This document shows positions 1 through 35,521 of a stretch of DNA of 35,521 bases, one piece after another. The notes beneath the pieces were generated by a model that saw only the letters and a program-made list of their open reading frames with translations, was not told the origin of the DNA and ran no database searches. How positions within the stretch are numbered: position 1 is the stretch's first letter; each line of letters opens with the position of its first letter. This DNA is from an uncultured Mediterraneibacter sp. Its GTDB lineage: Bacteria > Bacillota > Clostridia > Lachnospirales > Lachnospiraceae. The position numbers and the translations under genes were made by a program. The DNA is taken from assembly GCA_944383695.1 (NCBI GenBank), contig CALWQP010000032.1:1-35521 (forward strand), read 5' to 3'.

Positions 1-8
1 AGCTTGCC

Positions 9-104
9 TTACGCGCATTTGATAATGGAGACAATCACGCTTTCTCCGCTGTCATATTTACTTGTCAAGGTACAACCGCCTTTTGCTTCTTCAACATCAT
101 TTTT
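9..104 (-). pseudogene. C-terminal coding-like fragment of a small unknown protein
   Basis: Read on the minus strand, these bases give 31 codons ending in TAA. The composition is protein-like and includes the stretches DVEEAKGGCTLTSKYDSGE and VIVSIIKCA. There is no credible start: an in-frame TGA lies directly upstream at 107-105, next to a run of six A residues, so loss of one A would open the frame. I do not recognise the protein. It could be the tail of a decayed accessory gene continuing the region left of the window, or a chance open frame. Confidence 0.25.
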
Positions 105-304
105 TCAAGTCTCCCTTTTTGTATAAATTGCACAAAAAAGGAACAACCCGAAGTCACTACTTCAAGTTGATCCTAGAACCCGCTAAATTTTTTTATTCTG
201 GAAATTTTGACAGCACAAAAAGACCTTTTTCCGTTTATCAGATGAAGACAGACAAGGACTTTCTTTTTGCGTGCTTTTTTATCCGGCAACGCAGACAGAT
301 ATGA
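105..304. other. Non-coding, AT-rich, unassigned
   Basis: About 200 bases rich in T-runs. A plus-strand frame crosses it (62-304) but has no ribosome-binding site and low-complexity Phe/Leu/Lys composition, so I do not call it a gene. A lone TTGACA at 207-212 has no matching -10. Nothing else is visible. Confidence 0.4.
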
Positions 305-334
305 CCCCACACATGCCTGTGCGGCTCTTTTTTT
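305..334 (+). terminator. Probable intrinsic terminator
   Basis: CCCCACA pairs with TGTGCGG around the loop CATGCC (one mismatch), followed by CTCTTTTTTT. It would close a plus-strand transcript entering from the left and insulates the Rrf2 gene. Confidence 0.5.
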
Positions 335-344
335 GGGAATGTAT

Positions 345-368
345 ACCACATAACGGCAGTTATGTGGT
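345..368. promoter_or_regulatory. Perfect 10-bp inverted repeat upstream of the Rrf2 gene
   Basis: ACCACATAAC at 345-354 is matched exactly by GTTATGTGGT at 359-368 across the 4-base loop GGCA. It lies about 130 bases before the Rrf2-family start codon and no U-tract follows, so it is more likely an operator dyad or RNA hairpin than a terminator. Rrf2 proteins commonly bind dyads and regulate their own genes, so autoregulation is a reasonable inference, not shown. Confidence 0.5.
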
Positions 369-500
369 TAAATGATACCCGAGAGGTTGGATATAAATAA
401 TGGCGGCCGTTCCGCGACCGGTTCATTGAGGGTGCGATGCCCGATATTCTTCCTGCTCTACAGAGAAAAAGAGGCTATCGCTACAGAAAGGAAAGGAACT

Positions 501-1037
501 ATGCAGTTGAAACTGACGACGGACTATGCTATCCGCACTCTGCTGTACCTGGCGGAGAACAAAGGAATCGTGCCTATTGCCGAAGTTGCGGGGGCGATGT
601 CCATACCTGAAAAATACCTGAACCGCATAGGCCTGATACTGCGCGACGCCGGGCTGATCATGACTCACCGCGGGCAGTACGGCGGGTACAGCCTGGGCAG
701 GCCGCCGGCGGATATACGGCTCTACGACGTCGTTCGGCTGATGGAAGGCACTGTCGCCCTCAACCGATGTCTGGAAGAAGACGTCTACTGCGGTCTGGGC
801 GCGGAGCGGTACTGCACCGTACACAAGTGCTACTCAGTGATGCAGAGGAAGTGGGAAAATTTTCTTAGATACGTCACGATAGAAGAACTGCTCGGAGAGA
901 TGAGCGAGGAGGAGATCGAAAAGAGGATCGATCATCATTGCCCCCGGAGCAGGGAAGAAAGCCGGCAGCGTTCAGAAAAAGCCGGAAGAGAGGGCGGAAG
1001 CACTGGTGTGCTGAGGAAACAGGAAAGGCGGATATAG
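501..1037 (+). CDS. Rrf2-family transcriptional regulator
   Basis: A 178-residue winged-helix regulator of the Rrf2 (IscR/NsrR/CymR) family. The N-terminus, LKLTTDYAIRTLLYLAE, and the wing segment with THRGQYGGYSLGRP are typical of the family. Four cysteines fall in a cluster reading C-x6-C-x7-C-x4-C at about residues 91-111, compatible with an Fe-S cluster as in IscR or NsrR, although the spacing is not exactly that of either. The last 35 residues are an Arg/Glu-rich tail longer than usual. The ATG at 501 was chosen because GAAAGGAA lies just upstream and the protein then begins at the normal family N-terminus. Its TAG stop is directly followed by the ATG of the next gene, so the two are probably translationally coupled. 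It may sense redox, iron or NO and control the surface locus downstream; that is inference from position. Confidence 0.88.
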   Translation: MQLKLTTDYAIRTLLYLAENKGIVPIAEVAGAMSIPEKYLNRIGLILRDAGLIMTHRGQYGGYSLGRPPADIRLYDVVRLMEGTVALNRCLEEDVYCGLGAERYCTVHKCYSVMQRKWENFLRYVTIEELLGEMSEEEIEKRIDHHCPRSREESRQRSEKAGREGGSTGVLRKQERRI

Positions 1038-1529
1038 ATGAAACAGAGAAAAAGAGTGCTTCTTCTGTCCGGGATGGCGGCGCTGATCGTGCTGGCTGCG
1101 GGAGCCGGGATCTATACATATATGCGGTACGGTTCCCCGCCCGGTAAGGAAAGCACATCCGGCAGTGAGATAGAATCGGGTGACAAAGAGAGCGTCTCTT
1201 CGGAGACGCCTTCCAAGACAGAATACACAGAAGAGGAGAAGGCGCTCGTTGAATCCCAGACCGGAGTTACCGTGGCGGACGACGGCGTTATGCATGTGGA
1301 TCTTGGAACCATTATGGCGGAAGAGGAATCAGTAAACATCAAAAGAGAGGAGGCCTACAGCCTTGCCCTGGAAAGTCTGGGAGAAGGGGCAAAGATCGAG
1401 TCGGCAAGCATCCAGGAACATGAGGAAACAAAGTACTGGGTGGTGCGGGCTATCAAGGGAGATGAATCCTGGCAAATTTGGCTGAACGCAGACAATGGAG
1501 AAGAATTTATTAAACAGAAAGACGGATAG
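1038..1529 (+). CDS. Membrane-anchored PepSY-like protein
   Basis: A 163-residue protein with a basic N-terminus and one hydrophobic segment at about residues 7-28 (LLLSGMAALIVLAAGAGIY), then a Ser/Glu-rich linker and an acidic extracellular domain. The last 70 residues (EEAYSLALESLG ... YWVVRAIKGDESWQIWLNADNGE) look like a PepSY-type fold, a domain found in peptidase propeptides and as a stand-alone extracellular binding or inhibitor module. The start abuts the Rrf2 stop. The next gene begins 28 bases after its own stop behind a near-perfect AAAGGAGGTGA site, so it probably belongs to the surface locus. No lipobox Cys is seen; the hydrophobic segment more likely acts as a membrane anchor. 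Function unknown. Confidence 0.75.
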   Translation: MKQRKRVLLLSGMAALIVLAAGAGIYTYMRYGSPPGKESTSGSEIESGDKESVSSETPSKTEYTEEEKALVESQTGVTVADDGVMHVDLGTIMAEEESVNIKREEAYSLALESLGEGAKIESASIQEHEETKYWVVRAIKGDESWQIWLNADNGEEFIKQKDG

Positions 1530-1557
1530 CCGCAGCGCGGAAAGGAGGTGAGAGAAG

Positions 1558-4500
1558 ATGAAAAGAGACAGAAGAAAGAGAAGAAGAGACAGAAATCTGT
1601 GCCTCAGGGCACTGGCCACACTGGTGATTGCGGCCACCCTCCTGGCGGGACTGGACGTATCGCTTCTGGAATCTGTATTCGCCCAGGAAAAAAGCGGATA
1701 CACGGTGGAAGTCACTTACACAGCAGACAAAAGCCAGGCGGTCCTGAAAGGCAACAGGGATTCCCTCAGTACCGGGATCACTTTAGGAGAGTTGAAGGAT
1801 AAAGATGGAAACACCTACGACCCTTCTGATTTTGAAACAACGGTCACGGCCAACGGAACCTATACATACACACTGACTTATAAGGAGACGGCGGCCCAGA
1901 CCGGAAACGAGCTGGATAAAGAGGAGAAGATCGAAGTAAAAGTAGATCAGATCGCGTCCGGGACAGCGTTGATCGGTTCTCAGGAAACGGCAGGCGGAGC
2001 AGACAGCCAGACCGTGTCTGGAACAACCGGATCAGCCGATCCAACGGGCACATCTCAGAATGAGACTGGAATATCCGGTGAGACTCAGGGAGAGGCGCCG
2101 TCCGTAGTAGCACTCAGCACACTGCTGGCGGATCAGAACAAGGCTGCCAATGCGGCTCAGACGAAAGATATATACCTCTACGCGGGGGAAGCAATATCAC
2201 AGAGACTCTCCAGCGAGCCGTTTGTATTCTCGGGCGGTGAATTAAACGCTCAGACAGCTCCGCAATACAATAGTTATCCCGGCGTGGATAAAAATGCGGA
2301 ACAAAGAGAGTTCAGTCACGCAGCGTTTGTTTATCTTGACGGTGGCACTGCAACAAAGGATTTACCTTATACTATAACAGGGCTGTATTATTACAGCAGC
2401 GCAGGAGCATGGTACTACACTACAGGAGGCAGCGGGGGTTCCCAGGGCGGGGACTACGGCAACATATCCGCAGCTTACCACCTGCCTGATAATGTGGAGA
2501 TCCGGCTGTACTACAGCATTGGAAATGAAGGAGAGCATGATCTCGTTAATACGATCTCTCGGAGTACATGGAATCTTTCCAATGATCTGGCTGATGGCAC
2601 AACCAGGTTAAAAAAAGGAACAAAAGTCGTATTTGAGTTAAGCCTTAATTCCCTTTGGCATTATGGATATGTAACTGCTCAGAACCAGGACGGCACGAAG
2701 CATTATTACGTCCTGCGAAGATCAGGGGAGCGTGCCGTGGACAAAGGAACTCTGGATACAAAGTTTGGAGCGAACAACTGGACGGATGCAGAACTTGTGG
2801 ATGAGAATACTTCACGATACAGAGTGACGTTTACTATGCCGGGCAACAATGTGACGGTCAGCGCGACTTCGGAAAACTGGAGCAGCGGCAGCCGCCAGAT
2901 GTTCGGAATAGCTATTACGCAAAATCCAACCAATGATCTTAACAATGTTCAGGCGTTCGAGCGAGGAGCTACAAGATTTTACCTTACATCCCGCGGAGGT
3001 ACAACGTGGCAGGACACAGGAGGTCAGACCGGCACGATAACAACGAACGCAAGTACCAGGGAGTCGGCATTTGATTACAGCAGCGGGAGTCAGCAAGTGG
3101 GTGGATTCGGTAATCTTACCAGCGCACCGATAACGGGCCGGCCCTTTGCCATGCTGGATACCGCTTACAGTAGAAACGACCTCGGACCAGCCCCTCAGAC
3201 GTATAAATATTACATTCAGGAATCTTCTTACTACCTGGGAGACGCGGTGGGAAGCGGACCGAATGCGAGCAAGGGGAAGATGAGTGACCAAGAGGTGGTC
3301 TGGAGCCCATATAATACTAATACCAAAGCAACAATACCTGTCGGGGAATACGATCCGGGAAGAGTTCTTTCATTCCGAATCGAGGACTCAAGGCATAAAG
3401 ACAGGAGAAGTGCCGAGAATTACCGCTATATAGCGTACTCTCTGGATATAGATGTATACTATGGAGCCTTTGGAAGCGGGGACTTTGAGCGCTATACACT
3501 GACGCTTAGAAATGATACCAGTTCCAATACACAGGTAATGGAGCTTCCAAACGGGGCGAGAGTCATTGCCATATGCCGTAGAAACGGGGGAACTGCTTCC
3601 ATTACAGCTGCTACAGACTTCTGGGGACGGTCACTGAGGAAATATAATGGAGCAGAGCTGGGAGTCGGAACCCTTCAGCAGGATTTGAGTGAGCCGGCAT
3701 GGTATGTCTATGACATCGTAGTGGAAGGAATGACGCAGCCGTTCAAACTGACTTATAATCATGTGTCGGGAGCACAGAGTAACTACTCTGTCAATTCTAT
3801 GGACGGGGTTGTGGAAAGTAAGACAGCTTCTGCCGTTGAAGGATCAGGGGCAAGCGCCGAAAAGATCCAGGGCAGCTATCTGCATGCAATGCAGGATTCA
3901 GGCTGGACAAGAGAGCAGTGGAGACCGCTGAGAAGCGGAGACAATATCTGGGCAAAGCATGCGTTGCAAAGCGGAGCCTACGCAGGAGCTTTTGAAGTAG
4001 GACTGGAGCCTATGGAAGGGTATACGAGACCAAAGGTTACCGTGACAACCCGAACCGGCCTCAGCGGCGCAAGCGTTACTCCACAGTCAGGTGTAGATGA
4101 TCAAGGAAGATATTTATACAAGGTAGTGCTGCCACAGTCACCCGACAGTGACTCAGGTTCTTTGTCAGGAAATATCAATATATCGGCAGCGCCAATTACA
4201 TTCCGGGTGGAGTACCGCTCGACGGCAGAGGGCGGAGCTTATTTCCCAACGAGTGGATCCAATATAGACCTGACATACGGAGGAACGGAAAACTATGTCC
4301 TGACATTACAGCGACAAACTCAGACTGATCTTATCAAGGGATACAAAATGCAGGTCCGTTATGGCGGAAATAAGCTTCTGGATATAGCTGCTCCTTCTGA
4401 TAACGGGTCGGCCGGGGCCTACTGGCTGCCGGGAGATGTCGTGAACGTAAGAGATATTTATCAGAAACTTGACGACGCAGGAGTTCTCACATCCGTGGAT

Positions 4501-6753
4501 GACCCTTCCAATCCGCCTACTTATTACATCGTACTGGTTCCTGAGACGGCGAGCGCTACGGAAGGTGCCTACACAGACAGAATTGCTTACTCAGTTTATA
4601 CACAGACCGGTTGGAGCCAGGGGTATGCAGATGGACAGAGCCCGACTTATGATGACGCAGGTTTTCAGTACACTCAGGGCTTTATAGGAGGCTTTCTCGG
4701 AAGTCAGGTCACATTTGGCGGCTACCGGCGTGAATATACCACAGACGGCAAAACATTTGTTTTAGACATGCAAAAGAGTATAACGCAGGGGACTGCGGCC
4801 CATAACCTGGAAGTGGGGCGTTTCTATTATCTGCGGACGGCAGATGTGAACATACGAATACCGGATGAACTGAAGAACGCGGCTGATTTTGCCACCACGC
4901 GCGCCGAGATCGATCAGTGGAATGCCGACCACAGCGCTGATACTTACGTCGGACTTACTACCAGTGATCCTGATATAAGTCATATTGTGGATTTAAGCAG
5001 TATCACCCTGCCGGGAACGGCAAATAGTGGCAGCCTGCAACTTTCAGGTTGGAGGATAGTAGATCCTGATAACGCAGCTGACAGCTATGTTTTCGACAGT
5101 ACAGCCACCAGCTTGAACCTCTGTACGATGGGAGGAAGAAACGGCACCGGGGCAGCGCTGTGGGATAAGATCTTCTCAAGCAGCGGAAGCGGAAGCATAA
5201 CGATTGAACCCTACTATGTGGACGCCACTAAGCCCATCACGCTGACTGAAGACGGCGGTATGAGCACTGATGCAGCATCGCAGGTGAATGTGTACGAAGA
5301 TAAAGGAACATATACTCTGTCCGCAGATTTCTATATGGCTGGAACCGTGAATGAGAATTCGACAGTAACCTATGCGGTCTACGCGCAGCAACAGGGCTAT
5401 TCTCTGTGGGGACTCAATGAAAGAGGATCCGTGAACCTGAGCGACGTGGACAATACCCTCAGCCGAACGAATACAGCAGATTCGTCGAATATATTTTACG
5501 GCAGACTGAAAGGATCTCAACTCTCTGTGGATACAGATACGGTAACTGGCAAAAATGCTACAAAGATTACCCTGACATTTTCCGGGATATCAACTGTGGG
5601 CGCTACCGGAATAGACTACCGGATTTACCTGTGGAATTCGGCGAATGGAGAAAAAACGAACAGTGTAAGCAGCATACCGAAATCTTTTAATGATGACGGG
5701 GCTATAAGTGGAAGTTTTACATCTGATGATTATCCCTGCAGCTGGCAGGAACTTCATGTGATTCCGAAAGTAACGACAGACTATTCCAGTTCAGGCATTA
5801 CTATAACAGATACACCTAAGTCAGCGCTTTTCTACGAAAGGACCAGCTTCACAGTTACGGGTACGTTCGAGCTGGAGGGAAGCGCGAAAGAAACCTTTGA
5901 GTATCTTAATGATAATAACCTGATCCATGTTGCGCTGTATAAGCAGAACCCGCCGGATTCCGGCGCCACTGATTCAACAAACACCAAAGTTTTTGACGCC
6001 TGGGCGAATGACACCGGGGCGGTCGCAGATCATCAGGGGAAAGTGTCAAGTCCATCCATCGATCCGGTTGCGGGAGATTCATACGCCTTTACTGTAAGCT
6101 TTACGATAGAACAGCTGAGCTCCATTACAAAGAACTGGGATGACAACGCAAATTACCGTATTTATGTATGGACAGGCAGCAACGTGATGCCGTCAGCCGG
6201 GGAAAGCGGTATAACCGGCACGCTGGGAGCGAACAGAAGCAAGATTGAATATAACAAAAAAATCGACACGATTCCGAGCGCGACAACAACAATGACACTT
6301 GTCCTTGGAACTGAGTTTAATAAGATGATCAGCTATCCGAAGGAGATCACAATGTCCGACAATAAGGATCAGCATATCTACTCAGGTACGCAGGAGATCA
6401 TCCTGAACAAGGTCAGCGACACGGTACAGCAGCCCGATCCCGATCCCGGAGTGACAGTGAAGATACGGGAGCTTATAGACAGAGAGTCATTTAATCTTGA
6501 GAGAAAAAGAGGCAGTACCACTGATTATATCGCTCTGCAGGGATTCCTGGGGGATCAGCCATCAGGTGGTCAAACGACCATATTCAGTCAAAGTGGAGTA
6601 GTAGGAACCGTGAAGTTTAAGACAGACACGCAACAGAACCAGAACCGGCTTCAGATGTACTTCAAGTCAAAAGACGTAGTAACAGATCTGGTAGACGCGG
6701 GAGCCTTCACAGGGCAGATCACCTTTGAGTTTTCACAGGGAAGCGGAAATTAA
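1558..6753 (+). CDS. Giant secreted multi-domain surface protein with C-terminal WxL-like module
   Basis: A 1731-residue exported protein. An Arg/Lys-rich start and a hydrophobic core at about residues 17-40 ending in VFAQ form a signal peptide. Next come an Ig-like domain (about 45-130), a Ser/Thr/Gly-rich linker (about 130-190) and a long beta-rich region with FTMPGNNVTVSA (as in bacterial surface repeats). Two related modules follow, at about 1243-1390 and 1422-1560, each ending near YRIYLW or YRIYVW. The last 150 residues carry ISYPKEITMSDN and end FTGQITFEFS, which aligns with the end of the 202-residue protein at 7178-7786. There is no LPXTG tail or C-terminal membrane helix, so retention probably relies on partner proteins. 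It has very few cysteines. The site AAAGGAGGTGA precedes the ATG. Likely role: adhesin or structural part of a surface complex; the ligand cannot be told. Confidence 0.85.
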   Translation: MKRDRRKRRRDRNLCLRALATLVIAATLLAGLDVSLLESVFAQEKSGYTVEVTYTADKSQAVLKGNRDSLSTGITLGELKDKDGNTYDPSDFETTVTANGTYTYTLTYKETAAQTGNELDKEEKIEVKVDQIASGTALIGSQETAGGADSQTVSGTTGSADPTGTSQNETGISGETQGEAPSVVALSTLLADQNKAANAAQTKDIYLYAGEAISQRLSSEPFVFSGGELNAQTAPQYNSYPGVDKNAEQREFSHAAFVYLDGGTATKDLPYTITGLYYYSSAGAWYYTTGGSGGSQGGDYGNISAAYHLPDNVEIRLYYSIGNEGEHDLVNTISRSTWNLSNDLADGTTRLKKGTKVVFELSLNSLWHYGYVTAQNQDGTKHYYVLRRSGERAVDKGTLDTKFGANNWTDAELVDENTSRYRVTFTMPGNNVTVSATSENWSSGSRQMFGIAITQNPTNDLNNVQAFERGATRFYLTSRGGTTWQDTGGQTGTITTNASTRESAFDYSSGSQQVGGFGNLTSAPITGRPFAMLDTAYSRNDLGPAPQTYKYYIQESSYYLGDAVGSGPNASKGKMSDQEVVWSPYNTNTKATIPVGEYDPGRVLSFRIEDSRHKDRRSAENYRYIAYSLDIDVYYGAFGSGDFERYTLTLRNDTSSNTQVMELPNGARVIAICRRNGGTASITAATDFWGRSLRKYNGAELGVGTLQQDLSEPAWYVYDIVVEGMTQPFKLTYNHVSGAQSNYSVNSMDGVVESKTASAVEGSGASAEKIQGSYLHAMQDSGWTREQWRPLRSGDNIWAKHALQSGAYAGAFEVGLEPMEGYTRPKVTVTTRTGLSGASVTPQSGVDDQGRYLYKVVLPQSPDSDSGSLSGNINISAAPITFRVEYRSTAEGGAYFPTSGSNIDLTYGGTENYVLTLQRQTQTDLIKGYKMQVRYGGNKLLDIAAPSDNGSAGAYWLPGDVVNVRDIYQKLDDAGVLTSVDDPSNPPTYYIVLVPETASATEGAYTDRIAYSVYTQTGWSQGYADGQSPTYDDAGFQYTQGFIGGFLGSQVTFGGYRREYTTDGKTFVLDMQKSITQGTAAHNLEVGRFYYLRTADVNIRIPDELKNAADFATTRAEIDQWNADHSADTYVGLTTSDPDISHIVDLSSITLPGTANSGSLQLSGWRIVDPDNAADSYVFDSTATSLNLCTMGGRNGTGAALWDKIFSSSGSGSITIEPYYVDATKPITLTEDGGMSTDAASQVNVYEDKGTYTLSADFYMAGTVNENSTVTYAVYAQQQGYSLWGLNERGSVNLSDVDNTLSRTNTADSSNIFYGRLKGSQLSVDTDTVTGKNATKITLTFSGISTVGATGIDYRIYLWNSANGEKTNSVSSIPKSFNDDGAISGSFTSDDYPCSWQELHVIPKVTTDYSSSGITITDTPKSALFYERTSFTVTGTFELEGSAKETFEYLNDNNLIHVALYKQNPPDSGATDSTNTKVFDAWANDTGAVADHQGKVSSPSIDPVAGDSYAFTVSFTIEQLSSITKNWDDNANYRIYVWTGSNVMPSAGESGITGTLGANRSKIEYNKKIDTIPSATTTMTLVLGTEFNKMISYPKEITMSDNKDQHIYSGTQEIILNKVSDTVQQPDPDPGVTVKIRELIDRESFNLERKRGSTTDYIALQGFLGDQPSGGQTTIFSQSGVVGTVKFKTDTQQNQNRLQMYFKSKDVVTDLVDAGAFTGQITFEFSQGSGN

Positions 6754-6765
6754 GGAGGCGGATAA

Positions 6766-7077
6766 ATGATAAGGAAAAGCATATTGGCGGTACTGATCTG
6801 TCTGAGCCTCCTGATGATGCCGGCAGGCATGCCAAGAGCAGAGGCCGCGGCATCAGACCCCCAGGGGCAGACACAGTTTGTGTACCGCGGTACCGGAAAG
6901 ACAGAGATAGATAAAGGTCCGGGCATCACCACGTCGGGAACACAGGCTGTCAAGACAGGAGATACGACGGATATAGGAAACTGGCTAATGATTTTATCAG
7001 GCTCGGCACTGGTTTTGTTCCTGATCGGAGCAGCAAAGCGCAAAAAGCATGAGAGCGAAGAAATCAGCAGTTTGTAA
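6766..7077 (+). CDS. Small cell-wall-anchored surface protein (KTGD sorting tail)
   Basis: A 103-residue protein that is little more than an export signal and an anchor. It has a signal peptide (residues 1-28, ending AEAAA), about 30 extracellular residues, the motif VKTGD at 62-66, a hydrophobic helix at about 72-90 and the basic tail KRKKH. This is the architecture of a sortase substrate with an LPXTG-variant signal in which Leu-Pro is replaced; KTGD-type tails are common in Clostridia. It starts 12 bases after the giant gene stops, behind TAAGGAGG, so it is almost certainly co-transcribed. In Csc/WxL clusters of lactobacilli a short LPXTG protein (CscD-like) accompanies the WxL proteins, and this gene fills that slot. 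No sortase gene lies in the window. Confidence 0.8.
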   Translation: MIRKSILAVLICLSLLMMPAGMPRAEAAASDPQGQTQFVYRGTGKTEIDKGPGITTSGTQAVKTGDTTDIGNWLMILSGSALVLFLIGAAKRKKHESEEISSL

Positions 7078-7177
7078 CAGATATGGGAAAGCCCCATCAC
7101 GAACATGGTCCTGAGCGCGAAAGCGCCTGGATATATAGAAACCTGAAAAAGGAAAAAACAAAAAAGGAGAAAAAGAG

Positions 7178-7786
7178 ATGAGAAACAAGAAACTTTACGC
7201 AGCAGTATTAGTTGGAACAATGGCAGTAGGTATGATGGGAAGCACAGTTATGGCAGATCCCACAGGTGACACGACAGTTACTTACAACAGTGGTACAATC
7301 ACACCTCCGGATCCGGTAAACCCTGATACGGCAGATGAGGACCCGAATAACTGGGCAGTTACTTATGACAGAAGTATTATGCTGGCCGATTCCAATATAG
7401 GAACAGGAGCAAGCGAGGTTCAGGCAGCAGGAGCTAAGATCAGCTTTGAAGTAAAGCAGAAAGTAGCAGGAGCTGATGGAGTATATGATATTAAGGAAGG
7501 GAACATCGGCCCTAACGGACTTAGCGTTCAGACAACAGCAGATGATGAGTGGACAGCCGGCACCAATATCGCAATGGATGGAACACAGGGGACAGTAGAG
7601 ATGCAGCTTGCTAACAGTACGAATTCAACCCCGGCAGATCTGCTGGCACCGGGTGAAGAAATCGTAAATCTAACAACAGACAGAGCTTCTGATAATGGAT
7701 TTGCCGCACTTACAGAGGGAAGTGATGCGAAAGACGGTATCACTTATACCAAGACAATCACATGGACAGTTAGCAAAAAGGTATAA
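7178..7786 (+). CDS. Small secreted protein with WxL-like C-terminal motif
   Basis: A 202-residue exported protein: signal peptide (about 1-26, ending TVMA), then a Thr/Asp-rich beta-sheet protein. The C-terminus reads YTKTITWTV, close to the distal motif of WxL domains (YxxxLTWxL) with conservative Ile and Val replacements. WxL domains bind peptidoglycan non-covalently. The segment AVTYDRSIMLADSN matches MISYPKEITMSDNK of the giant protein in pattern, so both probably share one domain type. Codon choice is skewed to A/T-ending and GCA/GGA codons unlike its neighbours, suggesting high expression. The site AAAGGAG lies 9 bases before the ATG. A 17-bp stem-loop follows the gene. It could be the abundant matrix or shell subunit of the complex. 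Match to canonical WxL is partial. Confidence 0.75.
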   Translation: MRNKKLYAAVLVGTMAVGMMGSTVMADPTGDTTVTYNSGTITPPDPVNPDTADEDPNNWAVTYDRSIMLADSNIGTGASEVQAAGAKISFEVKQKVAGADGVYDIKEGNIGPNGLSVQTTADDEWTAGTNIAMDGTQGTVEMQLANSTNSTPADLLAPGEEIVNLTTDRASDNGFAALTEGSDAKDGITYTKTITWTVSKKV

Positions 7787-7833
7787 TTGTCACATTACAA
7801 TCAGACAAAAGAAGTAATACAACGATATGAAAT

Positions 7834-7870
7834 AGCCGAACAGGGAGCAGACTCTGCTCCCTGTTCGGCT
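7834..7870 (+). other. Perfect 17-bp stem-loop after the WxL-like gene
   Basis: Bases 7834-7850 (AGCCGAACAGGGAGCAG) pair without mismatch with 7854-7870 around a 3-base loop. The bases after it are ATGAAAAG, not a T-run, so it is a poor intrinsic terminator. It sits between the WxL-like gene and the membrane-protein genes, where it could protect the 3' end of upstream mRNA or mark a processing site, giving the secreted subunit more product than the genes downstream. Confidence 0.75.
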
Positions 7871-7909
7871 ATGAAAAGAAAAATAAGTAAAGAATAAGGA
7901 GGAAACGAT

Positions 7910-8674
7910 GTGGAATGGTCGGTAAAAGAACAGGAATATTCTGCCGTATATAAGGACAGAAAGGGCGGAACCTGGGGATACCTGACGGGAAAAGAGCTGC
8001 TGGAGCGCTACCCCAATGGCGGCTACCGCATTGTGGCGGATATGCGAAGGAAAGAAGGCGGGAAGGAGGATCTTCTTCTGAGGAGAGAAGAGTCTGTATG
8101 GCGCTTGTCGCCCTATCAGAGGAAAAAGCGTTTTGAAAGGCCCGTGGGTTATATTGACGTCAGCACGGACGAGGAGCAGGACGCCTATGTACGCATTGTA
8201 AAGCCCGCCCTGTTTCGTGGGCTTATCCTGCCGATTCTGGTGATCCTCTTTCTGATCGGAGGTATACTGACCGGCTGGTGGCTCTCCCATCGGAACGAAG
8301 TGCCCGGTCTTGACGAGACGGCAGTGTCTTATCGGGTAGAGGGATTTGAGAATACGGATCCCGACTCCATTACTGTTCCGGGGATCAGTGTGCTGAGGAT
8401 GGACGCGGGACAGCAGACAGTGGAATATCCGCTGATCAACCCTGAGGGGAATACTTGCTACATGAAATACACGATCCGAGAGACAGAAACCGGAGAAGTC
8501 CTCTACGAATCAGGACTGATCGAACCGGGAGCCGCAGTGCTTACATTTGACCTGAATCAGACATTTGAAGCGGGAACTTACGACATACTCGTTAAAGTAG
8601 ATACATCTGATATTAATGATTATACGGTAGAGCTCAATGGGGCGGAGATCCCCGCGGAACTCATAGTGGAATAA
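7910..8674 (+). CDS. Single-pass membrane protein with extracellular NPEGNTCY domain (copy 1)
   Basis: A 254-residue protein with a cytoplasmic N-terminal domain of about 100 residues rich in Arg/Lys/Trp, one membrane helix at about 104-125, and an extracellular domain of about 130 residues. The extracellular part holds NTDPDSITVPG (148-158), NPEGNTCY (177-184), LYESGLIEPG and GTYDILVKV, a beta-sandwich-like pattern. It has no signal peptide, so topology is N-in/C-out. The start is GTG at 7910, 7 bases after AAGGAGG; the overlapping ATG at 7908 stops after five codons. The next gene is a clear paralog. A cytoplasmic domain joined to an extracellular domain suggests coupling of the surface complex to the inside, or assembly; I do not recognise a named family. 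Confidence 0.82.
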   Translation: MEWSVKEQEYSAVYKDRKGGTWGYLTGKELLERYPNGGYRIVADMRRKEGGKEDLLLRREESVWRLSPYQRKKRFERPVGYIDVSTDEEQDAYVRIVKPALFRGLILPILVILFLIGGILTGWWLSHRNEVPGLDETAVSYRVEGFENTDPDSITVPGISVLRMDAGQQTVEYPLINPEGNTCYMKYTIRETETGEVLYESGLIEPGAAVLTFDLNQTFEAGTYDILVKVDTSDINDYTVELNGAEIPAELIVE

Positions 8675-8694
8675 ACGGGAGGATTATAGAATAT

Positions 8695-9456
8695 ATGCAG
8701 TACAGATACGAAGAACAGGGGAATGAGAACCGGGTCTGGAAAGACCGTAGAAAACACAGTTGGAAGTGTATAGACCAGAAAGCATTTATAGAGCACACGA
8801 AAGGAAAGGCGGTCATCTGCGCGGATGCGGGAACAAAGGGGAAAAAGACAGAGGACGTCCTGACAGACGGGGAACACACCCTTCCCCTTTCTGTCACCAG
8901 ACAAAAACCGGGCGCCTTCCAGAAGATCGTGGGATATATTCCCTGTACTGACGGGGAGGAGAGCGGATATGTGCGTGTGCTTGGAGTGGCTGCCGGCAAG
9001 ATCATCGCTCTTTTGATCGTGCTGGCAGTCCTGGTTGCAGGAGGAGTATTATTCTGGATGATGAACCGGCAGGAGGGGCCGGATCTGGACAGGGCCGCCA
9101 TCGCCTACGAGATGCCGGAAGGCCTGGTCAATACAGATCCCGAGTCCATCACCATGCCGGGATACAGTCTCCTGACAATGAGCAACTCGGATGGTACAGT
9201 CCACGTTCCTCTGCTCAACCCAGAGGGGAACACATGCTACTTCGTCTATACGATCTCTCTGGCGGACAGCGGAGAGATTCTCTATGAGAGCGGCTATATC
9301 GAGCCGGGAAGTGCGGTGCCTGAGTTTGAGCTGAACCGGACGCTCGACCCGGGGACATATGACATCAAAGTGGATGTGGCGGCATGGGCTATTGAAGACT
9401 ACACGGAACCTCTCAACGGAGGCAGTATTGAGGCGGAATTACAAGTGGAGGAATAA
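8695..9456 (+). CDS. Single-pass membrane protein with extracellular NPEGNTCY domain (copy 2)
   Basis: A 253-residue paralog of the preceding product with the same order: cytoplasmic domain (about 1-98), membrane helix (about 102-122) and extracellular domain. Shared landmarks are NTDPESITMPG, NPEGNTCY (175-182), LYESGYIEPGSAV and GTYDIKVDV. The extracellular halves are much more alike than the cytoplasmic halves, which differ in length of individual segments and in sequence, so the copies may have diverged in what they contact inside the cell. The gene begins 20 bases after the first copy ends, behind GGGAGGAT, and is followed 2 bases later by the lipoprotein gene. The pair reflects an old tandem duplication. 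Confidence 0.82.
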   Translation: MQYRYEEQGNENRVWKDRRKHSWKCIDQKAFIEHTKGKAVICADAGTKGKKTEDVLTDGEHTLPLSVTRQKPGAFQKIVGYIPCTDGEESGYVRVLGVAAGKIIALLIVLAVLVAGGVLFWMMNRQEGPDLDRAAIAYEMPEGLVNTDPESITMPGYSLLTMSNSDGTVHVPLLNPEGNTCYFVYTISLADSGEILYESGYIEPGSAVPEFELNRTLDPGTYDIKVDVAAWAIEDYTEPLNGGSIEAELQVEE

Positions 9457-9458
9457 GG

Positions 9459-10022
9459 ATGATAAAAGAGATAAAATATATTCTCTGTCTGTGTATGGGC
9501 GTAATTGCTTTCACCGTGGGATGTACAGGATCCGCCTCGGATGAGAAGGCTGAGAATGTGGCGATTCTTGAAGTGGGGGAGACAACTTATCCGATAGAAG
9601 GTACAGAAGTGACACTCAGTCTCAAAGACGCGTATGAGACAGAGGAACTAAGCCCCTCCACTCCCTCCGGCTATTTTTACTATTATGAAGATAAGGAAGA
9701 GTACTACTATTATGTAATCGCCGGAACATTGGAGAATCCTTCCCAGACAGTACTGTCTCCATCAGACTTTGGGGCGGCGTCGTGGAATGGAAGGAAAGAG
9801 TACGAGACGAAAGTAGTTATGGAAAACAGCAGCGGAGCCACATTCATGGAAAATGATGATGAGACTGCGGGGGAAGAAATCCGAGTCTATATCCTCGTCA
9901 TGGTAAAGGACGGGGAGGAGACGCCTGACCAAATCGAGTTGTATTATAATGAAGGACTCTCCGAAAAAAACGGGGATGAACTGTGGGACAGAGGGGTCAG
10001 GATAGATCCCTCGTATTCATGA
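9459..10022 (+). CDS. Predicted lipoprotein, 3' end abuts an IS fragment
   Basis: A 187-residue protein with a short hydrophobic leader and a lipobox-like FTVGC, Cys at 22 (the -3 position is Thr, so the box is imperfect), then a Ser/Asp linker and a domain rich in Tyr and acidic residues (YFYYYEDKEEYYYYVIAGTLEN). The start lies 2 bases after the previous stop, with GTGGAGGAATAAGG as ribosome site, so it is the last gene of the surface locus. The stop falls within about 15 bases of the edge of a truncated transposase, so the final residues may be altered or read from the insertion. The domain recalls extracellular lipoproteins of the DUF4352/DUF5067 kind, but I cannot confirm that. Confidence 0.7.
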   Translation: MIKEIKYILCLCMGVIAFTVGCTGSASDEKAENVAILEVGETTYPIEGTEVTLSLKDAYETEELSPSTPSGYFYYYEDKEEYYYYVIAGTLENPSQTVLSPSDFGAASWNGRKEYETKVVMENSSGATFMENDDETAGEEIRVYILVMVKDGEETPDQIELYYNEGLSEKNGDELWDRGVRIDPSYS

Positions 10023-10890
10023 TCATCGCTGTGCTCAATGCGTCCTTTTGCCTGGGGTGTTTTAGCAAAAATCATATCGACACCAAATTCATGCATAGAC
10101 CGTCCGAACTGGGTCAAATGTACGGTTTTTCCAGCAATAAGTTCATCTATCGTCAGTTTCCCGGTCTTAGGGGAGCGGAAGATCGTATGGTTGTCTGAAT
10201 AAACAGTCTGAGGAATACCGAAATCTGTACAGCATTGCCGCAAGGTTTCCAGGTAGCCATAAAGGCATTCATTTTGTGTAAGGAAGAGACCGACAACCTG
10301 TCCGGAAGCATCATCGATGGCACCATGGAGGGTGTATTTAACAGAACCGCCGAACCATTCATAGGGGGTGGCGTCAATCTGGATCAGCTGTCCGGGATGA
10401 GGCTTTCGTTTCCGTCGGTGGGTGCGTTGTCGGATTTTTTTCTTTTTGGGGCTTTCAAAACCTGCATTTTTTAGTATACTGGAAAGAGCAGAATAGGAAA
10501 GGGAGATTCCGAAATCTGCTAAGAGTATATCTTTGAAATGGAGGAAGTTGACCCCAGACAATTCCGGGCGGGAATAAATCTGAAGGACAGCTTCCTTCGT
10601 TTCATCAGAAACAGCGTGAGCAGGTTTTCTACCAGTATTTTTATGGATAAGGGATTGAGCAGCGCCAGAAGTAAGGACTCCTTTCTTTAAACGTGTAATC
10701 TGGCGGATAGAAAGCCCTAAGAGCTCAGCAGCCTGTTGTCTTGTAATGGACTTGTCGATGAAGCTGTTGATAATCTTAAATGTTTTTAGTTGCTTTTGAA
10801 ACAATGTAATTTTACCTTCTTTCATAGTTTTATAGTTTCTCAAAAAGTGACATTATCGCAAGAGAATCCTAAGGTGACATTATCATAAGT
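10023..10890 (-). mobile_element. Truncated ISNCY-like insertion sequence
   Basis: One end keeps two direct copies of GTGACATTATC (10847-10857 and 10874-10884), 27 bases apart and upstream of the transposase, which look like transposase-binding end repeats. The other end is missing: the transposase reading breaks off just past its catalytic Glu and meets the 3' end of the lipoprotein gene. No target-site duplication can be identified. The remnant lies between the surface locus and the ileS promoter. Confidence 0.65.
10037..10825 (-). pseudogene. Transposase, ISNCY-like, C-terminally truncated
   Basis: About 263 residues remain from the ATG at 10825; a TTG at 10843 is the alternative start. 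The N-terminus is a helix-turn-helix region (ITRQQAAELLGLSIRQITRL), then a basic linker and a DDE/integrase-core domain. The catalytic triad can be read as Asp in QIDATPYEWFGG, Asp in VYSDNHTIF and Glu in QAKGRIE. Full-length relatives continue for well over 100 residues past that Glu, whereas here the match stops at once and the frame runs on into unrelated sequence antisense to the lipoprotein gene. It is therefore probably inactive, though a compact core remains. ISNCY is my best family guess; IS481-like is the alternative. Confidence 0.75.
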
Positions 10891-10917
10891 GAATAACACC
10901 CGCCCGAAGAAAACCCC

Positions 10918-10947
10918 TTGACGTTTCCCTGGTTGGGCGCTTATAAT
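10918..10947 (+). promoter_or_regulatory. Promoter of the ileS T-box leader
   Basis: TTGACG at 10918-10923 and TATAAT at 10942-10947 with an 18-base spacer. Transcription would begin near 10955, just ahead of the T-box structure. The IS remnant ends only about 30 bases upstream. Confidence 0.75.
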
Positions 10948-10954
10948 AGCCATG

Positions 10955-11262
10955 TATATAAATTCACAGAGCAAAGGCGATAACGGAGACAGTAGAAACC
11001 TTTCGAACGCCACAGCGAGCCGGGGATGGTGCAAGCCCGGTGCAAGTAGCAGGTTTTCGAATATCACTCCCGAGCCGCAGCATCTGAAACGAGAGGCAGC
11101 CGCGTTTTGACGAAGGCGGTGACAGACCCGCACAGTACGCATACGCCGCCGGAGTAGGAGCTGACGATTGTCCCGCGTTAAGGGACGCCATATACGGAGC
11201 GCTTATATCAAACAAAAAGCTCTAAGTATGTTGTAACAGGTGGTTAAAACGAGAGAACAGCA
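10955..11262 (+). promoter_or_regulatory. T-box riboswitch (isoleucine) upstream of ileS
   Basis: The leader is about 300 bases with a T-box stem I pattern. A purine-rich start (AGAGCAAAGGCGATAACGGA) leads to a specifier loop in which AATATCACTCCCGAG places ATC (Ile) at 11063-11065. Near the 3' end GGTGGTTAAAACG contains TGGT at 11241-11244, able to pair with the ACCA end of uncharged tRNA-Ile. The part after TGGT departs from the usual ACCGCG. A strong terminator follows, so uncharged tRNA-Ile should favour read-through into ileS. Confidence 0.85.
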
Positions 11263-11296
11263 GGCTTTCGTCCTTTTACGGACGAGAGCCTTTTTT
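11263..11296 (+). terminator. T-box-controlled terminator
   Basis: GGCTTTCGTCC pairs over 11 positions with GGACGAGAGCC around a 6-base loop, followed by six T residues. It is the off-state of the T-box leader. Confidence 0.88.
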
Positions 11297-11382
11297 CTCC
11301 GTTTTGATTGAAAGCTCCAGGTGAGAGCGCGCCCACGATGGATGTATCCTCAGCTCGGGCCATCACAGAAAGGAAAATCAGT

Positions 11383-14300
11383 ATGTATAAGAAAGTTCCC
11401 ACCGACATGAATTTTGTCGGCAGAGAAAAAGAAGTTGAAAAGTTTTGGGATGACAACCACATCTTCGAGAAGAGTATTGAAGAAAGGAAGGACTGTCCGG
11501 ATTACATTTTCTATGACGGGCCTCCGACAGCGAACGGAAAACCCCACATCGGTCATGTGCTGACCCGCGTCATCAAGGACATGATCCCGAGATACCGCAC
11601 TATGAAAGGCTATATGGTGCCGAGAAAGGCGGGCTGGGACACCCATGGACTCCCGGTAGAGCTGGAAGTGGAAAAGTCTCTCGGCCTGGATGGAAAAGAG
11701 CAGATCGAAGAATACGGTCTTGAGCCGTTCATTGACAAATGTAAAGAAAGCGTCTGGAAATACAAAGGCATGTGGGAGGATTTCTCCGCCACAGTCGGTT
11801 TCTGGGCTGATATGGAGCATCCTTATGTCACCTACCACAATACATTTATCGAGTCCGAGTGGTGGGCGTTAAAGCAGATATGGGAGAAAGGCCTGCTGTA
11901 CAAGGGCTTCAAGATCGTTCCCTACTGCCCGCGCTGCGGGACGCCTCTTTCCTCGCAGGAAGTGGCGCAGGGATACAAGGACGTCAAAGAGCGTTCAGCA
12001 GTCGTAAGATTTAAAGTAAAAGGCGAGGATGCATACATCCTTGCATGGACGACTACGCCATGGACGCTGCCCTCCAACCTGGCGCTCTGCGTGAACCCGG
12101 AGGAAGATTATGCAAAAGTCAGGGCAGCGGACGGCCATACTTATTACATGGCGTGCGCCCTCCTGGACACGGTGCTCGGCAAACAGGCCGAAGAAGGGAA
12201 GCCGGCATACGAGGTGCTGGAGACTTATAAAGGAACAGACTTAGAGGGCAAAGAGTATGAGCCTCTCTTCCAGTGCGCTGCGGACGCTGCCGCAAAGCAG
12301 AATAAACAAGCATTCTATGTGACATGCGATACCTACGTCACACTGACAGACGGTACCGGAGTCGTGCACATCGCCCCGGCGTTTGGTGAAGATGACGCAA
12401 ATGTAGGAAGAAAATATGATCTTCCGTTTGTTCAGCTTGTAGATGAAAAAGGAAATATGGCGGATTCCACGCCGTTTGCAGGACTGTTTGTGAAAAAAGC
12501 AGACCCGGAAGTGCTGAAGGATCTGGATGCGAGAGGACTGCTCTATGACGCGCCGAAGTTCGAGCACAGCTACCCCCACTGCTGGAGATGTGATACCCCG
12601 CTCATTTACTATGCGCGTGAGTCATGGTTTATCAAAATGACTGCGGTAAGAGACGACCTGATCGCGAACAACAACACGATCAACTGGATCCCGGAGAGCA
12701 TCGGCAAAGGCCGGTTCGGCGACTGGATTGAGAATGTCCAGGACTGGGGCATCAGCCGCAACCGTTACTGGGGAACCCCGCTGAACATCTGGGAGTGCGA
12801 GTGCGGCCACATGCACTCCATCGGGAGCATCGAGGAGCTGAAGAAGATGTCCGATAACTGCCCGGATGACATTGAACTGCACCGTCCGTATATCGACGCG
12901 GTGACGATCAAGTGCCCGGAGTGCGGAAAAGAGATGCACCGTGTACCGGAAGTGATCGATTGCTGGTTTGACAGCGGGTCCATGCCATTTGCGCAGCATC
13001 ACTATCCCTTTGAGAACAAAGAGCTGTTTGAAGAGCAGTTCCCGGCGGATTTTATTTCCGAGGCAGTGGACCAGACAAGAGGATGGTTCTACTCCCTGCT
13101 GGCAATCTCCACGCTGATCTTCAACAAGGCTCCGTACAAAAATGTGATCGTCCTGGGACATGTGCAGGACGAGAACGGTCAGAAGATGAGCAAGTCCAAG
13201 GGAAATGCAGTCGATCCCTTTGAGGCTCTTGAGACATACGGTGCGGATGCGATCCGCTGGTACTTCTATGTCAACAGCGCTCCGTGGCTGCCGAACAGAT
13301 TCCACGGCAAAGCGGTCATTGAGGGACAGAGGAAGTTCATGGGCACATTGTGGAACACGTATGCGTTCTTTGTGCTCTATGCGAATATTGACAACTTTGA
13401 CGCCACAAAATATACAATGGAATATGATAAACTGTCCGTGATGGATAAGTGGCTGCTCTCCAAGATGAACACCATGGTAAAAGAAGTGGACGATAATCTC
13501 GGAAACTACCGTATCCCGGAGGCGGCGAGAGCGCTCCAGGAGTTTGTGGACGATATGAGCAACTGGTATGTGCGGAGGAGCCGCGAGCGTTTCTGGGCAA
13601 AAGGCATGGAGCAGGATAAGATCAATGCATACATGACATTGTATACAGCCCTTGTCACAGTATCCAAGGCAGCAGCGCCCATGATTCCGTTTATGACAGA
13701 AGAAATCTACCGGAATCTTGTGTGCAGCATTGACAAAGACGCGCCGGAGAGCATCCATTTGTGCCTCTTCCCGGAGGTTTATGAGGACCAGATCGACAAA
13801 GAGCTGGAAGATAACATGGACCATGTCCTGAAACTGGTGGTGATGGGCCGCGCCTGCAGAAATGCGTCCAATATCAAGAACCGTCAGCCTGTGGGACAGA
13901 TGTTCGTCAAGGCAGGTTTTGTCCTTCCGGAATTCTATCAGGATATCGCAGCCGATGAACTGAATGTGAAGAATGTTAAATTTACAGAGGATGTACGAGA
14001 CTTTACTTCATATACATTTAAGCCACAGTTAAAGACAGTTGGACCAAAATATGGTAAAATGTTAGGTGGCATCAAAGCCGCCCTTGATGCCTTGGACGGA
14101 AATGCCGCCATGGATGAGGTCAATGAGACAGGCGCCCTGAAGCTGGATGTGAATGGGCAGGAGATCACGCTCTTCAAAGAAGACCTGCTGATTGACACCG
14201 CGCAGATGGAAGGCTATGTGTCCGAGAATGACAACGGCATCACCGTCGTCCTTGATACGAACCTGACGCCGGAGCTTCTTGAGGAAGGCTTTGTCCGCGA

Positions 14301-14538
14301 GATCATCAGCAAGATCCAGACGATGCGAAAAGAAGCCGACTTCGAGGTCATGGACCGGATCCGCGTGACATATAAGGGAGCAGAGAAAGCAGAGGCAGTC
14401 TTTGAGAAGCACGCGGCAGAGATCAGCGGAGAAGTGCTCGCTGACGAAGTTGTCAAGGCAGAGCCGTCAGGCTTCGTAAAGGAGTGGAAGGTTAATGGTG
14501 AAGCGGTCGCAATGGGCGTGGAAAAGGAAGGAAAATAA
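11383..14538 (+). CDS. ileS: Isoleucyl-tRNA synthetase (IleS2 type)
   Basis: Charges tRNA-Ile with isoleucine in the cytoplasm. The product has 1051 residues, near the usual length of the long (IleS2) form rather than the roughly 920-940 of the E. coli form. The class I signatures are HIGH at residues 55-58 (PPTANGKPHIGHVL) and KMSKS at 601-605. A CP1 editing domain lies between them with TTPWTLPSN and GTGVVHIAPAFGEDD, and an anticodon-binding domain follows. The ATG at 11383 was preferred over an in-frame ATG at 11308 because AGAAAGGA lies 8 bases upstream and the N-terminus then matches the family; the extra 25 codons overlap the leader. It is controlled by the T-box. IleS2-type enzymes are often less sensitive to mupirocin, as a family tendency. 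Confidence 0.96.
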   Translation: MYKKVPTDMNFVGREKEVEKFWDDNHIFEKSIEERKDCPDYIFYDGPPTANGKPHIGHVLTRVIKDMIPRYRTMKGYMVPRKAGWDTHGLPVELEVEKSLGLDGKEQIEEYGLEPFIDKCKESVWKYKGMWEDFSATVGFWADMEHPYVTYHNTFIESEWWALKQIWEKGLLYKGFKIVPYCPRCGTPLSSQEVAQGYKDVKERSAVVRFKVKGEDAYILAWTTTPWTLPSNLALCVNPEEDYAKVRAADGHTYYMACALLDTVLGKQAEEGKPAYEVLETYKGTDLEGKEYEPLFQCAADAAAKQNKQAFYVTCDTYVTLTDGTGVVHIAPAFGEDDANVGRKYDLPFVQLVDEKGNMADSTPFAGLFVKKADPEVLKDLDARGLLYDAPKFEHSYPHCWRCDTPLIYYARESWFIKMTAVRDDLIANNNTINWIPESIGKGRFGDWIENVQDWGISRNRYWGTPLNIWECECGHMHSIGSIEELKKMSDNCPDDIELHRPYIDAVTIKCPECGKEMHRVPEVIDCWFDSGSMPFAQHHYPFENKELFEEQFPADFISEAVDQTRGWFYSLLAISTLIFNKAPYKNVIVLGHVQDENGQKMSKSKGNAVDPFEALETYGADAIRWYFYVNSAPWLPNRFHGKAVIEGQRKFMGTLWNTYAFFVLYANIDNFDATKYTMEYDKLSVMDKWLLSKMNTMVKEVDDNLGNYRIPEAARALQEFVDDMSNWYVRRSRERFWAKGMEQDKINAYMTLYTALVTVSKAAAPMIPFMTEEIYRNLVCSIDKDAPESIHLCLFPEVYEDQIDKELEDNMDHVLKLVVMGRACRNASNIKNRQPVGQMFVKAGFVLPEFYQDIAADELNVKNVKFTEDVRDFTSYTFKPQLKTVGPKYGKMLGGIKAALDALDGNAAMDEVNETGALKLDVNGQEITLFKEDLLIDTAQMEGYVSENDNGITVVLDTNLTPELLEEGFVREIISKIQTMRKEADFEVMDRIRVTYKGAEKAEAVFEKHAAEISGEVLADEVVKAEPSGFVKEWKVNGEAVAMGVEKEGK

Positions 14539-14542
14539 AGAA

Positions 14543-17017
14543 ATGTTCAGCAAAAGATTAGAAAAAGAAGCATTTAGACAGACAGTAAAAGAAAATATCA
14601 AGACGCTGTACAGGAAGACCATTGAGGAAGCAACCCCTCAGCAGATTTTCCAGGCCGTATCCTACGCGGTCAAAGACGTTATTTTTGACGACTGGTTTGC
14701 GACGCAGAAAGCGTATGACGCCGCGGACGCAAAGACCGTGTACTATATGTCCATGGAATTCCTCATGGGCCGTGCCCTGGGGAATAACCTGATTAATATG
14801 ACAGCCTACAAGGAAGTGAAAGAGGCGCTGGAGGAGATGGGTATTGACCTGAACGTGATCGAAGACCAGGAGCCGGACGCAGCGCTCGGAAACGGCGGTC
14901 TCGGAAGGCTCGCGGCATGTTTCCTCGATTCTCTTGCAACTCTGAATTATCCGGCATACGGATGCGGTATCCGCTACCGTTACGGCATGTTCAAGCAGAA
15001 GATCGTTGACGGCTATCAGAAAGAAGTGCCGGACGACTGGCTGAAGGAAGGCAATCCCTTCGAGCTCCGCAGGGAAGAATATGCAAAGGAAGTGCGCTTC
15101 GGCGGTAACATCCGTTTTGAAAAAGACCCGGTCACAGGAAAAGACAATTTTATTCAGGAGAACTATGAGTCTGTCCTTGCCATCCCTTACGACATGCCGA
15201 TCGTAGGCTACGGCAACCATGTGGTAAACACACTCCGGGTATGGGACGCCAAGGCGATCACGGACTTTAAGCTGGATGAATTTGACAGAGGAAATTACCA
15301 TAAGGCAGTGGAGCAGGAGAACCTGGCAAGACTGATCGTGGATGTCCTCTATCCCAATGACAATCATTACTCAGGAAAAGAGCTCCGCCTGAAACAGCAG
15401 TATTTCTTTATCTCTGCCAGTCTTCAGGCGCTGATGGCAAAATATAAGAAGAAACACAGTGATATCCGTAAGCTGCATGAAAAAGTAGTGATCCAGATGA
15501 ATGATACACATCCCACAGTTGCGGTTCCCGAGCTGATGCGTCTTCTGATCGACCAGGAAGGCCTGAACTGGGAAGAGGCATGGGACGTCACCACAAAGAC
15601 CTGCGCTTACACGAACCATACCATCATGGCGGAGGCGCTGGAAAAATGGCCCATCGACCTGTTCTCCCGGCTTTTGCCCCGCATCTATCAGATCGTGCAG
15701 GAGATCGACCGCCGCTTCCTCATACAGGTGCGCGAGATGTACCCGGGCAATGAGGAGAAGGTGAAGAAGATGGGAATCCTCATGGACGGTCAGGTGCGCA
15801 TGGCGAACATGGCGATCATCGCGGGCTTCTCCGTAAACGGCGTGGCAAAGCTCCACACGGAAATACTGGAGAAGCAGGAGCTGAAGGACTTCTATGAGAT
15901 GATGCCCGGGAAATTCAACAACAAGACAAACGGCATCACCCAGAGACGTTTCCTGGCGCACGGAAATCCGCTCCTTGCCGACTGGATCACAGACAAGATC
16001 GGTGACGGCTGGATCACGGACCTGTCCAAGATCGGGAACTTAAAGTCATATATAAATGATGAAAACGCAAGACGTGAGTTCATGCAGATCAAGCACCAGA
16101 ACAAGGTACGCCTTGCCAAATATATCAAGGAGCACAACGGCATTGACGTTGATCCGCGGTCCATCTTCGATGTACAGGTAAAACGTCTCCATGAGTACAA
16201 ACGCCAGTTTCTGAACATCCTGCATATCATGTATCTGTACAATCAGATCAAGGAGCATCCGGAGCTGTCCTTCTATCCGCGGACATTTATCTTCGGTGCA
16301 AAGGCTGCGGCAGGATATTTGCGGGCGAAAGAAACGATCAAGCTGATAAACTCCGTTGCCGATGTGGTAAATAACGACCGCAGCATCAACGGCAAGCTGA
16401 AAATCGTGTTCATTGAGGATTACCGTGTATCCAACGCGGAGATCATTTTCGCCGCGGCAGACGTGAGCGAGCAGATTTCGACAGCTTCCAAGGAGGCTTC
16501 CGGTACAGGCAACATGAAGTTCATGCTGAATGGCGCGCCAACTCTCGGAACTATGGACGGCGCGAACGTGGAGATTGTTCAGGAAGTCGGCGAGGAGAAT
16601 GCGTTCATCTTCGGGCTGAGCTCGGAGGAGGTCATCAACTACGAGAACAATGGCGGCTACAATCCGCAGGATATCTATTTCAACGACTGGGAGCTGAAAC
16701 GCGTGGTGGATCAGCTCATGGACGGTACGTATTCACACGGCGACCACAATATGTATAAGAACCTGTACAATTCACTGCTCAATACGCAGAGCACGGATAA
16801 GTCGGATATGTACTTCATCCTGAAGGATTTCCGCTCATATGCAGACGCTCAGAAGAAGGTGGAAGAGGCGTACAGAGACCAGCAGAGATGGTCCCGCATG
16901 GCAATGATGCAGACCGCGTGCTGCGGCAAATTCTCTTCCGACAGAACGATCGAAGAATATGTAAAAGACATTTGGCATCTGGAGAAAGTCGAGGTTCCGT
17001 CCGGGCAGGAAGAATAG
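14543..17017 (+). CDS. glgP: Glycogen/starch/alpha-glucan phosphorylase
   Basis: Releases glucose-1-phosphate from the non-reducing ends of alpha-1,4-glucans, using pyridoxal phosphate. The 824-residue length is typical. Seen in the sequence: NGGLGRLAACFLDSLATL near the N-terminus; QMNDTHPTVAVPELMR; VKRLHEYKRQFLN; and the cofactor motif EASGTGNMKFMLNGAPTLGT, whose Lys (about residue 659) forms the PLP Schiff base. The ATG at 14543 is 4 bases after the ileS stop; an upstream in-frame start at 14495 would overlap ileS and lacks family similarity. AAGGAAGG precedes it. No glycogen synthesis or debranching genes are nearby. It may be co-transcribed with ileS, since no terminator separates them. 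Confidence 0.95.
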   Translation: MFSKRLEKEAFRQTVKENIKTLYRKTIEEATPQQIFQAVSYAVKDVIFDDWFATQKAYDAADAKTVYYMSMEFLMGRALGNNLINMTAYKEVKEALEEMGIDLNVIEDQEPDAALGNGGLGRLAACFLDSLATLNYPAYGCGIRYRYGMFKQKIVDGYQKEVPDDWLKEGNPFELRREEYAKEVRFGGNIRFEKDPVTGKDNFIQENYESVLAIPYDMPIVGYGNHVVNTLRVWDAKAITDFKLDEFDRGNYHKAVEQENLARLIVDVLYPNDNHYSGKELRLKQQYFFISASLQALMAKYKKKHSDIRKLHEKVVIQMNDTHPTVAVPELMRLLIDQEGLNWEEAWDVTTKTCAYTNHTIMAEALEKWPIDLFSRLLPRIYQIVQEIDRRFLIQVREMYPGNEEKVKKMGILMDGQVRMANMAIIAGFSVNGVAKLHTEILEKQELKDFYEMMPGKFNNKTNGITQRRFLAHGNPLLADWITDKIGDGWITDLSKIGNLKSYINDENARREFMQIKHQNKVRLAKYIKEHNGIDVDPRSIFDVQVKRLHEYKRQFLNILHIMYLYNQIKEHPELSFYPRTFIFGAKAAAGYLRAKETIKLINSVADVVNNDRSINGKLKIVFIEDYRVSNAEIIFAAADVSEQISTASKEASGTGNMKFMLNGAPTLGTMDGANVEIVQEVGEENAFIFGLSSEEVINYENNGGYNPQDIYFNDWELKRVVDQLMDGTYSHGDHNMYKNLYNSLLNTQSTDKSDMYFILKDFRSYADAQKKVEEAYRDQQRWSRMAMMQTACCGKFSSDRTIEEYVKDIWHLEKVEVPSGQEE

Positions 17018-17102
17018 CGCCGCAAAATGGTATCAGCGGCAACAGAGAGAGGAAGCACAGAGGCGGGGAGGAGAGCTTCAGAAAAGAACGGAGGCATTAT
17101 AA

Positions 17103-18167
17103 ATGGATTATGGTTATCGTTATAATTATGAATACAACTATCCGGTAAGGAACAGTGGAGAATCCGCATTTGAAGCGATCATGGCTATCTACCTGATCGT
17201 TCTGACGCTGGTCGTTATCTTTGCGCTGGTCAGTTACATTTTTCATTCCATCGGTCTGTATACGATCGGAAAACGGATGGGAAGAGAGTACCCATGGCTG
17301 GCTTTTATCCCCTTTGCAAGAAACTATTTCCAGGGGGAGCTCGTTGGAGAGATTAGACTGAAGAACAAAAAAATTAGTAATCTGGGCATCTGGAACATGC
17401 TCATCCTGATCAGTTCAAGCGTTCTGAGAGGAGTATTCCTGCCCCTGATTCTGTCTGTCACAGGGTTTGGCGTTGTCTCTGAAGTAACGAGGAACAGGGG
17501 AGTCGGCATAGTGGTGGTATTGGTTGCCCTGCTGTATACTCTGATGATCACTGCAGCGATTGTGCTCGCTGCGGCGCGGAAAGCTCTTACTGTATTGATC
17601 AATGAACAGATTCTGGAGAGATTTACTACAAGGAATATGGCCACCGTTCATGCAGTGCTGACGATAGCGGTTCCCCTCTATGAGGCGTTTTGTTTCTTTG
17701 TGATGAGGACCAGGGAATTCAATCCGGGCATGGAGCCGAAACAGACTCCGCCGCCTGCACTGATCCCGCCGATTTATCCGGGTAGCCCTGAGCCGCCGGT
17801 CCATTCAGGCGGCCCTGAGCCTTCGGTACATCCGGTCAGTCCTAAGCCGCCGGTCCATTCAGGCGGCCCTGAGCCTTCGGTACATCCGGTCAGTCCTGAG
17901 CCTCCAGTTCATCCAGGCAGTCCTAAGCCGCCGGTTCATCCAGGTGGCCCTGAGCCCTCGGGTCATTCGGACAGTCCTGAGTCTCCAGTTCACCCAGGCG
18001 GCCCTGAGCCTTCGGTTCATTCAGGCAGTCCTGAGCCGCCGGAAAAGCCGGAGACACTGTATAGCACTGATGTGCCAGAGCAGCCGGTCCAGCCGCTTTC
18101 GGCGGAAGATCTGATAGATCATACAGAGCCCATTGAGGAACGGGATGAGCCTCAGAAAACAGAATAA
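17103..18167 (+). CDS. Membrane protein with ten 9-residue proline-rich repeats
   Basis: A 354-residue protein. A Tyr-rich N-terminus (MDYGYRYNYEYNY) is followed by about four membrane segments between residues 22 and 205 and by the cytosolic-looking motif GKRMGREYPWLAFIPFARNYFQGEL, seen in uncharacterised Firmicutes membrane proteins. From about residue 227 to 316 come ten tandem copies of a 9-residue unit of the form GSPEPPVHS / GGPEPSVHP, then an acidic tail. The start ATG has CGGAGG 8-9 bases upstream. It follows glgP by 85 bases. The repeat may act as an extended spacer or ligand for a binding domain; it should vary in copy number between strains. No function is recognised. Confidence 0.7.
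   Translation: MDYGYRYNYEYNYPVRNSGESAFEAIMAIYLIVLTLVVIFALVSYIFHSIGLYTIGKRMGREYPWLAFIPFARNYFQGELVGEIRLKNKKISNLGIWNMLILISSSVLRGVFLPLILSVTGFGVVSEVTRNRGVGIVVVLVALLYTLMITAAIVLAAARKALTVLINEQILERFTTRNMATVHAVLTIAVPLYEAFCFFVMRTREFNPGMEPKQTPPPALIPPIYPGSPEPPVHSGGPEPSVHPVSPKPPVHSGGPEPSVHPVSPEPPVHPGSPKPPVHPGGPEPSGHSDSPESPVHPGGPEPSVHSGSPEPPEKPETLYSTDVPEQPVQPLSAEDLIDHTEPIEERDEPQKTE
17781..18050 (+). repeat. Tandem 27-bp coding repeat, 10 copies
   Basis: Ten in-frame 27-base units encode Pro/Gly/Ser/His/Glu-rich 9-mers. The units alternate between two variants, and a two-unit block (54 bp) is repeated almost exactly near the start. This indicates expansion by slippage or unequal recombination. Confidence 0.9.
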
Positions 18168-18233
18168 CTGATAACTGCATTTCTGCTGATTGTCTGCGGC
18201 AGCCTTATGGCTGACAGCAGAGATCAGGGATAG

Positions 18234-18262
18234 GAATGCAAAAGGACAGCTCTTCATATAAT
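18234..18262 (+). promoter_or_regulatory. Candidate sigma-E promoter of spoIID
   Basis: CATATAAT at 18255-18262 resembles the sigma-E -10 (CATACAMT). GAATGCA at 18234-18240, 14 bases upstream, is a partial match to the -35 KMATATT. Initiation near 18269 would give a leader starting inside the 3' arm of the hairpin, leaving GGAGG free. Confidence 0.45.
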
Positions 18263-18284
18263 AAAATATGGAGGGCTGTTTTTT
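18246..18284 (+). terminator. Terminator hairpin immediately before spoIID, containing its ribosome site
   Basis: ACAGCTCTTCAT (18246-18257) pairs over all 12 positions (G-U pairs included) with ATGGAGGGCTGT (18268-18279) around a 10-base AT loop, followed by TTTTT and the spoIID ATG at 18285. It should end transcripts from the upstream membrane-protein gene. Its 3' arm holds the GGAGG used by spoIID, so read-through mRNA would have that site masked. Confidence 0.75.
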
Positions 18285-19295
18285 ATGGAGCGATATATTG
18301 TAGAGCAGAAACTTAAGTCAGCTGCTGCTTTTCTTGTGATCATCGTACTGCTTCCTTATATTGTGTCTGTGTTCGTAAACGGAGCTGATGTTACGGCAGG
18401 AGCCGGCAGCAGTTCTTTCTATGTAAAAGTAAAAGTCCCTGATACGGAACAGGCGGACGGAGTCGCGGAGATCGGCTGGACAGAGTACCTTGCGGGAATA
18501 CTTGCAAAGGAGATGCCTGCGGGCTATGGGGAAGAGGCGATGAAGGCGCAGGCAGTGATCATCAGGACTCAGATATACCGTGAGCTGGAGAGCTCAGAGG
18601 ATAAGATCCTTACTATGGATTATCTGTCCCGCGAAGAAATGCAGAAGCAGTGGAAACTGGAAGAGGCGGAGAGAAATTATGAAAAATATATCCGCGCGGT
18701 CGAGCATACAGATGATACGGTCCTCATGTACGGCGAGGGATATGCATGGACGCCGTTTCACCAGTCAAGCAGCGGCATGACAAGAAGCGCGTCAGAGGTG
18801 CTGGGAACAGAGGAATATCCCTATATTGCAGTCAGGGAATGCCCATATGACAAGGATGCAGACGGCGAGATCCAGGCATTTACTTTTTCCTATGACGAGA
18901 TTCAGGAATTGTGCCGTGATTTCCTCGTTGCTGCCCCGGACAGCGAACAGGCGGGGAAAGGATATTCATTTGCTGATTTTGAGATTAAGGCATATGATTC
19001 GGCAGGATATGTCAGTCAGCTTCGCATAGGAGATACCATATGTACAGGGGATCAGTTCAGAGATGCTCTGTCCCTCCCTTCCAGCGCCTTTTCCTTCAGC
19101 GAGGTTCAGGCAGGAAAAGATGGGACAGGGGATGAGATGAAGATCACGACAACCGGAAACGGACACGGAATGGGGATGAGCCTGTGGACTGCAGGGAAAA
19201 TGGATGAAGAAGGAAAGACATACGAGGAGATCCTTTCTTTCTTTTTTGAAGGAACAGAGCTGCGGAAAGACCTCCAGGAGACAGAACTTTTCTAA
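18285..19295 (+). CDS. spoIID: Stage II sporulation protein D (SpoIID-like lytic transglycosylase)
   Basis: In sporulation SpoIID acts with SpoIIM and SpoIIP in the mother cell to remodel septal peptidoglycan during engulfment. The product has 336 residues, close to the 343 of B. subtilis. It has one N-terminal membrane segment (about 12-31). The SpoIID/LytB domain begins near WTEYLAGILAKEMPAGYGEEAMKAQAVIIRTQ; the Glu in KEMPA (residue 76) lines up with the catalytic acid. It ends with GNGHGMGMSLWTAGKM and YEEILSFFF; the usual GHGVGMSQYGA is altered to GHGMGMSLWTA. SpoIIM and SpoIIP are not in the window. A SpoIIQ-like gene follows. Confidence 0.9.
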   Translation: MERYIVEQKLKSAAAFLVIIVLLPYIVSVFVNGADVTAGAGSSSFYVKVKVPDTEQADGVAEIGWTEYLAGILAKEMPAGYGEEAMKAQAVIIRTQIYRELESSEDKILTMDYLSREEMQKQWKLEEAERNYEKYIRAVEHTDDTVLMYGEGYAWTPFHQSSSGMTRSASEVLGTEEYPYIAVRECPYDKDADGEIQAFTFSYDEIQELCRDFLVAAPDSEQAGKGYSFADFEIKAYDSAGYVSQLRIGDTICTGDQFRDALSLPSSAFSFSEVQAGKDGTGDEMKITTTGNGHGMGMSLWTAGKMDEEGKTYEEILSFFFEGTELRKDLQETELF

Positions 19296-19339
19296 ATCCG
19301 CAAAAGAACCTGTTTTTGCAATATCTTTTCGGAAGTACA

Positions 19340-19368
19340 GAATAATACGCCCGCTTTCTGGCAAAAAT
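19340..19368 (+). promoter_or_regulatory. Candidate sigma-F promoter of the spoIIQ-like gene
   Basis: GAATA at 19340-19344, then exactly 15 bases, then GGCAAAAAT at 19360-19368, which fits the sigma-F -10 GGnnAnAnT at every fixed base; the -35 GYATA has one mismatch. The start would be about 15-20 bases before the coding start. Confidence 0.6.
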
Positions 19369-19387
19369 ATAGCCAGAGGTGATGATA

Positions 19388-20140
19388 ATGAATAAAAATG
19401 AAAGACCCTCCTTCTTAAAAGGAAGGGGCGCTGCGGTCGGCATCGTGATCTGTTTTGTTGCGGTCATAGCACTGGTAGGGGCATATACGTTCAACAACTA
19501 TCAGAAAGACATTGACAGGCAGATGGCAAAAGCCGAAGAACAGGCAGAACAGCTTACAAAGGATGAAACAGAAGAAACAACAGCAGATGATATTACGCTT
19601 CCGGAGACAGATGACACAGATGATACAGGCGTCGAAGGACTGAGCGCGGAAGATGTGCAGGATGGAACCGATGACATTTCCGCCGGCGAAGCGGAAACAT
19701 CGGGAGCAGATACATCAGGCGTGTGGTTTTCGGAGGACAGTGTTCTCACATGGCCTGCCAGCGGAGCGGTGATCATGGGATACAGCATGGATCAGACGGT
19801 TTTTTTCCAGACACTGGAACAGTATAAGTATAATCCGGCTATGGTCATCAGCGGCGAAGTCGGGGAAACGATCAATGCTTCTGCGGCCGGGATCGTGACC
19901 AATATTGAAGAAACAGCCCAGACAGGAACGACGGTCAGCCTTGATATGGGAAACGGATATACGGCAGTCTACGGACAGTTGACGGATGTGCCTCTCGCTG
20001 TCGGCGATTATGTCAATGCCGGAGAAATGATCGGCAGCCTGAACGAACCGACAAAGTATTACAGTATAGAAGGACCAAATTTATACTTTCAGGTCCTCAA
20101 AGACGGCACCCCCGTAGACCCCATGAATTTTATGGAATAG
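19388..20140 (+). CDS. spoIIQ: SpoIIQ-like protein with degenerate LytM (M23) domain
   Basis: A 250-residue protein: one membrane helix (about 15-33), a Glu/Thr/Asp-rich linker (about 45-105), then a LytM/M23-type domain. In sporulation SpoIIQ sits in the forespore membrane and binds mother-cell SpoIIIAH to form the engulfment channel. The M23 zinc site is not visible: where an HxH motif is expected, the sequence reads GPNLYFQVLKDGTPVDPMNF, so it is probably a structural protein and not a peptidase. The ATG at 19388 is preferred over GTG 19379 and ATG 19382, which lie inside the ribosome site AGAGGTGAT. It follows spoIID by 92 bases with its own likely sigma-F promoter. Confidence 0.8.
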   Translation: MNKNERPSFLKGRGAAVGIVICFVAVIALVGAYTFNNYQKDIDRQMAKAEEQAEQLTKDETEETTADDITLPETDDTDDTGVEGLSAEDVQDGTDDISAGEAETSGADTSGVWFSEDSVLTWPASGAVIMGYSMDQTVFFQTLEQYKYNPAMVISGEVGETINASAAGIVTNIEETAQTGTTVSLDMGNGYTAVYGQLTDVPLAVGDYVNAGEMIGSLNEPTKYYSIEGPNLYFQVLKDGTPVDPMNFME

Positions 20141-20173
20141 TGTGCAGCAGCATTGAGCCGTGCGAAAAAAGAA

Positions 20174-20220
20174 GGAGACTTTGTGTAAGTTTACTTACAA
20201 ACAAAGTCTCTTTCCTTTTT
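20174..20220 (+). terminator. Terminator after the spoIIQ-like gene
   Basis: GGAGACTTTGT pairs with ACAAAGTCTCT around an inner GTAAG/CTTAC hairpin, followed by TTCCTTTTTT. Confidence 0.85.
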
Positions 20221-20322
20221 TATAGGGCGAAAGCCCACAGCGAGATTAAGCGCAGCGGAATCGAACTGGACGGCGCAATGCGAACGCAGTAATATATATA
20301 TACAGAAGGGTGGAAGCTGACG

Positions 20323-20592
20323 ATGAATTATACTTATATTGTCCGGTGCAGCGATGGGACGCTCTACACCGGGTGGACGAACAATCTGGAAAAACGCATA
20401 AAGGACCACAACGACGGCAGAGGCGCAAAATACACGAAGCCGCGCCGTCCGGTCACCCTGGTGTATTATGAGGAATTCCGCACAAAGGAAGAAGCAATGC
20501 GCCGGGAATGGGAGATCAAACATATGAGCCGCAAGGATAAGCTTTCAGTAGTAATAAGCGGGCAGTCCGGTACAGACCTGAATCCCGATTGA
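20323..20592 (+). CDS. GIY-YIG domain protein (UPF0213 / YhbQ-like)
   Basis: An 89-residue stand-alone GIY-YIG nuclease-fold protein. The motif is YTYIVRCSDGTLYTGWTNN (the GIY as YIV, the YIG as YTG), followed by the conserved Arg in LEKRIKDHNDGRGAKYTK and the Glu in FRTKEEAMRREWEIK. Length is usual for this single-domain family, whose members are thought to act on damaged or branched DNA. The site GAAGGGTGGAAG lies upstream. The 100 bases before it contain short GC hairpins (GGGCGAAAGCCC). It stands alone between the spore genes and the sugar kinase, with 84 bases to the next start. Confidence 0.88.
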   Translation: MNYTYIVRCSDGTLYTGWTNNLEKRIKDHNDGRGAKYTKPRRPVTLVYYEEFRTKEEAMRREWEIKHMSRKDKLSVVISGQSGTDLNPD

Positions 20593-20676
20593 AATCCGGA
20601 TACAGAACCAGATTGAATAAAGACTTGAAAGTCCTTGCCGCAAAGATTACAATAAAAGAAAAAGAGAGGTGCAGTT

Positions 20677-21573
20677 ATGCGGAAGTTTATTGGGGTTGAC
20701 CTCGGGGGAACGAATATCCGGGCAGCAATCGTGCAGGAAGACGGGACGATCCAATGCATGAAGAAATCAGAAAGCCATCCGGAGAGAGGTGCAGAGGCGG
20801 TTATGGAAACGATGATTTCTCTGATCGAGAGCCTGGAAGGGTATGAAGAATGCGAAGGAATCGGGCTGGGTATCCCAGGGCCGATAGACACGGTGAATGG
20901 GAAGATCATAGTATCCACGAACCTCCCCAAACTGATTGGTTTTCCGATCGCGGATTATATTCAGAAACATTTCCAGAAGCCTACATATATGGACAATGAC
21001 GTGAAAGTCGCCGCTCTTGGAGAGGCGGTCTTAGGCGGTGGCAAGGGCTATCCAATCGTCTACTATGTCACGATTTCCACCGGAGTGGGAGGAGCGCTTG
21101 TCATTGACCAGAAGGTCATCAGCGGCCAGAACGGTCATGCGGGAGAGATCGGAAATATTTGTATTGACCGCAGTCGCGAGAAATATAATATCCTGAATGT
21201 GGGCGCTGTGGAAAATGAAGCAAGTGGAACAGCGATCACACGGAAAGGCCGGGCTGTGTTCGGAGAGCAGATCACAAATGCAGGAGATGTTTTTGACCTG
21301 GCAAGAAATGGGGATGAAAAAGCCTTGAAAATCGTGGATGATATGGCGTATGACCTTGCTATGATGTTCAGTGCCATCGGACACATCGTAGACCCTCATG
21401 TGTTTGTCGTGGGCGGCGGAGTAATGAAAGGAAAAGACATCTTCTTTGATAAAATGGAAGAATATTACCGCTCCATGATCCACGAAGGCATGCAGCCGGT
21501 CGTATTCAAAGAAGCCCAGCTTGAAGAGCCGGGAATCGTAGGAGCTGCCATGCTCCCTATGACACACAGATAA
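20677..21573 (+). CDS. ROK-family sugar kinase (glucokinase-like)
   Basis: A 298-residue ROK kinase that probably phosphorylates glucose or a related hexose with ATP. The phosphate motif is GVDLGGTNIRAAI; the catalytic Asp is in YMDNDVKVAALGE; the sugar motif is GQNGHAGEIGN. The ROK zinc motif (CxCGxxGCxE) expected right after it is absent: the sequence reads ICIDRSREKYNILNVGAVENEASG, with one Cys only. Some ROK sub-families lack the zinc site. The ATG has AGAGAGGTG upstream. Specificity cannot be told from the sequence, and the gene is not in a transport operon. It converges on the rubrerythrin gene across a shared terminator. Confidence 0.88.
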   Translation: MRKFIGVDLGGTNIRAAIVQEDGTIQCMKKSESHPERGAEAVMETMISLIESLEGYEECEGIGLGIPGPIDTVNGKIIVSTNLPKLIGFPIADYIQKHFQKPTYMDNDVKVAALGEAVLGGGKGYPIVYYVTISTGVGGALVIDQKVISGQNGHAGEIGNICIDRSREKYNILNVGAVENEASGTAITRKGRAVFGEQITNAGDVFDLARNGDEKALKIVDDMAYDLAMMFSAIGHIVDPHVFVVGGGVMKGKDIFFDKMEEYYRSMIHEGMQPVVFKEAQLEEPGIVGAAMLPMTHR

Positions 21574-21590
21574 ACGTACAGGCAGATATA

Positions 21591-21630
21591 AAAATGGGAA
21601 TGATGCAGTCTTGCATCACTCCCATTTTTT
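21591..21630. terminator. Bidirectional terminator between ROK kinase and rubrerythrin
   Basis: AAAATGGGAATGATGCAG pairs with TTGCATCACTCCCATTTT (one mismatch) around a short loop; A-runs and T-runs flank both sides, so it can end transcripts from both convergent genes. Confidence 0.88.
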
Positions 21631-21674
21631 CAGTCGGGATCAAATCTTTGATTTCCGGTATCCGTATACTAAAA

Positions 21675-22211
21675 TCAGTAGTTCTCAGCCTTTCTCTCAA
21701 AGTATGCTTTCGGGTGAGCGCATACCGGGCAGATTTCAGGAGCTTCATTGCCTTCGTAGATATATCCGCAGTTGCCGCACTTCCAGCCAAGGGGCGCGTC
21801 ATCCTTAAAGGTCGTTCCCGCGCGATAGTGGTCCAGAAGACGCTGGTAACGCTTCTCGTGAGCTGCTTCGACTGTTGCAACGCCGCGGAACTTTGCAGCC
21901 AGTTCCGGGAAGCCCTCTGCCTGAGCCTCTTCAGCCATTCTCTTGTACATGTCCGTCCACTCGTAGTTCTCACCAGCGGCAGCATCTGCAAGATTCTCTT
22001 CAACGTTTCCGATGCCATGGAATTCTTTGAACCACATTTTTGCGTGTTCTTTCTCCTGATTCGCTGTCTCCTCAAAAATATTTGCCATCTGGACAAATCC
22101 GGCTTTTCTTGCGACGGAAGCATAGTAAGTATATTTGTTGCGTGCCTGTGACTCGCCTGCGAAAGCCTCCATCAGATTTTTTTCTGTTTTTGTTCCTGCG
22201 TATTTAGACAT
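21675..22211 (-). CDS. rbr: Rubrerythrin
   Basis: Reduces hydrogen peroxide in the cytoplasm of anaerobes. The product has 178 residues: an N-terminal ferritin-like four-helix domain with the diiron ligands ([36 protein letters not shown]), then a C-terminal rubredoxin domain with [10 protein letters not shown] and [11 protein letters not shown]. The ATG at 22211 is preceded by AAGGAGGATGAC; a start 11 codons upstream lacks a site. It lies 109 bases after the second rubrerythrin gene and may share its promoter. Together with perR it makes up the peroxide defence of the window. Confidence 0.95.
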
Positions 22212-22320
22212 AATGTCATCCTCCTTATTCTGCAATGATAGCATTTTCCTGTAAAAAGACTGTTTCTGAAAACTATGTGAATATCAGAAACAGCCTCTAT
22301 ATCAATCATTCATATATTGA

Positions 22321-22863
22321 TTAGCCGAAGTATCTCTTCAGAAGACCCTCGAATGCTTTGCCGTGGCGAGCCTCGTCTCTTGCCATCTCATGTACAGTGT
22401 CATGGATCGCGTCGAGGTTAGCAGCCTTTGCGCGTTTAGCAAGGTCAAATTTACCAGCTGTTGCGCCGTTCTCAGCATCTACACGCATCTCCAGGTTTTT
22501 CTTTGTGCTGTCAGTTACAACTTCGCCGAGAAGCTCTGCGAATTTAGAAGCGTGCTCAGCCTCTTCCCATGCTGCTTTCTCCCAGTACAGACCGATTTCC
22601 GGATATCCTTCTCTGTGAGCAACTCTTGCCATCGCAAGATACATACCAACTTCAGTACACTCACCTTCGAAGTTTGCTCTTAAATCTGCAAGGATGTCTT
22701 CGCTTACGCCCTTAGCCACGCCTATAACGTGCTCAGCAGCCCACTCTCTGTCGCCTGTCTGCTCTTTGAATTTATCAGCCGGAGCATGACATACCGGACA
22801 TTCAGCCGGAGCCGCGTCTCCTTCATAAACATAACCACATACTGTACATACCCATTTTTTCAT
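22321..22863 (-). CDS. Reverse rubrerythrin (rubredoxin domain first)
   Basis: A 180-residue protein in which the rubredoxin domain is N-terminal ([25 protein letters not shown]) and the ferritin-like diiron domain is C-terminal ([54 protein letters not shown]). This is the arrangement of clostridial reverse rubrerythrins, which work as NADH-dependent peroxidases and, with electron donors, also reduce oxygen. The gene begins 33 bases after the perR stop behind AAAGGAGAAAG and is almost certainly co-transcribed with it. Codon use is strongly biased, suggesting high expression. Confidence 0.95.
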
Positions 22864-22896
22864 GATTCTTTCTCCTTTACTTTTGAAATTTTATTA

Positions 22897-23292
22897 TTAT
22901 GACTTTTTAATGCAGTCACTGCATTCACCGTAAAACAACGTGGAACTGGAAGTAATGATACCGTCGAAGTTTTCCGCGGCGAGGCGGTTGACCTCATCGA
23001 TGCTGTGCATGTCCAGGTCCAGATCCAGTAACCGTCCGCACTTTGTACACAAAAAATGATTGTGCGGTTCGAGTCTTCCGTCAAATCTGTCTCCTCCGTC
23101 CGGAGTAGAGATCTTCACTGCTTCTCCGATGTCTGTCAGAAGATTCAGATTCCTGTATACTGTGCCAAGGCTGATGTTTGGAAATTCCTTTTTCACATGC
23201 ATATACACTGTATCGGCAGTGGGATGCTCGTCGGTTGTCATAAGGTAATGTTTGATGGATTCTCGTTGTCTACTGTATTTTAAAGCTGCCAA
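22897..23292 (-). CDS. perR: PerR-type Fur-family peroxide regulator
   Basis: A 131-residue Fur-family repressor. Visible are the recognition helix region PNISLGTVYRNLNLL, the metal ligands in EHPTAD and PHNHFLC, the Asp in DRFDG at the position that marks PerR (Fur has Glu), and two structural zinc pairs, CTKC and CSDC. The start is TTG at 23292: AAGGGGG lies 7 bases upstream and the protein then begins LAALKYSRQRESI, as in the family. An in-frame ATG at 23310 has no ribosome site and would put AAAGGGGG inside the gene. It is first in the operon with the two rubrerythrins and has a dyad over its own promoter, so autoregulation is likely. Confidence 0.92.
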   Translation of the reverse strand: MAALKYSRQRESIKHYLMTTDEHPTADTVYMHVKKEFPNISLGTVYRNLNLLTDIGEAVKISTPDGGDRFDGRLEPHNHFLCTKCGRLLDLDLDMHSIDEVNRLAAENFDGIITSSSTLFYGECSDCIKKS

Positions 23293-23338
23293 TGGGAATC
23301 CCCCTTTCATTTCTAAATGAGAACCGGTATCAAAATAA

Positions 23339-23353
23339 TAATGATAACGATTA
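23339..23353. promoter_or_regulatory. Fur/PerR-type operator
   Basis: TAATGATAACGATTA is a 15-base 7-1-7-like dyad of the Fur/PerR box kind, lying at the expected transcription start of perR. It would let PerR repress the perR-rubrerythrin operon until peroxide oxidises it. Confidence 0.7.
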
Positions 23354-23363
23354 CTGTAATTAG

Positions 23364-23392
23364 AATATAATACAGTTTTCCTGTTTTGTCAA
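23364..23392 (-). promoter_or_regulatory. Promoter of the perR-rubrerythrin operon
   Basis: On the minus strand TTGACA (23392-23387), a 17-base spacer and TATATT (23369-23364). The operator lies just downstream. Confidence 0.8.
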
Positions 23393-23603
23393 CACTTATT
23401 TTAAAAAATTTTTCAGGGGTTTCCATTTGGCATGTCTCTATATATATGAAGAAACAGATTTAATGCCATAAAAGAAACAGACACAATGCATATTTTCGAT
23501 AAAATATTACAAAATAGTTAACACACTAAGGTGGAAAAGAAAAACATCAGCAGTCAAATATTTTGTGTGTCGACTGGTGTCAATGAAAAACAGAGGAAAT
23601 CAG
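23393..23603. other. AT-rich intergenic stretch
   Basis: About 210 bases between two divergent promoters. No ORF, RNA gene or clear repeat is visible. Confidence 0.5.
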
Positions 23604-23632
23604 TTGACAATCCATAATTCTGTTGATATAAT
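23604..23632 (+). promoter_or_regulatory. Consensus promoter of the NlpC/P60 gene
   Basis: TTGACA (23604-23609), 17 bases, TATAAT (23627-23632). GTTGACA at 23603-23609 and TGTCAAC at 23632-23638 are inverted copies that bracket the promoter, a possible operator. Confidence 0.82.
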
Positions 23633-23713
23633 GTCAACGTAACAAATTTAACAATTGTGTAACATTTAGAACTTCCTACAAAAGATAAAGATGTGAAATG
23701 AAGGAGGTTTTAT

Positions 23714-24796
23714 ATGGATAAAACACACATAGGGCAAAAAGTGGTCCTTTCTGCCGTGGCAGGAATGATCCTGATCCCGGGGAGCGCCCTTGATGTTTCA
23801 GCTGCCGAAAAGACAGAGGAGCAGCCGTTCATACAAGCGGCGGGGATCGAATCGGTACTGGAGAAATGTTATGAAACAGAGGTGAAGGACAATATCAATC
23901 TCTATCTGGTGCCGACAGAAGAGGGTGAGTATTTGAATATGGCATTTTCTGATACAGATGATTATACCTATATCAGAAGCGCTCCGGATGAAAACAGCGG
24001 CTGGGTCGGGAAGCTGTATCAGGACTGTGCGGCCCAGGTGCTGGAATATCTGGATGGCTGGACAAAGATAAAATCAGGCTCGGCGGAAGGGTATGTCCCA
24101 TCTGATACGCTGATCACAGGGGAAACGGCTGCGGAGCGCGCGAAAGAGTATGAGAACCATACGGTCACGGTCACAGCATACAGCCTGAATGTCAGGAATA
24201 GCCAAGGTACACAGGCAGAAATCCTGACGCAGATCGGTCAGGGCGAGACCTATGAGGTGACAGGAGAGCCGGTGGACGGCTGGTATCCGGTGCAAGTCGG
24301 AGATATGGACGGCTGGGTGTCCGGCAGTTATGTGACAGAAGAGACTTCTTACTCTTATGGGGAGACAAAAGAGGAAGAAGAGGCACGGGTTGCAGAAGAA
24401 ACCCGCAGAGCTGAAGCGACCGAGGCTGCGGCGACGCAGACTGCGGGGAGCAGCGCGGAAGGACAGGCAGTGGTTGATTATGCCTGTCAGTTTATCGGAA
24501 ATCCTTATGTATGGGGTGGAACAAGCCTTACAAATGGCGCGGACTGTTCCGGATTCGTCCAGTCAGTATACGCACATTTCGGCATCAGTCTTCCGAGAAC
24601 GACTTATGAGATGGTGAACGCAGGATATGCGGTAAGCTACGAGGAGGCGCTTCCCGGAGACCTGATCCTGTATGACGGTCATGTGGGTCTCTATATGGGA
24701 AACGGAACCATTGTCAATGCCATGAACGAGGCGGACGGTATCGGGATATGCAGTGCCACATATACAAATATCATAGCTGTAAGACGGGTACTGTAA
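23714..24796 (+). CDS. Secreted NlpC/P60 peptidoglycan hydrolase with two SH3 domains
   Basis: A 360-residue exported cell-wall hydrolase. Signal peptide about 1-31 (ending DVSAAE); two bacterial SH3 domains at about 83-137 and 148-212 (IRSAPDENSGWVGKLYQ and LNVRNSQGTQAEILTQI); an Ala/Glu/Arg-rich linker; then an NlpC/P60 domain from about 250. The nucleophile is Cys 278 in GADCSGFVQSVY and the His is 323 in YDGHVGLYMG; the third, usually His, position reads Asn in IVNAMNE, an accepted variant. The family cuts the D-Glu to diamino-acid bond in stem peptides. AAGGAGG lies 8 bases before the ATG. It is a single-gene unit with its own promoter and terminator. Confidence 0.93.
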   Translation: MDKTHIGQKVVLSAVAGMILIPGSALDVSAAEKTEEQPFIQAAGIESVLEKCYETEVKDNINLYLVPTEEGEYLNMAFSDTDDYTYIRSAPDENSGWVGKLYQDCAAQVLEYLDGWTKIKSGSAEGYVPSDTLITGETAAERAKEYENHTVTVTAYSLNVRNSQGTQAEILTQIGQGETYEVTGEPVDGWYPVQVGDMDGWVSGSYVTEETSYSYGETKEEEEARVAEETRRAEATEAAATQTAGSSAEGQAVVDYACQFIGNPYVWGGTSLTNGADCSGFVQSVYAHFGISLPRTTYEMVNAGYAVSYEEALPGDLILYDGHVGLYMGNGTIVNAMNEADGIGICSATYTNIIAVRRVL

Positions 24797-24812
24797 GGAG
24801 CCGGATGAAATG

Positions 24813-24856
24813 AATAAGGGAGCCGTACTTCAGATGAGAGGGACGGCTCCCTTATT
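24813..24856 (+). terminator. Terminator after the NlpC/P60 gene
   Basis: AATAAGGGAGCCGT pairs perfectly over 14 bases with ACGGCTCCCTTATT around a 16-base loop. The T-tract is short (TTATTT), so it may act in both directions. Confidence 0.75.
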
Positions 24857-25225
24857 TCGACATAAGAAGCAAAAAATAAGCAAAATGCATAAAAAATGTT
24901 TTTATTTGTAAAAAAACGTCGAAATTGAAAAAAGAGGAGTTTTCAACTTATCCACACCCGAAATCATGAAAAACGTGGAAAAGCGAGGATTTCTGCAAAG
25001 TTATCCACATTATCCACACAAAAACATGTGTTTTTGGTGAATTACTCAAGCCTGAAAAAAGAACGAACGTTTTGGTGAGTTGTCATGAAAATATAAAATT
25101 GTCGAAAAAAATCGGATTCATTATTGACTTTTAAGTATTCAAAAAAACGAAAAAATACAAAAGAACAAGTCAGAAAATTCAGAAAAGAGTGTAAAAATTC
25201 AATTTGTATAAAAGAAAAAACACGG
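24857..25225. other. AT-rich intergenic region with a DnaA-box cluster
   Basis: About 370 bases without a gene, very A-rich on the plus strand. It holds three exact DnaA boxes (listed separately) and then a 150-base A-tract region (many runs of 4-7 A). It is not flanked by dnaA, dnaN, rpmH or gidA, so it is unlikely to be the main origin. It may titrate DnaA, form a secondary unwinding site or be a relic of an integrated replicon. Confidence 0.55.
24948..25018 (+). promoter_or_regulatory. Cluster of three perfect DnaA boxes
   Basis: TTATCCACA occurs at 24948-24956, 25001-25009 and 25010-25018, all in the same orientation; the last two abut with no gap. Each is an exact match to the high-affinity consensus. 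Confidence 0.85.
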
Positions 25226-25254
25226 TTGATAAATTAATTGACACGGCTTATAAT
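25226..25254 (+). promoter_or_regulatory. Promoter of the DUF1858 gene
   Basis: TTGATA (25226-25231), 17 bases, TATAAT (25249-25254). A TTGACA at 25238-25243 is too close to the -10 to be used. Confidence 0.75.
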
Positions 25255-25297
25255 AATAACCACTGGAAATTATCATTTATTTAAGGAGGAAATAGAA

Positions 25298-25507
25298 ATG
25301 GCACAGATTTCTAAAGATACAAAAATCGGAGAACTTCTCGATATTTTCCCGGAGTCAGCGCCGATCCTGATGGAGATTGGAATGCACTGCCTGGGTTGTC
25401 CGGCGTCGCAGATGGAGACGATCGAAGAGGCGGCAATGGTGCATGGCATCGACGGCGCGCTGCTTGTAGAGAAGATCAACGCTGCAATGGCTGCAGCAGA
25501 GAAATAA
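25298..25507 (+). CDS. DUF1858 domain protein
   Basis: A 69-residue protein consisting of one DUF1858 domain: [44 protein letters not shown]. The paired cysteines in CLGC are the family hallmark; these domains are found alone or joined to hybrid-cluster and other redox proteins in anaerobes and are suspected to bind metal or sulfur, with no proven role. The ATG at 25298 follows TTAAGGAGG; an in-frame start 20 codons upstream overlaps the promoter and is rejected. It is a single-gene unit between the DnaA-box region and a convergent mecA. Confidence 0.9.
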
Positions 25508-25539
25508 TAATTCAGGTTAAAAACAGCCGAAGTGAAGAA

Positions 25540-25573
25540 ACCCCCGTGTCAGTATATGACCGGGGGCTTTTTA
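25540..25573. terminator. Terminator between the DUF1858 gene and mecA
   Basis: ACCCCCG...CGGGGGCTTTTT, with inner TGTCA/TGAC pairing. The T-tract serves the plus-strand gene; AAACCCCC on the other side gives a GGGGGTTT exit for the convergent mecA transcript. Confidence 0.82.
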
Positions 25574-25582
25574 CATCTTTAT

Positions 25583-26299
25583 TTACAATGCGGATAACTT
25601 CTGTACGGCGTCTGCTGATATGATGCTACTGCAGTGCTCTTCCAGAAAAGCAAGGATAGAAGCATCTGCCTTTTCAGGTGAACCGTATTCGGAAAGCATA
25701 TTGCATATCTTGTTAAATTCGTTGGCAGAATGATCAGATGGGGCCAGCGCCAGTATGAACATTCCGTTGGTTTCGTCCTTGTATAATGTATTGGCTCCTC
25801 TGTAGACCGGCGCCAGCAGGCGGGACGTCCGGATCACGCTGTCCAGTGTCTCAAAGGAGTAAAGACGTACTGCAAATGCAGGCGGAGTGGATTCGGGTTC
25901 CGGTGTGCGCGTTCCGGCTGCCGCTTCCTTTACCTTATTCAAAAGGTTGAGGAATTCGTCCGCGCCCTGGAGTTTTTCAAGCGTTTCCATATTGAGAGGA
26001 TCGGTATCGCCGGAAGGGGTGAATTTAGAAAAGCGTGTGTCCAGCTCTTCCGGATCTTCCACCTTTGTGATGATCAAAACGATCGAATCTGCGGAAGATG
26101 GGATTGCCTCTATCATCAATGGGATATTCTCCGCTTCAAATCCAAAATCAAAGGATGCCTGCTGCATCATATCACGAAATAAAGATTTTGCTTTCTCAGT
26201 TCCATATGCCAGCTCGCTCAGTTTTAAATGGCGGGCGGCAAGATCAGCATGTGTCAGCGTACAACGAATCTGATTTTCATTGAGTTTCTCAATCTTCAT
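25583..26299 (-). CDS. mecA: MecA adaptor protein
   Basis: A 238-residue adaptor that brings substrates to the ClpC unfoldase of ClpCP; in B. subtilis it targets ComK and tunes competence and stress responses. The N-terminal substrate-binding domain is clear (MKIEKLNENQIRCTLTHADLAARHLKLSELAYGTEKAKSLFRDMMQQASFDFGF in the family pattern). An acidic linker leads to the C-terminal ClpC-binding domain (LYSFETLDSVIRTSRLL ... NTLYKDETNGMFILAL). The ATG is preceded by AAGGATGTGAT. Length is near the B. subtilis 218. It stands alone, convergent with the DUF1858 gene. No clpC or com genes are close except the dCMP deaminase further right. Confidence 0.92.
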   Translation of the reverse strand: MKIEKLNENQIRCTLTHADLAARHLKLSELAYGTEKAKSLFRDMMQQASFDFGFEAENIPLMIEAIPSSADSIVLIITKVEDPEELDTRFSKFTPSGDTDPLNMETLEKLQGADEFLNLLNKVKEAAAGTRTPEPESTPPAFAVRLYSFETLDSVIRTSRLLAPVYRGANTLYKDETNGMFILALAPSDHSANEFNKICNMLSEYGSPEKADASILAFLEEHCSSIISADAVQKLSAL

Positions 26300-26623
26300 A
26301 CGATCACATCCTTATACTATATAAGATAATATGCACACAAAACGTATTTGGATACATATTCTCACCATTAGTATAAACAAAAAGCAAAAAGATGTAAAGA
26401 TAAAATTGCAGTTCAATGGAGCGGCCGGTATCGAGGCGTGGAGCGGCCTGCCGGACTTATCAACAAATCTACATAGCTTATAAACAAAAAACACATTGCA
26501 CGCGCAGATCTACACCCATATAATGGCACTTACAAAAGATGGTATCCCCTGATAAGTAAATAAAATACGAAAGGAGAGCAGAGCAAAAATAAGGTGCCGA
26601 TGCGGATTTAACTGTCTTTTGTT
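26300..26623. other. Intergenic region, no gene recognised
   Basis: It contains the minus-strand leader of mecA (an AT-rich tract with TATTAT and TATATA at about 26320-26335) and a GC-rich patch at 26415-26455 where GGAGCGGCC occurs twice in direct orientation. A ribosome-site-like AAAGGAG at about 26571 leads only to a 4-codon frame. Confidence 0.4.
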
Positions 26624-26675
26624 CCGCCCGGATCCGGCAGTATGTCACGAATGCTTCCGTATGGTGACAGGGCGG
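26624..26675 (+). ncRNA. Candidate structured RNA element (nested hairpin) upstream of a small ORF
   Basis: CCGCCC (26624-26629) pairs with GGGCGG (26670-26675), and inside it TGTCAC (26643-26648) pairs with GTGACA (26664-26669). The small gene starts 48 bases later. No known riboswitch class is recognised, so it may be a leader structure or chance pairing. Confidence 0.35.
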
Positions 26676-26722
26676 GGGTACACTATTTATCATGATCCGC
26701 AGAGGAAAGGAGTGTATGTCGG

Positions 26723-26962
26723 ATGAAAATGGATGAAACAGGTTACAGGAATTTGTTTGCGGAATTGGAGAAATATGAAAAAAGAGGCGTTGATATTTCG
26801 ATTGACGGATATCATGCCAACGCGCTTCAGATCGTGACGGCCCACATGACCAAGGAGGAAGGCACATATATGCGTGATTATGACATAGATCGCAACGGAT
26901 GCATAGAAGCGCTCAGATTTACTGACATTAAGGATTGCAGACGGGCAGAGACAACCCCTTGA
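26723..26962 (+). CDS. Small hypothetical protein, 79 residues
   Basis: A 79-residue soluble protein, MKMDETGYRNLFAELEKYE at the start, with ISIDGYHANALQIVTAHMTKEEGTYMRDYDIDRNGCIEALRF in the middle. It is charged, has no signal or membrane segment and contains one Cys. AAAGGAG lies 10 bases before the ATG, which, with the balanced composition, supports a real gene. DIDRNGCIEAL loosely recalls an EF-hand-like acidic loop (D-x-D-x-N-G-x-I-x-x-x), the Dxx-DxDxDG pattern of dockerin or EF-hand loops, but there is only one and it may be coincidental. I do not recognise the family. It lies alone between a structured element and a promoter repeat. Confidence 0.65.
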   Translation: MKMDETGYRNLFAELEKYEKRGVDISIDGYHANALQIVTAHMTKEEGTYMRDYDIDRNGCIEALRFTDIKDCRRAETTP

Positions 26963-27049
26963 TCTGCCGGACATGAGGTTATGGATGTGTTTTTTGCTGT
27001 TTAAAATATCCTGAAACAGGCAAATTATTAATGACGTATTATGAAAATA

Positions 27050-27315
27050 TGGTATAATGATTGCACGATGTGCAATCCGGACCGCCTTCGCGGTCTGCCC
27101 CGCTGCGCGGGGATTATGCCTGGAGCCACGGCTTGGAAAGTAAATGCCGCCTGCGCGGCGCTTCCTTTCCCGCGCACGTGGTATAATGATTGCACGATGT
27201 GCAATCCGGACCGCCTTCGCGGTCTGCCCCGCTGCGCGGGGATTATACCTGGAGCCACGGCTTGGAAAGTAAATGCCGCTGCGCGGCGCTTCCTTTCCCG
27301 CGCGCGTGGTATAAT
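27050..27315 (+). promoter_or_regulatory. Three extended -10 promoters in series
   Basis: TGGTATAAT occurs with TATAAT at 27053-27058, 27182-27187 and 27310-27315, so TGnTATAAT is met each time. The first has a weak -35 (ATGACG, 27031-27036); the others have none recognisable. The third is 23 bases ahead of the GH18 start codon. Confidence 0.6.
27053..27309 (+). repeat. Tandem 128/129-bp repeat, each unit starting with an extended -10 promoter
   Basis: Two nearly identical copies (27053-27181 and 27182-27309) differ by a few bases. Each starts with TATAATGATTGCACGATG preceded by TGG, and contains the hairpins GACCGC-CTTC-GCGGTC and CCCCGC-TGC-GCGGGG plus GC-rich CGCGC stretches. A third TGGTATAAT follows the second copy directly, upstream of the GH18 gene. 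Confidence 0.9.
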
Positions 27316-27337
27316 AATTGCTGATAGGAGGTACGGC

Positions 27338-29284
27338 ATGGACGAAAGAGAAAGAAAGGGCTCGATTCCCGGGCGTGCCGGCGCAGACGGCGCGCGCAGG
27401 AGGCACCCTGGCAGAAACGCCCAGAGGCCGGGAAACAATAGCCCCGGCGGGAACAGACGGCCGGTGAAAAGGAGCATCAGAGCGAGGAGACGGCGGCGCA
27501 ATACAGCTATACGGTGGCTGATACTTATTATATTGATCATAGGGGCGATCGGTGGTTTCGTCATCTGGAGAAAATACGGCCCATCAAATGAGAGAGCTGA
27601 TCTGAACCAATATTATGAGCTGGAGGCGGAAAACGATATCGCTGTGGTCGTGAATAATGAAGTCGTCAGAAACAACGCGTCATCGGCTGAAGGCGGGACG
27701 GAAGAATCCCCCGCACCCGGCAAGATTTATGACGGACAGTATTATATCGAGTACTCTGTTGTACATGACCGGATCAACAAAAGGTTCTACTGGGACCCGA
27801 ATGAGAACCTCCTGCTGTACACGCTGCCGGGGGGCAGCGTTTCGGTAGAAGTCGGCAGCAAAGAATACACGGATATAACGGAAAAGAAGAGCGAAGATTA
27901 TGTGATCCTGAAGACAGAAGGCAGAACAGCATATATTGCACTTCCATTCATTCAGGCATATACGAACATGGAGTATGCGGTTTATGACGATCCTGCCGAT
28001 CCGTCGAGAGCCGTCATAACATCCGAATGGGGTGAGACGCAGACAGCCAGCATAAAACGCGATACACAGGTGAGATATCAGGGCGGAGTGAAGAGCCCTA
28101 TCCTGACAGACGTGAAGAAATCTGATAAAGTGACGGTTCTGGAAGATGAAGACGACTGGATGAAAGTCGGCACAGAGGACGGTTTCATCGGGTATGTCAG
28201 GACCGGCGATCTCAGGGATATTGTGACGGAGACCATATCCCGGGAATTCGAAGAACCTGTATATACAAACATATCAAAGGGCTATACCATAAATATGGCG
28301 TGGCACAATGTGTCAAACTCGGATGCCAACAGCTATGTGCTGGAGACGATCGCAGGGACAAAGGGGCTGACGACCATTGCGCCGACATGGTTCAGCCTCG
28401 CTGATACAGAGGGCAATGTGTCCTCCCTTGCTGACGCCAGTTATGTCAATTACGCGCATCAGTCCAACATTGAAGTGTGGGCCGTGCTCAGAGACTTTCA
28501 CGGAGGCATCAGCTCCTATGACGAAACGTATGAAGTGCTCAGCTATACGTCAAAGAGAACGAAGGTGATTAATCAGGTGATCGCTGAAGCGCTTCAGTCC
28601 GGCGTGGACGGCATCAATCTGGATTTTGAGCTCATATCTGCGGACTGCGGAGAGCATTATATACAGTTTGTGCGGGAACTGTCTGTCAAGTGCAGACAGA
28701 ATGGGCTGGTATTCTCGATAGACAACTATGTGCCCCGGCCGTACAATTCACATTATGATATTGAGGAACAGGGCGCTGTGGCAGATTATGTGATCATCAT
28801 GGGGTACGACGAGCACACGGACGGTTCTTATCAGGCGGGGTCTGTGGCGTCTGTCGGCTATCTTGAGGATGGGATCACAGAGGCGTTGAAAATGGTTCCG
28901 GCGGAAAAGCTGGTTGCCGGCATTCCGTTCTATACCAGGCTCTGGTTCGAGACTCCCAAGACAGAGGACGAGCTGGCGGAGGAAGCAGGAACAGAAGCGG
29001 CGTCATATCCGAACAAAGTGACCAGTTATGCCTATGGCATGGATGAGGCCGAGGATATTGTTTCAGCTGCAGGAGTACAGACAGAGTGGAATGACACGAC
29101 AAAACAGAACTATGCCCAGTGGGAGGCTGACGGCGGAGTCTATAAGATATGGCTGGAGGACAGCCGGTCCCTGGAGGAAAAACTGAAAGTGATCAAGGCG
29201 AACGGACTTGCAGGCGTAGCAGAATGGAGCCTTGGCATGGAGAGTTCCGGCGTATGGGATCTCATCCTCCAGTATGTGAACTGA
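27338..29284 (+). CDS. Membrane-anchored glycoside hydrolase family 18 protein with SH3 domain
   Basis: A 648-residue type II membrane protein. Residues 1-57 are a very basic, Arg/Gly/Pro-rich cytoplasmic tail, then a membrane helix at about 58-77. The extracellular part has a region reminiscent of copper-amine-oxidase-like domains (about 125-235), a bacterial SH3 domain (about 240-300) and a GH18 catalytic domain (about 315-648). The active-site motif reads DGINLDFE with the proton donor Glu at 431. GH18 members with such domains in spore formers (YaaH/SleL-like) cut peptidoglycan glycans in the spore cortex or vegetative wall. AGGAGG lies 7 bases before the ATG at 27338; an upstream frame through the promoter repeat is not coding. 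A ROK, amidase and spore context supports cell-wall work. Confidence 0.88.
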   Translation: MDERERKGSIPGRAGADGARRRHPGRNAQRPGNNSPGGNRRPVKRSIRARRRRRNTAIRWLILIILIIGAIGGFVIWRKYGPSNERADLNQYYELEAENDIAVVVNNEVVRNNASSAEGGTEESPAPGKIYDGQYYIEYSVVHDRINKRFYWDPNENLLLYTLPGGSVSVEVGSKEYTDITEKKSEDYVILKTEGRTAYIALPFIQAYTNMEYAVYDDPADPSRAVITSEWGETQTASIKRDTQVRYQGGVKSPILTDVKKSDKVTVLEDEDDWMKVGTEDGFIGYVRTGDLRDIVTETISREFEEPVYTNISKGYTINMAWHNVSNSDANSYVLETIAGTKGLTTIAPTWFSLADTEGNVSSLADASYVNYAHQSNIEVWAVLRDFHGGISSYDETYEVLSYTSKRTKVINQVIAEALQSGVDGINLDFELISADCGEHYIQFVRELSVKCRQNGLVFSIDNYVPRPYNSHYDIEEQGAVADYVIIMGYDEHTDGSYQAGSVASVGYLEDGITEALKMVPAEKLVAGIPFYTRLWFETPKTEDELAEEAGTEAASYPNKVTSYAYGMDEAEDIVSAAGVQTEWNDTTKQNYAQWEADGGVYKIWLEDSRSLEEKLKVIKANGLAGVAEWSLGMESSGVWDLILQYVN

Positions 29285-29378
29285 CAGGCAGCGGAATATC
29301 TTTAAAACGCATACAGCATAGAAAGAGACATCCTTCTTTTGCATATATATTGATATATGTGAAAGGAGGATGTTTTTC

Positions 29379-30080
29379 GTGGCAAAAAAAATCGGACTTG
29401 TAGCAATGGGGGCGGCGCTGGTCATGCTGATCGTCCTCTGCCAGACCGGCGGGACATTTTTGAAAAAGCGCTTTGCTCAGAACGAGGAAGTTTCTGCAAA
29501 AGCAGAGGCGGGGGAGGAAAAGCGCGTGGTCGTCATCGATCCGGGACACGGCGGTCTTGACGGAGGAAAGGTCGGAGTAAATGGTGTGGAAGAAAAAGAA
29601 GTAAACTTAAAAATATCTTTAAAAGTCAGAGAGATTCTAAAGCAAGAAGATATTTCTGTGGTGATGACCCGGACGGAGGATGAACGCCTCGCGGAAACCC
29701 AGGTAGAAGACTTGAAGGCGCGAGTCAGCCTTATGAACGAAGAGAAGCCGGAGCTTGTGGTGAGCATTCATCAGAATAGTTATCATGAGGAAGGGGTCCA
29801 TGGCGCGCAAGTGTTTTACTATGCGGATTCTGCGGAGAGTGAGCGCGCGGCGGGAATCATCCAGGAAGCACTGAAAGAGATCGATCCGGACAATACAAAA
29901 GCAGCCAAGCCGAACCGTACTTATTACATACTGAAAAAAACGGAAGTTCCGGTGGTCATCGCGGAGTGCGGTTTTTTAAGCAACTATGAGGAAGCGGAGA
30001 AGCTGGCGGATGAAGAATATCAACAGGAACTGGCGGATGCGGTGGCAAAAGGAGTCCTGGAATATATAAACGCCAAATGA
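29379..30080 (+). CDS. cwlD: N-acetylmuramoyl-L-alanine amidase, CwlD-like
   Basis: A 233-residue Amidase_3 enzyme. One N-terminal membrane/signal segment (about 5-24), a short charged linker, then the catalytic domain. Zinc ligands are in IDPGHGGLDGG (His), EEKEVNLKIS (Glu) and VVSIHQNSY (His); the catalytic Glu is in VVIAECGFLSN. The length and single-domain form match CwlD, which trims peptide side chains to make muramic-lactam in spore cortex. AmiC-type vegetative amidases are the alternative. The start is GTG at 29379: GGAGG lies 9 bases upstream, while the ATG at 29370 touches that GGAGG. It follows the GH18 gene by 94 bases. Confidence 0.88.
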   Translation: MAKKIGLVAMGAALVMLIVLCQTGGTFLKKRFAQNEEVSAKAEAGEEKRVVVIDPGHGGLDGGKVGVNGVEEKEVNLKISLKVREILKQEDISVVMTRTEDERLAETQVEDLKARVSLMNEEKPELVVSIHQNSYHEEGVHGAQVFYYADSAESERAAGIIQEALKEIDPDNTKAAKPNRTYYILKKTEVPVVIAECGFLSNYEEAEKLADEEYQQELADAVAKGVLEYINAK

Positions 30081-30168
30081 CATGGCCCGGATGAGAGGAT
30101 ATCCAATAGGGGGGCCGGGCAGGAGAATGGGAAGAGCGGATAAAAGAGTTTTTTTTTGACAGGAATAA

Positions 30169-30177
30169 TGATATAAT
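30169..30177 (+). promoter_or_regulatory. Extended -10 element ahead of the sua5 fusion gene
   Basis: TGATATAAT at 30169-30177 is a full TGnTATAAT. The nearest TTGACA (30156-30161) is only 10 bases from it, so it is not a normal -35. Initiation would fall within a base or two of the ATG at 30185. Confidence 0.5.
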
Positions 30178-30184
30178 AAATTTC

Positions 30185-31711
30185 ATGGAGACTAAAATAA
30201 GAAAAATAGATAAAAACCAAATAGATGAAAACGTCATCCGGGAAGCTGGAGAGATTCTGCAAGGGGGCGGACTGGTTGCCTTTCCCACGGAGACGGTCTA
30301 CGGACTGGGGGCCGACGCGCTCAAGGAGGAAGCCGCGCTTAAGACCTATGCTGCTAAGGGGCGTCCTTCGGATAATCCTTTGATCGTTCATATCGCAGAG
30401 TATGAGGCACTGAAAGAAATCGCGGTGAATATTCCTGCGGAGACGGATATCCTTGCGACGCATTTCTGGCCGGGGCCACTGACGATGATTTTTGAGAAAA
30501 GCGAAGCCGTACCGTATGGGACGACCGGAGGGCTTGACACGGTTGCGGTGCGGATGCCATCAGATCCTGTGGCTCAGACTCTGATCCGGGCTGCGGGCGG
30601 GTTCGTGTCCGCGCCCAGCGCGAACACATCAGGGAGACCCAGCCCAACCACGGCAGAACATGTGGCGGAGGATCTGGACGGAAAGATTGACATGATCCTG
30701 GATGGGGGAACCGTGGATATCGGGCTGGAATCAACCATCCTGGATATGACGGTCAGGCCGCCTATGATCTTGAGGCCGGGAGCAGTTACGGCAGAGATGC
30801 TGGAAGAATTGATCGGTGAAGTAAGCGTCGATGAGACGCTTTTGGGGGATGAGAGCGACAAAGCTCCGAAAGCTCCGGGAATGAAATACAGGCATTATGC
30901 ACCGAGGGCAAAACTGCTCATTGTGGAAGGTGATCTCAGGGAAGAAATCCTGGCGATCCGGCAGCTCTCGTACGCCGCCCACAGAGAAGGGCGCCAAATC
31001 GGGATCATTGCCACTGCTGAAACGCTTCCTTTCTATAAATATGGAAGCGTCAAAAATATAGGCACGAGGGAAAATGAAAAAACGATCGCGCGAAGTCTCT
31101 ACCGGGTACTCAGAGAATTTGATGAGGAAGAGGTAGAGACGATTTACAGCGAGTCCTTTGCCGTGCAGGGTATGGGAAAAGCGATCATGAACCGTCTGGA
31201 AAAGGCAGCAGGGCATCTTAGGATATCTGCCGCGGCGGTGGTGAAACAGCAGAAATACAGGCGGATCACCTTTGTCAGCGGGACGGACTCCGCGCGGGCG
31301 CCTATGGCGGCGGAAATCCTGCGGCATCATGAGCTGAAGCAGGAGTACGTGGTTGATTCAAGGGGGCTGGTCGTGCTGTTCCCTGAGCCGGCTAACCAGA
31401 AAGCGGAGGCGATCATGAAGAGCGCACAGATGACGCTGTCAGACCATGTGTCCCGCCAGTTTGATCAGGAGAACCTACAGGATGACACTCTGATACTTGC
31501 TATAGAAGAGGGGCAGAAGAATAAAATCCTATCAGAATACGGACGAGAATGGAATGTTTACACCCTGAATGAGTTTGTCGGAGATGATACGGCAATACCG
31601 GACCCCTATGGGAAGCCGCTGACAGCTTATGGGGAATGTTTTGAGGTACTGTGCAGGCTGGTCGGCCGGCTTGCGGAAAAATTAGATTCACTTGTGGAGG
31701 AAGAAGGATGA
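30185..31711 (+). CDS. Sua5/YrdC tRNA threonylcarbamoyl-AMP synthase fused to degenerate low-MW phosphatase domain
   Basis: A 508-residue fusion. Residues 1 to about 345 are a complete Sua5: the YrdC domain ([55 protein letters not shown]) and the Sua5 C-terminal domain ([14 protein letters not shown]). This makes threonylcarbamoyl-AMP for the t6A base of ANN-reading tRNAs. Residues about 355-508 match low-MW tyrosine/arginine phosphatases (YwlE-like), but the P-loop reads [12 protein letters not shown]: the nucleophile Cys is Ser 365 and the second Cys is Ala 370, while Arg 371 and the acid Asp 473 in IPDPYG remain. The second domain is therefore probably inactive as a phosphatase. ywlC, ywlE and upp are near neighbours in B. 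subtilis. No ribosome site precedes the ATG. Confidence 0.92.
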
Positions 31712-32340
31712 CAGGAAGAGTAGTAATCATGGAGCACCCGCTGATCGCGCATAAGATCAGTTATATCAGACAGGAGAACGTGGGGACAAAAGAGTTCCGG
31801 GAGATGATTGGCGAGGTCGCCCAGCTCATGTGTTATGAAGCTACACGCGATCTGAAGCTCAGAGACGTAAAGATAAAGACGCCGATCGCTGAGATGACCG
31901 GGAAAGAGCTGGCAGGGAAGAAGCTTGCCATCGTGCCCATCCTGCGCGCAGGCCTGGGAATGGTGGACGGAATGCTCTCCCTCATCCCGGCGGCGAAAGT
32001 GGGACATATCGGCCTTTACCGCGATCCGGAGACTCTGGAACCGGTAGAGTATTACTATAAGCTTCCGGCGGATTGCAGCGAAAGAGAAGTGTTTGTCGTG
32101 GACCCGATGCTGGCCACAGGAGGGTCCAGTGTGGCGGCGATCCGCATGCTGAAGGAAAAAGGTGTGAAAAACATCCGTTTCCTCTGCATTCTCGCTGCGC
32201 CGGAAGGGTTGAAACGTATGCAGGAACAGCATCCGGATGTGGATATTTTTATCGGCGCTCTGGATGAAAAATTGAATGACCACGGATATATCGTCCCGGG
32301 ACTGGGAGACGCGGGGGACCGTATCTTTGGAACAAAGTAA
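31708..32340 (+). CDS. upp: Uracil phosphoribosyltransferase
   Basis: Converts uracil and PRPP to UMP in pyrimidine salvage. The 210-residue length and motifs are standard: [25 protein letters not shown] near the N-terminus, the PRPP loop [16 protein letters not shown], and [16 protein letters not shown] at the C-terminus for uracil binding. ATG 31708 overlaps the preceding stop (ATGA) and has GGAGGAAG upstream; an ATG 7 codons later has no site. Coupled translation with the sua5 fusion is likely. Confidence 0.95.
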
Positions 32341-32413
32341 CTCATATTGCGCAAATGACAGAGAACAGCGGGGAAAACAGAGAGTCCTGTATAGGGAAAA
32401 GGAGATGGGAGCG

Positions 32414-32911
32414 ATGGCAGAGAGAACAGAGAAGAGAAGGGATTATCTAACATGGGACGAGTATTTCATGGGTGTGGCAATGCTTTCCGGGATGCGTTCA
32501 AAAGATCCGAACACACAGGTCGGATGCTGTATCGTCAGCCAGGATAATAAGATTCTGTCTATGGGATATAACGGTTTCCCCATCGGGTGCTCAGATGATG
32601 AGTTCCCCTGGACGAGGGACGGCGAGGACCCGCTGGAGACAAAATATGTTTACTCTACCCACAGCGAACTGAATGCGATCCTGAATTACAGCGGCGGCAG
32701 TCTTGCAGGGGCAAAGCTTTATGTTTCTCTGTTCCCATGCAACGAGTGCGCCAAGGCAATCATACAGGCAGGTATCAGCGAAGTGATCTACGACTGCGAT
32801 AAATATGCGGATACACCGAGCGTCATCGCGTCCAAGCGGATGATGGATGCTGCCGGGGTAAAATACCATCAATATAACAGGACGAACAGAAAGATAGAGA
32901 TCGAGCTATGA
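32414..32911 (+). CDS. dCMP deaminase (ComEB-like)
   Basis: Deaminates dCMP to dUMP for dTTP supply. The 165-residue zinc enzyme shows YLTWDEYFMGVAMLSGMRSKDPNTQVG at the N-terminus and the zinc site as His/Glu in STHSELNAILN plus two Cys in PCNECAKAI. ATG 32414 was chosen because GGAG lies 9 bases upstream; the ATG at 32405 touches that site. It begins 73 bases after upp ends, so nucleotide metabolism is grouped here. Its stop overlaps the fumarase alpha start as ATGA. In Bacillus the homologue comEB sits in a competence operon; here it does not. Confidence 0.93.
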   Translation: MAERTEKRRDYLTWDEYFMGVAMLSGMRSKDPNTQVGCCIVSQDNKILSMGYNGFPIGCSDDEFPWTRDGEDPLETKYVYSTHSELNAILNYSGGSLAGAKLYVSLFPCNECAKAIIQAGISEVIYDCDKYADTPSVIASKRMMDAAGVKYHQYNRTNRKIEIEL

Positions 32912-33753
32912 TACGGACAGTAAATGTAGAAGAAATCACAGAGAATATCAGAGAAATGTGCATTGAAGCGAACCATTTTCTCTCTCCTGATATGGGGCGG
33001 GCACTGACCAGAGCAGTAAGGGCAGAAGAGTCCCCTCTCGGAAGGCAGATCCTGGGACAGCTCGAGGAAAATCTGGAAATGGCGGCTGAGGAGATGATCC
33101 CCATCTGCCAGGATACAGGCATGGCAGTCGTGTTCCTGGAAGTAGGGCAGGACGTGCATCTGGAGGGTGGAAGCCTTGAGGATGCTGTAAATGAAGGCGT
33201 ACGTAGAGGTTATGCGGACGGATTCCTGAGAAAGTCCGTGGTCAAAGATCCGCTGGTCCGAGAGAATACAAAGGATAATACACCGGCGGTCATACACACC
33301 CGCATCGTCTCGGGAGAAAACGTGAAGATCACAGTTGCGCCCAAGGGTTTTGGAAGCGAGAATATGAGCCGGATATTTATGCTCAAACCGGCTGAAGGGA
33401 TCGATGGAGTGAAGAACGTGGTCCTTACGGCTGTGAAGGAGGCGGGCCCGAATGCCTGTCCGCCTATGGTTGTGGGCGTAGGGATCGGTGGCACATTTGA
33501 AAAATGCGCGCTCCTGGCAAAAGAAGCGCTGACCAGGGAAGCGGGAAGTCATTCATCTGTTCCGTACGTAAAAGATATGGAAAAAGAACTTCTGGACAAG
33601 ATCAACGGACTGGGGATTGGGCCGGGGGGCTTAGGTGGAACGACGACAGCACTGGCAGTCAATATCAACACATACCCTACTCATATCGCGGGACTTCCGG
33701 TGGCGGTGAATATCTGCTGTCATGTAAACCGGCATATCGCGCGTACAATTTAG
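32908..33753 (+). CDS. Fumarate hydratase class I, alpha subunit
   Basis: Catalytic Fe-S subunit of the two-subunit class I fumarase (or L(+)-tartrate dehydratase), which hydrates fumarate to malate. The product has 281 residues. The three Cys expected to hold the 4Fe-4S cluster are in MIPICQDTGMAV, GPNACPPMVVGVGIGG and FEKCALLAKEAL. The start overlaps the dCMP deaminase stop by 4 bases, and the beta-subunit gene begins 72 bases downstream. Fumarase and tartrate dehydratase cannot be told apart by motif; the chromosomal context without tartrate genes favours fumarase. Confidence 0.92.
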   Translation: MIRTVNVEEITENIREMCIEANHFLSPDMGRALTRAVRAEESPLGRQILGQLEENLEMAAEEMIPICQDTGMAVVFLEVGQDVHLEGGSLEDAVNEGVRRGYADGFLRKSVVKDPLVRENTKDNTPAVIHTRIVSGENVKITVAPKGFGSENMSRIFMLKPAEGIDGVKNVVLTAVKEAGPNACPPMVVGVGIGGTFEKCALLAKEALTREAGSHSSVPYVKDMEKELLDKINGLGIGPGGLGGTTTALAVNINTYPTHIAGLPVAVNICCHVNRHIARTI

Positions 33754-33825
33754 AAAATATTGCCTAAAAGGGGACTTGCCCCATTGGGAAATGTTTTCAG
33801 AATATTTTGCAGAAAGGATATTCTC

Positions 33826-34392
33826 ATGCATAAGCATATTACAGTACCCATGGACAAAGAGACGGCAAGGTCTCTGTGTGCCGGGGATTATGTGTATTTA
33901 ACCGGTACGGTTTATACGGCGAGGGATGCAGCCCATAAGAGAATGGATGAGATACTTCAAAAAGGCGGGGCTCTGCCATTTAATATAGAAGGACAGATTA
34001 TTTATTACATGGGTCCGTCTCCTGCTCGGGAAGGACGGCCGATCGGTTCTGCAGGGCCCACGACGGCAAGCCGCATGGACAAATATACTCCCAGGCTGCT
34101 GGATCTCGGCATGGGAGCCATGATCGGGAAGGGAAAGAGAAGCCCTGAGGTGGCCGATGCGATCGCAAGGAATGGATCTGTATATTTCGCGGCGGTCGGA
34201 GGCGCCGGAGCCCTCCTGTCAAAATGCATTACATCAGCGGAAGTGATCGCTTACGATGATCTGGGCACAGAGGCGGTCCGCAGGCTGACGGTTGAAGATT
34301 TTCCGGTGATCGTGGTGATCGACAGCCAGGGGAATGATCTTTATGAGACGGCAGCAGAAAAATACCGGAAGATGGAGGGAAACAGGATATGA
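33826..34392 (+). CDS. Fumarate hydratase class I, beta subunit
   Basis: The 188-residue partner of the alpha subunit, completing the active site. Visible are LCAGDYVYLTGTVYTARDAAHKRM, GPSPAREGRPIGSAGPTTASRMD and AIARNGSVYFAAVGGAGALL, all standard for this subunit. ATG 33826 follows GAAAGGA with a 7-base gap; a further in-frame start at 33760 would run through the intergenic region and is rejected. Its stop overlaps the plsC start as ATGA. Confidence 0.92.
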   Translation: MHKHITVPMDKETARSLCAGDYVYLTGTVYTARDAAHKRMDEILQKGGALPFNIEGQIIYYMGPSPAREGRPIGSAGPTTASRMDKYTPRLLDLGMGAMIGKGKRSPEVADAIARNGSVYFAAVGGAGALLSKCITSAEVIAYDDLGTEAVRRLTVEDFPVIVVIDSQGNDLYETAAEKYRKMEGNRI

Positions 34393-35102
34393 AACGTATC
34401 TTGATGATGGTACTGAGAAATCTTTACATGGTGCCGTATGGGTGGATTCGCCTCTGCTACAGGGCGGCTCATGTAGATAAATATACAGAAGAAGATATGT
34501 ATGCCTTTCTCCGCTGGATCGATCTGCGTGCAAACAGAGGCGGGCGTGTACACATTGATGTACATGGGAGGGAAAATATCCCGGATAAAGACGGATTTAT
34601 GTATTTTCCAAATCACCAGGGGCTTTATGATGTGCTTGCTGTCATAGAAGCAAGTTCCCGGCCTTTCTCGGTTGTAGCCAAAAAGGAGATCGGGAAGATC
34701 CCATTTCTGAAGCAGATTTTTGCGTGCATGAGAGCGTTCATGATCGATCGGGACGACGTGAGGCAGGCGATGCAGGTCATCGTCAATGTAACAAAAGAAA
34801 TAAAGAAAGGGAGAAATTACCTTATCTTTGCAGAAGGGACAAGATCAAAAAACGGAAACCGGACAGGGGCATTTAAAGGCGGAAGCTTTAAGGCGGCGAC
34901 GAAAGCGCAGTGTCCGATCGTGCCGGTGGCGCTTATCGATTCCTTCAAGCCATTTGATTCGAATACGATAAGACCGGTGACTGTCCATGTGCATTTTCTG
35001 AAGCCGATAGAGTATGAAGAATACAAGGATATGAAGACGACAGAGATTGCCGCGATTGTACAGGAAAGGATACAGTGTACGATCGACGAAAATATCCGTT
35101 AG
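34389..35102 (+). CDS. plsC: 1-acyl-sn-glycerol-3-phosphate acyltransferase
   Basis: Acylates lysophosphatidic acid to phosphatidic acid at the inner membrane face. The 237-residue protein shows the HX4D catalytic motif as PNHQGLYD, the substrate motif FAEGTRSKNG with GAFKGGSFKAA, and PIVPVALIDS. A hydrophobic N-terminus (MMVLRNLYMVPYGWIRL) can serve as membrane attachment. The ATG overlaps the fumarase beta stop, so translation is probably coupled; the metabolic link between the two is not obvious. A weak palindrome, GGAATTTTTAAAAATTCC, follows at 35127-35144 and may end the transcript. Confidence 0.93.
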   Translation: MKRILMMVLRNLYMVPYGWIRLCYRAAHVDKYTEEDMYAFLRWIDLRANRGGRVHIDVHGRENIPDKDGFMYFPNHQGLYDVLAVIEASSRPFSVVAKKEIGKIPFLKQIFACMRAFMIDRDDVRQAMQVIVNVTKEIKKGRNYLIFAEGTRSKNGNRTGAFKGGSFKAATKAQCPIVPVALIDSFKPFDSNTIRPVTVHVHFLKPIEYEEYKDMKTTEIAAIVQERIQCTIDENIR

Positions 35103-35145
35103 CTGTCTCAGCATCCCGGTTTTTTCGGAATTTTTAAAAATTCCG

Positions 35146-35174
35146 TTGACATTGGAAAACGTGTTTAGTATAAT
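35146..35174 (+). promoter_or_regulatory. Promoter of tRNA-Ser
   Basis: TTGACA (35146-35151), 17 bases, TATAAT (35169-35174). The leader to the tRNA is about 65 bases and contains a GCACTGTTAGTGC hairpin. Confidence 0.85.
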
Positions 35175-35244
35175 AAACTTCGCACTGTTAGTGCAAAACT
35201 GAATAAATCGCTGCAGCGCAGAGTTGCGGTCGCATTCAGAATCA

Positions 35245-35332
35245 GGAGAAATACTCAAGAGGCTGAAGAGGCGCCCCTGCTAAGGGTGTAGGTCGGGAAA
35301 CCGGCGCGAGGGTTCAAATCCCTCTTTCTCCG
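35245..35332 (+). tRNA. tRNA-Ser (anticodon GCT)
   Basis: Eighty-eight bases form a class II tRNA: acceptor stem GGAGAAA/TTTCTCC with discriminator G, D-arm, anticodon stem CGCCC/GGGTG around loop CTGCTAA with anticodon GCT at 35279-35281, a long variable arm and T-arm GAGGGTTCAAATCCCTC. It reads AGC/AGU Ser codons. CCA is not encoded. A terminator follows. Confidence 0.96.
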
Positions 35333-35346
35333 TTTAATATTATCTT

Positions 35347-35376
35347 AAAAACTACTGGAGATTTCCGGTAGTTTTT
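35347..35376 (+). terminator. Terminator after tRNA-Ser
   Basis: AAAAACTACTGG pairs with CCGGTAGTTTTT (one unpaired base) followed by TTTTCTAT. Confidence 0.82.
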
Positions 35377-35394
35377 CTATATTGAATGTTAAGT

Positions 35395-35403
35395 TGTGGA
35401 TAA
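35395..35403 (-). promoter_or_regulatory. Single DnaA box
   Basis: TGTGGATAA is an exact DnaA box on the minus strand, a fourth copy of the TTATCCACA sequence in the window. Confidence 0.55.
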
Positions 35404-35478
35404 TATCATGTAAAAATACCACATATAGTATCAGCTGCAGATGAGCCGGAAAAGTTGCAAAAACTTGTAAAAAAACGG

Positions 35479-35508
35479 TTGACAGATGCCGGACAAAAGT
35501 GGTATTAT
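35479..35508 (+). promoter_or_regulatory. Promoter of a gene beyond the right edge
   Basis: TTGACA (35479-35484), 18 bases, TATTAT (35503-35508) with TGG before it (extended -10). No start codon is reached before the window ends. Confidence 0.7.
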
Positions 35509-35521
35509 GTCTAAGCTGACC

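Follow-up and report, generated by a model that had tools for sequence, protein, structure and literature searches.

WxL/Csc clusters comprise a small WxL protein, a large WxL protein, WxLIP (DUF916-DUF3324) and a short LPXTG protein. The roles proposed for these clusters are binding to the wall and to host or carbohydrate targets (PMC9772566, PMC1534035); WxLIP reportedly contributes a strand that completes the WxL sandwich (PMC10599100), and in published WxL models, an N-terminal strand lies over the core (PMC9772566). Chaperone-usher pili (type 1, P and the archaic Csu/CupE) rely on soluble, two-domain periplasmic chaperones and on an outer-membrane usher, which is not expected in a single-membrane cell, and possess a separate base protein as well as a tip protein that ends in the domain of the shaft protein. 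Strand exchange is also described in a Gram-positive bacterium: the fiber of the TasA/TapA/SipW system of Bacillus involves a helper that shares the donor-strand sequence (PMC9674648, PMC10151520).

Here, we describe an operon of an uncultured Mediterraneibacter sp., contained in a window of 35,521 nucleotides (the whole stretch of DNA analyzed). We consider it fairly probable that this operon encodes a phase-variable, usher-less donor-strand-exchange pilus of a single-membrane bacterium.

Gene order and conservation of the operon

An ORF check of the window bore out the seven co-directional genes of the earlier note, together with their coordinates (Table 1), as well as the close spacing claimed there: 4 of the 6 gaps are shorter than 30 bases (28, 12, 20 and 2), the other two being 100 and 123. 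Homologs in other loci co-occur in the same gene order, as had been proposed; the arrangement thus goes beyond chance, and we regard it as a genuine operon with a conserved order of genes. Carriers of such operons include the cultured Dorea sp. D27 and Lachnospiraceae CE91-St61, neither of which is known as a pathogen, and Claveliimonas bilis, where a short anchored gene is present. Homologs of the Rrf2-family gene occupy the same place in other operons; the start of this gene at position 501 is our choice. The PepSY-like label given to the following gene held up in part: its product is a membrane-anchored protein with syntenic homologs, but the PepSY score of 18.3 bits is below the Pfam cut-off of 24.

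Table 1. Features of the operon and its upstream region in the window
Feature	Position	Strand	Basis
End of repeated, probably mobile, sequence at the expected left half of the invertible segment	1..193	.	98% identical to G000:C16:61213-61405
Sequence aligning with invertible segments of sister operons	194..344	+	Forward/reverse alignment scores
Inverted-repeat arm ACCACATAAC-n-GTTATGTGGT, partner arm not in window	345..368	.	Repeat comparison
Rrf2-family regulator, operon gene 1	501..1037	+	Pfam PF02082 8.5e-31, 107 bits; TIGR00738 above cut-off
PepSY-like membrane-anchored protein, 163 aa	1038..1529	+	PepSY 18.3 bits; syntenic homologs
Giant secreted protein (1731 aa), proposed adhesin at the tip	1558..6753	+	Syntenic homologs
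Giant C-terminal domain, common with the 202-residue protein, proposed tip pilin domain	6310..6750	+	hhalign
Wall-anchored protein, 103 aa, KTGD sorting signal, proposed base/anchor	6766..7077	+	NF053819 weak score
GQTQFVYRG, donor-strand-like segment of the anchor protein	6865..6891	+	Likeness to small-protein tail
Small secreted protein, 202 aa, proposed main pilin	7178..7786	+	Predicted model, VIA matches
Small-protein residues 30-38, GDTTVTYNS: conserved segment of the N-terminal tail, proposed as donor strand	7265..7291	+	Column conservation
Hairpin, 19-bp, between the small-protein gene and the membrane-protein genes	7832..7872	+	Folding of gap
Membrane protein A, 254 aa, GTG start, proposed tethered chaperone	7910..8674	+	Model; VIA matches
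Membrane protein B, 253 aa, proposed second tethered chaperone	8695..9456	+	Paralog of A, 43% identity
Lipoprotein, 187 aa, final operon gene	9459..10022	+	Syntenic homologs in other loci
ISNCY-family transposase ORF, overlaps lipoprotein gene end, outside the system	9944..10843	-	NF033594 263 bits, profile positions 1-240 of 368

The giant, the small protein, the membrane proteins and the lipoprotein matched no Pfam or NCBIfam family at cut-off, and the same held when distant small proteins and giants were searched, with the exception of an LPXTG anchor match in locus L068, which was just at its cut-off. The giant gave no PDB sequence match at E ≤ 1, the small protein had no Pfam match, and a viral scan yielded no relative.

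Predicted pilin fold, shared domain and shared tail

In the predicted model of the 202-residue protein, pLDDT is 88-97 per ten-residue block from residue 41 on, and all 50 of the best VIA matches listed are chaperone-usher pilins or tip pilin domains. The predicted fold is of the chaperone-usher pilin type according to both fold programs. In sequence searches against PDB, the profile of related Clostridial proteins matched only fimbrial pilins and AbrB at E ≤ 1, and the profile of the 202-residue family itself matched no pilin. A 25-sequence profile with the signal peptides retained matched mostly antibody chains, because the signal peptides aligned, and also CupE (0.0036) and CsuA/B (0.08).

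The same domain apparently ends the giant: comparison of 14 small proteins with 12 giant C-termini using hhalign gave 94.5% (E 7.6e-8, 133 columns), indicating, at the profile level, that the two proteins have this C-terminal domain in common. Pairwise similarity between small and giant proteins is too noisy for counts, and an initial scan for large-small pairs (23 of 58 loci) was unusable as a count, several of the pairs being plainly unrelated paralogs. Across the fuller operons compared, the giant is about 1000-2600 residues long.

Among 91 sequences, the segment GDTTVTYNS in the N-terminal tail of the small protein carries 2.52 bits per column, against 1.34 in the linker, and we propose that this tail, with the pattern GxTxVxY, may be the donor strand for the next subunit. 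The wall-anchored protein shares such an N-terminal GxTxVxY segment with the small protein, as a donor strand would. The main test of the shared tail used 14 pairs, that is, the loci with the anchor and small genes as separate reading frames; L103, where the anchor appears only in the gap translation, and L107, where it is cut by the contig end, were omitted. The sorting motif of the wall-anchored protein is KTGD, a departure from strict LPXTG.

Paired membrane proteins and the proposed assembly

Membrane proteins A and B are, as originally described, paralogous single-pass proteins, 43% identical to each other. A-type and B-type genes form mostly separate clades, and this Mediterraneibacter-type genome contains five such pairs. 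The model of membrane protein A (pLDDT 90.1, pTM 0.56) predicts a cytosolic domain, one transmembrane helix and an Ig-like ectodomain. Chaperone-usher chaperones account for 24 of the 50 best VIA matches listed, and the modeled ectodomain appears to resemble domain 1 of the FimC/PapD chaperones.

Under the pilus reading, the 202-residue protein would form the shaft, its Ig-like domain being completed by a strand of a neighboring subunit, and polymerization would proceed as its N-terminal tail supplies this strand to the next subunit. The giant would sit at the tip, like FimH, because it ends in the domain of the shaft pilin, and would display its N-terminal 1500 residues for adhesion. The 103-residue protein, fixed to the wall via its sortase signal, would end the fiber by donating a tail of this kind to the last subunit. 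The paired NPEGNTCY proteins would act as membrane-tethered chaperones, holding the subunits as they exit the Sec channel, and assembly would take place without an usher.

The likeness to chaperone-usher pili thus covers the predicted fold of the small protein, the N-terminal tail as presumed donor strand, the large protein ending in the shaft domain, the chaperone-like Ig domain and a separate base protein. There are also differences. No usher gene was seen; unlike the soluble periplasmic chaperones, the chaperone-like protein of this operon is tethered to the membrane, with a single Ig domain, and occurs in duplicate; the proposed base lacks a pilin domain and is a sortase-signal peptide; and the proposed tip protein is a giant of roughly 1000-2600 residues.

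If this reading is correct, the operon would specify an unfamiliar kind of fiber for a single-membrane bacterium, built in Clostridia by strand exchange without an usher, in many copies under DNA-inversion control, and carrying at its end proteins that are among the largest of the genome. It would offer a handle on the attachment of Lachnospiraceae to mucus or to neighboring cells, explain many "hypothetical" secreted proteins with an AGxYxGTVTFxV end, and provide a testable mechanism for WxL/Csc clusters. We did not find such a Clostridial fiber named in the open-license literature searched.

Relationship to WxL/Csc clusters

The operon does contain the parts list of a Csc/WxL cluster that had been attributed to it: a large and a small protein with a common C-terminal domain are accompanied by single-pass membrane proteins and by a short protein anchored to the wall. 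The identification of the 202-residue protein as a divergent WxL protein, in contrast, was given up in view of the pilin-type predicted fold, weak profile comparisons and the lack of PF13731 matches, both in the genome (at E ≤ 0.001) and among the operon proteins. The canonical two W-x-L motifs are not present in this protein, which has W-A-V (59-61) and W-T-V (196-198) instead; at alignment position 59, the 91 rows are divided between W (46) and Y (45). When compared with a 27-sequence WxL profile, the domain of the 202-residue family reached a probability of 18%, with 22 columns aligned in the last strand, and the related Clostridial family 24%. The higher values initially obtained with a five-sequence WxL profile, 75% (tail plus first strand) and 59% (last strand), both fell to 4-6% once signal peptides were removed; when the domain on its own was compared with the 27 WxL sequences, the values were 9-24% (0.1-0.7% in reversed controls), and WxL membership was dropped. 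The solved structure 9i25, named WxL domain surface protein, has an E-value of 0.19 to the WxL profile and is not among the 50 best VIA matches listed for the small protein, which is uninformative.

The suggestion that the NPEGNTCY pair replaces DUF916 fits by position, and perhaps by mechanism if strand completion by WxLIP holds; homology to DUF916 could not be established, as neither A nor B had a Pfam match, with none to DUF916-DUF3324 at E ≤ 1. Furthermore, the Clostridial membrane protein has its ectodomain after the helix (C-terminal) and is present in two copies, and the Clostridial operon includes an Rrf2 gene, many of its copies also having recombinase control. An N-terminal segment common to the anchor and the small protein is found in both systems, although it is weaker in WxL/Csc, where 4 of 13 pairs were above control and re-pairings reached the mean in 678 of 10,000 cases; this is a weak test, with three nearly identical and two identical pairs.

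These comparisons bear on the possibility that the operon encodes a Csc/WxL-like surface complex, in which the shared C-terminal domain binds peptidoglycan, the membrane proteins stabilize the complex and no fiber is formed. The parts list would suit such a complex, as would the N-terminal strand of the published WxL models, the PF13731 matches in 3 of the 91 relatives of the small protein (weak; best E 2.3e-4) and the faint resemblance of the 103-residue protein to the Csc LPXTG family NF053819 (EF0750 family; 20.1 bits against a cut-off of 47, and 30.0 bits in the Granulicatella locus L068). We nevertheless consider it unlikely: the genome itself gave no PF13731 match, profile similarity is confined to the last strand, pilins emerge from both fold programs and from an independent sequence search, and wall binding does not require a small-protein tail on the anchored protein. 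A converse relationship is conceivable, albeit doubtful, namely, that Gram-positive bacteria have a large class of donor-strand-exchange pili with tethered chaperones and a sortase-anchored donor strand, of which the Clostridial form and WxL/Csc are two branches, with WxL proteins as pilins, WxLIP as the chaperone and the short LPXTG protein as the base that donates the last strand.

A candidate invertible promoter upstream of sister operons

A related tyrosine recombinase is encoded ahead of the operon in 8 of the 20 copies examined, and inverted repeats, mostly about 215-240 bp apart, are present in 11. Six operons, two of them from one genome, have exact arms (22-28 bp) that lie 222-241 bp apart beside the recombinase; as a control, 300 random 3-kb segments yielded 3 with such repeats. 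Among sister operons, related segments are found in either orientation. With repeats beside a recombinase and both orientations represented, the sister operons have, by sequence, putative invertible promoters; transcription would start at a promoter in the invertible segment, flipped by the neighboring tyrosine recombinase, so that actual switching may be expected.

The copy in the window does not form such a unit because its segment is interrupted by repeated sequence, the matching G000 bases being the final ones of their contig, and no inverted pair was found in window positions 1-600. The remaining sequence (194..344) aligns with the sister segments with forward/reverse scores of 71/42 (C34b), 81/41 (L112), 80/41 (L014), 64/47 (L113) and 39/76 (C34a); it thus has the orientation of those copies that have their best promoter candidate directed away from the operon.

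Alternatively, the inverted repeats could be terminators or be left over from recombinase attachment sites, in which case the operon would not be phase-variable. The best promoter scores towards and away from the operon differ by only 0.5 to 2 points, and of the 20 operons for which 2 kb or more of upstream sequence was available, 9 lack a repeat pair, whether exact or with one mismatch. No inverton-like repeat precedes the Rrf2 gene of contig C21. Set against the excess of exact arms beside the recombinase over random segments, the occurrence of both orientations among related segments, and palindromic arms with spacers that differ between most operons, this alternative appears improbable, and we retain the phase-variable pilus. 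Gut-bacterial invertons likewise combine a tyrosine recombinase, inverted repeats, a promoter candidate between them and a surface-gene target. The target here, however, is an entire surface operon of the donor-strand type, which often includes an Rrf2 gene and exists in several copies whose spacers differ; a term search of one inverton survey (PMC11892184) gave no match.

Other Gram-positive fibers

A matrix fiber like that of TasA/TapA, with the small protein exchanging strands and being released into the biofilm matrix and the giant as a matrix protein, has the published Gram-positive precedent cited above, and a related operon of the same genome encodes a type I signal peptidase. We regard this reading as very unlikely: camelysin is not matched by the 202-residue protein and is absent among the 25 of 28 families listed for the 91 relatives; the Clostridial operon has a sortase-signal protein with a donor-like tail and a giant that ends in the shared domain, whereas, to our knowledge, the TasA system has no wall-anchored member and no giant with a shared domain. 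A sortase-built (Spa-type) pilus, with a sorting signal on the shaft pilin and a pilus sortase in the cluster, does not fit, given that neither the small protein nor the giant has a sorting signal at the C-terminal end and all four sortase matches in the genome are on contigs other than that of the operon.

Three features of the locus were absent from the earlier note: the Rrf2-family gene at the operon head, the inverted-repeat arm and the 19-bp hairpin. Without a shuffle control, a stem-loop was found at the position of this hairpin in 14 of the 15 gaps folded between small-protein and membrane-protein genes, mostly with different sequences.

Organization of the operon and its surroundings

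In the 2.84 Mb genome of this Mediterraneibacter sp., the window represents one complete contig (C32, 35,521 bases). Among the eight genes of the operon, Rrf2 alone encodes a protein that meets the threshold of a curated family; its four cysteines, spaced C-x6-C-x7-C-x4-C, hint at a sensor of the metal or Fe-S type, in which case the surface operon would be linked to the redox or iron state. The partial ISNCY transposase frame at the other end indicates that an insertion-sequence remnant adjoins the operon. Two other gaps of the window fold weakly, and a strong stem-loop between the small-protein gene and membrane-protein gene A was present in 14 of the 15 such gaps folded, a count made with no shuffle control. 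Its position 5' of gene A would fit production of more small protein than downstream proteins. Further 3', a structured-looking, leader-RNA-like region, in which the Rfam search found no family at the cut-off, precedes a large gene.

Features of the operon and adjacent regions of the window
Feature	Position	Strand	Remarks
Repeated sequence	1-193		at contig edge; matches the terminal part of contig C16 with 98% identity
Segment aligning with invertible segments of sister operons	194-344		
Inverted-repeat arm	345-368		single remaining arm
Operon	501-10022		eight co-directional genes: Rrf2 regulator, PepSY-like protein, giant protein, 103-residue anchored protein, 202-residue (small) protein, two membrane proteins (A, B), lipoprotein
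Rrf2-family regulator	501-1037		first operon gene; relatives in sister operons
Stem-loop	7832-7872		19 bp; between small-protein gene and gene A
ISNCY-family transposase frame	9944-10843	minus	first 240 of 368 profile positions matched; overlaps lipoprotein gene end
Leader-RNA-like region	10940-11300		upstream of large gene
Large gene	11308-14538		read by us as isoleucyl-tRNA synthetase
tRNA	35245-35332		sole Rfam match in the window

Conservation and distribution of the operon

Scanned against 84,980 species genomes, the membrane-protein alignment yielded 143 pattern matches, 123 of them encoding relatives; the best 80 of these 123, corresponding to 79 distinct loci, formed the locus set, in which Mediterraneibacter assemblies are the closest named loci. 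The expectation of the earlier note that the genes co-occur in order was borne out: the complete order, from Rrf2 to the lipoprotein, is repeated, entirely or partially, in Mediterraneibacter-type loci, and a core comprising the large and small proteins, the membrane proteins and the lipoprotein, assigned in the more distant loci partly from position and size alone, is found in Dorea sp. D27, Lachnospiraceae CE91-St61 (two copies), Claveliimonas bilis and Eubacterium callanderi. The locus of Granulicatella balaenopterae includes an anchor, one membrane protein, and a large and a small protein. The genome under study encodes ten membrane proteins in five pairs (one on C32, two each on contigs C34 and C21), four of which adjoin a giant and a small protein. 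The system is patchy, given that the small protein was found in 5 of the 58 genus genomes, this one included. The two membrane-protein sets on C21 belong to a second operon type, in which the giant is preceded by a DivIVA-like gene and by genes for a type I signal peptidase and an M23/glucosaminidase enzyme.

The small-protein profile was derived from membrane-protein loci, and therefore, the genome-wide comparison asks whether this family also occurs elsewhere. Mostly, it does not: at E<=1e-6, 15 of 200 family genomes matched, of which 14 also encode the membrane protein (25 of 299 genomes overall), and in all 14, the two genes are about 1 kb apart or less by coordinates. A stop codon lies within 7 of the 24 small-protein matches. 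Of 458 genes on the same strand within 6 kb, 114 carried a C-terminal strand motif, vs 9 of 440 others, with at least one such gene in 55 of the 73 loci counted (of 79; L008, L009, L011, L015, L019 and L020 were excluded).

Candidate donor strand and shared domain

In the alignment of 91 small proteins, conservation is 2.52 bits per column both for the tail GxTxVxY (residues 30-38) and for the last strand (187-199), compared with 1.34 for the linker and 1.43 for the domain. The tail lies outside the folded domain and is as conserved as the last strand, as would be expected of a donor strand. The operon's own wall-anchored protein contains a segment matching this tail; the same type of argument from a shared segment has been used for TapA and the TasA donor strand (PMC9674648). 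Tail and anchor of the same locus scored 36.5 on average, pairs from different loci 26.7, and 78 other stretches of the small proteins 19.7 (sd 4.3); 12 of the 14 same-locus pairs exceeded the 95th percentile of this control, and none of 10,000 re-pairings attained the observed mean. The window's own pair, at 29, is under the mean and ranked 8 of 14 in a separate scoring. Because little sequence separates the tail from the sorting signal in the window's anchor, the simplest reading is that the anchor would be the base, giving its strand; longer anchors occur in L068 and L114. The genome contains four sortase matches, all on other contigs.

At the profile level, the giant ends in the small protein's domain: profile-profile comparison of 14 small proteins with 12 giant C-termini gave 94.5% (E 7.6e-8, 133 columns), and against the mature parts of broader families, 44% and 62%. 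Individual pairs are often too diverged: z was at least 4 in 8 of the 24 loci compared, and the window's pair gave 1.6; the likeness is plain in L022 (E 1e-20) and L111 (E 6e-5).

Relationship to WxL clusters

The earlier note had called the small protein WxL-like, but the operon proteins failed the tests of WxL membership. The WxL family PF13731 matched in 3 of 299 family genomes, in one above the cut-off, and WxL sequences are described as nearly exclusive to Bacilli (PMC9772566). Csc clusters were initially proposed as possible carbohydrate-use complexes (PMC1534035). In a word search of two WxL papers (PMC9772566, PMC10599100), the words "donor" and "polymer" did not appear, nor did "chaperone" in the latter. 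On balance, we favor, with moderate confidence, the view that the operon encodes a distinct form of donor-strand-exchange fibre. Operon and WxL proteins may work alike; a wider unification with WxL clusters would be a bold reading. In some canonical WxL clusters (L163, L164, L166, L171-L192), the short LPXTG protein and the small WxL protein have a mature N-terminal segment in common, for example, in L176 and L180. One same-family genome, G141 (L146, L149, L165, L166), encodes canonical WxL proteins above the Pfam cut-off, with one cluster of the usual Csc layout.

Candidate invertible segments upstream of sister operons

Upstream of both C34 operons (C34a and C34b), a gene for a tyrosine recombinase (PF00589, 1.1e-26 and 5.5e-26) is followed by perfect inverted repeats of 27 and 23 bp, with arms 222 and 239 bases apart, and then by Rrf2. 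We surveyed 23 operons of our choice, of which 20 were scored, three, including that of the window, having insufficient upstream sequence. An exact inverted pair of at least 18 bp within 3 kb was present in 9 of the 20 (3 of 300 random control segments), two of them laid out differently, the arms being separated by 1,934 bases in L010 and by 144 in L024, and two further operons have a pair with one mismatch. A related recombinase was found by BLAST in 8 of the 20, and L024 has another integrase (Pfam). These operons are not all independent, as a single genome carries L007 and L008 as copies, and both are close to L005.

With the arms removed, the segment of C34a has the opposite orientation to those of C34b, L112, L113 and L014 (scores of 178-240 in reverse and 43-58 in forward alignment); the segments of L005, L007 and L008 gave no alignment with it. 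The best promoter candidate in C34a, TTGCCA-17-TACAAT, points towards the operon, and those in C34b, L112, L113 and L014 away from it, with margins of 1 to 2 points across the five; in L005, L007 and L008, it also points away, with a margin of 0.5 points. The arms are each palindromic, and the spacer is unlike between most operons, which would stop operon copies from recombining with one another. The two similar operons of CE91-St61 have three (L007, 5289-5669) and two (L008, 5334-5669) right-hand arms, and multiple inversion products seem possible there.

In the window, the repeated sequence at the contig edge is probably a mobile element within a region resembling the invertible segments, and probably the reason why the contig ends there.
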